From assembly GCA_021204625.1 (NCBI GenBank), contig JAJPZA010000126.1, forward strand, positions 1-52,539: a stretch of 52,539 nt of DNA, written 5' to 3'. Under the pieces are notes generated by a model. It had not been told where the DNA came from and ran no database searches. It saw nothing but the letters and a program-made list of their open reading frames with translations. Position 1 is the first letter of the stretch, and each line of letters begins with the position of its first letter. Shown piece after piece: positions 1 through 52,539 of the stretch. This stretch comes from Clostridia bacterium (GTDB lineage: Bacteria; Bacillota; Clostridia; Christensenellales; Borkfalkiaceae). The position numbers and the translations under genes are program-made.

Positions 1-15
1 TTGACTTATATCTGA

Positions 16-36
16 CAGCCCGAAGGCTGGTGTTTT
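16..36 (+). terminator. Possible terminator of a gene upstream of the window
   Basis: The arms CAGCC and GGCTG surround a CGAA tetraloop and are followed by GTGTTTT. The stem is short, so this is only a plausible intrinsic terminator for a gene that ends before position 1. Confidence 0.35.
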
Positions 37-218
37 CCGATTTCTGCAGGCTCTTGCAAAGCCTTTTTTCCGCCCTGCCGAGGCCTTTATCCGGCCTTTG
101 CGGGCTTTGTTTCCGGGTCCTTTTCCGGGGCCCGCTGTTTCCTGCGGCCCGGGCGGGCGGCGGAAACTGCCTGATCTGACGCTTATTTTGACCGCCTGCG
201 CGGCTTGACATTTCCCTC

Positions 219-569
219 ATGCGGATTTACAATAATGGCATGATTGAAATATACATTGCGGCGCTGGTAATACTGTCCGTTTACGTCATAGCATTAATAA
301 TAGCTTTCGTTGTCATGTACCGCCAGAGGTACAGAGAATATCTCGTAAGCTGCGAGGTTGACAAGGATCTTGCCGACCCCGCTACCATGGTCTATGATTT
401 CATGGCTGTGGACATCTCTGCTGAGACGGCTGCGATGGAAGGCGGCAGCGGCCAGATAACCATAGATGACGTCATGCACGCTTCCGCGCTCAACGCCGAG
501 GTCATGTCCAAGATAGAGACCAACGGCATAGATGAAATCCGCGGCTACTACGTGCCCAAGGATTTCTGA
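219..569 (+). CDS. Small single-pass membrane protein, unknown function
   Basis: The product has up to 116 residues. A hydrophobic segment of about 22 residues near the N-terminus (IYIAALVILSVYVIALIIAF) is followed by a basic stretch (YRQRYREY) and then an acidic soluble tail, as in a membrane protein with a cytoplasmic C-terminus. ATG 219 and ATG 237 are both possible starts and neither has a clear Shine-Dalgarno; 237 would begin just before the membrane segment. A hairpin terminator follows closely, which supports this strand over the antisense reading frame at 294-572. No family was recognised. Confidence 0.5.
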   Translation: MRIYNNGMIEIYIAALVILSVYVIALIIAFVVMYRQRYREYLVSCEVDKDLADPATMVYDFMAVDISAETAAMEGGSGQITIDDVMHASALNAEVMSKIETNGIDEIRGYYVPKDF

Positions 570-592
570 CATCCGAAACGATTTCCACAGGG

Positions 593-613
593 GAGCCTGA
601 CGGCTCTCTTTTT
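593..613 (+). terminator. Intrinsic terminator after the small membrane protein gene
   Basis: The stem GAGCC/GGCTC with a four-base loop is followed by TCTTTTT, 24 bases after the upstream stop codon. Confidence 0.6.
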
Positions 614-683
614 AATTATCCGGGAACCCTTCAGTCCGCCGCATTTTGAGGGAAAATCCGCGGACGGAGGGAGAGGAATGTGT

Positions 684-715
684 AAAGAAAGGGCCCTGCA
701 CAAAAGCAGAGCCCT
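684..715 (-). terminator. Intrinsic terminator of fba
   Basis: Read on the minus strand, AGGGCTCTGC and GCAGGGCCCT form a 10-bp stem with one G-U pair around a short loop. TTTCTTT follows. It lies 18 bases after the fba stop codon. Confidence 0.8.
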
Positions 716-732
716 GTTTTGCACATTGTTCC

Positions 733-1599
733 TTATGCCTTGCCGACGCTTCCGAAGATCTCCATCTTTTCCTTGACGGTGTCCTTTATAGCCTGGGCGC
801 CGGGTGCGAGGAGCTTTCTGGGGTCGAATCCCTTGCCGATGCGGTCTTTGCCTTCTTCTATGTATTTTCTTGTTGCAGCTGTGAACGTGATCTGGCACTC
901 AGTGTTGACGTTGACTTTAGCCACGCCCATTGAGATGGCCTTCTGCACCTGCTCTGTGGGGATTCCGGTGCCTCCGTGAAGGACGAGGGGCATGTCGCCG
1001 ACCTTAGCTTTAACGGCCTCCAGGGTTTCAAAGCTTAAGCCTTCCCAGTCCGGGGGATATACTCCGTGAATGTTGCCTATGCCGGCTGCGAGCATTGTAA
1101 CTCCGAGGTCCGCGATCTTCTTGCACTCCTCGGGGTCCGCGCACTCTCCGCGCGCGATGACGCCGTCTTCCTCGCCGCCGATTGCTCCTACCTCAGCCTC
1201 AAGGCTAAGGCCCAGCTTTGAGCACACGTGCACGAGCTCCGTAGTCTTGGCGATGTTCTCATCTATGGGCAGATGGGAGCCGTCGAACATGATTGAGGAG
1301 AACCCGGCCTTGATGCACTTGTAGCATCCGTCATACGTTCCGTGATCCAGATGAAGGGCCACGGGAACGGTGATCTTCATCTCATCTATCATGGCGGCAA
1401 CCATTGCGGCGACCGTCCTGAATCCTGTCATATACTTTCCTGCGCCCTCGGAAACTCCGAGGATAACGGGAGAGCTCTGCTCCTGCGCTGTCTGGAGAAT
1501 AGCCTTCGTCCATTCCAGGTTGTTGATGTTGAACTGGCCTACGGCGTACTTTCCGTCTCTGGCCTTTTCCATCATTTCTTTAGCTGATACTAAACCCAT
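733..1599 (-). CDS. fba: Fructose-bisphosphate aldolase, class II
   Basis: Zinc-dependent aldolase of glycolysis and gluconeogenesis. It interconverts fructose 1,6-bisphosphate with dihydroxyacetone phosphate and glyceraldehyde 3-phosphate in the cytosol. The 288-residue product is the usual length for the family. It shows the HLDHG signature (catalytic Asp85, zinc ligand His86), a second likely zinc His in GIGNIHGVY, and the phosphate-binding LHGGTGIP and VAKVNVNTE segments. The start at 1599 is chosen because GGAGGA lies 5 bases upstream; a longer in-frame reading to 1635 lacks a ribosome site and adds residues foreign to the family. Single-gene transcription unit with its own promoter and terminator. 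A tagatose-bisphosphate aldolase role cannot be fully excluded. Confidence 0.95.
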   Translation of the reverse strand: MGLVSAKEMMEKARDGKYAVGQFNINNLEWTKAILQTAQEQSSPVILGVSEGAGKYMTGFRTVAAMVAAMIDEMKITVPVALHLDHGTYDGCYKCIKAGFSSIMFDGSHLPIDENIAKTTELVHVCSKLGLSLEAEVGAIGGEEDGVIARGECADPEECKKIADLGVTMLAAGIGNIHGVYPPDWEGLSFETLEAVKAKVGDMPLVLHGGTGIPTEQVQKAISMGVAKVNVNTECQITFTAATRKYIEEGKDRIGKGFDPRKLLAPGAQAIKDTVKEKMEIFGSVGKA

Positions 1600-1634
1600 A
1601 ATTCCTCCAAAGCGATACTTTATCTCTTTCCACA

Positions 1635-1663
1635 AGTATATACCATGCGGCCTTCAATTACAA
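1635..1663 (-). promoter_or_regulatory. Probable sigma-A promoter of fba
   Basis: On the minus strand TTGTAA (-35) and TATACT (-10) are separated by 17 bases and lie about 35 bases before the fba start codon. Confidence 0.5.
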
Positions 1664-1958
1664 GCAAATTTAAAAAATGTGTGCGAATTCCAAGTGAAGA
1701 TTTGATAAAAACTTCATGCCGCTACAGCATTGTGCATTAAATCTTATGCCCGTGAAAATACCTTTGCCCCAACACGCATCCAAACCTGCGCATCCTGCAT
1801 ACTGCCTTCCCGACACTCCCCGGGCATCTGCCTATTTTTTCCCTGCCTATGGCAGCACACCGGGCCGCAGCACATGCGCCTTGTTTCATCACGTTTCCGG
1901 ACGGGCTGCATGAAGCGACGTCCTGCGGAGACGGAGGGCCCCATGTCCGGGCCGCCCC

Positions 1959-2058
1959 GGAATGCCGGTGCAACGCCCGGCCTGGAATGCCGGTGCAACG
2001 CCCGGCCTGGAATGCCGGTGCAACGCCCGGCCTGGAATGCCGGTGCAATGCCCGGCCT
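1959..2058. repeat. Tandem array: four copies of a 25-bp GC-rich unit
   Basis: Four back-to-back copies start at 1959, 1984, 2009 and 2034. The first three are identical and the fourth differs at one base. Each contains the imperfect hairpin GCCGGTGCAACGCCCGGC. The array sits in the fba-mrp spacer and does not overlap either promoter. Confidence 0.95.
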
Positions 2059-2190
2059 GGCCGCGGTCGCGCCGGGGAGATACGCGCATGGCACAACTCC
2101 TGCGTCATACAGTCCGGCAATGCCCTTGCATATGCAAAGGAACGCCCATTGATTTCACATACGAATTCCGGGCGAAGCTTTGCTAAAAAC

Positions 2191-2220
2191 TTGCTCTCAG
2201 GCCCGGCATTGTGCTATACT
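2191..2220 (+). promoter_or_regulatory. Probable promoter of mrp
   Basis: TTGCTC (-35), an 18-base spacer and TATACT (-10). The -10 is preceded by TGC, giving an extended -10 element. Transcription would start about 110 bases before the mrp start codon. Confidence 0.5.
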
Positions 2221-2335
2221 CATTCCGCTGGAGAAAACGCACGGCGCCTGTGGCGGACGCCCGCTTGACAGCAGGGCGCATATGGCCAGGCGGCAAATCC
2301 GGCGCATAGCTAAAAACACTGAGCGAGGTAATGAT

Positions 2336-3184
2336 ATGCCTGAAGGCTGTGACAACAACTGCGCTTCCTGCGGAGCCAACTGCTCTTCCAGGAAGGAGGG
2401 GTTCAAGAAAAATCCTCATCCCATGAGTGACATAAAGAAGGTAATAGCTGTGGTCTCCGGAAAAGGCGGAGTGGGCAAGAGCATGGTCTGCAGCCTCATG
2501 GCGGCCGCAACGCAGGAGAAGGGCCTTGTGACGGCCATAATGGACGCCGACATAACCGGCCCCTCAATCCCCCGCATGTTCGGCGTGTACAGCCGCGCCA
2601 CCGGCGACGAGAACGGCATCCTTCCCGTAATATCCAAAGAGGGCATCCAGATCATGTCCATGAACGTCCTTCTGGAAAACGAGGACGAGCCCGTTATCTG
2701 GCGCGGCTCCCTCATTTCCGGCACCGTTCTCCAGTTCTGGACGGACGTCATATGGACGGGCGTCGATGTGATGTACATTGACATGCCTCCCGGAACGGGC
2801 GACGTTCCTCTGACCGTCTTCCAGTCCCTGCCCATAGACGGCATAGTTGTCGTCACCACTCCCCAGGACCTGGTTGGCATGATAGTCCAGAAAGCCGTGA
2901 ATATGGCCGAAATGATGAACATTCCCGTCCTCGGCATCGTGGAGAACATGAGCTACATCCAGTGCCCGGACTGCGGAGCGAAGATTCCCGTCTTCGGCGA
3001 GAGCACCGTGGAGGAGATTGCCGCCGAATACGGCATCCCCGCCGTCGCAAAGCTCCCCATATCCCAGGAGCTCACAAAGCGCGCGGACAGGGGAGGGATA
3101 GGCACCACCTTCGGCTACCTGGACGGTTTCCTCGATTCCGTCCTCGCCCAGATTCCGGACCCCGCTCCCAAAGAGAAGAACTGA
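2336..3184 (+). CDS. mrp: Mrp/NBP35-family iron-sulfur cluster carrier ATPase
   Basis: P-loop ATPase of the ApbC/Mrp/Nbp35 group, thought to bind and deliver Fe-S clusters to apoproteins in the cytosol. It has 282 residues. The N-terminus has a four-Cys cluster (C5, C9, C12, C16). A deviant Walker A motif GKGGVGKS follows, then DADITGPSIPRMFG, the switch sequence DMPPGTGD, and near the C-terminus ENMSYIQCPDCG with the CxxC pair conserved in the family. ATG 2336 is the best start: it follows GAGCGAGG and keeps the Cys cluster close to the N-terminus. A longer in-frame reading from 2180 would cross the promoter. It ends at a strong terminator. Confidence 0.93.
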   Translation: MPEGCDNNCASCGANCSSRKEGFKKNPHPMSDIKKVIAVVSGKGGVGKSMVCSLMAAATQEKGLVTAIMDADITGPSIPRMFGVYSRATGDENGILPVISKEGIQIMSMNVLLENEDEPVIWRGSLISGTVLQFWTDVIWTGVDVMYIDMPPGTGDVPLTVFQSLPIDGIVVVTTPQDLVGMIVQKAVNMAEMMNIPVLGIVENMSYIQCPDCGAKIPVFGESTVEEIAAEYGIPAVAKLPISQELTKRADRGGIGTTFGYLDGFLDSVLAQIPDPAPKEKN

Positions 3185-3214
3185 CGCACAGCCATCCAGC
3201 GCATCCGCAATGCA

Positions 3215-3244
3215 TAAAGATGCGGAGCGTAAAGATGCGGAGCA
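3215..3244. repeat. Two tandem copies of a 15-mer
   Basis: TAAAGATGCGGAGCG is followed directly by TAAAGATGCGGAGCA. This is a short direct duplication just after mrp. Confidence 0.85.
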
Positions 3245-3303
3245 TAATGCATATGGACGCACGCATGCGCATGCGCGCGGCACATCTGAAAACAGGCACA
3301 CAG

Positions 3304-3328
3304 AAGGCGCAACCCAATGCGCCTTTTT
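3304..3328 (+). terminator. Intrinsic terminator of mrp
   Basis: AAGGCGCA and TGCGCCTT form a perfect 8-bp stem with a six-base loop, followed by a run of T. Confidence 0.85.
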
Positions 3329-3571
3329 CCGTGCCCTGGAGTGCACAAAAGCCGTAAAAGCGGCACATATCCGTGCATTTTGCAGACTGTATAAAAATCC
3401 GGTCTCCAGTCTGGCCCCTTGTAATTTTACATCCAACATATCCGGCCATTTTGCGAAGCGCATTTCTGGTAAACAGCTTTATAAACATATATTTATTACA
3501 TTTATACAATTTCGCGACATGTACCAAAATCATAAAAGCCAGATCAAATCCGGAGTGAACGGCCAAAAGCT

Positions 3572-3585
3572 GAAACATATGTTTC
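3572..3585. promoter_or_regulatory. Palindrome GAAACATATGTTTC (operator candidate, copy 1)
   Basis: A perfect 14-bp palindrome. The 17-mer GTAGAAACATATGTTTC read on the minus strand here is found again on the plus strand at 17661-17677, upstream of traG. The protein that might bind it is unknown. Confidence 0.5.
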
Positions 3586-3723
3586 TACTTAAAACTGTTC
3601 CAAAAACGCCCGGACGGCTTGCTTGGAGGCATTTTTCGCCGCTGTGTGTTTCATGGCTAGAGGGAGAGAAAGGGCAGTTATCTTATGATCCTTCCACATG
3701 TGCAGCCTGCACATAGGAAGGCA

Positions 3724-3739
3724 TGAGCAAAATGCACAA
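3724..3739. promoter_or_regulatory. TGAGCAAAATGCACAA, degenerate copy of a shared palindrome
   Basis: This matches the core of the perfect palindromes at 17694-17712 and 31333-31351, with one arm altered. It lies about 20 bases before a TATTAT-like -10 (3759-3764), so it could control a promoter for the lipoprotein gene. Confidence 0.35.
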
Positions 3740-3866
3740 CGCTTGCATAAAAAGTGTATATTATCTTTTCTGCTCGGGCATTTGTGCAAACTGAACATAA
3801 AACAACAGAATATCGCATAATATATTGGATTTTAGACATAAATTTTTTTCATGACGGACACGGCGG

Positions 3867-3892
3867 AAAAGGGGCGGAATTGCCCCTTTTTC
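3867..3892. terminator. Bidirectional intrinsic terminator
   Basis: AAAAGGGGC and GCCCCTTTT form a perfect 9-bp stem with a six-base loop, with T on one side and A on the other. It lies between the candidate promoter and the lipoprotein gene, so it could act as an attenuator or end a short transcript. Confidence 0.75.
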
Positions 3893-4009
3893 TGCCATGC
3901 GGCGTATTTTATATGCAATATGCAATTCTTCGGACATATGGTATTATCCACACTAAAGCAGCCATGGAAGGGCTGCATGGAAGACTATATATCATACGGA
4001 GATGCTTAG

Positions 4010-7000
4010 ATGAAAGAAAAAGCTAAGAAGGCCGCGGCGGGGATTTGCTTCCTCGCATGCGCCGCCCTTGCCGTATCGGTGCCCCTTGCGGGATGCACGG
4101 TCGGAAGGCCTGTGCAGTACTGCACCGTGACATATGACAGAGGCAACATAGACGAAGACGCACTCATATCCGGATGGCCGGAGAATGAGAGGGTGGAGAG
4201 GCTGGACACGGCCACGAAGCCTTCGGAGGCGCCTAAGTCGGAAGGATGGACTTTTGACGCCTGGTACACGGCCCCGGCCGCCACCATTCAATATGACTTC
4301 TCTTCAGTCATTACGGAAGACACAACAATTTACGCGCACTGGACAAAGGACCAGGATGGCCCTGAACCGGATCCAGATCCAGAGCCTGTGCCGGATCCGA
4401 ATCCGGGAGATGCCACCGGGGATGACAATCCGCCGGAAGACTATGAGCCGGATGGGCCGGATGATTCAGAGCAGAATCCCGCGGAGCCCGCAGAGCCGGA
4501 CATTCCCATGACGCCCCTAGAGCCCGCGGAGCCGGACATTCCTATGACGCCTATAGAGCCCGCAGAGCCTGCGGAGCCGGATACACCGGACACTCCGGAA
4601 ACACCGGATACTCCGGAACAGCCGGAAGATCCGTCGCCCGCTCCGGCTAAACAGGAGGCAGACATCATCCTCTTCGCAGGGCAGAGCAACATGGCCGGAA
4701 GAGGGGATTACACGCAGTATACAGGGATAACCGCAGAAGTGCAGGAAGGGCACGGGTATGCGTATGACATGCTTTCCCAGACACTCACGGCAGTCAAAGA
4801 GCCATTCGGCTATACGCAGAACAGCCTGCAGCCCGGATATATGGCGGAGACGTCCAAGTCCGGCAGCATGGTTTCTGCCTTCATAGAGTCATATTACGCA
4901 AAGACCGGCAGGCCCGTTGTGGCAGTCTCTGCATCGCACGGCGGAGCCCCTGTTTCGGCATGGACAAAGGGCGGAGCGGTCTGCACGGTAAGCGGCCAGT
5001 TAAGCATATACTGCAATTATTATGATGACACTCTCCAGCGCCTGTCCGGCGCGGTGCAGTGCGTGGAGGAAAGCGGATTCCTTTCATTGCGCGCCGTGTA
5101 CGTCGTATGGCTGCAGGGAGAGGCGGACGCAGACCAGGGAACACCCGCAGAGGCATACATTTCCACTCTGGATTCCATGTACACCAGCCTTTCCGCAGAC
5201 CTTGCCGCTGAAACAGGCGAAGCCGTATCCCACCTGTACATGATACCAATAGGAACATATGAAGGCCCGGACACGGAAAAGGCCGCAAGATACGGAACCA
5301 TCCGTGACGCGCAGGTCCGGTTCTGCTCCGCCAAATCATATGCAGACTGCATAACCCTCGGCATGCAGGACCTCACGTCCTCCGGCACCGGTAAGTACCT
5401 CAAGGAAGACCGTTATTTCGTGCACCTGAACCAGCCCGGATATGAGATTCTTGGCCAGAATGCCGGAAGCAACATGGGCAGGCTGGTTTCCGGACAGGAG
5501 GCATACCTGCAAAGATACAATGCAGCTACAGACTCATGGTACGTGCCTCTTGCGGTAATAACGGATATTAACTCCGGAACAACCATTCCCGGAGAAAATG
5601 AAGGCATCATTCCGCCGGACAGCGGAGAGAATGAGACGCCCGGAAACGCAGGCGGAACGGAAGAGCCTGTCCAGCCCGGAGAAGGCACGGAAGAGCCCGT
5701 CCAGCCCGGAGAAGGCGCAGAAAATCCAGCCATTCCCGGAGACGGAACAACGGACCCCAGTGAGCCGGAAGGCGGTTCCGGGGAAGTAATTCCAGGCGGA
5801 TCTGAAGAAACAGCACCGGAACCCGGAAACAGCGGCAGCACTGAAGAGCCGGTACAGCCCGGCGAAGGCGCAGAAAATCCCGGCATGCCCGGAGAAGGTT
5901 CCGGAGAAGAGACCCCCGGAACGGGTGAAGGCACAGATGAAATGCCCGGAGGATCCGGGGAAGACACACCGGATGTAAAGCCCGGGGACGGAGAGCAGGG
6001 CACGGAAGAACTGCCTGGCGGCGGCACCGGATCTGAGGAGGAAGGCGGCAGCGGAACAGAAGAGCAGCCTGGCCAGCCGGGAGACAATACAGAAGACAAC
6101 AACCAGCCAGGAGATGGGGAAGGCGCAGTAATGCCCGGCCCGGAGGAAGGCGGAAACAATGAAGAACAAGGACCAGAGGAAGGCTCCGGAGAGCCTGCGG
6201 AGCCCGGAAACGGAGAGGGTGAAACAGGCGGCACAGAGCAGCCCGGAGAAGGCGGTGAAACGGACATAGTACCAGGGGAACCCGGTGTGGACGAAGGGGA
6301 AATCCCTGAACCCGGCCCCGGAGACACAGGAGATGAAGCGGCTGGCCCCGGTGAAGACGGAACGACAGAGCCTCCCGCGGAAGGCCCTGCAGACGGGGAG
6401 GAGACGGATCCCAACTCCGTAAAGGTGGCTGTGGACACTGCCGGAGGCCTGATAGCCGTATCCGAATGGAACGATGTGCAGACCCTTGGGGCTGTCCTGC
6501 AGCTGCCGGACAATTATGACCTTCTCACGGACCGCACGCTCAAAGGATGGTACTGCACCGTGGACGGAGGGCAGACATATTCAAAAGTGACTTCCACAAC
6601 CAGGGTGCAGGCCGGAATCACAGTGGTTCCGTACTTCTCCAATGAGTTCTACAACCTGCAGATAAACAACAGGGACAACAACTCCACGCATGTTCAGGAT
6701 GCCGGCCCTTCATGGGGCAGCAGGCCGGTGACAAGCTATGACAACAGCTTCGTGACGGCCGCAGAGCTGAACACGTCCGATTATTCCGAAGACCTCACAA
6801 TATCCTGGACAGGCGCCAGCGCAATCTCTGACGGAGTCTGGTTCAGACTTCTCACCCATTACACACTGAGCTCCGGAAACATCCCTCATGATTACTTCAA
6901 CGTGTTCTATGAGCTCACCAACCACGGCTCCGATGACCTTACTGTCACCATCTTCTTCTGCACAAGCGGATACCCCGGCCTTGCCTCCACTAACGGGGAC

Positions 7001-7510
7001 ACGGACAACATCTTAGGGTCCGTTATTGCAACCATTCCAGCAGGGCAGACAGTGCAGGCTGTAATACCTCATATGCTCTACACAAGCGCCCACAGCTTCC
7101 AGAACTTCCCTACGGCCATTATGATAGGAGACTATGATATGAACGGCAACCGCCTCAGCGAAGACGTCCATACATACAAGGACTTCGAGCTTGGCTTCGA
7201 GCTCGGCATGTACTTCTCCAACACCCTGACGTTCGCCTCCATGGAAGGCGGCTCCGTCTCCGGAGACTATTTAGCCGTAAGCGGCTCCGCAGTAACCTTC
7301 GACGAAGAGACCGGCACGCTCGTGGTTTGCAAGGGCAACACCATTCAGTTCCCGGACGCATCCTATGTAACCGCTCCGGACGGATACGTCTTTGACGGCT
7401 GGTACCTGGATGAAGACTGCACCAAGCCTGCAGGCACCGCGGTGTCCGTATATGAGGATACAACGGTATACGCCAAGTGGAGCAGCTTAAGGACAGAAGA
7501 GGAAGAGTAA
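4010..7510 (+). CDS. Large surface lipoprotein with SGNH/SASA esterase domain and InlB-type repeats
   Basis: A 1,166-residue exported protein. The N-terminus is a lipoprotein signal (KKAAAGICFLACAALAVSV, lipobox LAGC), so it should be anchored to the outer face of the membrane. An InlB/Listeria-Bacteroides-type repeat (about 40-110) ends in TTIYAHW. A Pro/Glu-rich linker follows. Residues 214-510 form a carbohydrate-esterase domain of the sialate O-acetylesterase (SASA, CE6-like) type with FAGQSNMAG (Ser226), WLQGEAD and HLNQPGY (His472). Next come about 280 residues of Pro/Gly/Glu repeats, an unrecognised domain of about 280 residues, and a final InlB-type repeat ending in TTVYAKW. It probably removes O-acetyl groups from glycans at the cell surface. 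The exact substrate cannot be read from sequence. The start follows the weak ribosome site CGGAGATG. Confidence 0.85.
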   Translation: MKEKAKKAAAGICFLACAALAVSVPLAGCTVGRPVQYCTVTYDRGNIDEDALISGWPENERVERLDTATKPSEAPKSEGWTFDAWYTAPAATIQYDFSSVITEDTTIYAHWTKDQDGPEPDPDPEPVPDPNPGDATGDDNPPEDYEPDGPDDSEQNPAEPAEPDIPMTPLEPAEPDIPMTPIEPAEPAEPDTPDTPETPDTPEQPEDPSPAPAKQEADIILFAGQSNMAGRGDYTQYTGITAEVQEGHGYAYDMLSQTLTAVKEPFGYTQNSLQPGYMAETSKSGSMVSAFIESYYAKTGRPVVAVSASHGGAPVSAWTKGGAVCTVSGQLSIYCNYYDDTLQRLSGAVQCVEESGFLSLRAVYVVWLQGEADADQGTPAEAYISTLDSMYTSLSADLAAETGEAVSHLYMIPIGTYEGPDTEKAARYGTIRDAQVRFCSAKSYADCITLGMQDLTSSGTGKYLKEDRYFVHLNQPGYEILGQNAGSNMGRLVSGQEAYLQRYNAATDSWYVPLAVITDINSGTTIPGENEGIIPPDSGENETPGNAGGTEEPVQPGEGTEEPVQPGEGAENPAIPGDGTTDPSEPEGGSGEVIPGGSEETAPEPGNSGSTEEPVQPGEGAENPGMPGEGSGEETPGTGEGTDEMPGGSGEDTPDVKPGDGEQGTEELPGGGTGSEEEGGSGTEEQPGQPGDNTEDNNQPGDGEGAVMPGPEEGGNNEEQGPEEGSGEPAEPGNGEGETGGTEQPGEGGETDIVPGEPGVDEGEIPEPGPGDTGDEAAGPGEDGTTEPPAEGPADGEETDPNSVKVAVDTAGGLIAVSEWNDVQTLGAVLQLPDNYDLLTDRTLKGWYCTVDGGQTYSKVTSTTRVQAGITVVPYFSNEFYNLQINNRDNNSTHVQDAGPSWGSRPVTSYDNSFVTAAELNTSDYSEDLTISWTGASAISDGVWFRLLTHYTLSSGNIPHDYFNVFYELTNHGSDDLTVTIFFCTSGYPGLASTNGDTDNILGSVIATIPAGQTVQAVIPHMLYTSAHSFQNFPTAIMIGDYDMNGNRLSEDVHTYKDFELGFELGMYFSNTLTFASMEGGSVSGDYLAVSGSAVTFDEETGTLVVCKGNTIQFPDASYVTAPDGYVFDGWYLDEDCTKPAGTAVSVYEDTTVYAKWSSLRTEEEE

Positions 7511-7639
7511 CCCATGACACAGCAGGCTTTCATCCGCAGGACGGATGAAGGCCCTGCAAAATCCACGGCAGGAATCTGCATCCAGTAACAGATGGAGAAC
7601 CTGCTGCACAACACAGCTTACAGGAGCATCGCCATATGG

Positions 7640-7673
7640 ACAGCCGCGCAGCGAATACAAGCCGCGCGGCTGT
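7640..7673 (+). terminator. GC-rich hairpin after the lipoprotein gene
   Basis: ACAGCCGCGC and GCGCGGCTGT form a perfect 10-bp stem with a 14-base loop. Only TTCTCC follows, so it is a weak candidate for an intrinsic terminator. Confidence 0.45.
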
Positions 7674-8006
7674 TCTCCATACTCCGGAGATTTTCCAGGA
7701 CTCATATATAAAGGAGCAGACCCCGGTCCGCAGGCTTCTAATACAGAGTGAATCAAACACCACAGTGTAACGGAATGTACACACAGTTTTGGATGGGAGC
7801 GGAAAATTTCAGCCAGGAATCCGGGTCCGGCGGGCATGGAATCCGTGTGCGGGAAGGGATTCCGGGAGGGGCGGAACTCCGGTGTACACAGAACAGAAAT
7901 GTGTACGGATTTTGTGTAGGACGGAGCTTTTTCCGGGCGCAAAACAGGGGATTTGGAGGCAAAAATGCCTAAATCTGCAATATATATTGATAAAATCTTG
8001 TGCGCA

Positions 8007-8027
8007 AAAATTTCTTAAAGAAATTTT
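8007..8027. promoter_or_regulatory. 21-bp palindrome in the lexA promoter, operator candidate
   Basis: The arms AAAATTTCTT and AAGAAATTTT are perfect inverted copies around one A. The site ends 10 bases before the -35 box of the LexA gene and overlaps an alternative TTGACA at 8026, so it is well placed for autoregulation. Confidence 0.5.
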
Positions 8028-8037
8028 GACAAAGTGC

Positions 8038-8066
8038 TTGACAAGCCTTTTTGCGTGTGCTATTAT
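8038..8066 (+). promoter_or_regulatory. Promoter of the LexA-type repressor gene
   Basis: Consensus -35 TTGACA, a 17-base spacer and -10 TATTAT. A second TTGACA lies 12 bases upstream. Confidence 0.75.
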
Positions 8067-8235
8067 GTGAACATAAAGGGCGGAACGGTACTGGAATCCG
8101 CTCCGGGGACGGAAAGGGAAGCGTGTTGGGAAGGAGAGTTTCTCCCATGAATCCGCCGGAGGTCCCGCGGGCAGGATGCAGGGCCGTGTCCGTTAAGTTA
8201 TCAATCCGCGTGAATACGCTTTGGAAGAGGCTGCC

Positions 8236-8892
8236 ATGAGACCTAAAGATGAAGCAAGAATTACAAGGCTTATGAACTACATACAGCAGTACCAGCTGGA
8301 GAACGGCAAGGCGCCCACCTACCGCCAGATCCAGAAGGACCTTTCCTACCAGTATCTAAACTCCGTCACAAGGGATGTCGCGAGCCTGAAGGAAAGAGGG
8401 CTCATCGTGATGGACGAAACCGGCCCGTGGAAGAGCATCTATATTCCGGACAACCTCAGGAAGGGCAAGACCATAAAGGCGTCTCTTCTTGGCACATGCG
8501 CCTGCGGCGAGCCCATGACGGCCGTAGAGGACATCGTTTACACCTGCGCCCTTCCGGTGGAGATATTCGGAGAGTCCCCGAGGTTCCTTCTCACGGCGAA
8601 GGGCAGGTCCATGATAGGCTGCGGGATTTACAACGGGGACATCATGGTGGTGCTTGCGCAGGAGACTGCGGATCCCGGTCAGATTGTCATCGCCAGAGTG
8701 CATGAGGGCGAGGACGCCACGGCCAAGATCCTTGCGAAGGATGAGAACGGATACTATCTCCGCCCCGCCAACGACGAGCTCAACGAAGACGGCACCAGGA
8801 AGTACAATGACATACATCTGGACGGAGACTGGAGCATTCTCGGCGTCGTGACGCACGTCATACATCAGGCGCGGCTGGAGCAGCCGGTATAA
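8236..8892 (+). CDS. lexA: LexA-type transcriptional repressor with S24 self-cleavage domain
   Basis: A 218-residue repressor of the SOS-response type. Residues 1-70 form a winged helix (TYRQIQKDL, SVTRDVASLKERGLI). Residues 85-218 are the S24 peptidase domain. The catalytic dyad is visible: Ser125 in GRSMIGCGIYNGD and Lys164 in ATAKIL. The scissile bond is probably Cys90-Gly91 in TCACGEP, where most LexA proteins have Ala-Gly. ATG 8236 is chosen because GAAGAGG lies 5 bases upstream. A palindrome in its promoter suggests self-repression. It could be the host LexA or a LexA-like regulator of the conjugative block; the genes that follow are not SOS genes, which slightly favours the second reading. 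Confidence 0.85.
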   Translation: MRPKDEARITRLMNYIQQYQLENGKAPTYRQIQKDLSYQYLNSVTRDVASLKERGLIVMDETGPWKSIYIPDNLRKGKTIKASLLGTCACGEPMTAVEDIVYTCALPVEIFGESPRFLLTAKGRSMIGCGIYNGDIMVVLAQETADPGQIVIARVHEGEDATAKILAKDENGYYLRPANDELNEDGTRKYNDIHLDGDWSILGVVTHVIHQARLEQPV

Positions 8893-8959
8893 ATCCCGGC
8901 CCCGGCAGGGTTCATGCAGAGAAGATACGCGAGAAGTTATATTGCAAGGTGGATGGAAG

Positions 8960-9145
8960 ATGAGCGCAAAAACAGTATTACGCTGCCCGGTCTGCGGCAG
9001 GGAATACGGGAGTGTGAAGATGTGCAGGGACGTTGAGCTTCTGTGCCGCTCATGCGGCAGCAAGTTCTCCCTCACTTACAATGACAAAGCCTACGAATAC
9101 ACATCCAAGCCGTTTGTTCCCAAAGATGTCTTAAAGACGGTTTAG
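8960..9145 (+). CDS. Small zinc-ribbon protein
   Basis: 61 residues with two CxxC pairs (CPVCG at 9-13 and CRSCG at 29-33) flanking a short loop, the pattern of a zinc ribbon. It starts at ATG 8960 after AAGGTGG and GGAAG. It lies 67 bases after lexA and is probably co-transcribed. Function unknown; small zinc ribbons of this kind often bind DNA or a protein partner. Confidence 0.65.
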   Translation: MSAKTVLRCPVCGREYGSVKMCRDVELLCRSCGSKFSLTYNDKAYEYTSKPFVPKDVLKTV

Positions 9146-9566
9146 CGGCTGCCGGCCATGGGCCGGCGCAGGCGGAGAAGTCCGGCGCCTCAAGCCGGCG
9201 CAAGCGCAAACGGCCGGCGCAAACGGCCGGCGGGACAACTGAATACAGACGCATGACTTTCCGTACAGCGACAGGCGCTGCGGGTTTCATGTAGGACTGT
9301 GAGAAACAGAAGCTATCCTTTGGAAGCTATCCACGCCTTGCGGTAATGCCAGAAATACAGGCATTGCTGCAGGGCGTTTTTATTTGCCCGGACGCCGCTT
9401 CCATAGCGGCGCAGGCCAGAGGGCCGCGGATGCTGCCGGTCTGCATAAAGCGAACCGGCTCCATGCGGGCCCTCCGGGGGCAAGACAACAGAACAGAAAC
9501 TTGATCGCAGGAGAAGAATATGAAAGAAAGCGCGCGGCGGAACATGTCCGCCGGAAGGAGGTGAAT
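9146..9566. other. Intergenic region rich in GCCGGC palindromes
   Basis: 421 bp. The first 90 bases carry the palindrome cluster, the rest holds no recognisable gene or promoter. The 10-mer GAAGCTATCC occurs at both 9309 and 9322 as a near-tandem repeat. Confidence 0.5.
9151..9232. repeat. Cluster of five GCCGGC palindromes with a duplicated 13-mer
   Basis: GCCGGC occurs at 9151, 9162, 9194, 9213 and 9226, and GCGCAAACGGCCG is directly duplicated. The RNA would fold strongly. It could be a transcript end signal, a repeat expansion or a cis-acting site. Confidence 0.75.
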
Positions 9567-9731
9567 GTGGAAAAAGACAGCACGGAGAAGCTGGTGATGA
9601 GATACGTCAAGGACTGCTATGAAGAGTATTTGAGGCTTGTGCAGGCGGAGCGTGAGACGGCGGAAGCCATACGGCTTGCGGTATTCTCCCCGGCCATGCC
9701 AAGCACAACTTTTTTCTTGGGCGCCAGCTGA
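9567..9731 (+). CDS. First part of a probable -1 frameshift gene
   Basis: 54 residues from GTG 9567, placed 5 bases after a strong GGAGG. The product is a charged helical segment (EKLVMRYVKDCYEEYLRLVQAERETAEAIR). Near its end the codons ACT TTT TTC contain the heptamer T_TTT_TTC at 9710-9716. A -1 slip there enters the open frame ending at 10708 and would give one protein of about 380 residues. Without the slip, translation ends at 9731. Helical N-terminus, function unknown. Confidence 0.6.
   Translation: MEKDSTEKLVMRYVKDCYEEYLRLVQAERETAEAIRLAVFSPAMPSTTFFLGAS
9710..9716 (+). promoter_or_regulatory. Canonical -1 ribosomal slippery heptamer T_TTT_TTC
   Basis: The heptamer is in the correct phase with the upstream gene. 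After slipping, the codons CTT GGG CGC CAG continue without a stop into the downstream frame. A weak GGGC/GCCC stem could form 4-5 bases downstream. A simple one-base indel in a T run is the main alternative. Confidence 0.5.
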
Positions 9732-9745
9732 GCCCCTCTCCGGAC

Positions 9746-10708
9746 ATGCCGCAGATGCATGAGAGCATCCGAAGCAATTTCACAGGATACTCGCTCATGA
9801 TCCGTTACACGGACTCAGCGGGCAGAAACCTCTTCCTAAGGAGAGAACAGGCAAAGGCGCCAGGGCAAAGGCCGCCAAAGGCAGAGGCAGCCGGAAACCT
9901 TGAGACGGATATGACATGCCGGGGAAAGACATCGCCGGATGTGCACACAGAAGAAGGGCGGCTGTACACGTTCATGCCGTCCGCGGAGGAGATCCGGACG
10001 AGGCTGTACCTCGGCAAGACGGGCAGGCTGAAAAAAAGCGGCGTGTATGACAACACGGACTCAAGCCTCATATCCTTGGGCTCCAATCCAAGGCTTGCGG
10101 GGCTCATGTGCGGCAGAGGATACGTCCAAAGCCAGGAGGATCTCACAAGGCAGGGGCATTTCCGCGAGGAGGATTACAAGGAATACGATGACCTCCGGTA
10201 CACCAAGCTCAAAGGCCTGGAAAGGCAAAGGGAAGTGCGTTTCCGCCTGGGGGCTGAAGAGAGGCCGGAAGGCGAGCCCATCCTGGTCCCGTACCGAGAG
10301 GACGGAACAACGGAAGACATAATAGACGAGATGAGGTCCCAGGGAATCTGGGGGTACCTGGATTACCTGTGGTACCGGAGGCAGTGCACAACGAAATACG
10401 CCTTCTGCCTTCGTTTCGGAGCCGGATACATAATCATGGGAAACAATGCCCACGATATGGCCTGCAGCCTAGGCGTCCGGGACGATGCGTTCCCGCTGCG
10501 GGGGTTCAGGAATCGGACTGCGATATGCGCCGTACTGCCGTATGACCTGTACGCAAGGCTCACGCAGATGAGATGGCGGATGCGCATCTGCATCTGCCCG
10601 GACGGCAGGGAGCTTCATTACTATCCAAGGACCCGGGCGCAGGTGAGGAAGATGCGCTGCCTCAACGAGACCAGAGACGAATTCAAAATCAGAAGCCGGC
10701 GCCGCTGA
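9746..10708 (+). CDS. Second part of the frameshift gene; possible MutS domain-I-like segment
   Basis: An open frame of 320 residues from ATG 9746, which has no ribosome site, so it is more likely reached by frameshifting from the upstream frame. The C-terminal third (LRFGAGYIIMGNNAHDMAC, then AVLPYDLYARLTQMRWRMRI) weakly resembles the mismatch-recognition domain I of MutS (GDFYE..FGEDA ... GVP.HAL..Y...L...G..VAI). The middle is charged and unrecognised. It ends in a basic tail (RSRRR). It precedes the large PrimPol-like gene by 94 bases, suggesting a role in element DNA processing, but this is inference. Confidence 0.6.
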   Translation: MPQMHESIRSNFTGYSLMIRYTDSAGRNLFLRREQAKAPGQRPPKAEAAGNLETDMTCRGKTSPDVHTEEGRLYTFMPSAEEIRTRLYLGKTGRLKKSGVYDNTDSSLISLGSNPRLAGLMCGRGYVQSQEDLTRQGHFREEDYKEYDDLRYTKLKGLERQREVRFRLGAEERPEGEPILVPYREDGTTEDIIDEMRSQGIWGYLDYLWYRRQCTTKYAFCLRFGAGYIIMGNNAHDMACSLGVRDDAFPLRGFRNRTAICAVLPYDLYARLTQMRWRMRICICPDGRELHYYPRTRAQVRKMRCLNETRDEFKIRSRRR

Positions 10709-10773
10709 AGCGCCGCGCACGGAAGGCCGTCCGGGATATCCGGAGGCCGCACAAAACAAAAAATACAATACAG

Positions 10774-10790
10774 GCCCGGACAGTCCGGGC
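10774..10790 (+). promoter_or_regulatory. 17-bp palindrome just before the ribosome site of the giant gene
   Basis: GCCCGGAC, one A, then GTCCGGGC: a perfect palindrome one base before AAAGGAGG. It could be an operator or an RNA hairpin that modulates translation of the gene at 10803. Confidence 0.5.
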
Positions 10791-10802
10791 AAAGGAGGAA
10801 AA

Positions 10803-13800
10803 ATGCCTGACATTGAATCAAGCGAATTCTCATACGCGACAGATGTCATACGCACAATCATAAAGCGCGGCGAGGATGCCGAAAAAGGCATCTACCCGCC
10901 GATATACTACGGCACGCTGAACGACGCCATCCGCGAAGGCAAGCATAAGGAATACTCAAACTCCCACGGCGCGGACGTGGACTGCTGCGGGGCAATACGC
11001 TGGTACCTGTTCGCCCGCGGGGGCATCCCCAGGGCGCAGAAGGAAACAGACTCGTTCATCCGTGACTGGGGCACGGACCGCATCTCATACCTTCTTGCGT
11101 GCACGGTGCGGTTCGGCTACCCGCACGACAAGAGCTTTTCGGACGAGAATATCCTGTGGGCAATGAGCATTCCCCTCACGGATGATTTCGCCCACGACAG
11201 CGGCAACATGATCCTTTCCGACCCTGTGAACCTTAACTGGTTCATGGACCAGGTCCGGGACAACATCCGCCGCAAGACCATGGCAGCCGCCAAAACACCA
11301 GACCTGGAAGAGCAGGCGCAGAATCCGCAGGAGGCCGTGCAGGCCCAGGAGCGGGCTCCCGCACCTGTCCTGGAGGAACATGAGGCTTCGCCGGAAAACC
11401 CGTCAGAATCCGCGCAGGAAGCCGTACAGGCCAATGAGCAGGAACAGACGCCCGTCCTGGAAACAGTCTGGAAAGAGGAGGCAGCAGAATCCTCACATGA
11501 GCAGGCGCAGGATGCAGCGCAGGAAACTCCGGCAGAATCCTCACAGAAAGCCGTACAGGCCAATGAGAAGGAACAGACGCTGGAACAGGCAGTTGAACAG
11601 ACCCCTGCCCAGACAGTGCAGGAGACTGCAAAGGAATCCATACAGGAGGCTCCGCAGGAAGTCCCGGCGGAAACAGTTCAGGAGCAGAAGCCGTCAGAGA
11701 CTCCTAAGAAGCCGAAGAAAAAGAGCAGCTCCAGGAAGTCCAGAACCGCAAAGGCTGCAGAGAAAGCGGCAGCCGTTGCACCATCAGAAGCCGCACAAGA
11801 GGGAGGACCCTCCGTGCAGGATAATGCAGGATCTGCGGAACAGACAGAGAAATCTGCCGGGACAGAAACAACAGAGACCGTAGCGGAAGCCGTTCCAGAG
11901 CCCGTTGCAGAACCTGCGGAGATGAACACAGAGACGCCCGAAGAGGAAGTGCAGGAGACCGTAACGGAAGCATCCGGCGAGCCAGCGGAAGCCGTTGCAG
12001 AGGCCGTTGCAGAACCTGCAGAGATGAACGCAGAGAATCTCACAGAACCAGTGCATGAGAGTGCAGGAACTGCAGCGGAAACATCCGCACAGCCTGCAGA
12101 GAATGCAATGAATACAGATAAATCTGCAAAAACACATGTAAACATAGTACTTGAAACGACTGCAAAAGCCGTTTCGGAGCAGACAGAGAAGGCCTCAGGA
12201 GCCCCGGGGAGGAAAAAGACCGGCACTAAGAAGACAAGCAAACCCTCCACGATTGAGATGTACAGGAAGATGAAGGAGCTGCGTGAGCAGAAGGAAAAAG
12301 CCGCTGCCGGGACATCCGGCAAGATCCTTTCGGAAGCCGTTGCAGAGCCTGTTTCAGAGCCTTCGGTGAAGCCCGCGGAGATTTCATCAGAAGCTGTGCA
12401 GAAGGACGCGGAGACCGTTGCGGCATCCGTGCCAGAGTTCACAGAGCCTGTACAAGGGCCTGATGAGACGCCCTCAAAAGCGTACGCAGACCCTGTACAT
12501 GAGACGGCGGCAAATCCTGTTCCGGAGGAGAAAAAGACAGAGGAACAAGCGAAGGGAGCCAAGGATTTTCCCCGGAACGGCAAGATAAATCATATCATAG
12601 AGGATTGGGCCAGGGAGATGACGGAGCAGCGCGCGAAGGAGGAAAATCCCGCGGCCGGAACATCAGAGACAGAGCACGAAGAAGCCGTTACAGAGCCCGT
12701 TTCAGAGCAGAAGAAGACAGCTGTGCCTCCGGAGGGATTCAAGATCGTATACATGGATGGCGGAAGCATTTATATGGTGAAGGAAGGGGACAAGCAGAAG
12801 ACGGAGCAGAGCCCGCAGGAGGAAAATCCCGCGGCTGGGACATATGAGAAAGCGCCCGAGGCCGCCGTTGCAGAGGCCAGTCCGGAACCTGCGGAAATGC
12901 CCGCCCGAGCGTTCGCAGAGACAGTAACAAAGACAGCTGCAGAGCCTGCAGCAGCGGCAGAGCTGCCGGCAGAGCAGGCGGAGGAAAAAAGAATAATACG
13001 GGAGCCGGTGCCGGAGGATGCGCCGGACAAGGAGAACAAGAATATGGCTGTAAAAAGCAAAACCTTATATGACGGCGGCAGGAGGACCACAAGGGACAAG
13101 CGCACAGACAAGGAGATTGAGCTGGAAGCGGAGGAACTCCGCAAGGTCTGGGAGCAGGAGGAGGCCAGGATGGCAGCAGAGAGTGCAGGGAGGGACGAAG
13201 AACCTCAACCTATGGCCGGAGGAGCCGGAAACGGGTCCAAAGACACTAAAATTACTATGCAAAACGCAGAAAATGGCGATTTGCATAGTACTCACAACGA
13301 TGTTTCCGGCGGTTTTGTGCCTCCTGACATGGAGGAAGCCGCAGCCAGCGGCAAGGACGCTGAAGTGGTTTCCGTCAGCGAATCTGCCGCTGCTGGACCG
13401 GTATCCGGCGCCGGCATGGAGGAGACCGGAGAGGAAGATCCCTTCGTGAAGGGCGGCATGGCCCCTCCGGCCGCGCCTGCCGCATCTCCTGTTGAGCCGG
13501 GGAAGGATGACCCCGCGCCTGCCCCTGCGCCCGCGCCCGGGCAGCCCAGGACGCTGTGGCTGAGTGCCATCGTGTCTGACAGCGCAAGGATACGCAAGTA
13601 CGACAAGAGCTCATTCATGAGGATGCCCATAAACGGCGGGTACGCGGGGTACACCTACAATTTCGCCAACAGGTTCATAGACCCCAATCTGATAAAGGTC
13701 GAGAAGGCTGGCGGAAAGGGAACGGAGGACGCGCTCGTGCTGTCCTTCCCGGAGCACTTCACCTTCACGCTGACGAGCAGGGACGAAGGCAAGGAGCCCG

Positions 13801-15569
13801 TGACGCTTACGGCGAAGCAGTTCTTCGAGGCCGTGAACGGCACCAGGAAGAATGACTATGTTTCCCCCAGAAAGAGGGGCGAAAGGAACTGGATCGTGAT
13901 ACGCATTCCGGCAGCCGCGTATGTGGCGGCAGAGGATGAGAACATGTATGACACCTACAGGTTCAATCTTCCGGACAGGAGCCGCGGAGACTTGATTCTC
14001 GTTCCCAAGTTCCTGGCTGAGAAGCAGGTCAACGGGGACTACGTCTGCCACATCCCCGACGACAAGGACGTCAGGGTCTGGCACAGGAACAAGACAGCGG
14101 GACGCATCACAGTGGCCAATTTAAAGGACGTGATGGAGTCATCAAAGCCTGAAGACTACATGCCCGGCGAAGTCAACATGGAGCTTCTGGAGAAGTACAA
14201 CAGGCCGGAGTATGTGATGGTCCCAAAGACGGCCAGGATATGCGACACGCCCGCAAGCAAGCTGTTCCGCATGCCGGACGGCGCGTATGAAAAGTTTTCG
14301 TACTATTATCCGGCGTCTCTAATAACCGAACTGGACGAGGGATACGAGCTCATTGTGCCCAAGAGCATGTCCATCCGTATCTTCAACGGGAGGGAAACCC
14401 AGGCCCTTGTGCCGGACGCTTTCGCAGAGATGCTCGGCGGCTCCGCCACGTACACCAACGAGATTGAGCGCCCGTCCGGAATAATCCGCGGCAAGATCTT
14501 CACCCACGAGAGGCAGCTCCGTGAGAACGTGCCGGAAGAGATGAAGGCCAAGCCCAACTGGGTGGTCCTTCGCACCAGGCCCAACGAGAGGACGGGGAGG
14601 CTGGACAAGTTCCTCATAGACCCTAATACAGGAAAGTACGCGGAATCAGACAACCCTTCCACATGGACGGATTTTGAGACGGCCATGGAATACGCCAGGA
14701 CCCACGGGGGAGACACGCTCGCGTACGCGCTGGACGGCAAGGACGGCATCTGCTGCATAGACGTGGACGACTGCCTGGACGAAAACGGCAGCTTCACGCC
14801 GGCGGCCGCAAGGGCAAGGGCGGCGGTTCCCGCAGGCTCCTACGCCGAGACGTCCGTCTCCGGAAAAGGAATACACTTCTTCGGCCGCATGGAGCCCACT
14901 GACGTCCGCTCTTTTTCCAAGGACGGAAAGACGGAGTTCTACCGCAAGTCCCACTTCATCTCAATGACGGGAGCCTGCAGGGAAGGGGAGACAAAGCTGG
15001 AGTCCTTCGACACCCCGGACATGCGCTATTTCATCCGCAACAACTTTGAAAAGCGCGCGCAGCTGAAGAAGACGGGAAACGGGCTCAATGGGCTCTCGCA
15101 GATGTCTGACCGCGACGTCCTGGAAAAGGCCTTTTCCGCCAAGGGCGGCGAGATTACGATGCAGCTTTTCGAGGGCAATGACCTCCGTCACAACCACTCC
15201 AATTCAGACATGGCTCTGATGAACCGCCTTGCCTTCTGGTGCAACGGGGACAAGGAGCAGATGATGCGCATATTCGCGGCAAGCGGCCTGTACAGGCCGG
15301 AGAAGAGCCAGGACTATTACGAGTGCACAATCATAAAGGCAATAGCCGAGACCCCGGACCGCTACGATCCGGACTCATACCGCCGCAAGGCTGAAGAGGA
15401 GCGCGCCAGGGAGGCTGCCGCGAGGAAATCCCAGTCCGAAATTTCCTACGCAACCACTTCAAGCCCCTATACATCCAGCCTGGATGAGCACAAGGGCAGC
15501 AAGCCCGTATACGGCCGCTACGGCCACATAAAGGGCTACACGGAGAACAATCCGGAGCAGGGCGAGTGA
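10803..15569 (+). CDS. Giant DUF3849 / low-complexity / PrimPol-like protein
   Basis: 1,588 residues. Residues 1-165 match the DUF3849 domain of Gram-positive conjugative elements (IYYGTLNDAIREGKHKEY...). Residues 165-910 are degenerate Ala/Glu/Pro/Thr/Val repeats (EAVAEP, PAEMNAE types). Two related modules of about 90 residues follow (around 930-1060 and 1140-1230), sharing RMP..GgY..F.Y and a V..FaE.l.G ending. The C-terminal part resembles archaeo-eukaryotic primases of the PrimPol type found in phage and plasmid polymerases: CIDVDD (Asp1320, Asp1322), SVSGKGIHFFG (His1358), then EFYRKSHFISMTG. It probably primes or extends DNA during element replication or transfer. AAAGGAGG lies 5 bases before the start. 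No helicase domain is present. Confidence 0.8.
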   Translation: MPDIESSEFSYATDVIRTIIKRGEDAEKGIYPPIYYGTLNDAIREGKHKEYSNSHGADVDCCGAIRWYLFARGGIPRAQKETDSFIRDWGTDRISYLLACTVRFGYPHDKSFSDENILWAMSIPLTDDFAHDSGNMILSDPVNLNWFMDQVRDNIRRKTMAAAKTPDLEEQAQNPQEAVQAQERAPAPVLEEHEASPENPSESAQEAVQANEQEQTPVLETVWKEEAAESSHEQAQDAAQETPAESSQKAVQANEKEQTLEQAVEQTPAQTVQETAKESIQEAPQEVPAETVQEQKPSETPKKPKKKSSSRKSRTAKAAEKAAAVAPSEAAQEGGPSVQDNAGSAEQTEKSAGTETTETVAEAVPEPVAEPAEMNTETPEEEVQETVTEASGEPAEAVAEAVAEPAEMNAENLTEPVHESAGTAAETSAQPAENAMNTDKSAKTHVNIVLETTAKAVSEQTEKASGAPGRKKTGTKKTSKPSTIEMYRKMKELREQKEKAAAGTSGKILSEAVAEPVSEPSVKPAEISSEAVQKDAETVAASVPEFTEPVQGPDETPSKAYADPVHETAANPVPEEKKTEEQAKGAKDFPRNGKINHIIEDWAREMTEQRAKEENPAAGTSETEHEEAVTEPVSEQKKTAVPPEGFKIVYMDGGSIYMVKEGDKQKTEQSPQEENPAAGTYEKAPEAAVAEASPEPAEMPARAFAETVTKTAAEPAAAAELPAEQAEEKRIIREPVPEDAPDKENKNMAVKSKTLYDGGRRTTRDKRTDKEIELEAEELRKVWEQEEARMAAESAGRDEEPQPMAGGAGNGSKDTKITMQNAENGDLHSTHNDVSGGFVPPDMEEAAASGKDAEVVSVSESAAAGPVSGAGMEETGEEDPFVKGGMAPPAAPAASPVEPGKDDPAPAPAPAPGQPRTLWLSAIVSDSARIRKYDKSSFMRMPINGGYAGYTYNFANRFIDPNLIKVEKAGGKGTEDALVLSFPEHFTFTLTSRDEGKEPVTLTAKQFFEAVNGTRKNDYVSPRKRGERNWIVIRIPAAAYVAAEDENMYDTYRFNLPDRSRGDLILVPKFLAEKQVNGDYVCHIPDDKDVRVWHRNKTAGRITVANLKDVMESSKPEDYMPGEVNMELLEKYNRPEYVMVPKTARICDTPASKLFRMPDGAYEKFSYYYPASLITELDEGYELIVPKSMSIRIFNGRETQALVPDAFAEMLGGSATYTNEIERPSGIIRGKIFTHERQLRENVPEEMKAKPNWVVLRTRPNERTGRLDKFLIDPNTGKYAESDNPSTWTDFETAMEYARTHGGDTLAYALDGKDGICCIDVDDCLDENGSFTPAAARARAAVPAGSYAETSVSGKGIHFFGRMEPTDVRSFSKDGKTEFYRKSHFISMTGACREGETKLESFDTPDMRYFIRNNFEKRAQLKKTGNGLNGLSQMSDRDVLEKAFSAKGGEITMQLFEGNDLRHNHSNSDMALMNRLAFWCNGDKEQMMRIFAASGLYRPEKSQDYYECTIIKAIAETPDRYDPDSYRRKAEEERAREAAARKSQSEISYATTSSPYTSSLDEHKGSKPVYGRYGHIKGYTENNPEQGE
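13254..13289. repeat. Perfect 10-bp inverted repeat inside the giant gene
   Basis: ACTATGCAAA and TTTGCATAGT are separated by 16 bases in a locally AT-rich patch within the GC-rich linker-coding region. It might be a cis-acting site, an internal operator or chance. Confidence 0.45.
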
Positions 15570-15625
15570 CGCCGCAGCTGCCAGACAGGATCATTCCATG
15601 CGTGTCATGCGCTCTGCCGAAGGCT

Positions 15626-15685
15626 CCGGCCTTACAGCCGGCCTTATATCCGGCCTTATATGCGGCCTTATATCCGGCCGTACAT
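15626..15685. repeat. Five tandem copies of a 12-bp unit
   Basis: Units of the form CCGGCCTTATAT run without gaps, with one to two substitutions in the outer copies. They fill most of the 193-bp gap between the giant gene and the next small gene. Confidence 0.9.
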
Positions 15686-15762
15686 CTGGCTTGCGGCAGA
15701 CGCGCATATGCGCGCGGGAGGAACAGAGCATGAACAAAGCATGAATCAGGAGGAACGGGATA

Positions 15763-15996
15763 ATGAGAAAACTGTCCGAAAAGAGCAAGAGGTTCAGACG
15801 CAGGTTCCACAAGGTGCCGGATGAGATAAGGAAGAAGAGGGAGAAGCCCTTCGAGAAGAAGATATTCAATCCGTACCAGAACCTGATCGTCATTCCGGAG
15901 GGCTACGACATAGCTGAAATGATGGACCTGGACGATGAAATCATGGCAGATGCCAGGCCGTATTACACGAAGGAGGTCCATGTCATATTTGAATGA
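15763..15996 (+). CDS. Small basic-to-acidic protein, unknown
   Basis: 77 residues with a strongly basic N-terminal half (KLSEKSKRFRRRFHKVPDEIRKKREK) and an acidic C-terminal half (EMMDLDDEIMAD). It overlaps the start of the ardC-type gene by 4 bases (ATGA), so the two are translationally coupled. A GGAGGAACGGG ribosome site precedes it. Could be an accessory DNA-binding protein. Confidence 0.6.
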   Translation: MRKLSEKSKRFRRRFHKVPDEIRKKREKPFEKKIFNPYQNLIVIPEGYDIAEMMDLDDEIMADARPYYTKEVHVIFE

Positions 15997-17531
15997 AAAA
16001 GAAACGTTATTTATCTAAAGAGGAGCGGGGGCAGATAAACGGCCTGGAGCGTCTCACTCCCCAGAGGCAGGAGCTTGTGCAGCTTGTCATGAGCAACCTG
16101 CAGTCCGGACTGGGCCTGTGGCGCCGCAACTGGACTCCCAGCTCTGCGCCCATATCCGGCGTGAACGGCAAGTGCTACAGAGGGGTGAACAACCTGTACC
16201 TCGAGATGGTGGCCATGAACCGCGGATACGTGGACAACCGCTGGGTGACGTACAACCAGGTTGTTGACCACGGATGGAAGTTCAAGAAGAACCCCAACGG
16301 GGTGTCCTACGCAAGAGGCAAGGGCGTGCTTGTGGAGTTCTTCGACTTCCTGGACAGGACCACGAAGGAGAAATTCGACATTGCCGCACTCAACGGCAAG
16401 ACCCCGATGGAGAAGGAGGAGTACATAAGGAAAAACGTCTATCCGTTGCGCAAGGTCTACAGGGTCTTCAACGCGGACCTCATAGAAGGCATGCCGCCCC
16501 GCAAGGACTACTCCAAAAAGACCGGCGAGAACGAGCGTGTGGAGGAGCTCCTTGCGAACTGGAGCAAGCATGAGGCAAAGATAGCGTACGGCGGAGACGA
16601 CGCTTACTACATCAAGTCCAAGGACACCATCCAGCTTCCGCCCCGCGAGACCTTCGCGACATATCCGGAGTTCTACTCCACAGCCCTTCACGAGCTGGCC
16701 CATTCCACAGGCCATCCGTCCAGGCTGGACCGGGACTTCTACGGATACGGCACCGAAGAGTACAGCCGCGAGGAGCTCAGGGCCGAGATTTCATCCCTGT
16801 TCCTGTGCCAGGAGTACGGCGTGAACCTCACGGACCGGAACATGAAGAACGAATCCGCGTACATACGCAACTGGATCCAGGAGATACAGCAGGACCCGAA
16901 CGCGCTCTTCAAGGCGATAGCGGACGCGGACAGGATTTCCCGATTCGTCACCGCCAAGGAGCATCAGTTCTCGCTGCAGAAGGAGATGGAGGATGAAGAC
17001 GCAGCCGCAGCCTTCGGCGGCAGGGCCAAAGAAGGCGTCATGGAAGGCGTCATGGAAGGCGCCAAGGAAGGCACCAAAAGAGTCGCGGCAGACGGGTCTT
17101 TGGGCGGCACCAGGGTGTACATGCCTCCGTCCCAGATTGTCTCAGATGAGAGGAGCGTGGCAATGAAGAGCGTGGATCCGCTTATAGCCCTTTCGGACGT
17201 TTCGGTGTACGAGCACTGCGCCCACACCCGCTCCGGAGGCCGCTTTCTGGCCCTGTACAACGGACGGAACGTCATGGGGAACATGGAAAAGAGCCGCGAG
17301 TTTCTGTTCTCCCGCCTTGCGGTGTTCACGCAGGACGAGCAGCAGCTCTGCCGCATCATGAAGTCTTCCGCCCTCTATGACAAGTCCCTGCCGGACACAT
17401 ACTATTCGCAGATGGCCAAGGACGCCGTCGAGGACCTTCGCCGGATGCGCAAAGAGGGAGTGCAGTCTTCAATGCACAGGCAAAAGCCCACGGACAGGAT
17501 GCCGCAGCCGGGCGACGAAAAAGCAGGCTGA
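15993..17531 (+). CDS. ardC: ArdC-like antirestriction protein: ssDNA-binding domain plus zincin metallopeptidase
   Basis: 512 residues. The N-terminal half matches the ArdC/DUF1738 domain (GLGLWRRNW, NGKCYRGVNNLYL, WVTYNQVVDHGWKFKKN), which binds single-stranded DNA. Residues about 215-300 are a zincin-like polyvalent metallopeptidase with HELAHSTGH (His233, His237 and likely His241) followed by EELRAEISS. Proteins of this kind are carried by conjugative plasmids and ICEs and protect incoming DNA from host restriction. The C-terminal 150 residues carry three short EGV/MEGA-type repeats and an unrecognised tail. ATGA overlap with the preceding gene. Confidence 0.85.
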   Translation: MKKKRYLSKEERGQINGLERLTPQRQELVQLVMSNLQSGLGLWRRNWTPSSAPISGVNGKCYRGVNNLYLEMVAMNRGYVDNRWVTYNQVVDHGWKFKKNPNGVSYARGKGVLVEFFDFLDRTTKEKFDIAALNGKTPMEKEEYIRKNVYPLRKVYRVFNADLIEGMPPRKDYSKKTGENERVEELLANWSKHEAKIAYGGDDAYYIKSKDTIQLPPRETFATYPEFYSTALHELAHSTGHPSRLDRDFYGYGTEEYSREELRAEISSLFLCQEYGVNLTDRNMKNESAYIRNWIQEIQQDPNALFKAIADADRISRFVTAKEHQFSLQKEMEDEDAAAAFGGRAKEGVMEGVMEGAKEGTKRVAADGSLGGTRVYMPPSQIVSDERSVAMKSVDPLIALSDVSVYEHCAHTRSGGRFLALYNGRNVMGNMEKSREFLFSRLAVFTQDEQQLCRIMKSSALYDKSLPDTYYSQMAKDAVEDLRRMRKEGVQSSMHRQKPTDRMPQPGDEKAG

Positions 17532-17662
17532 CCGCCTGCAGCAAATCATAACAGAATAACACACAGCAGTGCGCCAAGCCCTACGCGCGCACCCATGCGC
17601 CGCAAAACGCATGCCCTGCGCAGGAAATTTTTCCCCTGGGGTTGCCGTTATTGGCAAAAAGT

Positions 17663-17678
17663 AGAAACATATGTTTCT
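17663..17678. promoter_or_regulatory. Palindrome AGAAACATATGTTTCT (operator candidate, copy 2)
   Basis: A perfect 16-bp palindrome with a 14-bp core identical to the site at 3572-3585. It is 15 bases from a second, unrelated palindrome, and that pairing also occurs in looser form in the 3185-4009 spacer. Confidence 0.55.
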
Positions 17679-17693
17679 GCTACGGCCCTTTTG

Positions 17694-17712
17694 TTTGTGC
17701 AAAATGCACAAA
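17694..17712. promoter_or_regulatory. Palindrome TTTGTGCAAAATGCACAAA (operator candidate)
   Basis: Perfect 8-bp arms around AAA. The identical 19-mer occurs at 31333-31351 in the prophage, next to an early promoter, and a degenerate form occurs at 3724-3739. Confidence 0.6.
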
Positions 17713-17778
17713 AAATGAGCGGAGTACGAACAACAGTTTCTAAACGAGCCGTTCAGATGCCATCCCATGCGGCCCCAC

Positions 17779-17810
17779 GGACCCATGGACCCATGGACCC
17801 ACGGACCCAC
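17779..17810. repeat. Four tandem 8-bp units (GGACCCAT x2, GGACCCAC x2)
   Basis: The units are contiguous. A further degenerate unit, GGCCCCAC, precedes them at 17771. Confidence 0.85.
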
Positions 17811-17815
17811 GGAAT

Positions 17816-17869
17816 AATGGACCCAAGATCCCTTGGCTGTGGACTAATGGACCAAGACCCCTTGGCTGT
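17816..17869. repeat. Direct duplication of a 24-25-mer with inverted CCAAG/CTTGG arms
   Basis: Copies at 17816-17840 and 17846-17869 both read AATGGACC(C)AAGA.CCCTTGGCTGT. Each contains a short inverted repeat. Iteron-like or oriT-like in layout, without proof. Confidence 0.7.
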
Positions 17870-17924
17870 CTGCGGGCACCCGGATTCAGGCTTGAGCGCA
17901 GCTGCTTTCTGGAGGAAATGAAAT

Positions 17925-20501
17925 ATGAAGAACAAAGAGAATACAGACGCAGGAGGAAAGAATTCAAAGGGGCTGTGCATCTTCTGGGCGGCGATTTTCC
18001 TGGTGACGGACCTTTTAATCTTCTTCCTGTACTACGCCTGCGGCTCCGGAGGAGCGGGAACGGTGTTCGGGAGCGGATACTTCTGGCTCACCGAAGGGGT
18101 TGCGGACGGATGCATAGTCGTCGCCATCCTGTTCATGCACCGGACGGACGCGGGAGGGATAGCCTTTGCCGCGAACGACCTGGAGAACACGTCCTGGCTC
18201 ACGGCCAGGAAGCTGAAGCGCATGGAGGAGTTCAGGGTGTTCTCCCTGAAGGACGCCGGAGAGCAGGCGGACGGGATAGTGATAGGAGCGGAGAAGAAGG
18301 GAAAGGACGTGGAGGTCACGGAGTCCGCGCAGATGCATGCGCTCATTGTGGGCACCACCGGCTCCGGCAAGACGACGGGTTTCGTGAACCAGAACATAGC
18401 CATCCTGTCCATGTCCAAAAGCAAGCCCTCGATGCTTGTCTCGGACCCCAAGTGCGAGCTCTATGAGCAGCATGCGAAGTCGCTTAAAAAGCGCGGGTAC
18501 AGGGTGCTGGCCCTAGATCTCAGAAAACCCTATTCCAGCGCCCGCTGGAACCCCATGTACATCTTAACCCGGCGCATCCGCATGATACGGGACCTGGAGT
18601 ACAACCTGCAGTACGAGAACGGAAAGTACAGCGCGGCGGGCGAGACCTTCGCGACGTACAGGGACGCGCGTCTGAGAAAGCAGCAGCTCATGGACGAGAT
18701 ATACGAGAACGCAATGGACCTTGTGTACACGCTGTGCCCCGTGAAGAACAAGGACCAGCCTTCGTGGGAGGAGGGCGCAAGAAACCTGATTCTGGGCTTC
18801 CTGCTCGCGATGTGCGAGGACTGCATATCCGGCAAGATCACTGAGAAGCAGATGGTGCTGTTCAACCTGTACCACAACATAACGACATACTGCGCCCAGG
18901 ACCCGGACATTCTGCGGACATACCTCACGGAAGGGAGGGACCGGTTCTCCAAGGTGAAGGGGCTTGCGAACACGGTGCTGCTCACGACGGACAGGACGCT
19001 CGCATGCTATCTCTCCGAAGTGAACCATTACATGCAGCAGCTCTCGGATGACGGCATCCTGTCCCTCACCATAGAGAACGGGATAGACATCATAAACCTG
19101 GACGAAAAGCCCGCAGCGGTCTTTCTTGTCATTCCGGACGAGCGCGCCACAAGGCACGGCTTCGTGACGCTGTTCATCACCCAGATGTACAAGGAGCTGG
19201 TGGAGAAGGCCAACCTCAACCAGAGGCGCAAGGCCACCAGGGACGCCTGCCTGAAGCGCCACGTGTACTTCATCCTGGACGAGTTCGGAAACCTTCCGCG
19301 GTTTCCGTCCGCGGACAACATGGTGACGGTGGCCCGCTCAAGGGGCATCCGGTTCCTGTTCGTGCTTCAGTCCTTCTCGCAGCTCACCGCCCGCTACGGG
19401 CGCGAGACGGCGGAGGTCATAAAGTCGAACTGCAACATCAAGATATTCATCGGCTCGGACGACGAGCCAACGCGCCGCGAGTTCTCGGAGCTCTGCGGGC
19501 AGAAGAAGATACGCTCGCTTTCCATAAGCACAAATGCGGAAAGCGTGTCATCCTCAAGCTCTTCGGCTTCCACAAGGCCGCTCATCACTCCGGGCATGCT
19601 GGAGCGCATAAACGGGGAGAGGAAGGGGGACGCAATAGTGTCCGTCAGAGGCTACGAGCCGCTCAAGACCGTCTTCACGCCCTCGTACGAGCTTAAGCGC
19701 GAATACTTCCCCGAAGGGGACTGCAAGGCCAGTGACGAGGCCAAAGATTTCAGAAAAGAGGACTATTTGTACGATATTTGCGGAGGACTGCCGAGTACTA
19801 TGTCAGATGAAGCCATGGAAAATATAGAGAAAAGGGAGGAAGAAGCCCTCAAAGAAGAGGCGTCTGTAGAGGATCTGGACGCCAAGTGGTACAAGCTGAA
19901 GCGCGAGATTGAGCTCACCTGCGGAGACCTCAAGCACCTGCTGAAGCCTGAGGACATTGATACTATAGACTCAATAGAGCTCAACCACATAGACCGGTAT
20001 CTTTCGGCTCTCATTGTGGATTACAGCAAGCAGCCGAGGGCGCTGGCCGCCATCACGAACGCATGGCGCAGGATAACGCAGGAGCTGCTGCCTGAGATGA
20101 AGGAGCTCCAGGACAAGGCCCGCTGCGCGCATGCCTCCGGCTATGGCGCGGACGGAGACGGCCTGGCCGCCCCTCCGGCCTTTGAAGGCGCAGCCTGCGG
20201 AAATGCTGGATACGGTAATGCAGGAACGGACGCAGGTCCGTACGGGCCTGCGGATGAAGACACAGAGGAAGACACGGAAGAAGACACAGACCTGTCCGAT
20301 GCGGACGGCACAGAGGATACGGACGGCACAGATGATGCGGACGGCACAGATGATGCGGACGAAGCAGACGGTGCGGAAGATGCGGAAGACACGGATGCGT
20401 ACGGGGAGCATGAGGAAGACCTGGACGCTTACGATGACTGCTTCATGGATCCGGACGCGAAATTATTTTGGGAGGATATGAATTTCAATGAAGATGAATA
20501 A
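17925..20501 (+). CDS. virD4: VirD4/TraG-type type IV coupling ATPase
   Basis: Couples the relaxase-DNA complex to the conjugation channel at the membrane. 858 residues. Two N-terminal membrane segments (about 16-38 and 48-68) are followed by a Walker A motif IVGTTGSGKTTGF (139-151), SDPKCELYEQHAKSLKKRGY, and a Walker B motif FILDEFGNLPRF (about 448-459). LQSFSQLTARYG and SNCNIKIFIGSDD are also typical of the family. The last 120 residues are an acidic Asp/Thr/Glu/Ala tail with repeated DGTDDA units. It starts after GGAGG and overlaps the next gene by 14 bases. The acidic tail is unusual and may recruit a basic partner. Confidence 0.93.
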   Translation: MKNKENTDAGGKNSKGLCIFWAAIFLVTDLLIFFLYYACGSGGAGTVFGSGYFWLTEGVADGCIVVAILFMHRTDAGGIAFAANDLENTSWLTARKLKRMEEFRVFSLKDAGEQADGIVIGAEKKGKDVEVTESAQMHALIVGTTGSGKTTGFVNQNIAILSMSKSKPSMLVSDPKCELYEQHAKSLKKRGYRVLALDLRKPYSSARWNPMYILTRRIRMIRDLEYNLQYENGKYSAAGETFATYRDARLRKQQLMDEIYENAMDLVYTLCPVKNKDQPSWEEGARNLILGFLLAMCEDCISGKITEKQMVLFNLYHNITTYCAQDPDILRTYLTEGRDRFSKVKGLANTVLLTTDRTLACYLSEVNHYMQQLSDDGILSLTIENGIDIINLDEKPAAVFLVIPDERATRHGFVTLFITQMYKELVEKANLNQRRKATRDACLKRHVYFILDEFGNLPRFPSADNMVTVARSRGIRFLFVLQSFSQLTARYGRETAEVIKSNCNIKIFIGSDDEPTRREFSELCGQKKIRSLSISTNAESVSSSSSSASTRPLITPGMLERINGERKGDAIVSVRGYEPLKTVFTPSYELKREYFPEGDCKASDEAKDFRKEDYLYDICGGLPSTMSDEAMENIEKREEEALKEEASVEDLDAKWYKLKREIELTCGDLKHLLKPEDIDTIDSIELNHIDRYLSALIVDYSKQPRALAAITNAWRRITQELLPEMKELQDKARCAHASGYGADGDGLAAPPAFEGAACGNAGYGNAGTDAGPYGPADEDTEEDTEEDTDLSDADGTEDTDGTDDADGTDDADEADGAEDAEDTDAYGEHEEDLDAYDDCFMDPDAKLFWEDMNFNEDE

Positions 20502-22704
20502 GATCAAGACAATGCTTGTTCTCGCCCTCGCGGCAGCCGCAGCGGCGGCGGTGGCGGCGGCCGGATACATATATCTGTCCGCAGGAGACCGGGGGACGGG
20601 AACGGTATCCGCCATGGCGGACGAGACGCTCTGCGTGCATGAGTATGAGGAGACGGTCATAGCTCCCACATGCATCCAACAGGGATACACGCAGCACACG
20701 TGCTCCGTCTGCGGATACTCGTACGAGGACAGCTACACGGACGCTTTGGGGCACAGTTACGTGGAGTACGTAATAGAGCCCACATGCACGAACGGCGGCT
20801 ACACGCTCCATACATGCAGGAACTGCGGAAGCTATTACACGGACAATGAGACGGAAAAGCTGGGGCATGATTACGCGGACACCGTGTATGAGCCCACATG
20901 CGAGGAGGCCGGGTACACGTACCACTGCTGCCTCACCTGCGGGGAGATGTACACGGACTCATACCAGGACGCCCTGGGCCATGACTATAGTGCGGACGTC
21001 ACGGCGCCCACCTGCCTGTACGGCGGATACACCGTTTACACCTGCGCAAGATGCGGGGACACCTACACGGCGGACGAGACTGCAGCTTTGGGGCATGAAT
21101 ACGAGGCCACGGTCAAAGAGGCCACATGCACGTCATACGGATACACCAGGAACGTGTGCCTGCGGTGCGGGGATTCATACGTCGTGAATTACGTATCGCC
21201 CGCAGGCCACAGCTATGCGGCCACGAAGACTGTGGCGGCCTCTGAGGACACCGTGGGATACACGGTCTACACATGCTCCGTGTGCGGGGACGTCATAATC
21301 TCAGACTTCTGCGACAGCGGCGAAGGGAGCTACGTCCACAGCATTGAGTATTACATGACGGAGCCAACCTGCACAGAGCCCGGCTACATCTGTTATTACT
21401 GCACGGACGAAGGCTGCGGCTTCTATGAGGAAGCCCTGTACGCTCCCGCAACAGGCCATACGGAGACCAGCCGTTATGTGGAGCCCACCTGTGTCACGGA
21501 CGGCTGCTTTGAGGTCATCTGCTCCGTCTGCGGGGAAGTGCTGTCCGTGGAGAAGACATTCCCTGCAACCGGCCACACGTACATTGAATATGTAACAGAT
21601 CCGACGTGCACGGAGGGAGGATACACGGCATACGTCTGCTCCGTCTGCGGGGACACATACATCGGGGATGAGACAGACCCTGCGGGGCACCTGTACATGC
21701 TTGTGACCAGCGCCTCCCGCACGGCCCGGCTGATTACGGCTTCATACAAATGCGCCGTGTGCGGCGCGGACGCAACGGACAGCCTTGTGGCCGTCTTCAC
21801 AGGCTCCAGCGGGTCCAGCTACTCCAGATACTTCATAAGCGGCGCCATATCATACTCGTTCCTGCCTTCGGACACATACACGGTGGAGCTGTATGACGTC
21901 TCCGGCGAGACAGAGACGCTCGTGAGCATTTTCCCTATCTGTATAGAGGCGCTGCAGGAGAGCAATCTTCTTCTGGACGGCGCGGAGACGGAGGATAAGG
22001 TCACGTCGGCCAGCGGAACAATGTCCGGGGTTGTTTCCGGCACAACAAAGGCGGTCACGGAGACAGTCACAGCAGAGCACAGCCACAATTACGACGTGTT
22101 CATCCAGAATGATGAGGAGAACGGCATGCTCTACATAACCGCGGTGTGCGCCGCATGCGGCGAGAGCCTGGCGGATGAGATGGTAATAAAGGTTACCTTT
22201 GCGGACGGAACAACGTCATATCTTTCCGCAGACAGCTACGGCACAGTGAACTACTCATACATTCCGGAGGGCTCATGCATATCCGTATGCATGAACACAG
22301 GCGAGGAAATGTATGCGTTCACCGTAGGAGACACCGGCAACTCATCCAGCTCTAACGGCTCCACAGCCACCGGCACGGACGGCACGGGAGCCTCCGGCAT
22401 AACAGACGGAACAGGCACCGCAGGCACAGACACAGACGGATCCGTTTCCACGGGAGACGGCACAGAAGGCAACGGCACGGACGGCTCCGGTTCAGGAGAC
22501 GTAACAGAGGGAGACGCCTCGACAGACGGCAGCGGAAAGGCGGCGGTGTGCATAATCATAGCCATCGTAATAATAGCCCTTCTGGCGTTCGTGATACACA
22601 AGGTCATGAAGAGCAGAAAGGCAAACAAGGCCCGGAAGGCCGCGGAACAGGAAACGCCCGCAGAAGGCAGCGGCGCGTCTGACGCGGACGAAGACGATGA
22701 ATGA
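20488..22704 (+). CDS. Cys-repeat cell-surface protein within the conjugation operon
   Basis: 738 residues. A hydrophobic N-terminal segment (KTMLVLALAAAAAAAVAAAG) serves as signal or anchor. About nine repeats of roughly 38 residues follow, each with the form H.Y...V..PTC...GYT.YTC..CGDSY....T.ALG. Each repeat offers His plus three Cys, fit to bind zinc. Next come a non-repeat domain, a Ser/Thr/Gly/Asp linker and a C-terminal membrane helix (AVCIIIAIVIIALLAFVIH) with a basic tail. Repeats of this type occur in surface proteins of gut Clostridia. Its position between virD4 and the pilin gene suggests an adhesin for mating contact, which is inference. The start overlaps the end of virD4. Confidence 0.75.
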   Translation: MKMNKIKTMLVLALAAAAAAAVAAAGYIYLSAGDRGTGTVSAMADETLCVHEYEETVIAPTCIQQGYTQHTCSVCGYSYEDSYTDALGHSYVEYVIEPTCTNGGYTLHTCRNCGSYYTDNETEKLGHDYADTVYEPTCEEAGYTYHCCLTCGEMYTDSYQDALGHDYSADVTAPTCLYGGYTVYTCARCGDTYTADETAALGHEYEATVKEATCTSYGYTRNVCLRCGDSYVVNYVSPAGHSYAATKTVAASEDTVGYTVYTCSVCGDVIISDFCDSGEGSYVHSIEYYMTEPTCTEPGYICYYCTDEGCGFYEEALYAPATGHTETSRYVEPTCVTDGCFEVICSVCGEVLSVEKTFPATGHTYIEYVTDPTCTEGGYTAYVCSVCGDTYIGDETDPAGHLYMLVTSASRTARLITASYKCAVCGADATDSLVAVFTGSSGSSYSRYFISGAISYSFLPSDTYTVELYDVSGETETLVSIFPICIEALQESNLLLDGAETEDKVTSASGTMSGVVSGTTKAVTETVTAEHSHNYDVFIQNDEENGMLYITAVCAACGESLADEMVIKVTFADGTTSYLSADSYGTVNYSYIPEGSCISVCMNTGEEMYAFTVGDTGNSSSSNGSTATGTDGTGASGITDGTGTAGTDTDGSVSTGDGTEGNGTDGSGSGDVTEGDASTDGSGKAAVCIIIAIVIIALLAFVIHKVMKSRKANKARKAAEQETPAEGSGASDADEDDE

Positions 22705-22741
22705 GAGAATATGAAAAAAATTAACGGAGGATAGATACTTA

Positions 22742-23038
22742 GTGAATTTCATCAACCTTTTGGAAGACAGCACTCTGGACTCCAGCCTGGCCTCAATCGT
22801 GGCCAAGCTCCAGTCCCTCATAGACAGTTTCTGGGTCTATATCGTTATCGCCCTTGCGGCCGTGGTAGTTGTATGGGGTGCGTACATAGGAATACGCATT
22901 GCCATCGCCCACAGGAACGAGGAGAAGATAAATGCCAGGGATATGATAAAGAACCTTATCATCGGCATAATAATAATCTTCGTGGTTGCAATGGGCGCGC
23001 CCCTTCTCATCCAGGGACTGTCCGCATGGGTCGGCTAG
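22742..23038 (+). CDS. VirB2/TrbC-like pilin or small membrane subunit
   Basis: 98 residues with two membrane helices (about 33-53 and 73-95) joined by a short basic cytoplasmic loop (RIAIAHRNEEKINARDMIKN). This is the layout of VirB2/TrbC-type pilin subunits. The start is GTG 22742, 11 bases after GGAGG, a rather long spacing. It lies between the surface protein and the VirB6-like gene, the usual place for this component in Gram-positive conjugation operons. Confidence 0.7.
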   Translation: MNFINLLEDSTLDSSLASIVAKLQSLIDSFWVYIVIALAAVVVVWGAYIGIRIAIAHRNEEKINARDMIKNLIIGIIIIFVVAMGAPLLIQGLSAWVG

Positions 23039-23080
23039 TCCGTCCCGCTTTGGCGGAAGGCCGTTAGCCTTCCTCGCTTC

Positions 23081-23153
23081 GGCAGGGGCCCCAAAAACCG
23101 CCGGAAGGCGCCGCGCTTTTGTCCGCCGCGCTTTTGGCGGCGGCGCCCCTGCC
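23081..23153 (+). promoter_or_regulatory. Large GC-rich stem-loop in the pilin/VirB6 spacer
   Basis: GGCAGGGGC and GCCCCTGCC form a perfect 9-bp outer stem. Inside are further complementary CCGCC and GGCGG blocks and two copies of CGCGCTTTTG. The 181-bp spacer is otherwise empty. It may stabilise or partly terminate the operon transcript, so that pilin is made in excess. Confidence 0.55.
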
Positions 23154-23219
23154 GGGAAACGATTCATTCTCATCTGCTAACGCAAATTCCGGCCATGATG
23201 GCCGAGTAGGAGGATAACA

Positions 23220-24551
23220 ATGATAATCCTGCTTCAAGAGATGTTCATGCAGCTGTTCCTGTGGCTGCTGATGCTGGTGGACGGCATAACGGACCTGTTC
23301 AACGCCATATGCGGCATAGATGACGTCACTTACGCCGGGGACAGCGTGAACATTATAGAGAGCACCCTGATAAATTCAACGGTACAGTCCGTATTCTGGT
23401 GCGTCATAATCCTTGCCGTGGGCCTTGCATGCATCTTCACCATCGTGGCGGTCATAAAGAACATGATAAAGTCGGACCGCGCCCTGAGCGAAATCGTCGG
23501 CAAGTTCTTCCTTGCCATTCTCGGAACCATAGCGATGCTATTGGTGGTGGTCTTAGGAATCATGATAGCCAACGAGCTGCTGCGCATCCTTTCGGACATA
23601 TTCAGGCTCAACACAAACCTTAGGCTTTCGTCCGTCATATTCGACGCCTGCACCGGCAAATGGATCAACGGCTTCTCGATAAACGACTTCGACGTCAGCA
23701 CCACTACGGTCTCGGACCTTTTCGGCTCGTATGACACGGCCATGTGGATATGGCCCACATCATGGAAGATGAACGGCATGATAGACCCCGGGGAGTTCTA
23801 TTTCGCCCCGGCAATAATAGCCGTCATATGCCTCGCCTGGTTCCTTCTGAACGCTTTGGTCACCATGGCCCGCAGGCTGTTTGAGATAGTGTACTGCTAC
23901 TTCTGCATGCCGGTTGCCATGAGCACCCTGCCTTTGGATGAAGGCGCCCGGTTCAAGAACTGGACCACAACTTTTCTTAGCAAAATACTTCTGGCCTTCG
24001 GCTGCGTCCTGTCCGTGAACATCTTCTCGCTGCTTCTGCCAGTATACACATCGCTCTCCATTCCGGGAGCCGGCTCCTTTGAGAACGCCCTGTTCATGCT
24101 CATCTTAATCATAGGCGGGGCAATGGTCATTCCCGTAGGCCAGGCCATCTTCGTCCGCATCTTCGCAAGCGGGGAGGACAGGGCCGGCGGCGTCCATCTT
24201 ACCCGCGCGGCCGGCCGTGTGGAGAAATTCGCGACCAATGCGGTAATCGCCACCGGAGGGGCAACCATGTTCGCGTACAAGGCAATCAAAAACAGCATCC
24301 ACAAAGCGTCCGGCTCATCAGGCGGCTCCGGGGACGGAGAAGACGGGGCGTACAGGGATCCGGACGGAACGGATTCGGACTCAGGCTCATATTCGGGCGC
24401 GGATGAGTCCGGCTCATATACAGGCGCGGATGCCGGCTCAGACCCCTTCACGGATGACTATTCAGTAACGGGAACGGATTCCGGCGCAGTTTCCGGAGGA
24501 GGACACGCCGGCGGAGGCGGCGCAGCCGGAGGCGAAGGAGGAGACGCATAG
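23220..24551 (+). CDS. VirB6/TrbL-like polytopic conjugation channel protein
   Basis: 443 residues with about six hydrophobic helices (around 10-25, 58-80, 98-125, 195-220, 258-285 and 290-315). A soluble C-terminal region rich in Ser, Gly and Asp ends with GGGGAAGGEGGDA. The architecture and its place directly before virB4 identify it as the VirB6/TrbL-type inner-membrane channel component of a Gram-positive type IV secretion system. GGAGG lies 7 bases before ATG 23220. It overlaps the virB4 start by one base, so the two are coupled. Confidence 0.75.
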   Translation: MIILLQEMFMQLFLWLLMLVDGITDLFNAICGIDDVTYAGDSVNIIESTLINSTVQSVFWCVIILAVGLACIFTIVAVIKNMIKSDRALSEIVGKFFLAILGTIAMLLVVVLGIMIANELLRILSDIFRLNTNLRLSSVIFDACTGKWINGFSINDFDVSTTTVSDLFGSYDTAMWIWPTSWKMNGMIDPGEFYFAPAIIAVICLAWFLLNALVTMARRLFEIVYCYFCMPVAMSTLPLDEGARFKNWTTTFLSKILLAFGCVLSVNIFSLLLPVYTSLSIPGAGSFENALFMLILIIGGAMVIPVGQAIFVRIFASGEDRAGGVHLTRAAGRVEKFATNAVIATGGATMFAYKAIKNSIHKASGSSGGSGDGEDGAYRDPDGTDSDSGSYSGADESGSYTGADAGSDPFTDDYSVTGTDSGAVSGGGHAGGGGAAGGEGGDA

Positions 24552-26821
24552 TGAAACGCATAATTCCCAAGAAAACCAAGGTGAAGAACACAGTGTGGAA
24601 GTGCTACAGCATGCCGGACATCATAGTGGCCCTGGTGCTGTTCGCCGTCATCTTCATCTGCATGACCTGCTCCTCATACGTCTGGGCGGTGATATTCGCC
24701 CTCATAACAATAGGCCTTCTCATGCCAACCCCGGACGGGGTCATGTACACCATCCTTTTGGACAACGTCAGATTCCTGTCTTCAAAGAAGAGGTACGTGA
24801 CCGGCGCCCTGTACAAGGAGAGCGTGGAGTCGCTCACGCAGCTAAAGGAGATACATGAAAACGGCATTATGGAATACACGGGCGGCTGGTACGGAAAGGC
24901 CATCCGCATAGGCCAGAAGAACTTCGGCATAGAAGAGGAATACCGGCAGAACCTGGACATAGACTGCCTTTCCAAGGCCTTAAAGATGATGGACATGACG
25001 CAGTGCTGCGAGATAGTCAAGACGGAGCGCCCGGCAAACCTGGACCGCTTCTCAAAGAAGCTCTTCAAGGACGTCAGCAAGCCCGGCCTTCCGCAGGCAA
25101 GAGTGAAAATCCTGTCCGGAAGGATAGACAGAATAGACAGAATAAACAACGTGCGCAGGCAATACCTTTCCAACTTCAGCCTTGTGGTGTACGGCCGCAG
25201 CGAGCATGACCTGGATGTCACCGTCAACGGCATGGCGGAGGAGATAAAGAAGGCGGGCCTTCCCGCGGACGTGATGTCCGGAAGGGAGGCGGCGGTCTTT
25301 CTAAAGTATTCCGCCGGAGCAAGAGGCAACATGGAGGAGCGGCTTGTGGATGACGTTCCGCAAGCCAGGCTCGCCGCCTGGACGCAGCCAAAGGAAGTTG
25401 CTTTCACCGGCTCGTCATTCATCCAGGACGGACTGGAAGGCGTGTGCGTGGCGGTCGGGGATTACCCGCTTCGCGTGAACAACGCATGGGGGAGCGGCCT
25501 CTTCCACATACCCGGCACCAAAGCCGTGATGCATCTGCGGCCCGTGGAGAGGGAGAAGGCGATACGGAGAATAGACAAGTGCATCTCCGAGATGGAGACC
25601 AAGTCCATGACCTCCTATAAGGCCAGCGAAGCCAACTCCGCGGAGACCCACAGGGACACAATGGTGGCCCTCCTGGATTCCCTGCAGAAGTACAACGAGA
25701 CGCTTCTGGACGTGTCCGTGACCATAACCGCATACAATTACGGCAAGGAGCAGGATTTCAAGAAGCGCATCAAGAGGGAGCTCTCCCGCCGGGACTTCAG
25801 GCCCGCAATGCTGTACGGCATGCAGACGGAAGCGTACAGGAGCTGCTGCCCGTCCCCTGTGAGCACCATGACAAGATATGAGAGAGGGATAGACAGCAAC
25901 ACGGCGGCGGCCGTGTTCCCGTTCACGAGAACATCCGTGATGGATGAGGACGGCATCCTTTTGGGACGCACCAGAAGCGGCGCCCCGTTCATCCTCAACA
26001 TCTGGAAGCGCGGCTTGCTGTACCAGAACTCCAACGCAATGATAATAGGCAAGTCCGGCTCCGGAAAGTCCTATTTCATGAAGACGCTCATCGCCAACGA
26101 ATGGTCGGACGGAGCCAGGATAATCGTCCTGGACCCGGAGAACGAATACACCGTTTTGTCCCACAACCTGGGCGGCACCGTGATAGACGTCGGCAACGCG
26201 ACGGAGGGGCGCATAAACCCCTTCCACATATACAGCATCCTTTCGGAGGACGGCACCCCTGCCAGCCCCGAAATTACCTTCAGCACCCACCTGAAAACAC
26301 TGGAAGGCTTCTTTCGCATAGTACTTGAGGGTGCTCATTCAGACATAATAGAGCTCATAAACAGCCTCGTCATAGAGGCGTACGAACTTAGGGGCATAAC
26401 CAAGGACACGGACTGCACCGGCTTTCTCCCGGAGGACTTTCCCACATTCACGGACCTCACGGCCGCCCTTGAAGCCCGCCGCAAAGAGGCGGCGGACGAG
26501 ATCTCGCTGAAGGAGCTGCGCACGGCTTCCCTGTATCTGGAGAAGTTCGTCTCCGGCAGGTACGCGGACATCTGGAACGGCCCCAGCACAATGGCGTCCG
26601 GCGCGGACATGTCCGTCTTCAACTTCCAGTCCCTGTTCGCCAACAAGAACAACGTCGTGGCCAACGCGCAGATGCTTCTCGTGTTCCGCTACATAGAGCA
26701 GGAAGTCATCAACGCCAGGGAGAGAAATTCAGGCGGCGAAGAGCAGCATATCATGATAATCGTGGACGAGGCCCATCTTTTCATCGATGCTAAGTTCCCT
26801 ATACCCAATTTCACACAGTAA
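24551..26821 (+). pseudogene. virB4: VirB3-VirB4 conjugation ATPase, 3' end removed by prophage insertion
   Basis: Motor ATPase of the conjugation channel. 756 residues remain. Residues 1-75 form a VirB3/PrgI-like pair of membrane helices fused to the VirB4 body. Walker A is IIGKSGSGKSYF (about 498-509) and Walker B is IIVDEAHLFID (about 735-746). Right after AKFPI, where the family continues with about 100 more residues of the nucleotide-binding core and arginine finger, the frame runs into foreign sequence and stops (PNFTQ). The missing part should reappear beyond the right end of the prophage. The truncated protein is unlikely to support transfer. GTG start, coupled to the upstream gene. 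Confidence 0.85.
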
Positions 26822-26908
26822 AATAAATGGAACAGCGGATTGATATACCAACAGCGGTAAAAAATTTTGCCAGTATATATGATAGTTTTTATATTGAGGT
26901 AAAAAACA
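26786..26908. other. Left attachment junction (attL) of the prophage
   Basis: Homology to VirB4 ends at codons 26792-26803 (Lys-Phe-Pro-Ile) and the sequence turns AT-rich. The recombinase gene ends 88 bp into the new sequence. AACAGCGG is repeated at 26831 and 26851, and GGTAAAA/TTTTGCC form an inverted pair nearby. These may be part of the phage half-site. The exact core cannot be set without the right junction. Confidence 0.65.
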
Positions 26909-28588
26909 TCAGTCCGAATAAGTGAAATTCATAATGAGCCCGCCAAGGAAAGCAATCTGCGTGACTTTGCTGTTTGTTATCGTGATTGTGGAAATCAAAG
27001 CATGGAAAAAGTTCTTGAGGAACTCCGGATTGGCGGCGGCGACAAACTTTTTCATGTCCAAATCCTTTCCGTTTTCAATGCTTTTTTCAAGCAAGAGAAG
27101 GGCGGCTTTGTTCATAAGCTCCGAATAATCCGTGTCATGGCTTTTGGCTTTTGCAGTGAGGTCGGCTATATCGCATGTAACGCTCTCCAGCCGAGAATTG
27201 ACCTCGGCAAGTTCTAGGTCATAATCTTCTTCCGAAAGGGCAGGGCGCATGTCATTAAGCCTGTTGAGAGCAGTCTCATATCTTTGCTTGCGGTTTTGCA
27301 GTTGCTCCAGTTCGGCGGCATAAGCGTCGCATCCCCTTAAAGCCATCTTCAAAGGCACAGGTTCACCTTTATGACGCACATTGCTCTTGATGGTGGAGAG
27401 TGCGTGAGCGTCTATGTTTATATTGCCCTCTATGTTGCGGAGTATCATTTCTTGAAGGGCTATGCGGTTCACGGTGTTCTTTAATCCGTTCTTTTGAATG
27501 AGAAAAAGATTGAAGACGATAGAAAGCACGAATTGTGCGAGGTAAGCCTCATTGACGTACGCAGATGAGCACATGCGAGGCTTCTTGTTCTTCTTGGAGT
27601 GATAGGACGGGAAGACGTTGTTGCACAGATACGAGACATAATCCGTTTCCCCGGTCTTGAGCTTCTTGGTTGCTGTGTGCCCGGACATAAACCGCCTTCC
27701 ACAGTTTCCGCATACAAGCATTGACTGAAAGATATACAGATGCTTCGGAGGGCGGCCTATTGTTGACGGGGGCAGACCCATGTTTGCCAGTATCGGCTGG
27801 AGTTTGTCGAAGGTCTCGGCAGGGATTATTGCAGGGTGGTGATTCTCGATTACCACAATGCCATAGGCATCAGTTCCGTATTCGTACGTTCCCTTGTAGA
27901 ATGAATTAGAGAGGATTCCCTTTACTTCCGAATAAGACCATTCTGCTGAATATGGAGGGGCGATTCCAGCTTTGGACAAAACAGAGACTATCACGTCCGT
28001 TGACTCGTAAAGCTCATAGAGCCGGAAAATTCTGCGGACTATGCCAGCCTGTTCTTCGACCACAGTAAATGTATTGGATTTCTTGGTGTACTTGTAGCCA
28101 TACGGCACACGCCCTCCGTTCCATTGCCCGTTGGATGCCCTAGAGTACATTACGGCAGTCACTCGCTCCGAAGTCATCTTGCGCTCCAGTTCGGCAAAGA
28201 CGAGAATGATTTTGAGCATGGCTTCGCCCATTGCGGTGGATGTATCAAACTGTTCGTTCTTGCTTACGAAGTCCACGCCCAAATCCTTGAGCTCGGCGTA
28301 CATTGTTGCGAAGTCCAAAAGATTGCGTGAGATGCGGTCTATCTTCCAGACCAGAAGATGGGTGTACTGGCGAGTGCGCAGTTTTTCCATCATGGCTTGG
28401 TAATCCGGTCTTTCCGTGTTCTTGGCAGAGAATCCGGCATCCTCGAAAATCTCGTAATCGTTGCAGTTCATTACAAGCTTGCAGTAGGAGATGAGGTCAC
28501 GTTTCTGCACCTTGAGGGAGTCTTTGTCTACTTGGTGTTTGGTGGAGACACGGACATAAATCGCCACCTTGAGATGTTTGTCTTCCAT
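26909..28588 (-). CDS. int: Large serine recombinase (phage integrase)
   Basis: 559 residues. Resolvase domain at about 7-150 with nucleophile Ser15 in YVRVSTKHQ and the RVTAVMYSRASNGQWNGGRVPYGY transition, of which the last half begins the Recombinase domain (about 165-280). A zinc-ribbon follows (CGNCGRRF near 305 and a second Cys pair near 350-365). A C-terminal coiled coil (ELEQLQNRKQRYETALNRL) and a final domain complete the large-serine-integrase plan. It catalyses attP x attB integration; excision would need a directionality factor not identified here. It overlaps the upstream gene by one base. Its 3' end faces the attachment site. Confidence 0.95.
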   Translation of the reverse strand: MEDKHLKVAIYVRVSTKHQVDKDSLKVQKRDLISYCKLVMNCNDYEIFEDAGFSAKNTERPDYQAMMEKLRTRQYTHLLVWKIDRISRNLLDFATMYAELKDLGVDFVSKNEQFDTSTAMGEAMLKIILVFAELERKMTSERVTAVMYSRASNGQWNGGRVPYGYKYTKKSNTFTVVEEQAGIVRRIFRLYELYESTDVIVSVLSKAGIAPPYSAEWSYSEVKGILSNSFYKGTYEYGTDAYGIVVIENHHPAIIPAETFDKLQPILANMGLPPSTIGRPPKHLYIFQSMLVCGNCGRRFMSGHTATKKLKTGETDYVSYLCNNVFPSYHSKKNKKPRMCSSAYVNEAYLAQFVLSIVFNLFLIQKNGLKNTVNRIALQEMILRNIEGNINIDAHALSTIKSNVRHKGEPVPLKMALRGCDAYAAELEQLQNRKQRYETALNRLNDMRPALSEEDYDLELAEVNSRLESVTCDIADLTAKAKSHDTDYSELMNKAALLLLEKSIENGKDLDMKKFVAAANPEFLKNFFHALISTITITNSKVTQIAFLGGLIMNFTYSD

Positions 28589-29244
28589 TATTCCGATTCA
28601 ATGATTTTGAGTGAGGCTACCGCAAAGGGTGATTCCGTTCCGTACGTCTTAACGCAAAGAAAGCCCACGCCGAACTGTTCGTCCTCTAAGCAGAAGTCCT
28701 TTTCAATATCTGCATCCTGCACTATGGCGATATACAGGAAACGGGAGCGGCGGAGATTTAGTTCCGTCTGTCTGATGAGCAGAGCTTCGTCCTCATAGTT
28801 GAGATACCCGGCATCGCCCATCGCTCCCACAATGGTACACCCCTTGGAAGTGCGGTTGTAGGTGTAATCCAAAGCAATGTCATCCAGCTCCCTGTAAGAC
28901 ATGGATTTCAATGCGGAGGCATAGTCTTCGCAGTCCTTGTAGGTTTTTGCGAATGTGCACCCGGTCTCGAAAGAGCTTGCGGAGATGGCAACGATATATC
29001 CGTACGGAGACATCATTAAAAGGTCTGCCACAGGCCCTGTACCCAACTGCACATCCTTCCCTATGCATAACAGCGGATTATAGCAGAATCCAGCCTGTTC
29101 AGAGACGATTAAGTCGGGATTCCTTTCAATCATACCTATAACGGTTTCTGCGCTCACAGGAGCTCCACAGGGCGCAATTACGGGCATGCCCCCGGAGAGG
29201 CTTACCACGGCAGGGCTGTAAATGTTACTGAAGTAATGTTCCAT
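28588..29244 (-). CDS. NucS/DUF91-like PD-(D/E)XK-fold protein with degenerate active site
   Basis: 218 residues. The segment AETVIGMIERNPDLI ... PLLCIGKDVQLGTGPVADLL ... YIVAIS ... DYASALKSMSYRELDDIA follows the layout of NucS-like nuclease domains (LE.lIe.npeLL ... IGreV.t..GriDLL ... lvviElK ... QalDYa.w...lsyedLeeia). The first Asp is kept (Asp74), but the E-x-K that completes the catalytic centre is Ala-Ile-Ser (86-88). So it may bind DNA or a partner without cutting. The C-terminal 80 residues are unrecognised. It sits between cI and integrase, where many elements carry an ImmA protease, and overlaps both neighbours. A role in repression control or exclusion is possible but unproven. 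Confidence 0.6.
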   Translation of the reverse strand: MEHYFSNIYSPAVVSLSGGMPVIAPCGAPVSAETVIGMIERNPDLIVSEQAGFCYNPLLCIGKDVQLGTGPVADLLMMSPYGYIVAISASSFETGCTFAKTYKDCEDYASALKSMSYRELDDIALDYTYNRTSKGCTIVGAMGDAGYLNYEDEALLIRQTELNLRRSRFLYIAIVQDADIEKDFCLEDEQFGVGFLCVKTYGTESPFAVASLKIIESE

Positions 29245-29569
29245 TGGCTTTCCCCTTGTATTTGTGGAGAACGGCTTTCACTACCGTCCTGTCATCCTCG
29301 GAAGCGACTTGGTACATGGTTGCGAACTCCCTTACTTCTTCGGGCAGGATGCTGTACTTGTTGTCGCTGAATCCTACAAGCCAGTCTATTGATACATTGA
29401 AGTATGCGGCAATGCGCATTACATACTGCAAGTCCGGCACACGCTTTTCTGTCATGTACCTAGAGAGCGTTGCTGAAGTGATTCCGGTCTCAATCCCGAA
29501 CTGACGTACGGAGAGCCCACGACTCTTTATTAAAGACTGAAGGTTGTCACGGAAAACATCGAAGTTCAT
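29225..29569 (-). CDS. CI-like repressor, XRE family
   Basis: 114 residues. The N-terminal 65 residues form an XRE helix-turn-helix (VRQFGIETGITSATLSRYM, RVPDLQYVMRIAAYFNVSID). The rest is a short helical tail with no S24 peptidase domain. AAGGAG precedes the start. It probably maintains lysogeny by binding the palindromes at 29624-29648. Lacking self-cleavage, its inactivation needs another route, perhaps the neighbouring gene product or an antirepressor. First gene of a leftward operon with the NucS-like gene and integrase. Confidence 0.88.
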   Translation of the reverse strand: MNFDVFRDNLQSLIKSRGLSVRQFGIETGITSATLSRYMTEKRVPDLQYVMRIAAYFNVSIDWLVGFSDNKYSILPEEVREFATMYQVASEDDRTVVKAVLHKYKGKANGTLLQ

Positions 29570-29607
29570 AAGAATCTCCTTTTTACCAATATATAAGTGT
29601 TTGTTAC

Positions 29608-29636
29608 AGTATAAATCTAATCCGTTGCAAATGCAA
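29608..29636 (-). promoter_or_regulatory. Lysogenic promoter for cI-int operon
   Basis: On the minus strand TTGCAT (-35), a 17-base spacer and TATACT (-10). The -35 lies inside the operator palindromes. Confidence 0.7.
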
Positions 29637-29648
29637 CCATTGGTTGCA
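29624..29648. promoter_or_regulatory. Phage operator: two overlapping palindromes built from TTGCAAC half-sites
   Basis: GTTGCA-AA-TGCAAC (29624-29637) overlaps TGCAACCA-T-TGGTTGCA (29632-29648). The shared half-site suggests cooperative or mutually exclusive binding of CI and Cro. The site covers the -35 of the leftward promoter. Confidence 0.7.
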
Positions 29649-29734
29649 AATTGATACGAATGGTTATTTTGGTAAAAGATAGCAAAAAAAGAAAGGACCT
29701 GTAAAAAATATTCTAATTAAATGTAGATTTTATA

Positions 29735-29763
29735 TTGACATTTATTTTACAAAGTGTTATTAT
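29735..29763 (+). promoter_or_regulatory. Early rightward promoter (PR-like)
   Basis: TTGACA, a 17-base spacer and TATTAT, about 40 bases before the cro-like gene. Confidence 0.8.
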
Positions 29764-29802
29764 TAGATTAGAAATTAAATAATTCAAACAGAGGGTAAGG
29801 CA

Positions 29803-30033
29803 ATGAATTCCATCGAGATTAAATGCGCAAGGGTAAGGAAAGGTCTTTCGCAAGAGGAAGTGGCGAAGGAGCTGAATATGAAGGCACCCACTTACAGGTC
29901 CAAGGAGAACGGCAGGGGAGGTTTTAGTGATGCGGACAAGGTGAAACTTGCGAAGTTGCTGGGCTGGGATTACAGTCAAATGAACGAGTACCTGTATGAT
30001 GGTGTATTGCCGGATATGTCGAAGGCGGTGTGA
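29803..30033 (+). CDS. Cro-like XRE regulator
   Basis: 76 residues, almost entirely a helix-turn-helix domain (RKGLSQEEVAKELNMKAPTY). It lies directly after the early rightward promoter and opposite cI, the position of Cro in temperate phages. GAGGGTAAGG precedes the start. Likely represses the cI promoter on entry into lytic growth. Confidence 0.85.
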   Translation: MNSIEIKCARVRKGLSQEEVAKELNMKAPTYRSKENGRGGFSDADKVKLAKLLGWDYSQMNEYLYDGVLPDMSKAV

Positions 30034-30120
30034 GTGTTTTTATTATGCTCAAAAACTACCGAAGACGGGGCTGTTGCATCCGAACGGTAATAAGTTTAAT
30101 GCAATAAGTGAGGAAATTAA

Positions 30121-30621
30121 ATGGGAACATACGCTACGAAGGCCTCCAGCAATCCTTGGTACAAGGCGAGGATGGAAGCCGCAAAATACAATGACAGGCT
30201 AAGGAGCCGTGAAGGAGCGGCAGAGCTGTTGGGGATGTCCGTATCATCCATAGCAGAGACAGAGCTTGACATGCAGAAGGCGATGCCAGCGGACAAGGCG
30301 ATTCTCATGGCAGACCTGTACAATGCGCCGGAGCTAATCAACTACTACTGCCTGCATGAGTGCCCTATAGGATGCAGGCATGCAATCTCGGACGAGCTGT
30401 GCGATATAGACAGGCTTGTTGTTAAGCTCATGACGGCTACCAACGGAGTTGAGGGAATCAAGGCAAAACTTTTAGGAATAGCCGAGGACGGCAGAGTGGA
30501 CAATTGGGAGCTTAAAGACTTCAAGGAAGTATCCGACTTTCTAGACGGAATCGCAAAGGTTGCGAGTGAAGCCCATGTCCTGCTGGTAAAGGCGAAGAAC
30601 AGAAACGATGGAACAGAATAA
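30121..30621 (+). CDS. Phage regulatory protein with HTH-like N-terminus
   Basis: 166 residues. SREGAAELLGMSVSSIAETE looks like a helix-turn-helix, followed by a conserved-looking CLHECPIGCRH motif with three Cys and a helical C-terminal region. Proteins with this layout are common early phage genes of Bacillota; function unknown, probably DNA binding. Confidence 0.7.
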   Translation: MGTYATKASSNPWYKARMEAAKYNDRLRSREGAAELLGMSVSSIAETELDMQKAMPADKAILMADLYNAPELINYYCLHECPIGCRHAISDELCDIDRLVVKLMTATNGVEGIKAKLLGIAEDGRVDNWELKDFKEVSDFLDGIAKVASEAHVLLVKAKNRNDGTE

Positions 30622-30757
30622 GGACTATATCCTAGATGGCTTGCAGGAACAGGGGGTTAAGCCGGAAGAGATAGACAATGAGCTTAATGGAGCAGAGTTG
30701 CTGGACACTACAATAATGGAGAAAACAAATGGAACAAAGAATAATAGAAGGACTTGA
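30608..30757 (+). CDS. Short overlapping early ORF, unknown
   Basis: 49 residues (MEQNKDYILDGLQEQGVKPE...). It overlaps the upstream stop by 14 bases and the downstream start by 29 bases, filling an otherwise empty gap in a tightly packed operon. No domain seen. Moderate support only. Confidence 0.45.
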   Translation: MEQNKDYILDGLQEQGVKPEEIDNELNGAELLDTTIMEKTNGTKNNRRT

Positions 30758-31328
30758 GTTTGAAGAACGCACACACACTTACAGGCTGGACGGATTTGAA
30801 CTGCCGAGTGTTACCACAATCATGAAACCGCTTTCACAGGCGAACTACAAGGGGATAAGCGAATTTACGCTTAACCAAGCGGCTGACAAAGGCACGATAG
30901 TCCACGGGTCGATAGAGGAATTTATACTTTACGGAATGATAGACGTGCCCGAGGAGTACAAGGGCTATTTGGATGCCTTCATGGACTGGTACGAGCTCCG
31001 CAAGCCCACGCCTTTAATCATTGAGCACCAGACTTGCCACAAGATTTTCCGATATGCAGGAACTGTTGACAATGTTTCCGAGATTAACGGAGTGAAGACC
31101 CTTATAGACTATAAGACTACGTACAACACATCCAGCAATACATGGGGTATTCAGCTTGAAGCCTACGCCAAGTGCCTCGAGCAGGAAGGAATCAATATCG
31201 GGCGCAAGATGGTTCTTCACCTTGCAAAGACTGGCAAGTGGAAGGAGATAGAATATCCTGTGCCGGATGCCGAGAGCTGGAGGGTGTTCACTTCACTCAA
31301 ATGTATATATGATTATATGCAGAAATAA
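30729..31328 (+). CDS. PD-(D/E)XK exonuclease (RecB/YqaJ/Cas4-like)
   Basis: 199 residues. His59 (VHGSIEEF), Glu99 (IIEHQT), YAGTVDNV (Asp114) and LIDYKTT (Asp127, Lys129) reproduce the RecB-type nuclease active site, with the trailing WGIQLEAYAKCLEQ helix of motif QxxxY. It likely resects linear dsDNA 5' ends to supply ssDNA to the annealase encoded two genes later. A shared-type palindrome lies right after its stop codon. Confidence 0.85.
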   Translation: MEQRIIEGLEFEERTHTYRLDGFELPSVTTIMKPLSQANYKGISEFTLNQAADKGTIVHGSIEEFILYGMIDVPEEYKGYLDAFMDWYELRKPTPLIIEHQTCHKIFRYAGTVDNVSEINGVKTLIDYKTTYNTSSNTWGIQLEAYAKCLEQEGINIGRKMVLHLAKTGKWKEIEYPVPDAESWRVFTSLKCIYDYMQK

Positions 31329-31332
31329 ATAT

Positions 31333-31351
31333 TTTGTGCAAAATGCACAAA
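31333..31351. promoter_or_regulatory. Palindrome TTTGTGCAAAATGCACAAA in the prophage
   Basis: Identical over 19 bases to 17694-17712 in the conjugative block. It ends 18 bases before the -35 of the next promoter. Confidence 0.6.
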
Positions 31352-31369
31352 ACAAAATCAATAAAAATA

Positions 31370-31398
31370 TTGACAAGATAAATTTTATGTGGTAGAAT
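31370..31398 (+). promoter_or_regulatory. Phage promoter, family copy 1
   Basis: TTGACA, 17-base spacer ending TGG, then TAGAAT and ATAACTAGAAA. It drives the recombination genes from 31466. It belongs to a set of eight similar promoters in this prophage. Confidence 0.85.
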
Positions 31399-31465
31399 AT
31401 AACTAGAAAAAATAAATCACCCCTCTTAAACAAGGCGGTGAGAAAGAAGACGGAGGATTTGAAAT

Positions 31466-32182
31466 ATGGCTAGAACATCTGCAAGAACCCTTGAGGTTGC
31501 ACCCATTACAACAAACGCTGAAGAGGTTGAGCTTCGCAAGGACGTAAGCGAAATCGAACAGCTTGCAAATGCGATTGTAATCACAAACGATGCTGACTAT
31601 CAGGAAGCGTCAGACATTTGCTCACAGGTCAAGACCACGAAGCAGAATGTAGTTGATTATTGGGAGCCCATCCGCAAGCCTGCATACGATGCGTACAACA
31701 CAATTCTCAAGCACAAGAAGGACATGACAGACCCGCTTGACAAGGCTGAGAAGACGCTGAAGGCTAAGATGGTTGATTACAACAACAAGATGGAGCTGGA
31801 GCGCAGGATTGCAGAGGCTAACGCAAGGAAGGCGGCACAGGCAGAGGTTGACAGGCTTGTTGAAGAGGCAGATGCGGCACTCAAGGCCGGAGACACGGCA
31901 TTGGCAGAACAGCTTCTTGCGGAGGCTGAAATGTATGATGTGGCATCCACCACATTGACAGTAGCAGGAAACAAGCCCGAGGCAAACGGCTCTTACACGA
32001 CGAAGGCATGGACTATTAAGGTCACGGATGCGGCAAAGGTTCCCGTAAGCGTAAACGGAGTTGAGATTCGCCCCGTGGACGAAGCCGCAGTACTCAAGCT
32101 CGTAAAGGCAATGAAGGGAAACATCACCATCCCCGGAATCGAGATTGAAGAGACCTGCACAGTAGCAGTTAGAAAGAAGTAA
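31466..32182 (+). CDS. Coiled-coil protein of the phage recombination module
   Basis: 238 residues. Residues about 40-165 are a long Lys/Glu/Ala coiled coil (DYWEPIRKPAYDAYNTILKHKKDMTDPLDKAEKTLK is its core, here cited as position 65-102). The C-terminal 70 residues look like a small beta-rich domain (YTTKAWTIKVTDAAKVPVSV). Such proteins are regularly encoded between phage exonuclease and RecT/Bet genes. A role as exonuclease partner or nuclease inhibitor is inferred from position. GGAGG precedes the start. Confidence 0.7.
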   Translation: MARTSARTLEVAPITTNAEEVELRKDVSEIEQLANAIVITNDADYQEASDICSQVKTTKQNVVDYWEPIRKPAYDAYNTILKHKKDMTDPLDKAEKTLKAKMVDYNNKMELERRIAEANARKAAQAEVDRLVEEADAALKAGDTALAEQLLAEAEMYDVASTTLTVAGNKPEANGSYTTKAWTIKVTDAAKVPVSVNGVEIRPVDEAAVLKLVKAMKGNITIPGIEIEETCTVAVRKK

Positions 32183-32203
32183 TAAAAGGCTAGGAGGAAA
32201 TAA

Positions 32204-33160
32204 ATGGCTACCGCAGAAATGGTGAAAGCCAATGACATGAGTTTAGTACAGTACGAGTCAGCGTCCAAACAGAGCGTGACGCTGACTCCGGATATTGTAA
32301 GGAAACAGCTCGTCAGAGGCAAAGGCAATGTTACAGACCAAGAGATATTCATGTTCATGAGGACATGCCAAGCTAGGGGGCTTGACCCGTTCGAGAACGG
32401 AGAAGTGTATCTCATCAAGTATGACAACAGCAATCCTGCGCAGATGGTTGTAGGCTATCATGCCTATGCGAAGAGGGCGGATGCGTTTCCGGATTACAGG
32501 GGCTACAGCGCAGGGATTACGGTAGTGCGCAATCTCAACGGCAATGCCGAAGTTATTCAGAAGGAAGGGCAGTGCGTTTACAAGGCACTCGGAGAGACCC
32601 TTATAGGGGGCTGGTGCAGAGTAAGAAGGGAGCGCAAGCCCGGATATATCGAGGAGTCGTTTGTTGAGGTATCGCTGGACGAATACAGCTCCGGTCAGAG
32701 CAACTGGAGGACCAAGCCTGCAACCATGATACGCAAGGTTGCCGTATCACAGGCACTTAGACAGGCGTTCCCGAATGATTATGAGGGCTTGTACACAATC
32801 GACGAGATGGATGCATCAAATGCTTTCCACGGACATTATGTAGACGAGGAGACAGGCGAAGTTACTAGAATGAACAGCGCAATCCCTGCCGAGAAGTCAG
32901 AGCCCGAGGAGGACTCCAAGCTTACGACCAATGACCGCAGGGAATTGACGCAGAAGCTTGTAGAACTCTTTGGCAAAGAGCAGTCCGGCGACATGTTCAA
33001 GGTCATAGTTGAACAGGCAGGATTCAACGTAACAAGCACCGCCGAGCTTACGAGAAGTCAGATGGTGACCGTGCTTGCGAAAGCCGAAGAGATAGCGGCT
33101 AAAATGAATGAGGGAGACGAGCAGACGGCGAACGGTGATGGGGACGAAAAGACAGCATGA
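32204..33160 (+). CDS. bet: Phage recombination annealase Bet/RecT
   Basis: 318 residues. Residues about 25-215 match the Bet (Red-beta) family: FMRTCQARGLDPFENGEVYL, MVVGYHAYAKRAD, WCRVRRERKPGYIEESFVEV, TMIRKVAVSQALRQAFP. It anneals complementary single strands during homologous recombination. The C-terminal 100 residues are acidic and flexible, as in relatives that contact SSB. AGGAGG precedes ATG 32204. Works with the upstream exonuclease. Confidence 0.93.
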   Translation: MATAEMVKANDMSLVQYESASKQSVTLTPDIVRKQLVRGKGNVTDQEIFMFMRTCQARGLDPFENGEVYLIKYDNSNPAQMVVGYHAYAKRADAFPDYRGYSAGITVVRNLNGNAEVIQKEGQCVYKALGETLIGGWCRVRRERKPGYIEESFVEVSLDEYSSGQSNWRTKPATMIRKVAVSQALRQAFPNDYEGLYTIDEMDASNAFHGHYVDEETGEVTRMNSAIPAEKSEPEEDSKLTTNDRRELTQKLVELFGKEQSGDMFKVIVEQAGFNVTSTAELTRSQMVTVLAKAEEIAAKMNEGDEQTANGDGDEKTA

Positions 33161-33884
33161 TGCCGATGACGGCATTATGGTACTGATTAGCGTTTACGAT
33201 ACCGTTGACGGCCCGAAGCTCCGTGCTTTGTACAAGAAACTCAACTGCTCGAAGTTTGAGGCTCTAGGAGTCTTGAACTTCCTGTGGCTGTGGGGGCTTA
33301 AGAACGCTGACAAGGACGGCATGGTGCTCAATGCCGACAAAAAGGATGTGGAGCGTTATCTGCAAGGGGTCGGCGCAGGATGCACAATAGACAGCGAGAG
33401 AATCGTGGATGCGCTTATAAGCACAGGCTGGATAGATACGGATGACAAGGGACTGCATATCCATGACTGGAGCCAATGGCAGAGGAAGAAGGATTCCACG
33501 CCCGAAGTCTCCCCGAATGTTACCGAAATGCAGACAGAGATGTCTATTCCGGAAATAGAAAAGAAGCCCGGCAAATATACATCGGGGTTCGAGAGCTTTT
33601 GGAAGGAATACCCTAGAAAGGTAGACAAGGGTATGGCATACAAAACCTATCAAGCCCGGCGCAATGACGGATTCTCGGACGAAGAGCTTTTGGAAGCCTG
33701 TATAGCGTATGCGAAGAAGTGCAAGGAACAGCATACGGAAGCCATGTACATAAAGCATCCGAAAACATTTTTGGGACCGTCATTGCCGTTTACGGACTTT
33801 CTTCCGAAGGACGGCGAGAAGATTAAGAAGAACGATTACGAGTTGGACGACAATCCGTTCAGCAAGTACATAGACAGCGAGTGA
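33138..33884 (+). CDS. Phage replisome organiser / replication initiator
   Basis: About 248 residues. The N-terminal winged-helix region (LRALYKKLNCSKFEALGVLN, DVERYLQGVGAG, LISTGWI..DDKGLHIHDW) and the C-terminal FESFWKEYPRKVDKGMAYKTY segment are standard in replication-initiator proteins of Bacillota phages. It should bind the phage origin and recruit the loader encoded next. The start is uncertain: ATG 33108, 33138 or 33177, none with a good ribosome site. 33138 gives a modest overlap with bet. Confidence 0.8.
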   Translation: MGTKRQHDADDGIMVLISVYDTVDGPKLRALYKKLNCSKFEALGVLNFLWLWGLKNADKDGMVLNADKKDVERYLQGVGAGCTIDSERIVDALISTGWIDTDDKGLHIHDWSQWQRKKDSTPEVSPNVTEMQTEMSIPEIEKKPGKYTSGFESFWKEYPRKVDKGMAYKTYQARRNDGFSDEELLEACIAYAKKCKEQHTEAMYIKHPKTFLGPSLPFTDFLPKDGEKIKKNDYELDDNPFSKYIDSE

Positions 33885-33886
33885 TT

Positions 33887-34753
33887 ATGTATAACCGCAT
33901 AAGGACAGAAGAAGAGAAACAGGCTAGCTGGAACAAGATGATGGACAGCATAGCGGCTACAATGCGAAGCCAGCAGGTAATCAAGGATGGGGATTATTAC
34001 AATGAAGACGGCCTCCTTATCTGCGGAGTGTGCGGAGAGCCACGGCAGATGTTCAGCGACGAGTTTAACGGCAACATTGTTCCTGTTCAATGCAGGTGCG
34101 AGACGGAAGCCGACAAAGAAGCCGAGAAGCAGATGAGGGAGGAGCGGCATCAGAAACTTGTCGCCAAGCTCAAAGAGGAATCGGACATTCCGAAGAAGTA
34201 CACGGATGCGACGTTTGAGAATTTTGTACGCAACAAGGGAAACCAATGGCAGTACGAGAGATGCCTTGAATACGCACAGAAATTCACGTCCATGAAAGAG
34301 GGCAGGAGCATAATCATGACCGGGAACATAGGCACAGGGAAGACATATGCGGCGGCTTGCATCGGCAACTACCTTTTGGAGCAGGAAGTGAGCGTGGCGA
34401 TGGCGAATGTCATCCATGTGCTGGACGAGTTCAGAGACCCCGAGAAGACCTCCTCGGGATTGTTCGCCAAGCTGGTATCTGCGGACTTGCTTATATTGGA
34501 CGACCTTGGAGCGGAGCATGCCACAGACTATGCCATAGAGCGGTTGTACAGCATAGTGAACGAGCGGTACGTCAATGACAGGCCCGTCATAGTATGCACC
34601 AATCTCACATTTGACAGCATGGCATCATGCGAGGACATCCGCTACGCAAGGATTTACAACAGGATTATGGAAGGCGCAGACCTGCTGTCATTCACTGGCA
34701 GGAACTGGCGCATGGACATAGCATACAAGAATTACAGCAGGAACAAGAAGTGA
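33887..34753 (+). CDS. DnaC/IstB-type helicase-loader ATPase
   Basis: About 289 residues. An N-terminal zinc-binding segment (CGVCG near 47-51 and CRCE near 69-72) precedes an AAA+ core with Walker A GNIGTGKT (146-153), Walker B LLILDDLGAEH, and sensor 1 PVIVCTNLTFDSM. It probably loads the host replicative helicase at the phage origin. ATG 33887 is preferred over GTG 33881; the upstream stop overlaps here. Confidence 0.9.
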   Translation: MYNRIRTEEEKQASWNKMMDSIAATMRSQQVIKDGDYYNEDGLLICGVCGEPRQMFSDEFNGNIVPVQCRCETEADKEAEKQMREERHQKLVAKLKEESDIPKKYTDATFENFVRNKGNQWQYERCLEYAQKFTSMKEGRSIIMTGNIGTGKTYAAACIGNYLLEQEVSVAMANVIHVLDEFRDPEKTSSGLFAKLVSADLLILDDLGAEHATDYAIERLYSIVNERYVNDRPVIVCTNLTFDSMASCEDIRYARIYNRIMEGADLLSFTGRNWRMDIAYKNYSRNKK

Positions 34754-34754
34754 T

Positions 34755-35183
34755 ATGGAAGTTCGATTCTCTGTACTCGGTGAGCCGCAGGGCAAGGGCA
34801 GACCGAGATTCGCAAGAAGGGGCGCATACGTAAAAACCTATACGCCGGAAGCCACGGAGATGTACGAAAACCTTATACGGCTGGAGTACAGAAGGCAGTG
34901 CGGGGATTATAAGTTTGAGGACGGCTCCTCTGTTGGGATGAGCGTCAACGCTTACTATTCCGTGCCGAAGAGCGCAAGCAGGAAGAAGGCAGAGAGGATG
35001 CTGGCAGGTGATTTGAGACCCAACAAGAAGCCGGATGCGGACAATATCATGAAGGTTGTTGCGGATTCCCTTAACGGCATAGCATACAGGGACGATACGC
35101 AGATTGCGGAGTGCGAGGTCAACAAGTATTACGGCGAAACCCCAAGAATAGAAGTGAACATCCGTGACATTAAAGGAGAGTGA
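34755..35183 (+). CDS. rusA: RusA-type Holliday junction resolvase
   Basis: 142 residues, family length. FSVLGEPQGKGRPRFAR at the N-terminus and the metal-binding acidic motif KKPDADNIMKVVADSLNG (Asp94, Asp96, Asp104) followed by YRDDTQI are diagnostic. It cuts Holliday junctions to resolve phage recombination intermediates. Directly follows the dnaC-like gene and overlaps the next start (TGATG). Confidence 0.93.
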   Translation: MEVRFSVLGEPQGKGRPRFARRGAYVKTYTPEATEMYENLIRLEYRRQCGDYKFEDGSSVGMSVNAYYSVPKSASRKKAERMLAGDLRPNKKPDADNIMKVVADSLNGIAYRDDTQIAECEVNKYYGETPRIEVNIRDIKGE

Positions 35184-35842
35184 TGGAGCAGTTAAGCATT
35201 AACAATGACATGTTCGCACCTTTAAGGGAGCAGTTCGATGAGATGCTCAACCAGACCATAGCGAACATGATGCTCAAAGGCACGCTGGAAGGTTCAATGA
35301 GCATTAAAGTAAATATAGGGATTGTGCAGGATTTTGTACAGACCGAGGACGGCACCAAGGAAGTTCTCAAGCCCGTGTTTGAGCACGATATAAGCTCCTT
35401 GGTACAGGTCAAGGAAAGAGCCAAAGGAAGCACGGAAGACGATTACGAGCTTGTAAAGAATGTTACAAGCGACAAATGGGAAGTGAAGAGGCTCTCACAG
35501 CAGGTGAGCATGTTTGACAATAAGGAAGAGGAAGTAACCGAGCCGTCAAGCTTGTTCAAGGACTTTATGCCCTATATAGGGGATGACATGACGGTAATCC
35601 ATAGCGACGACGGCGGTTATGAAATCATGGACACGTCCGCTGTAAGGCCTGCGATAATAGCTAGCGCAAGGCTGGACGGGAAGGTCACGGGATTGGTAGG
35701 GCTTAAACCCGAGGAGCTCGCTCCATATCTCGACATGCCGCTTACGATAGTCGGGAATACTGACAATGGAGTTGACTACACGGAGTTAAGCCTAGTGTGC
35801 GAGGAAGACGGAGCGGTCTTCGTCAACGCATATCCCGAGTAA
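35183..35842 (+). CDS. Conserved-type phage early protein, unknown
   Basis: 220 residues from ATG 35183 after AAGGAG. Residues 1-65 look like a small alpha/beta unit (TIANMMLKGTLEGSMSIKVN). A linker follows, then a beta-rich C-terminal domain (MTVIHSDDGGYEIMDTS to the end). Acidic overall. No function assigned; it lies among DNA-metabolism genes. Confidence 0.75.
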   Translation: MEQLSINNDMFAPLREQFDEMLNQTIANMMLKGTLEGSMSIKVNIGIVQDFVQTEDGTKEVLKPVFEHDISSLVQVKERAKGSTEDDYELVKNVTSDKWEVKRLSQQVSMFDNKEEEVTEPSSLFKDFMPYIGDDMTVIHSDDGGYEIMDTSAVRPAIIASARLDGKVTGLVGLKPEELAPYLDMPLTIVGNTDNGVDYTELSLVCEEDGAVFVNAYPE

Positions 35843-35851
35843 GGAGAAACG

Positions 35852-36505
35852 ATGTACAAGGGGCAGGTTGTAGACATAGACCAAAACGGAATAGCGACAA
35901 TCAAGTGCGAGATAGACCTAGACCAGTTTGTCCACAGACAGGTCAAGGAGTGCTATGTAGAGCCGATAGATTCAAGGAAACTGTCAGACAGGCAGAGGAA
36001 TATGTGCTACGCACTAATAGGGGCTATAGCGGACTGGAGCGGATATACCAAGGAAGAGGCAAAGAAACTGTTCAAGCTGGACTTCACAGCAGAGCATACG
36101 AAAATGCTGGGTGACAAGATATTCAGCTTGTCAGATGCGCCGATGTCGCTGGTTGCGGAATTTCAGAGCTTTTTGATTGAATTCATACTCTCGAACGACG
36201 TGCCTACCAAATTCTCGCTTCTAGAATATGTGGACGATATAGACCAGTATGTATACACATGCTTGGAGAACAAGAAGTGCGCCGTATGCGGAAGAAGGGC
36301 TGAACTGCACCACATAGACGCTATAGGGATGGGCAACGACAGAACCGAGGTAATTCATGTAGGGCGAGAGGTTATGAGCCTGTGCAGGGAGCATCACACT
36401 GAAATCCACACAATAGGCAAAAAGGCGTTTTTTGAAAAGTACCACTTCAACAAGGGGGTTGAAGCGACCCCGCAGATTCTTAAGAAGTATGGAATAAGGA
36501 AGTGA
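35852..36505 (+). CDS. Phage HNH nuclease of the HNHc_6 / NinB-like type
   Basis: 217 residues. The N-terminal half (KLSDRQRNMCYALIGAIADW, KKLFKLDF) resembles the NinB/YqaN-like recombination domain. The C-terminal half is an HNH nuclease with zinc pairs CAVCG and CREHH around ELHHIDAIG and a final HTIGKKAFFEKYHF. Probably acts in recombination or DNA processing in place of a NinB/NinG set. AAGGAG precedes the start. Confidence 0.82.
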   Translation: MYKGQVVDIDQNGIATIKCEIDLDQFVHRQVKECYVEPIDSRKLSDRQRNMCYALIGAIADWSGYTKEEAKKLFKLDFTAEHTKMLGDKIFSLSDAPMSLVAEFQSFLIEFILSNDVPTKFSLLEYVDDIDQYVYTCLENKKCAVCGRRAELHHIDAIGMGNDRTEVIHVGREVMSLCREHHTEIHTIGKKAFFEKYHFNKGVEATPQILKKYGIRK

Positions 36506-36509
36506 GCAT

Positions 36510-36827
36510 ATGAATATTACGGAAGAAACAAGCAGAGAGGCGAACGCATCCGTAAGGGAGGCGAAACGCTACAGGCAGAACCTCATATTGCAGAGGCTTC
36601 AAGGCAGGGAGCTTACCGTATCGGAGCTTTCACAGGAGCTGTACGAGGACGGCTACATGCCGTTCTATGACAGGCATTATGTATCGCCGAGAATTACGGA
36701 ACTCCGGCACATGGGGATTGTAGAGCCGTGCGGAAAGCGCATGGGGAGGATGAACCGCATGGAAGCGGTTTGGAGAATAAAGGAGGCTGATGATGGTCAG
36801 TATAATGCTGATAGGGAACATGACTAA
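36510..36827 (+). CDS. Small winged-helix-like phage protein
   Basis: 105 residues. RQNLILQRLQGRELTVSELSQELYEDGY and YVSPRITELRHMGIVEPCGK have the spacing of a winged helix-turn-helix, including a recognition-helix-like RITELR and a wing. Probably DNA binding, regulatory role inferred. It overlaps the ssb start by 35 bases. Confidence 0.65.
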   Translation: MNITEETSREANASVREAKRYRQNLILQRLQGRELTVSELSQELYEDGYMPFYDRHYVSPRITELRHMGIVEPCGKRMGRMNRMEAVWRIKEADDGQYNADREHD

Positions 36828-37194
36828 AGACCCCGAGATTACGGAAGGGGCTAATTACAAGTATTGCAAATTCTCGCTTGCATGTACTATAGACAGCAAG
36901 GACAAGGACGGCAAGAGGAAGACTAACTTTTGGAACTGCACTGCATGGAACGGACTTGCAGATACCATAGTTAAATTCTGCAAGAAGGGAAGCAAGCTGT
37001 CCGTGATAGGAACTTGTGAGCAGAACAAGAGAAACGATAAAGAAGGCATTGAGAGAACCTACTACGATGTGAGGGTCAAAGACATTGAATTTCTCTCTCC
37101 GAAGGGCAATACAGAGGATGTGGAGGAAGAGCCGCCTGTAACGAACAGACCGCAGATTGTGCCGGATTATTCCGACGACGACATTCCATTCTAA
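36793..37194 (+). CDS. ssb: Single-stranded DNA-binding protein
   Basis: 133 residues. The OB-fold (IMLIGNMTKDPEI, KYCKFSLACTIDSKDKDGKRKTNFW, WNGLADTIVKFCKKGSKLSVIG) is followed by an acidic tail ending DDDIPF, the partner-binding tip of SSB. Coats ssDNA in phage replication and recombination. ATG 36793 is 6 bases after AGGAGG. Confidence 0.95.
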   Translation: MVSIMLIGNMTKDPEITEGANYKYCKFSLACTIDSKDKDGKRKTNFWNCTAWNGLADTIVKFCKKGSKLSVIGTCEQNKRNDKEGIERTYYDVRVKDIEFLSPKGNTEDVEEEPPVTNRPQIVPDYSDDDIPF

Positions 37195-37212
37195 GGCTAA
37201 GGAGGCTTGAGC

Positions 37213-37692
37213 GTGCGCAAATCCCTTATGGATGTCAGCAGGGCGAAGGAACTGCTTGCAAGCTACATTGACGAGGAGACCGACATCAAGTGTCAGAAGG
37301 ACAGGCTGGACCAGTTAGTGACTGAATTATACACAATAGGCTCCCCGGAATTAAGTGCCATGCCCAAGTCTTCGTTTTCGAACAATGACAGAGTGCTCAA
37401 TCTCATAATCAAGCGTGACGAGCTAGCCGGGGATATAGACGAGCTGGAGCGGAAACACAAGGAGAAGGGCGCATATATAAGTGTGCTGGCGGACAAGCTT
37501 TTGTCGAAAGAGAAAACCGTCATCAAAATGCGCTATCTCGACGGACGGAACTGGCAGAGCATCTGTTTCAATATCTTCGGCGAGTGCGCCGATTATGTAA
37601 AGAAGGAGGGGTCGTACCAAAGAAGGACATTCCGCATCCACGGCAGGGCACTCTGCAACATGCAGAAGTTAATGGACGAAAATGGACAATAA
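37213..37692 (+). CDS. ArpU/RinA-like sigma-factor-type phage regulator
   Basis: About 159 residues. An N-terminal coiled coil (DKLLSKEKTVIKMRYLDGRNW links it) leads to a C-terminal sigma-region-4-like helix-turn-helix (MRYLDGRNWQSICFNIF, SYQRRTFRIHGRAL). This is typical of regulators that turn on phage late genes. GTG 37213 is 7 bases after GGAGG; a TTG at 37207 is the alternative. It overlaps the methylase gene. Confidence 0.75.
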   Translation: MRKSLMDVSRAKELLASYIDEETDIKCQKDRLDQLVTELYTIGSPELSAMPKSSFSNNDRVLNLIIKRDELAGDIDELERKHKEKGAYISVLADKLLSKEKTVIKMRYLDGRNWQSICFNIFGECADYVKKEGSYQRRTFRIHGRALCNMQKLMDENGQ

Positions 37693-38731
37693 GGGGATTA
37701 ACGAGGCGGCGAAAAACAAGAAGGACGAGTTCTACACGTCGTATGGAGACATAGAAAAGGAGATGCGGTACTACCTCGACTTCAACCCGGACGTGTTCAG
37801 AGGGAAGGCTATTCTGTGCCCGTGCGACAATCCGAATGAGAGCAACTTCACCAAGTACTTTCTAGACCATTTTGAAGAGTATGGAATCAAGCGGCTAATA
37901 AGCACATGCTGGAGCGGCTATTCAGACGGCGTAGGGTACGGCACAGGCACATCTTTGCTGGACCTATACAATCAATCAACCCTCGACAAAAACGCCGTCA
38001 AAGGGCTTATATTGGACGCTACGGAAGGCTCTAGGGCAATTCACCAACTCAACAGCAACGGAGACTTCAGAAGCGATGAAGTGACCGGGCTTAGAGACGA
38101 ATCGGACATGATAATAACGAATCCGCCGTTCTCGCTTTTCCGAGAATTCATGGACTGGATATACATGAGCAAAAAGCAGTTCTCCGTATTGGGCAATATA
38201 GGATGCGCCACATACAACAATGTGTTTCCGCATATACGGAACAGAAGCACTCAACTTGGAATGAGCATCACTTCGGGAGACAGGGAGTTCAGAGTGCCGG
38301 ACGACTATCCGCTTGCCGCCGCCGGGGTAAGAGTTGATGAGGACGGCACTAAGTATATCCGAGTGAAGGGAGTAAGGTGGTACACCAACATACCGTTCAA
38401 CAATGACAGACCGATGCTTAAACTTATGACAATGCAGGAGAACAGAGAAAGGAGCAAGCATGAGGGAATCCGCAGGAAAGGGTATTTTGAGTACGACAAT
38501 TATGATGCGCTGGAAGTGCCGTTCACGGACGCTATACCGAGCGACTACAAGGGGCTTATGGGAGTGCCGATAACTTTCCTCGACAAATGGAATCCGAACC
38601 AATTCAATGTAGTGAAGTCAAGGAATGAAGTAAGAGGAGCTGAATTTTTCAGAGACGGTAGCATATCAATGGCAGGGCTGTACGTCGGAGGGAAGGCAGT
38701 GTACGACAGGGTGATTATAAGGAGTGTGTAA
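37682..38731 (+). CDS. EcoRI-type adenine-specific DNA methyltransferase
   Basis: 349 residues. KNKKDEFYTSYGDIEKEM, AILCPCDNPNESNFTKYF and the catalytic IITNPPFSLF (148-151 is NPPF) match the EcoRI methylase family, common in phages. It transfers a methyl group from S-adenosylmethionine to adenine N6. No partner endonuclease is nearby, so it probably protects phage DNA from host restriction or marks it. It starts within the upstream gene (11-base overlap). Confidence 0.9.
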   Translation: MDNKGINEAAKNKKDEFYTSYGDIEKEMRYYLDFNPDVFRGKAILCPCDNPNESNFTKYFLDHFEEYGIKRLISTCWSGYSDGVGYGTGTSLLDLYNQSTLDKNAVKGLILDATEGSRAIHQLNSNGDFRSDEVTGLRDESDMIITNPPFSLFREFMDWIYMSKKQFSVLGNIGCATYNNVFPHIRNRSTQLGMSITSGDREFRVPDDYPLAAAGVRVDEDGTKYIRVKGVRWYTNIPFNNDRPMLKLMTMQENRERSKHEGIRRKGYFEYDNYDALEVPFTDAIPSDYKGLMGVPITFLDKWNPNQFNVVKSRNEVRGAEFFRDGSISMAGLYVGGKAVYDRVIIRSV

Positions 38732-38732
38732 A

Positions 38733-39086
38733 ATGGAGTGCGAAAACTGGTACGGCAAATCCGAGAGGCGGTGCATTGCTGGTTTGTTGCTAATCGCTGG
38801 CGACCTTTTGGAGAAGCGCACGGAAGAGTGCAGGGGGGATATGGAGAGCTGTCAGTACAAAGACGGCTGTCCGCAGTGGTCCATGTTTGACGATATAAAC
38901 AGTTTTCTAAAAGTCATTGCTCACTCGCTCACAGAAGAGGAGAAGGAATGGCTTAGGCAACGGCAATGGGAGAGAAACAGAATGGGTTACCGCACCCCGA
39001 AGGCGGAGCCGATGAGAACATCCGCATTGTACAACGCACTCGATATTGATGCTGAAGACTTCATAGAGCTTGGAGGCGAAGAATGA
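38733..39086 (+). CDS. Small Cys-containing phage protein, unknown
   Basis: 117 residues from ATG 38733, 8 bases after GGAG. Five Cys fall in the first 50 residues (CENWYG, RRCIAG, EECRGD-like, ESCQYK, DGCPQW), compatible with a metal site. The C-terminus is acidic. No family recognised. It overlaps the next start by 4 bases. Confidence 0.65.
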   Translation: MECENWYGKSERRCIAGLLLIAGDLLEKRTEECRGDMESCQYKDGCPQWSMFDDINSFLKVIAHSLTEEEKEWLRQRQWERNRMGYRTPKAEPMRTSALYNALDIDAEDFIELGGEE

Positions 39087-39382
39087 AGAGACTGCCAAAT
39101 GTAAAGGTGTTGCTGGTATGCTACAGTTACAACTACTCGGAAGAAAACGAGGATGCGGTCATTGTTGATTCGCTATTGTATGTTGCGCCGAAGGAATCCG
39201 TAAAAGGCCTTTTGACGCTAGGCACAGGAAACGAGAGCACACAGCTCGTTGAGAAAGAGATTCTATCGGATATAGCGAGAGAGCTGGATGCGAAGAACAG
39301 ATACCATGCAAACCTCAAGATAGACTATGCGAGGAAGCTGGACATGCGTCATTGCGTGTGCCAGTCATATATAAGGATATAA
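39083..39382 (+). CDS. Hypothetical phage protein
   Basis: 99 residues, joined to the upstream gene by an ATGA overlap. The N-terminal half looks beta-rich (NVKVLLVCYSYNYSEENEDAV). No domain recognised. Confidence 0.6.
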   Translation: MKRLPNVKVLLVCYSYNYSEENEDAVIVDSLLYVAPKESVKGLLTLGTGNESTQLVEKEILSDIARELDAKNRYHANLKIDYARKLDMRHCVCQSYIRI

Positions 39383-39393
39383 AGGAGAAGAAA

Positions 39394-39726
39394 ATGGACG
39401 TAGGGAAGAGGATAAGAGAAATAAGGCTGAGCAAGGGGATGTCCATGAAGGACTTGGAGAAGAGAACGGGAGTATGCAAAGACACGCTCCATAGGATTGA
39501 GACCGGAACTACGAAGAAGCTCCGCCCGGCTACATTGCAGAGGATAGCTGAAGGGCTGCAAGTGCCAGTAACGGACATCACCTTTGTTGCAGAGGACAAA
39601 GCGGTGGAGCGGTTCGCAAAGTTCTTGTATAAGAGGCTTGCGGAAGAGGTCGATAACGAAGTTGCGTTGAGAGCGGAGTTTGAGAGCGCATACGCAGACT
39701 ATAAGGAGCCGGACTATGGAGACTAA
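39394..39726 (+). CDS. XRE-family HTH regulator
   Basis: 110 residues. Residues 1-65 form a classic helix-turn-helix (SKGMSMKDLEKRTGVCKDTLHRIETG), with a helical acidic tail. ATG 39394 follows AAAGGAGAAG. Third XRE protein of the prophage; target unknown. Confidence 0.85.
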   Translation: MDVGKRIREIRLSKGMSMKDLEKRTGVCKDTLHRIETGTTKKLRPATLQRIAEGLQVPVTDITFVAEDKAVERFAKFLYKRLAEEVDNEVALRAEFESAYADYKEPDYGD

Positions 39727-40045
39727 TATGGCCGTATGTGAAATCCAATATGGCTATGCCAATCAGTATTGTGTGTGGTTCGCCCATGCGTATGTCATTA
39801 TGCCCGAGGAGAAGGCGAAGCATTTGGAAGAGCTGTTCAACGACGGCAATGAGTACAATGACGAGGTTTATCTAGAAGTCTTTAGGCTTCTAAAGAAGGA
39901 GCTTAGAGACTCCGGAATAGACCGGGAGGAATCCCCCACTCCATGCTATGTAGACGGAATTGACAGCTTCAAAATCCTGCGCAGTCAAAAGGACATGGAA
40001 GTACTTCTTGAAGGCAAGGGCGAGCTGACGAGGATGACTTTCTAG
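39716..40045 (+). CDS. Hypothetical phage protein
   Basis: 109 residues from ATG 39716, 7 bases after GGAG inside the upstream gene. Acidic alpha/beta composition (YVIMPEEKAKHLEELFNDGN). No family recognised. Confidence 0.65.
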   Translation: METNMAVCEIQYGYANQYCVWFAHAYVIMPEEKAKHLEELFNDGNEYNDEVYLEVFRLLKKELRDSGIDREESPTPCYVDGIDSFKILRSQKDMEVLLEGKGELTRMTF

Positions 40046-40167
40046 ATGACGGCATGAAGACTATACATATAACTGTCAATGCCCGGCATGTCTTCAGATT
40101 CTAAAGGCAGGAATAATAGCAGGTTGTATATTCGGCTGAATAATGACTTGCTTACAGGAGAATATGA

Positions 40168-40467
40168 ATGGAAGAGAACAGATACTCGGAAGAGTGCATC
40201 AATTCGCTGTTTGAAGGCAACGATTACCACAGGACGCTGAAGACCCCGATGCCTGCGCACGCCGCAGTTGACAGGGAATTGCCCTATACAGCCCTCAAGC
40301 AAGAGCTTAAGCTCGCCAAAGACTTTCTCGGCAAATGCCGTGAGAACTCGTGGAAGGGGCTTGCGAGCGTACCCGAAGAACTCACAATGTGGTGGCATGA
40401 GGAAGTGCGCATCTTGGAGCACGAGAAGGCAAGGAGACGCTGGGCAAAAACAGTAAATCAGAAATGA
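40168..40467 (+). CDS. Hypothetical phage protein, last gene before the small-gene region
   Basis: 99 residues, ATG 40168 at 7 bases after AGGAG. Mostly helical. A weak CAGAAA/TTTCTG hairpin overlaps its end and might terminate the early operon. Just downstream the second family promoter begins a new unit. Confidence 0.65.
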   Translation: MEENRYSEECINSLFEGNDYHRTLKTPMPAHAAVDRELPYTALKQELKLAKDFLGKCRENSWKGLASVPEELTMWWHEEVRILEHEKARRRWAKTVNQK

Positions 40468-40505
40468 TTTTCTGTAAAATTAGTTAGACTTTATAAATAT
40501 TATAG

Positions 40506-40534
40506 TTGACAATCAAGCCAAACTGTGGTAGAAT
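40506..40534 (+). promoter_or_regulatory. Phage promoter, family copy 2
   Basis: TTGACA, 17-base spacer ending TGG, TAGAAT. Starts the long small-gene operon. Confidence 0.85.
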
Positions 40535-40560
40535 AAAATTAGAAAATAAATCTACCACAG
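40524..40560 (+). promoter_or_regulatory. Inverted repeat spanning the -10 box and the ribosome site
   Basis: CTGTGGTAGA (over the -10) and TCTACCACAG (just before GGAGG) are perfect 10-bp inverted copies 17 bases apart. A protein could cover the promoter by binding both arms. Confidence 0.7.
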
Positions 40561-40573
40561 GGAGGTTTGGGGG

Positions 40574-40723
40574 ATGGACATAGAAGAGACAGAACGCTAT
40601 CTGGCGGAAAGCAAAGCTCCTCGCTCATACGAGAGGGTGAACGGCATCAACTACATGTTTTTGGAAGAGGATGACGGCTGGATTACGATTGTGGAGTGCA
40701 CGGAGTATGGCACTGCATACTGA
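40574..40723 (+). CDS. Small acidic early protein
   Basis: 49 residues (MDIEETERYLAESKAPRSYE...), first gene after promoter copy 2, with GGAGG upstream. Looks like a beta-strand-rich acidic peptide (INYMFLEEDDGWITIVE). Function unknown. Confidence 0.65.
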   Translation: MDIEETERYLAESKAPRSYERVNGINYMFLEEDDGWITIVECTEYGTAY

Positions 40724-40780
40724 TACAGACAAGAGACTATGACCATGCAATGAGCTTTGTAATGCGGATAAAGGAGAATA

Positions 40781-40969
40781 ATGGTAACAGAAAAACAGCT
40801 TGAGAACATTACGAAGGCGCACAAGCGGATTCAGAGGGGCTGGAGGACTATTGACACCTACAGCAAGCAGGACAAGTCGGACAGCGACCTTGCAGGAATC
40901 CGCAACACTTTGGAGAGCGGGCTGGAACAGCTAGAGAAATGGCTGGAAGAGCACAAGGAGGAAGAATGA
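40781..40969 (+). CDS. Small helical phage protein, paralogue of the next gene
   Basis: 62 residues after AAAGGAG. The motif W-R-T-I-D-x-Y-S-x-x-x-K-x-D-S is shared with the following gene. It ends in EQLEKWLEEHKEEE, similar to the C-terminal motif of the 44-45 kb family. ATGA overlap with the next gene. Confidence 0.7.
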   Translation: MVTEKQLENITKAHKRIQRGWRTIDTYSKQDKSDSDLAGIRNTLESGLEQLEKWLEEHKEEE

Positions 40970-41172
40970 CCCTTTATTCACAACTGCCGGACGAAGACAT
41001 AGACATGCTCACGAGTGTTTATGTTTCGATATGTAAAGCATGGACGACTTTGGACTACTGGAGCAATGGGAAAAAGGATTCCGTAATTGCGAATGTGCTT
41101 GATGCGATAGACATAGCCGGAGACAAACTTCAAATCGTATTAAGGCACGCAGGGGTGAACTTCGAGGAATAG
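40966..41172 (+). CDS. Small helical phage protein, paralogue of the preceding gene
   Basis: 68 residues. Contains W-T-T-L-D-Y-W-S-N-G-K-K-D-S, matching the upstream protein, and a C-terminal helix. Translationally coupled. Probably a tandem duplication that diverged. Confidence 0.7.
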   Translation: MTLYSQLPDEDIDMLTSVYVSICKAWTTLDYWSNGKKDSVIANVLDAIDIAGDKLQIVLRHAGVNFEE

Positions 41173-41174
41173 GG

Positions 41175-41480
41175 ATGAAATTAGTCGAGTTTTGGTACAA
41201 GTACACAATCAATGGCACTCACTTCGGGAAGAGTACACACACAAGGTCGTTCGTGCTTATGATGCCCGAGGAGGATGCTTTGGAAGTCACCGCTGAAGGA
41301 AGCATGGAATCCGCAAGGGTCAAGGCTTTAAAGACAGAAGTCAACGACAGGCTTAGGCGCAGTTACGGAAACATGTACATTGATGATGTGGTTATGACAC
41401 GCATAGAAGCCATAGGCGATGTCAACGAAACTTTGGCTTTTGCGGACGGCTACATCTATCTGAACGGGAAACAGCTATGA
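41175..41480 (+). CDS. Hypothetical phage protein
   Basis: 101 residues, beta-alpha-beta in look (VEFWYKYTINGTHFGKSTHT ... MYIDDVVMTRIEAIGDVNET). Starts 2 bases after the previous stop. ATGA overlap with the next gene. Confidence 0.65.
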   Translation: MKLVEFWYKYTINGTHFGKSTHTRSFVLMMPEEDALEVTAEGSMESARVKALKTEVNDRLRRSYGNMYIDDVVMTRIEAIGDVNETLAFADGYIYLNGKQL

Positions 41481-41656
41481 ATGAATCTCTCAATGAAACC
41501 ATGAGGCTCAAGGCGGGGTCAGAAACTTTCCGTCCGGGCTTCAAGGCAAGATATGATAGGAGATACAAACCCTTAGAACAATCAGCACAATCGCCAAATG
41601 AGCCAATACAGGGCTTTCTGCGGCGATTTGACACTCACTCAATAACTTATACATAA
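41477..41656 (+). CDS. Small basic phage protein
   Basis: 59 residues (MNESLNETMRLKAGSETFRP...), coupled by ATGA. Basic, unlike most neighbours. No domain recognised. Confidence 0.5.
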   Translation: MNESLNETMRLKAGSETFRPGFKARYDRRYKPLEQSAQSPNEPIQGFLRRFDTHSITYT

Positions 41657-41728
41657 AACGCAAAATGCGGCTCACAACGGCTCTAATGAAGCCTAAAAAG
41701 AGGAACAAATTGTGCAGACGGAAGAGAC

Positions 41729-42280
41729 ATGAAGACATTCGGAGAACGGCTTAAGTATGCAATTAAAATCCGAGGGCGCACACAGCAAACGCTGGAAGAG
41801 ATGTGCGGGCTATGGAGGGGCGAAGTCGCCTATTGGGTCAAGAGGGGCTATCCGAATAAAATTGCGGATTTTGCCAAAGCGTGCAAAGAGCTTGATGTCT
41901 CTGCTGAATGGGTAATGACAGGCGAGGGCGTTTCCCCGGAGATGCCAAAAAGGGAGCTGAAGGGTATATCTAAACCGCTCACTCGGGAAGAGATACTTTC
42001 CAACAAGTCCATAAAGGCTAAAAAAGAAGAAGCTAAGGAACTAAGGAAGTACGAGACCGGATTAAGCGAAAAGAGTCCGTTTGAAGGGGTCAACACGGTT
42101 CTCAAACATAACACCACAGGAAGAGGGGAAGGCTCATTGTACGCAAGCTCCACACTTGGGGCGATAGAGGAATCAATGAAGGAACAACACAAGAGCCACG
42201 ATGAAATAGTCTCTGCGCTGGCGAGAGCAAGAGGATATTTCAGCACACGACATGTATTTGATGAGGAGGAATATGACTGA
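41729..42280 (+). CDS. CI-like N-terminal HTH regulator
   Basis: 183 residues. FGERLKYAIKIRGRTQQTLEEMCG and AYWVKRGYPNKIADFAKACKELDVSAEWVMTG match the DNA-binding half of CI-type repressors (the second string cited spans residues 34-65). The C-terminal 110 residues are charged and lack a peptidase domain. May regulate the small-gene operon it lies in. Confidence 0.75.
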   Translation: MKTFGERLKYAIKIRGRTQQTLEEMCGLWRGEVAYWVKRGYPNKIADFAKACKELDVSAEWVMTGEGVSPEMPKRELKGISKPLTREEILSNKSIKAKKEEAKELRKYETGLSEKSPFEGVNTVLKHNTTGRGEGSLYASSTLGAIEESMKEQHKSHDEIVSALARARGYFSTRHVFDEEEYD

Positions 42281-42515
42281 AGAGGAATTTAAAGAGCTGG
42301 AAGCATTGCTCAAAAAGACCAAGGAAATCGAGCCATGCAAGTATTACAGTGATTACGAGTACTTTGACCTTGCGAAAGCGAGCGCATGCCTTAATGAGGC
42401 AGGAATGTATATAGCGAAGGTAGAGGAAAGAAAGCCCGTAGATGAACAGAGAGCATTGCAGATGCTCATTGATGCCGCCTTCGGAATCATAAATCATATA
42501 GCAGGGATAGAATGA
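42273..42515 (+). CDS. Small acidic helical phage protein
   Basis: 80 residues from ATG 42273, right after GAGGAGGA and overlapping the upstream stop. Helical and acidic (EEEFKELEALLKKTKEIEPC). ATGA overlap with the next gene. Confidence 0.65.
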   Translation: MTEEEFKELEALLKKTKEIEPCKYYSDYEYFDLAKASACLNEAGMYIAKVEERKPVDEQRALQMLIDAAFGIINHIAGIE

Positions 42516-42739
42516 TAGTATTTGAAGATGGAATAGAGGTTGTTTATGCCTCAAACGGCTTGCCCGGCACGGATGATAAATCAACCACCGAGGAAGAGTA
42601 CATATGGATTAAGGGCATCACGGACGAAAGTTTAAGAAAGAGACTTAACCCAAAAGCCCTAGAGTGGTACAGACCGAATATTGTGGAAGCCATAAAAGCG
42701 TTGGAGGAAGTGAGGGAGTACGATGGCTACTTGCAATGA
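42512..42739 (+). CDS. Small acidic phage protein
   Basis: 75 residues, coupled at both ends to its neighbours. Contains GLPGTDDKSTTEEEYIWIKG. No domain recognised. Confidence 0.6.
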   Translation: MIVFEDGIEVVYASNGLPGTDDKSTTEEEYIWIKGITDESLRKRLNPKALEWYRPNIVEAIKALEEVREYDGYLQ

Positions 42740-43199
42740 AATCATGGAGCTTGTCAAAAGAGCCTGTGATGAAAACAGCCTTGAACAGCTCGACGAATTA
42801 TACGCTACTGTCATAAAGGCACGGATTGCGCCCGTGGACGATGAGGAGGCTAAGATGCTGGACGAGTGCATTGACCTTATAGAGCAGACTAAGCTCAAAA
42901 GGTATAAAGGCATAGGGCGCAGGGACAGCAGAACAGCGTTGTTTGAGGGAATCACGGCATTGTGGGAGAACGCCTTTATATACGGAGACAACCCGGTCTA
43001 CACGGCTACGGAGCTTAAGAAGGCAGGGCTGGAGGACTTAGCTCCTTGGGAGGATATGAACAATGCAGACCGTGAAATCTATAGGGAGTACATGGACTTT
43101 CTCACAGGGAGCTGGGCAAAGACGCACGGCAAGAACATAGAGCCGGACATTACGGCATGGAATTACGAGCTTGTAAAAGCAGGCAGGATAGACGCATGA
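42723..43199 (+). CDS. Hypothetical acidic phage protein
   Basis: 158 residues, mostly helical and acidic, overlapping the upstream gene by 17 bases. Segment TATELKKAGLEDLAPWEDMN resembles a helix-loop-helix. No family recognised. Confidence 0.65.
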   Translation: MATCNEIMELVKRACDENSLEQLDELYATVIKARIAPVDDEEAKMLDECIDLIEQTKLKRYKGIGRRDSRTALFEGITALWENAFIYGDNPVYTATELKKAGLEDLAPWEDMNNADREIYREYMDFLTGSWAKTHGKNIEPDITAWNYELVKAGRIDA

Positions 43200-43380
43200 A
43201 GACAGGGAGGAATCCAAAGAAAACAGAAGGGGCAGAAGGTGTTTCATTGCGCTGGCCGTTATATTCTTTCCGGTCACGTTAGTTGCCTGTTTAGCTGGTG
43301 GGCTGATTTGGATGATGCACCAAGCAATAGGCTGGCTGGAGCACAAAGACGACTGGGAAGGCACGCCCGATAACCTTTAA
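43196..43380 (+). pseudogene. Small membrane protein, apparently frameshifted near its start
   Basis: ATG 43196 (ATGA overlap with the upstream stop) opens a frame that ends after 28 residues. A different frame over the same DNA encodes a credible membrane protein: a basic start, then FIALAVIFFPVTLVACLAGG and GWLEHKDDWEGTPDNL to 43380, with no start codon of its own. One missing base after the ATG would join them. An ATT start is the alternative. Confidence 0.4.
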
Positions 43381-43389
43381 GGAGAGTGA

Positions 43390-43455
43390 ATGACTGTAGA
43401 AGAGAGCCTGCGGCTGAAGGAGATGCACGAAGCATGTAATCTCATGGCTAAGTGA
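43390..43455 (+). CDS. Very short ORF, doubtful
   Basis: 21 residues (MTVEESLRLKEMHEACNLMAK) with GGAGAG upstream. Perhaps a truncated relative of MNESLNETMRLK at 41477. Weak support. Confidence 0.25.
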   Translation: MTVEESLRLKEMHEACNLMAK

Positions 43456-43469
43456 CTGGAGGATAATAA

Positions 43470-43646
43470 ATGATGGGAAGGTTTAGCGGATTCACGAACG
43501 AAGAGCTTTGTTATTTGGAGACAGGGTTAGTAGAGAATGGCAATGGCTGGGAGGAAGACCCGGACGGATATACTGCTGATGCTGTTATGGCGAGGCTTTT
43601 GAGCGAAATCGAGGAAGAATACAACGGAAGAGATGAGCAGGTTTGA
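43470..43646 (+). CDS. Small acidic phage protein of the RF..[FY]T.EEL family
   Basis: 58 residues. RFSGFTNEELCYLETGLVEN matches RFEDYTTEELEMITDAF in the next protein. Overlaps it by 14 bases. TGGAGGA precedes the start. Function unknown. Confidence 0.6.
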   Translation: MMGRFSGFTNEELCYLETGLVENGNGWEEDPDGYTADAVMARLLSEIEEEYNGRDEQV

Positions 43647-43920
43647 GGATTATACAACTGAAGAGCTGGAAATGATTACAGATGCTTTTCACTTCTATAA
43701 TTGCGTAGTTGAAGAGGACTGTGACGGCGACTATGCAAAAGTGTTTTATAAGTTGTACATGGAAGCCATAGATGTGTGGAACACACGTAGCGACAGGAAG
43801 GACGACGAACAGGCCGAGGAAGACATAGAAGAGAGCAAGGAGGTAATCAATGAACAAGATATTGCTCCCCATCAAACCGGAGTATGCGGAGAGGATTCTC
43901 AACGGCACAAAGAAATTTGA
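43633..43920 (+). CDS. Small acidic phage protein of the RF..[FY]T.EEL family
   Basis: 95 residues, paralogue of the upstream gene with a longer acidic tail. Its last 71 bases overlap the ASCH gene in another frame, so the true C-terminus could be shorter in related phages. Confidence 0.6.
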   Translation: MSRFEDYTTEELEMITDAFHFYNCVVEEDCDGDYAKVFYKLYMEAIDVWNTRSDRKDDEQAEEDIEESKEVINEQDIAPHQTGVCGEDSQRHKEI

Positions 43921-44227
43921 ATACCGCAGGAGGCTGGCGAAGGGAGTAGACACTATCCTGTTGTACGAGACCGCTCCGGTCAAGAAGGTTGTAGGTGAGG
44001 TCAAGGTGATTGGGACACGGACTACAGCTCCTTGCATTTTGTGGGCAGATACTTGGGGAGCATCCGGCATCACGAAGGAAGACTATGACAAGTACTTTGA
44101 AGATTCATGGTGGGGCGGGGCGTATGTCCTAGGCGATGCCACGAGATTTAAAAAGCCTAAGGAACTGAAGGATTACGGTATAAACTACACACCGCAATCG
44201 TACGTGTATATCAGAGAGGACATATGA
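43850..44227 (+). CDS. ASCH-domain protein
   Basis: 125 residues, a single ASCH domain: MNKILLPIKPEYAERILNGT, KKFEYRRRLAKG, VGEVKVIGT and a C-terminal YVYIRE strand. ASCH domains share the PUA/EVE-like barrel and bind RNA or modified bases; some cleave RNA or deaminate nucleosides. AAGGAGG lies 7 bases before ATG 43850. In a phage it could read modified nucleic acid or act in host takeover; inference. Confidence 0.85.
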   Translation: MNKILLPIKPEYAERILNGTKKFEYRRRLAKGVDTILLYETAPVKKVVGEVKVIGTRTTAPCILWADTWGASGITKEDYDKYFEDSWWGGAYVLGDATRFKKPKELKDYGINYTPQSYVYIREDI

Positions 44228-44406
44228 ACCCGGATGAACAGCGAGAAGTGCGATACATGGAATATGGCATTACGGACGTGTTGCTCAGCATAGTCAATTC
44301 TGCGATAGACGATACATTGAAGCACTATGACACGTCGAGTGATGTTTGGAACGAATATTGGGAATGGCTTATACGATTGAAGGACGCTATCAGAAAGAGC
44401 CTGTGA
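44224..44406 (+). CDS. Small acidic phage protein
   Basis: 60 residues, ATGA overlap with the ASCH gene. Helical, acidic. No domain recognised. Confidence 0.6.
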   Translation: MNPDEQREVRYMEYGITDVLLSIVNSAIDDTLKHYDTSSDVWNEYWEWLIRLKDAIRKSL

Positions 44407-44457
44407 CATGCGGTTTTATCCTGTAAGCGCAATATCGTGGATTGACGAGGAATGAAA

Positions 44458-44832
44458 ATGGATATGCATGTTACTGAAACGGAAGACTTCAACAAGCTCA
44501 AGGAGCGGCTGGCAGATGCTGAAGTCAAAATCAAAGAGCTGGAGGAACAGCTCACGGCGGCTAAGAACGCATGTGCAGATGCCTATAGCGAAGGGCATGA
44601 CTGCGGTTACAAGGAAGGGATTAACGTACAGGCTCTCAATGCGCTATATGGTGCTGTCTGGAGCTATTGCGGAAGAGACAAACTGAAATGGCAGGACGAG
44701 CTCATGGACTATGAGAGCGGCTACTATCTCATTAAGTGGGAACTGTACACGGACGAAATAGATGAGGAATATCTGCCGAAGTACGGCGAATGGCTGGCTG
44801 AGAAGGCAAAGGAGCTGGATAATGGGGAGTAG
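44458..44832 (+). CDS. Coiled-coil phage protein, family with C-terminal YxxWL motif (member 1)
   Basis: 124 residues, ATG 44458 at 7 bases after GAGG. An N-terminal coiled coil (DFNKLKERLADAEVKIKELE) leads to a segment with DCGYKEG and a C-terminal YGEWLAEKAKEL. Four following genes share parts of this plan. Function unknown. Confidence 0.7.
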   Translation: MDMHVTETEDFNKLKERLADAEVKIKELEEQLTAAKNACADAYSEGHDCGYKEGINVQALNALYGAVWSYCGRDKLKWQDELMDYESGYYLIKWELYTDEIDEEYLPKYGEWLAEKAKELDNGE

Positions 44833-45058
44833 GCAAACGAACAAGGAGCTTGAGACAGAGAATGAGAGGCTGATAGCGAGGGAGAAAGAGGCTTATGTTG
44901 GCGGATGGCTGGACGTCTATGCCGGGGCTATGCTGGACTATACCGATTGCGGCGAGGTTGACATGGAAGAGCTTGCCCTATACCACAGGAGCGAGGCTGA
45001 GGAAGAGTACGCAGACTGGCTTGAGTACGAGGATGCAAAAGAGCTTGACAATCTATAA
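44822..45058 (+). CDS. Coiled-coil phage protein, YxxWL family (member 2)
   Basis: 78 residues, ATG 44822 at 7 bases after GGAG. Short coiled coil (NKELETENERLIAREKEAYV), then GGWLDVYAGA and a C-terminal YADWLEYEDAKEL that aligns with member 1. Overlaps member 1 by 11 bases. Confidence 0.65.
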   Translation: MGSRQTNKELETENERLIAREKEAYVGGWLDVYAGAMLDYTDCGEVDMEELALYHRSEAEEEYADWLEYEDAKELDNL

Positions 45059-45144
45059 GGCATGGATGTTCAACGGAGATTGGACACGGAATAAAAGGAG
45101 AATGATTATGTGCGAGAGTGTAGGGGAAGCGAAGGAGCGGAATC

Positions 45145-45438
45145 ATGACATCATTTGAAGACCTCAAGATGCGCACCGAAGACTATATTACAGGCTACAC
45201 GGATGCGGAAATGGAGATATATGGCAAAGTTGAGAGCCTTGAAAGAGAGCTTGCCGGAATGAGAGCTGAAGTCAACAGGTTGCAGGATGCAATGCTCACT
45301 GTAATGAAGAACGGCTACAGAGAGAATCGCAGTTGCTCTGAGGTCATTGGCTGGCTGGAATCGTATCTTGATGGGAATCACAGGAGTGAATGGAGCACAT
45401 GGCTTGCGGAGCACAAGGAGGGAACTCGGGATGGCTGA
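45145..45438 (+). CDS. Coiled-coil phage protein, YxxWL family (member 3)
   Basis: 97 residues. GYTDAEMEIYGKVESLEREL starts a coiled coil; the C-terminal SEWSTWLAEHKEG carries the family motif with Trp for Tyr. AAGGAG precedes the start; an 18-residue ORF (45102-45158) overlaps its beginning. Confidence 0.65.
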   Translation: MTSFEDLKMRTEDYITGYTDAEMEIYGKVESLERELAGMRAEVNRLQDAMLTVMKNGYRENRSCSEVIGWLESYLDGNHRSEWSTWLAEHKEGTRDG

Positions 45439-45712
45439 ACTTAACCCGGAAGCGCAGAGCGTGCTGGACTGGATGGAAGGCTACCGCAAGGGCTACGAAT
45501 ATGGCTACAATGCCGGAGCACAGGATTATATTTTGGAGCTTGTGAAACACTATACGGAGGCATGCCCGTTTGATTGGCGGGGCAAGCTAAGGTTTTACAA
45601 AACAGGCGAATGGCTGAAGACGTATGCACACGCTGGCGAGCTGGACAAGGAACACAGGAAAGCATACGGCGAGTGGGTTGAGAGAATGGCGAAGGGGGTT
45701 GTTAATGGATAA
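45431..45712 (+). CDS. Phage protein, YxxWL family (member 4)
   Basis: 93 residues from ATG 45431 after AAGGAGGG. MEGYRKGYEYGYNAGAQDYI is rich in Gly and Tyr at helical spacing; the C-terminus reads YGEWVERMAKG. Overlaps members 3 and 5. Confidence 0.65.
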   Translation: MAELNPEAQSVLDWMEGYRKGYEYGYNAGAQDYILELVKHYTEACPFDWRGKLRFYKTGEWLKTYAHAGELDKEHRKAYGEWVERMAKGVVNG

Positions 45713-45899
45713 GGAAACTATATTCAGCGAGTTTGACACGGCTGATTTGGAAATCATCAGAGCCGCTCTCGCAGACCACTATGCAGTAATAAAGCGTAAG
45801 AAGCCGGAGCCCTACGAGCGTATGGTTGAGGACTTGATAGATGCGGCTGGCAAAGCCTATTATGACCGCTGGCTGAAGTACGAAGATGCGCAGGAATAA
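45705..45899 (+). CDS. Phage protein, YxxWL family (member 5)
   Basis: 64 residues from ATG 45705. FDTADLEIIRAALADHYAVI also recalls the 43.5-kb EEL family, while the end YYDRWLKYEDAQE matches members 1 and 2. It may be a hybrid of the two families. Confidence 0.6.
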   Translation: MDKETIFSEFDTADLEIIRAALADHYAVIKRKKPEPYERMVEDLIDAAGKAYYDRWLKYEDAQE

Positions 45900-46167
45900 C
45901 AATCACTGTCTCTGGCATGTGCGCCATGAAGATGGAGACGATAATTATCAGTTTTGGAGGAACTATAATGAGAGTGGGTTTTTATCATTCCTTTTAGTGC
46001 TTATTAGCTTGGCGGCAATAGGACTGTCAATATGGGGTATCGCGTGGGCGGTGCAGAACGCAAAGATAGCCCGTGAAGCCAATCAAGACATTATCAAGTG
46101 GTACGACAGTCAGCAGGAAGAGCCTGTTGACAACGACGGCTATGTGCTTGTGTATGAGGAGGCATAA
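45886..46167 (+). CDS. Small membrane protein of the phage
   Basis: 93 residues with one membrane helix (FLSFLLVLISLAAIGLSIWG, extended by IAWAV) after a His/Asn-rich N-terminus, then an acidic tail. A phage membrane protein expressed early may serve in exclusion or host modification; inference only. Confidence 0.6.
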   Translation: MRRNNNHCLWHVRHEDGDDNYQFWRNYNESGFLSFLLVLISLAAIGLSIWGIAWAVQNAKIAREANQDIIKWYDSQQEEPVDNDGYVLVYEEA

Positions 46168-46586
46168 TGGGCAAGTGGAAAGAATGGCGAGAGAGAAGGC
46201 GCAAGAAATCCGCAGAGTCTAAAGAACCGTACAAGCCTAAAGCCCATGCCATGCAGGACGTGAGTATGGGGGAACTTGTGGAGTGCTTTAAGGCTCACAT
46301 CAAGGCAGAGCTTGCACTTTGGGAGGATATTCAGAGGTCAGTAATTGGAGACACTTACTGCAACGGACAGCCGATAAAGGGCTATATGAAATCTCTCTAC
46401 CAGTTGCTCACGGATTTGGAATGTATATCAGATAAAGTCATCTGCAAAGCCGGGGACTGTGAGTATGGTATGATTCTTTGGGAGCATGATGCCAGCGCAG
46501 GCTACTATCCTTATAGAACGGAGTTTTATCTTATCAACAACATAGTTAATGAGAGCGAAGACAGCTCAAAGAAGGAACTGAAATGA
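46167..46586 (+). CDS. Hypothetical phage protein
   Basis: 139 residues. Highly basic start (KWKEWRERRRKKSAESKEPY), then a helical acidic domain. Starts inside the previous stop codon and ends in an ATGA overlap with the next gene. Confidence 0.65.
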   Translation: MGKWKEWRERRRKKSAESKEPYKPKAHAMQDVSMGELVECFKAHIKAELALWEDIQRSVIGDTYCNGQPIKGYMKSLYQLLTDLECISDKVICKAGDCEYGMILWEHDASAGYYPYRTEFYLINNIVNESEDSSKKELK

Positions 46587-47113
46587 GCGATTGCGTTATA
46601 GACTTGTACCCAACAAGCGAGGAACTGCCGAAGGAGTGCAGATGCAAGACGGATGCGGAACTTGCGGAAGAGCTCATGACATTAAGCCAAGGGGAGCTTA
46701 TAGAACTTAACCAGTACGCCGAGGCATTATGCGCCGTATCAATCCACGGCACGGATTACGGGGCGGTGAGACGAAAGCTGGAGCAGATTCTAAGGCGCAG
46801 AGACAGGAATACAGAAAGGGGTGAAGTCTGCACGGCGCAGTATGACAGCAACAAGCTGTTAAGGCTGTGGATTACATTGCACCCGGAATACCTCTACTGG
46901 CAAACGAAAGAGCAATGGAAGTACAAGGATAACCGCCCGTGGGCTATCAATGTCACCAAAGTCAAATGCTTGTTCGGCGAGAAATACGGCACAGAGATTG
47001 ACCTGCCCGAAGAATGGCGAACAATCGAGGATATGGAGTGCGAGGTCAAGCAGAGTGGGCTGAAAGCGGTGAGCGACATCGAGACAAAGGTGGAGTTGAC
47101 GAGGGAACAATAA
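46583..47113 (+). CDS. Hypothetical phage protein, last gene of the long small-gene operon
   Basis: 176 residues. An acidic helical N-terminal region is followed by KLLRLWITLHPEYLYWQTKE and a C-terminal segment rich in Glu and Val. No family recognised. No strong terminator follows before the next promoter. Confidence 0.65.
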   Translation: MSDCVIDLYPTSEELPKECRCKTDAELAEELMTLSQGELIELNQYAEALCAVSIHGTDYGAVRRKLEQILRRRDRNTERGEVCTAQYDSNKLLRLWITLHPEYLYWQTKEQWKYKDNRPWAINVTKVKCLFGEKYGTEIDLPEEWRTIEDMECEVKQSGLKAVSDIETKVELTREQ

Positions 47114-47169
47114 TTGTTTGTGAATGTGGCTGTTTTTGTAATATTTTCCCGCTTTAATCAATATATAGC

Positions 47170-47199
47170 TTGACAATTAGTTTTTTAAAGTGGTAGAAT
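47170..47199 (+). promoter_or_regulatory. Phage promoter, family copy 3
   Basis: TTGACA, 18-base spacer ending TGG, TAGAAT. As in copy 2, GGTAGA over the -10 is mirrored by TCTACC just before the ribosome site. Confidence 0.8.
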
Positions 47200-47234
47200 A
47201 AGAACAGAAAACAAATCTACCCAAGGAGGCGGAG

Positions 47235-47414
47235 ATGACGAGACTTTCAGAGCGTGCCGAGGAGTATTACGGCACTTACGAACACAATGGGCTGGACGAG
47301 ACTGCGGAGGCACTCAAGAACCTTTTCATAGACTGCATGAGCACGGAAGACAAGGGCAAGCAGGTAGACCTCTACATGGCGTTCAGCAAGATGCTGGACA
47401 GCATAGTCCGGTAA
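47235..47414 (+). CDS. Small helical phage protein
   Basis: 59 residues (MTRLSERAEEYYGTYEHNGL...), first gene after promoter copy 3, with AAGGAGG and GGAG upstream. Helical. Function unknown. Confidence 0.65.
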   Translation: MTRLSERAEEYYGTYEHNGLDETAEALKNLFIDCMSTEDKGKQVDLYMAFSKMLDSIVR

Positions 47415-47423
47415 AGGGGAAGA

Positions 47424-47672
47424 ATGGAAACTGTCGTAGTGAGGGTGGACTACACCCATAGCCACATGAACCGCAAGGGCAATGTAAGGGAAGTGAAGAG
47501 CTGTGCCTATCTTGTCGTGTCTCACGAAGAAGCCGCAGGGATGCTTAGCGAATTCGGCTACAGATGGATTACGGAGCTGTTGCAGAAAAAGGACGTGTTC
47601 AATCCGTGCATAATCCAACTGACTGTAATGACTGCAAAGGATATGGACATGAAAGTGCTGAAGGAGATGTAA
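47424..47672 (+). CDS. Hypothetical phage protein
   Basis: 82 residues, beta-rich N-terminal half (METVVVRVDYTHSHMNRKGN). TAATG overlap with the next gene. Confidence 0.6.
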   Translation: METVVVRVDYTHSHMNRKGNVREVKSCAYLVVSHEEAAGMLSEFGYRWITELLQKKDVFNPCIIQLTVMTAKDMDMKVLKEM

Positions 47673-48034
47673 TGACAGGAGCAAGAGCCGCTCAATGCCA
47701 ATTCTGCGGGAAGCGTATAAGCAAAGGGCAGGAGTACAAACTGGTGCGAACCCGGAAGGTCGTATACTGGGCTGTAGGGGCAAGGACACTGACCCGAGAC
47801 GGACGCTTCCATGTGCGGTGCGCCAGCTTTATTGAGGCGTGTTTGAAAGACCGGGGCAATGCAGACGGCAAGCTTGCTCCATATGCGTACAATGACAAGT
47901 CGGCGCATGATTGCGTCCTCAAGCGCATAAAAGCCGACTGCCTTATGTGCGATAATCGGTGGATATGCAACAAGACCGAGAACGATATGCTCAAGTGCAA
48001 TGAGCTCAACAAATACGGAGAGCCGATAGGTTAG
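47672..48034 (+). CDS. Zinc-finger phage protein
   Basis: 120 residues. CQFCGKRISKGQEY ... HVRC gives a CxxC/HxxC treble-clef-like zinc site; a second Cys-rich stretch follows (CLMCDNRWIC and a later Cys). Likely nucleic-acid binding. Ends the unit before a terminator. Confidence 0.7.
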   Translation: MTGARAAQCQFCGKRISKGQEYKLVRTRKVVYWAVGARTLTRDGRFHVRCASFIEACLKDRGNADGKLAPYAYNDKSAHDCVLKRIKADCLMCDNRWICNKTENDMLKCNELNKYGEPIG

Positions 48035-48068
48035 TTCAGCGATGAGCTGTAGTCATAGATTCTCCTAG

Positions 48069-48096
48069 AGAGCCAGTCGCTGAGGCTGGCTTTTCT
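48069..48096 (+). terminator. Intrinsic terminator
   Basis: AGCCAG/CTGGCT stem with a nine-base loop, then TTTTCT, 35 bases after the zinc-finger gene. Confidence 0.7.
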
Positions 48097-48152
48097 CATG
48101 CAACAAAATCAAAGAAAATAAGAAATTTTACAAAATATAATCAATAAAACTA

Positions 48153-48181
48153 TTGACATCTCAAATTAAGTATGGTATAAT
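48153..48181 (+). promoter_or_regulatory. Phage promoter, family copy 4
   Basis: TTGACA, 17-base spacer ending TGG, TATAAT, then ATAAGTAGAAA. Has the extended -10 TGGTATAAT. Confidence 0.88.
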
Positions 48182-48214
48182 ATAAGTAGAAAGAGAGAAA
48201 CGGAGGCAATGAAT

Positions 48215-48529
48215 ATGACAAACGAAGCAAAGTGGACGGCAGAGTGCTTTGATATGGACGAAAAGGATATCCGGGGATGGGCAAAGCTGGCGCAGGAAGG
48301 CAATTATGGCAAGAGGGCAAAAGCCAACAAGAGATACGAACTTGAGATGCAGATTTCCAGTACAGTGCAGAATAGAATCCTTGCTGAAGCTAGGGCGGCA
48401 TATGCGGCAATGGCTCCGGAGCAGAAAGAGGATAAAAACCTTGCTATGGATGCAATCGACAGGATTCGCACAAGGATTTTAAAGAGGAGCAAACAGCTTT
48501 ACAGGTTGGTTGGAGAGCTGTTTGCCTAA
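48215..48529 (+). CDS. Hypothetical helical phage protein
   Basis: 104 residues from ATG 48215, 8 bases after GGAGG. Helical and basic toward the C-terminus (DAIDRIRTRILKRSKQLYRL). Sole gene of its unit. Confidence 0.65.
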   Translation: MTNEAKWTAECFDMDEKDIRGWAKLAQEGNYGKRAKANKRYELEMQISSTVQNRILAEARAAYAAMAPEQKEDKNLAMDAIDRIRTRILKRSKQLYRLVGELFA

Positions 48530-48600
48530 GTAATTCCATAATGGATATAACAACGATACAAAATATTTCTAAAATAATTAAAGAAATATGAACAAAAATA

Positions 48601-48629
48601 TTGACAATAGAAAAATTATATGGTAGAAT
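48601..48629 (+). promoter_or_regulatory. Phage promoter, family copy 5
   Basis: TTGACA, 17-base spacer ending TGG, TAGAAT, then ATAAGTAGAAA. Confidence 0.88.
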
Positions 48630-48655
48630 ATAAGTAGAAAGGGAGGAAAGGAAGA

Positions 48656-49294
48656 ATGGCAGAAGTACTTAACGATGACCCTATGTATAAGGGATGTGTC
48701 ATAGGATATTATATAGAGAATTTCATTGAGGATTCATATGACAATATGGTTTACATAGACCCGGAGACAGGTATCATCGCCATCGAGGAGACGGGGTATG
48801 TGAATGACCATGCGCCCTATCGGGTGGATATTACAGAGGAAAACTTCAAGGCGTTTCTCAAGCATGCCGACAAAAGATATATTGAAGGAGCCATCGAGAG
48901 AGACCGGGCAAACGCACATGCAATAACCAAAGGAAAGTATGTGGAAGTGTTAAAAGGGCGCAAGGTGCCGCTCCATACAAAAGGCAATGTTTTTTGGACC
49001 AAGGAGCAGGAAATCCGGGACAGATGGGGAAGAATCCGTGACGTAGTGACAAGGGTCGGGCTTAAGGATGCGGACGGAAAGGTTTGGTGGACTTATGCAA
49101 GCAACTGTGTTGTGATAAACCCTAAAACCTATTACACCCCAGCACAGGTGCTCCGCAAGCAGATAAAGGAGTACAAGTCCGAGGCATATAAGAGAGTTGT
49201 TATGAGGCATCAGATGGTGTATGACCGTTCCAGACAAAGCAATGGGTATCGCCTTGGGAACTATTGGAAAGGAAACGAATACTTAATCTATTAA
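48656..49294 (+). CDS. KOW-like phage protein
   Basis: 212 residues. GKYVEVLKGRKVPLHTKGNV has the pattern of a KOW/NusG-type beta hairpin, often RNA- or ribosome-binding. The N-terminal half is alpha/beta; the C-terminus is basic and Tyr-rich. Monocistronic with its own promoter and terminator. The KOW call is by eye. Confidence 0.6.
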   Translation: MAEVLNDDPMYKGCVIGYYIENFIEDSYDNMVYIDPETGIIAIEETGYVNDHAPYRVDITEENFKAFLKHADKRYIEGAIERDRANAHAITKGKYVEVLKGRKVPLHTKGNVFWTKEQEIRDRWGRIRDVVTRVGLKDADGKVWWTYASNCVVINPKTYYTPAQVLRKQIKEYKSEAYKRVVMRHQMVYDRSRQSNGYRLGNYWKGNEYLIY

Positions 49295-49302
49295 GAGAAT
49301 AT

Positions 49303-49327
49303 GACTGGCGATATAAGTCAGTCTTTT
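49303..49327 (+). terminator. Intrinsic terminator
   Basis: GACTG/CAGTC stem around an 11-base loop, followed by TTTTCTT, 8 bases after the KOW-like gene. Confidence 0.6.
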
Positions 49328-49373
49328 CTTGTTGAGATAAATAAAATTATTTAAATAAATCTAAATAAAATAG

Positions 49374-49402
49374 TTGACATCTAAAAATAAGTGTGGTATA
49401 AT
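49374..49402 (+). promoter_or_regulatory. Phage promoter, family copy 6
   Basis: TTGACA, 17-base spacer ending TGG, TATAAT, then ATAAGTAGAAA. Confidence 0.88.
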
Positions 49403-49433
49403 ATAAGTAGAAAAGAGGAAAGGAGACAGGGAT

Positions 49434-49697
49434 ATGAAGAACGCTTACATGGATTACACGTTTATTGGTTGGAAGATAGCAGGCATATATGGAGTAGGGC
49501 ATAACAGGAAGTATGCAATATCCATATCAGAGGATGAGGGGCGTAAGTGGTGGGGCTGGCTTCTTAATGCGAATTACAGCACATCCACAGGAATGTATGA
49601 CGCGAACAACTCAGAGCACTTTGCAAGCTTCGAGGAAGCAAAAGCAGAGCTTATGAGAATGTACCCCACGGCAAAGGTTATAAAGGAAAGCATATAA
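49434..49697 (+). CDS. Hypothetical phage protein
   Basis: 87 residues, beta-strand-rich and aromatic (YTFIGWKIAGIYGVGHNRKY), ending in a helix. AAGGAG precedes the start. First gene of a three-gene unit. Confidence 0.65.
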   Translation: MKNAYMDYTFIGWKIAGIYGVGHNRKYAISISEDEGRKWWGWLLNANYSTSTGMYDANNSEHFASFEEAKAELMRMYPTAKVIKESI

Positions 49698-49747
49698 ACC
49701 GACCCCGGCAGGGGGAAGATAGCCGTCGAAGGCGGACGGAGGATATT

Positions 49748-50056
49748 ATGACATCAAAGGAGTTGATGAACGAGAAAAAGCATATACAGTCAATTTGGGT
49801 ATATGCCCTTGAAGATATTGAAAGGCTCAAGGGCAAGAAGGGCTATAACGAAACAATGGCAGTTTACAATGCTTCCAGACCATATTACGAGGAAGTCATG
49901 AGCGCAAGGGACGGCGAAACATTCTACAGGTATTTGGCAGACCTTGAATTCTATAGAGCTCAGATTGTTGTTTTATGCAGATGCTGTTATGGTTATCCCG
50001 GCGGATTGAAAGACTTTATGGAAACCTACTACGGGATAGAGAGAAAGTCAGTATAA
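49748..50056 (+). CDS. Hypothetical helical phage protein
   Basis: 102 residues after CGGAGGA. Helical, with a CRCCYGYPGG segment near the C-terminus. No family recognised. Confidence 0.6.
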   Translation: MTSKELMNEKKHIQSIWVYALEDIERLKGKKGYNETMAVYNASRPYYEEVMSARDGETFYRYLADLEFYRAQIVVLCRCCYGYPGGLKDFMETYYGIERKSV

Positions 50057-50134
50057 CAGTCGAAATCCCTTATGGGGTATTCCGGAGACGGCCTACCGGA
50101 ACTGATGATGACAGGCTATGGAGGGAACAGAATC

Positions 50135-50335
50135 ATGACAAGAACACAGCAGATAGCAGAAATGGAGAAAAAGATTGCGGAACTGAAATCGGCTGAAAAG
50201 GAATACAAAGAAAAGGTCAAGAGCGGGGAGCCGGATGTGGTAATCAACAAGCTGACACTCCGTATGGAGATAAGGTCAAATCAGTATGTGATTAGGAACT
50301 GGAAGGCGACCATGAACACACTAGGACAGATATGA
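50135..50335 (+). CDS. Small coiled-coil phage protein
   Basis: 66 residues from ATG 50135, 10 bases after GGAGGG. TQQIAEMEKKIAELKSAEKE is a clear coiled coil. An earlier ATG at 50072 is possible but has no ribosome site. Ends before a terminator. Confidence 0.65.
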   Translation: MTRTQQIAEMEKKIAELKSAEKEYKEKVKSGEPDVVINKLTLRMEIRSNQYVIRNWKATMNTLGQI

Positions 50336-50363
50336 GACAATCTTTAAAAGAGTTGTAATAGAT

Positions 50364-50394
50364 AACCGCCTTCAATCAATGAGAGGCGGTTTTA
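50364..50394 (+). terminator. Intrinsic terminator
   Basis: AACCGCCT and AGGCGGTT form a perfect 8-bp stem, followed by TTAT. Confidence 0.75.
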
Positions 50395-50449
50395 TACTAA
50401 TTATTATAAAAGATTTTATATAAAATGATAAAAAAAATAAATAAAATAG

Positions 50450-50478
50450 TTGACAAGATATAAAATATGGTGTATAAT
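50450..50478 (+). promoter_or_regulatory. Phage promoter, family copy 7
   Basis: TTGACA, 17-base spacer, TATAAT. The spacer ends GGTG and the downstream block is less conserved (ATTAGTGTAAA). Confidence 0.82.
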
Positions 50479-50509
50479 ATTAGTGTAAAAAGGAAGGGAG
50501 GTAAAGGAT

Positions 50510-50863
50510 ATGTACAGCGGACTTGAAGACAGGAACATATATGCAGGAGAGAACGTGTTCTACAGATACGGGCACAAGGCGCAGGAGCGCATGGCAAGCT
50601 ATGTAACGGAGCACAACGGCTGGATAAGCGTCCCCGTGAACGGCGGCAGGTATTATGCAATAGGAACAAGTAACGGCAAGTACGGAGAGTTCGCAAACCT
50701 GTTCGGCACCTGCTACAGCGTGAACAGAGCCGGATATGCGTATGCGAAGGCTGGAACAGAAAAGGGCGACAAGCTGGTTGAGGCAATCAATCACATGGTA
50801 GATAATATGAAGGCAACAGATGATGCAAGGGCCAAGAACAATGATGACGATGCAGAAGAGTAA
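50510..50863 (+). CDS. Hypothetical acidic-tailed phage protein
   Basis: 117 residues. Tyr/Gly-rich alpha/beta body (NVFYRYGHKAQERMASYV) and a tail of Asp/Asn/Glu (KNNDDDAEE). GGGAGG precedes the start. Monocistronic. Confidence 0.65.
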   Translation: MYSGLEDRNIYAGENVFYRYGHKAQERMASYVTEHNGWISVPVNGGRYYAIGTSNGKYGEFANLFGTCYSVNRAGYAYAKAGTEKGDKLVEAINHMVDNMKATDDARAKNNDDDAEE

Positions 50864-50917
50864 ATGCAATGCTCATAAAAATATCTTAAAAAATTATAAC
50901 AAAAATACACAAAAGTA

Positions 50918-50946
50918 TTGACAAAAATAATTAGATATGGTATTAT
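50918..50946 (+). promoter_or_regulatory. Phage promoter, family copy 8
   Basis: TTGACA, 17-base spacer ending TGG, TATTAT, then ATAAGTAGAAA. Confidence 0.85.
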
Positions 50947-50983
50947 ATAAGTAGAAAAGAGGTAACCAAACAGGGAGGCGGAT

Positions 50984-51535
50984 ATGTACGAAAACAGTGC
51001 GGCGAGAGAGATAGCATGGCAGGAAGCTAACAAGCTTTTCCCTACGGATTATGATTATGAGGCAGGGAGCAAGGACAGGGTTGGATATCCCATTTACAGG
51101 AGTACAGTCAAGGACGTGAACGCATGGATATCAGACCTTAATTGCAGGCTGGAAGTCAATGTGGAGCAGAAAGACCATTCAATCACGAGCACGAACGTGT
51201 GGGTGGATTACGATTGGACGGAGGATGATGCAAACAGCTCTTTTATGAGCCGTGAGGAATACAGCAAGCTGTGGGGCGAAAAAAACGAGTTTTGGTACGA
51301 CTGGCAGTTTAAGGCCTGGGTTCACGAGCAGTTTGGGTTTGAAGAGAATCTCATAGAGATACAGCATGACATTGCATACAAGGCTGTCAACAAAAGGACA
51401 GGAGAGCACAGGGCGTATGCATGGGGAAGCAGAAGCCCCGAGTACAACTCCCCGGAATGGAATTATTGCAGGTTCAAGGTCTGCGATTATATGTACGAAG
51501 TAGTAAACGGTGTTCTCCATATGCTTGAGCACTGA
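50984..51535 (+). CDS. Hypothetical acidic Trp-rich phage protein
   Basis: 183 residues with about a dozen Trp and a net negative charge (NVWVDYDWTEDDANSSFMSR). The fold looks mixed alpha/beta. No family recognised. GGGAGG precedes the start. Co-transcribed with the next gene. Confidence 0.65.
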   Translation: MYENSAAREIAWQEANKLFPTDYDYEAGSKDRVGYPIYRSTVKDVNAWISDLNCRLEVNVEQKDHSITSTNVWVDYDWTEDDANSSFMSREEYSKLWGEKNEFWYDWQFKAWVHEQFGFEENLIEIQHDIAYKAVNKRTGEHRAYAWGSRSPEYNSPEWNYCRFKVCDYMYEVVNGVLHMLEH

Positions 51536-51547
51536 CAGGAGGGGAAT

Positions 51548-52474
51548 ATGGAACAGAAGCTTAAAGATTTAGTTGACGAGGCGATAGTCAATATCAATGA
51601 TTTTGTATTTGACGTGGAGCAGAAAGACGGAAAGCTGGAGCTGAAGTATTCATTCTATGCGGATTACAGGGACAGACTGGAAGACAGCGAGGTTGCTGAC
51701 ATCCTAGAAGCGGATGACCCCGGTGGCGCACTGCATATGTATCTAGATGATTCTTACTACAATTACAGCCGTGAGATACTTTCACAGGCCGTAGATTATA
51801 TTGAAGAGTATATCGAAAATCATTACAAAGATAGTGGCTTTTCACAGGAAGAGAGATTTGAACTGTGGGACTATCTAGATGAGCTTGTAGAGTGGGATTA
51901 TGAAGAGGCGGAGGAACACTATTTACAGGAAGAGTACAAGTGCGAGATAACGATAGATGCAAGCAAGAAGTATACGTACCACCGCAATGAAGGCGGTTAT
52001 GACCTAGACCTTACAGCACTTGAATGGCTTGCTGAACAGCAAGGCTATTCAAAGGAAGAGCTCAACAAGGCATTGTCAGCTTCTGAAGAGGATGCTAAAT
52101 CGCCGCTCCTGCGCTCCATTAAGAGCGAATTGGCGAACACAACCTCTGATACCAACACCCTCACAATCTTTGTTACAATGCCCCTAAGAGAGCTTATAAG
52201 CGTAAACGAGCAAGTTAAGAGAGGAAGCAAAGATTCCGAGGTTACAGTCTCCAAGAACGCCGTGGTTGGGCTGATAGACTTCTATGAAGGCGCAGGCGGG
52301 CCGTTAGAGATTCAGCTTGAAAAAGACCTTGCAATCCCTGTTTATAATATCGCAGAGTGCCTGCCAGATGCTGGGTTCAAGATTTGCTATAATGGCTACA
52401 CTCCGGACGAGATATATGGGCTGTGCGGAAGTGCTTGGAAGGGGCGTATAGAAGAGTTACCAATGCCCTTTTAG
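51548..52474 (+). CDS. Hypothetical strongly acidic phage protein
   Basis: 308 residues. Residues 25-160 are very rich in Asp, Glu and Tyr (DYIEEYIENHYKDSGFSQEE), a composition seen in DNA-mimic proteins. The C-terminal part (from about 205) looks like a separate alpha/beta domain ending RIEELPMPF. AGGAGGGG precedes the start. Function unknown. Confidence 0.65.
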   Translation: MEQKLKDLVDEAIVNINDFVFDVEQKDGKLELKYSFYADYRDRLEDSEVADILEADDPGGALHMYLDDSYYNYSREILSQAVDYIEEYIENHYKDSGFSQEERFELWDYLDELVEWDYEEAEEHYLQEEYKCEITIDASKKYTYHRNEGGYDLDLTALEWLAEQQGYSKEELNKALSASEEDAKSPLLRSIKSELANTTSDTNTLTIFVTMPLRELISVNEQVKRGSKDSEVTVSKNAVVGLIDFYEGAGGPLEIQLEKDLAIPVYNIAECLPDAGFKICYNGYTPDEIYGLCGSAWKGRIEELPMPF

Positions 52475-52504
52475 TCTGTGAAAATTAGTTTGATTTCAAA
52501 TATT

Positions 52505-52539
52505 TTGACATCGAAATAATGTCAGTAAATGTCAGTAAA
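52505..52539. repeat. TTGACA and duplicated 10-mer at the window edge
   Basis: TTGACA at 52505 is preceded by the same kind of AT-rich stretch as the family promoters but lacks a matching -10. ATGTCAGTAA is repeated in tandem at 52519 and 52529. The feature is cut by the window end. Confidence 0.5.

Follow-up and report, generated by a model that had tools for sequence, protein, structure and literature searches.

The comK prophage of Listeria and phiSa3 in hlb are phage regulatory switches. Both resemble the locus described here in that a prophage interrupts a gene which can be restored by excision, but they differ in that the gene here belongs to another mobile element and excision is putative. 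Passages of PMC5357655, PMC7168690 and PMC5704250 describe serine-integrase IMEs inserted in traG (virD4), maff2 or snf2 of Tn5252-type ICEs and in traG of Tn1549-type ICEs. According to these passages the IMEs sit, as does the present insertion, within a conserved conjugative-element gene, and restoration of the gene upon excision has been proposed; an IME is however mobilizable and may ride on the ICE, whereas here virB4 is the gene affected and a temperate phage the inserted element. Pneumococcal prophages located in the competence genes comYC and ssbB, reported in sections of a study of 20,047 isolates (PMC12637031), likewise place attB in a gene serving another route of gene transfer and cost the lysogen that function, but the target is the competence machinery of the host rather than a mobile element and the 20,047 isolates compare with a single genome here. 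The phage described below is of the kind of the Faecalibacterium phage FP_Brigit (genus Brigitvirus, MG711465), with which it shares the order integrase, next gene, repressor, HTH genes, exonuclease and RecT followed by replisome organiser, loader, RusA and SSB, at 28-55% protein identity where the two match; the later part of contig C58 and the phage end of contig C192 have no match in FP_Brigit. The available text of PMC5883640 gives no integration site for FP_Brigit. Insertion of serine-integrase IMEs into ICE genes for coupling proteins has already been published, together with the same proposal about excision, and a prophage in virB4 appears to be a further variant. The main text of a paper on integrase targets (PMC10083194) does not mention virB4, and among the open-licence papers listed no report of a prophage in this gene was found, as judged by titles and the beginnings of abstracts.

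The window (the whole stretch of DNA that was analyzed, 52,539 nucleotides) is the entire contig C58 of genome G000 and its right end falls within the phage. The G000 assembly (2.84 Mb in 233 contigs) was 94% complete with 5.35% contamination, and in size it exceeds the other 92 listed members of the genus (1.1-2.4 Mb). Our reading of the locus, which we hold at a probability of about 0.85, is that a temperate phage of the FP_Brigit type was integrated by a large serine integrase inside virB4 of a conjugative element. A serine-integrase prophage within this gene had been proposed in the initial annotation and the proposal was borne out by the two junctions, the virB4 fragment on contig C192, the uncut locus of genome G025 and the Brigit-like phage genes. 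The features of the window are collected in Table 1.

Table 1. Features of the conjugative element, the junction and the prophage in the window.
Feature	Position	Strand	Basis or remark
ArdC-like antirestriction gene	15993..17531	+	PF08401, PF18818
virD4 coupling protein gene	17925..20501	+	NF045973 above cut-off
738-aa repeat-rich protein of the element	20488..22704	+	57% to gene at equivalent place in G025
T4SS pilin-like gene	22742..23038	+	PF18895 just below cut-off; 95% to G025
VirB6-like channel gene	23220..24551	+	NF045848 above cut-off
virB4 5' part	24551..26821	+	756 aa; native sequence up to about 26802, beyond it the phage-derived codons PNFTQ and the stop
TAT, crossover point (attL)	26800..26802		In both junctions; partner C192 28717-28715
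AT-rich phage arm, virB4 stop to integrase gene end	26822..26908		Sequence
Large serine integrase	26909..28588	-	559 aa; Resolvase, Recombinase and zinc-ribbon domains; phrog_95 1.5e-111
218-aa gene overlapping integrase start	28588..29244	-	FP_Brigit has an uncharacterised gene at the equivalent place
Phage repressor (HTH)	29225..29569	-	phrog_8 2.8e-20; 31% to Brigit HTH gene
Phage recombination genes: exonuclease, 238-aa gene, RecT-like annealing protein	30729..33160	+	PHROG and Brigit matches
Replication block: replisome organiser, DnaC-like loader, RusA-like, phrog_398 gene, SSB-like	33108..37194	+	phrog_50, phrog_398; FP_Brigit matches 28-55%, same order, phrog_398 gene without Brigit match; gene names from Brigit record
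EcoRI-type adenine methyltransferase, phage-borne	37682..38731	+	PF13651 1.4e-99
Further phage-side genes to contig end	38724..52539	+	Composition resembles rest of phage; none matches Brigit

The VirB4 encoded on C58 was 81% identical over 751 aa to the uncut VirB4 of G025, a genome of the same genus, and it agreed with its homologues up to the residues HLFIDAKFPI, which are followed by PNFTQ and the stop codon. Coverage of NCBIfam model NF045975 reached position 778 of 894 for the window protein and 893 of 894 for its G025 homologue, both scoring under the curated cut-off so that the exact subfamily assignment is tentative. The earlier reading, in which the frame tracks its family as far as HLFIDAKFPI and then breaks off, was upheld by the homologue alignment; a homologue that naturally ends at this point was not encountered, as six homologues extend 120-138 residues further. 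The integrase is the next gene, as had been stated, although the spacing from the stop codon is 87 bp and not 88. With the last 147 residues of G025 VirB4 as query, the missing 3' fragment was found in the same genome on contig C192 (28725-28354, minus strand), free of stop codons and sharing 85% identity with the corresponding stretch of the G025 protein. Beyond it about 4.3 kb of small genes, including a repressor-like HTH gene, run to the end of that contig. The predicted virB4 fragment adjoining phage-like DNA was therefore located, but it represents approximately the last 15% of the protein rather than a C-terminal half, and the suggested extension of C58 to the right could not reach it, as the window comprises the full contig and stops within the phage. 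The insert is spanned by no contig, and we infer that C58 and C192 are connected through the phage.

The C58 junction reads CTAAGTTCCC-TAT-ACCCAATTTC and the C192 junction reads CAAGAATGG-TAT-CGCACTGGAC. Only TAT is common to both, which fits the short attL/attR core of a large serine integrase, and the codons flanking TAT are in one frame and match KYPIALDFF of the relatives. The insertion is real and is mutually confirmed from the two contigs. The two halves of virB4 show no decay, being free of stop codons, and dN/dS against G025 was 0.14 for the C58 part (751 residues) and 0.08 for the C192 part (126 residues), values which are no proof of present use since most of the divergence from G025 may be older than the insertion. 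The joined attP, as an exact sequence of 26 bases, had no match in the viral_contigs set. A hairpin lying just within the phage at the C192 junction folds and was not called by the terminator scan; as that scan was negative we do not claim a polar effect for it.

All three integrase domains (PF00239, PF07508 and PF13408) scored above cut-off, and the protein was 39% identical over 99% of its length to the FP_Brigit integrase. The gene is read from the minus strand, so that virB4 is next to its 3' end. The adjoining 218-aa gene had no PHROG or Pfam match and no Brigit match at 1e-4. In the right part of the window (from 38724) the PHROG search took in two genes, of which one (41729-42280) was repressor-like and the other (51548-52474) belonged to a PHROG family without a named function. 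Two further contigs of G000 carry structural genes resembling those of FP_Brigit, namely C29 (4.8 kb; terminase small subunit 45%, large subunit 61%, portal 56%) and C72 (3.5 kb; a partial sheath gene 56% and the next gene 50%). C72 also carries a gene resembling one which lies 23 kb away in Brigit, and gene order therefore differs there. A Brigit-like phage is present in G000, broken over several contigs, and we infer that C29 and C72 belong to the virB4 insert. In G000 no match at E<=0.001 was obtained for the major capsid protein or baseplate J of Brigit, and the prophage may thus not be intact. Contig C109, which carries a terminase, was dropped as a candidate part of the phage as it had no Brigit match.

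Close relatives of the integrase were sought in two sets, viral_contigs and genome_contigs, each of which gave one distant match (27% and 23%), and no relatives of RecT were found in viral_contigs. Terminase relatives were found in viral_contigs, where 80 of 590 loci were retained and the top match was 65%. Six of the 80 retained loci had their records searched with the integrase, and three gave a match (39%, 35% and 28%, the latter two weak), and the 39% match lies near the end of its 60,837-bp record so that the host flank is unreadable.

The genes of the conjugative element on C58 span 15993 to 26821 and include both VirB4 and VirD4 within one gene cluster, as in a T4SS conjugative element. 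The MobP relaxase profile PF03432 had no match in G000 and matched 1 of 14 control genomes, and the mobility of the element accordingly remains putative. On contig C59 of G025 the ArdC, virD4, 738-aa, pilin, virB6 and uncut virB4 genes are followed without interruption by a gene for a 934-aa protein and a phosphoesterase gene, an order which in G000 is split between C58 and C192 precisely at the virB4 junction. Parts of this order recur, concordantly and again with virB4 in one piece, on contigs of G032, G019 and G331, except that G032 has additional genes between virB6 and the pilin gene.

VirB4 is required for conjugation. When VirB4 was aligned with 4ag5, a solved VirB4 motor domain, the cut fell just after the DEAH segment (Walker B); the lost part opens with the residues that lead up to KRIRKYNG, a string common to both proteins, and also takes in the QN segment that follows. 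Judging from this alignment, loss of the post-DEAH segment should destroy the ATPase. No second VirB4 was found in the G000 assembly at E<=0.001, and because the missing residues are part of the motor domain and no other VirB4 was detected at this threshold, silencing is likely and lysogeny probably stops self-transfer of the conjugative element. We propose that a temperate phage of the FP_Brigit kind inserted by means of its large serine integrase at a site within virB4, that in the lysogen the 756-residue VirB4, lacking the last part of the ATPase domain, would fail as a motor and leave the element unable to transfer itself, and that the integrase together with a putative directionality factor would excise the phage precisely and so rebuild virB4.

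A VirB4 match at E<=1e-60 was found in 67 of 396 genomes of the order, with at most two candidates scored per genome. Among the matches listed, G000 alone was broken at this site and no other match started or ended near query residues 770-790; the sole other partial match inspected, in G194, ends with its contig. The suggestion that the site is a conserved attB holds at the protein level, but the DNA varies at third codon positions. Nine relatives of the integrase (37-41% identity) were taken as the two best from the 396 genomes of the order, two from the 93 of the genus and five more from the 398 of the family, the three sets overlapping. In six of the nine (G430, G461, G566, G573, G666 and G531) the integrase abuts the 3' end of an uncut queA, the identity of QueA being confirmed by NCBIfam for G430 and G461. 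The relative in G144 has a possible queA tail only, a weak call (10 residues, E 6.0) as is that in MT835491 (13 residues, E 0.014), and those in G330 and G708 are located elsewhere, the gene adjoining the G330 integrase having no Pfam match. virB4 was on the integrase side in none of the nine, and these relatives are therefore not virB4 specialists; weaker serine-integrase matches occurred in 273 of the 396 genomes, insertion sites having been read for the nine relatives. In a tree that addressed whether the target had changed from queA to virB4, the window integrase formed a long branch with no supported sister. Of 18 sequences intended for this tree, five (four of the five outgroups and G531) were lost for want of the chosen motif.

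The range of sites used by these relatives, at the queA 3' end or at other places, indicates that specificity varies, and together with the long branch of the window integrase it favors, at roughly even odds, an accident in which a phage of altered specificity settled in a gene dispensable to the bacterium and the effect on the element is a by-product. This account is compatible with the insertion of a FP_Brigit-type phage in virB4 as set out above, and a passage of Coluzzi et al. (PMC5357655) argues that disruption of conjugation genes affects the host little. It leaves unexplained why the insertion struck a competitor's conserved motor gene, and with one case chance and selection are inseparable. 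A site of little cost to the bacterium is the plainest selective reason for the insertion, and blocking of a competing element is a possible extra benefit.

A non-lytic excision upon induction of conjugation, by which VirB4 would be rebuilt, the element transferred and the phage re-inserted, could be added to the same reading but seems unlikely to us. The site is in frame with both halves stop-free, and parts of PMC5357655 and PMC5704250 propose that excision restores an ICE gene for IMEs in streptococcal ICEs; against this, a phage has no obvious gain from transfer of the element, the low dN/dS is uninformative on present use for the reason given above, and there is one instance among the VirB4 matches listed. 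That the phage is a hyperparasite which switches conjugation on and off is accordingly put forward as a hypothesis from one instance, and we consider it improbable that a Brigit-like lineage evolved an integrase for the motor region of ICE virB4, such that lysogeny would silence a competitor and regulated excision would reactivate it. With the phage in the motor gene of its neighbor, the attachment site itself would embody a conflict between phage and conjugative element. If transfer depends on the state of the phage, a single PCR across the unoccupied site would be informative for both elements at once, and the published conjecture for IMEs, that excision restores conjugation, would if true become testable with a phage.

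Separate insertions for the phage ends on C58 and C192, with virB4 split by a later inversion or deletion, would accommodate the lack of a spanning contig and the one weak protein match which the two ends have in common (E about 1e-4), but this is very improbable since the virB4 pieces meet in frame with TAT alone shared, the neighboring genes are in the expected order and both phage ends are alike in composition. Tetranucleotide profiles of the element parts of C58 and C192 correlated at 0.91 and those of the C192 phage part and the two C58 phage parts at 0.83-0.86, as against 0.34-0.51 between element and phage parts, evidence which is not specific since the 9-24 kb part of C192, not regarded as phage, correlated at 0.71-0.78 with the phage parts. 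An artefact of assembly or binning, for which the fragmentation and the contamination might speak, is the least probable account given reciprocal junctions from two separate contigs and, on the phage side, an integrase sitting at the junction.

Several other features of the element and its surroundings were observed. The aldolase-, Mrp- and LexA-like genes to the left of 9 kb on C58 suggest that this part is chromosome. In the same contig a 1166-residue protein (4010-7510) has a long proline- and glutamate-rich repeat as its middle part, and a 1588-residue protein (10803-15569), carrying DUF3849 at its N terminus and an NrS-1 polymerase-like domain at its C terminus, is a possible replication protein of the element. 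The 738-aa repeat-rich protein and that at 16606-19410 of locus L017 are related to one another and flank the pilin-virB6-virB4 block. On C192 a DUF3990-like gene paired with an HTH gene occurs repeatedly (L017 10950-15060), and a related pair is found between the virB6-like and pilin-like genes of the G032 element (L097 11057-12335). Near the far end of C192 (L019 106-8838) a 2910-residue protein contains ten Big_2 stretches.
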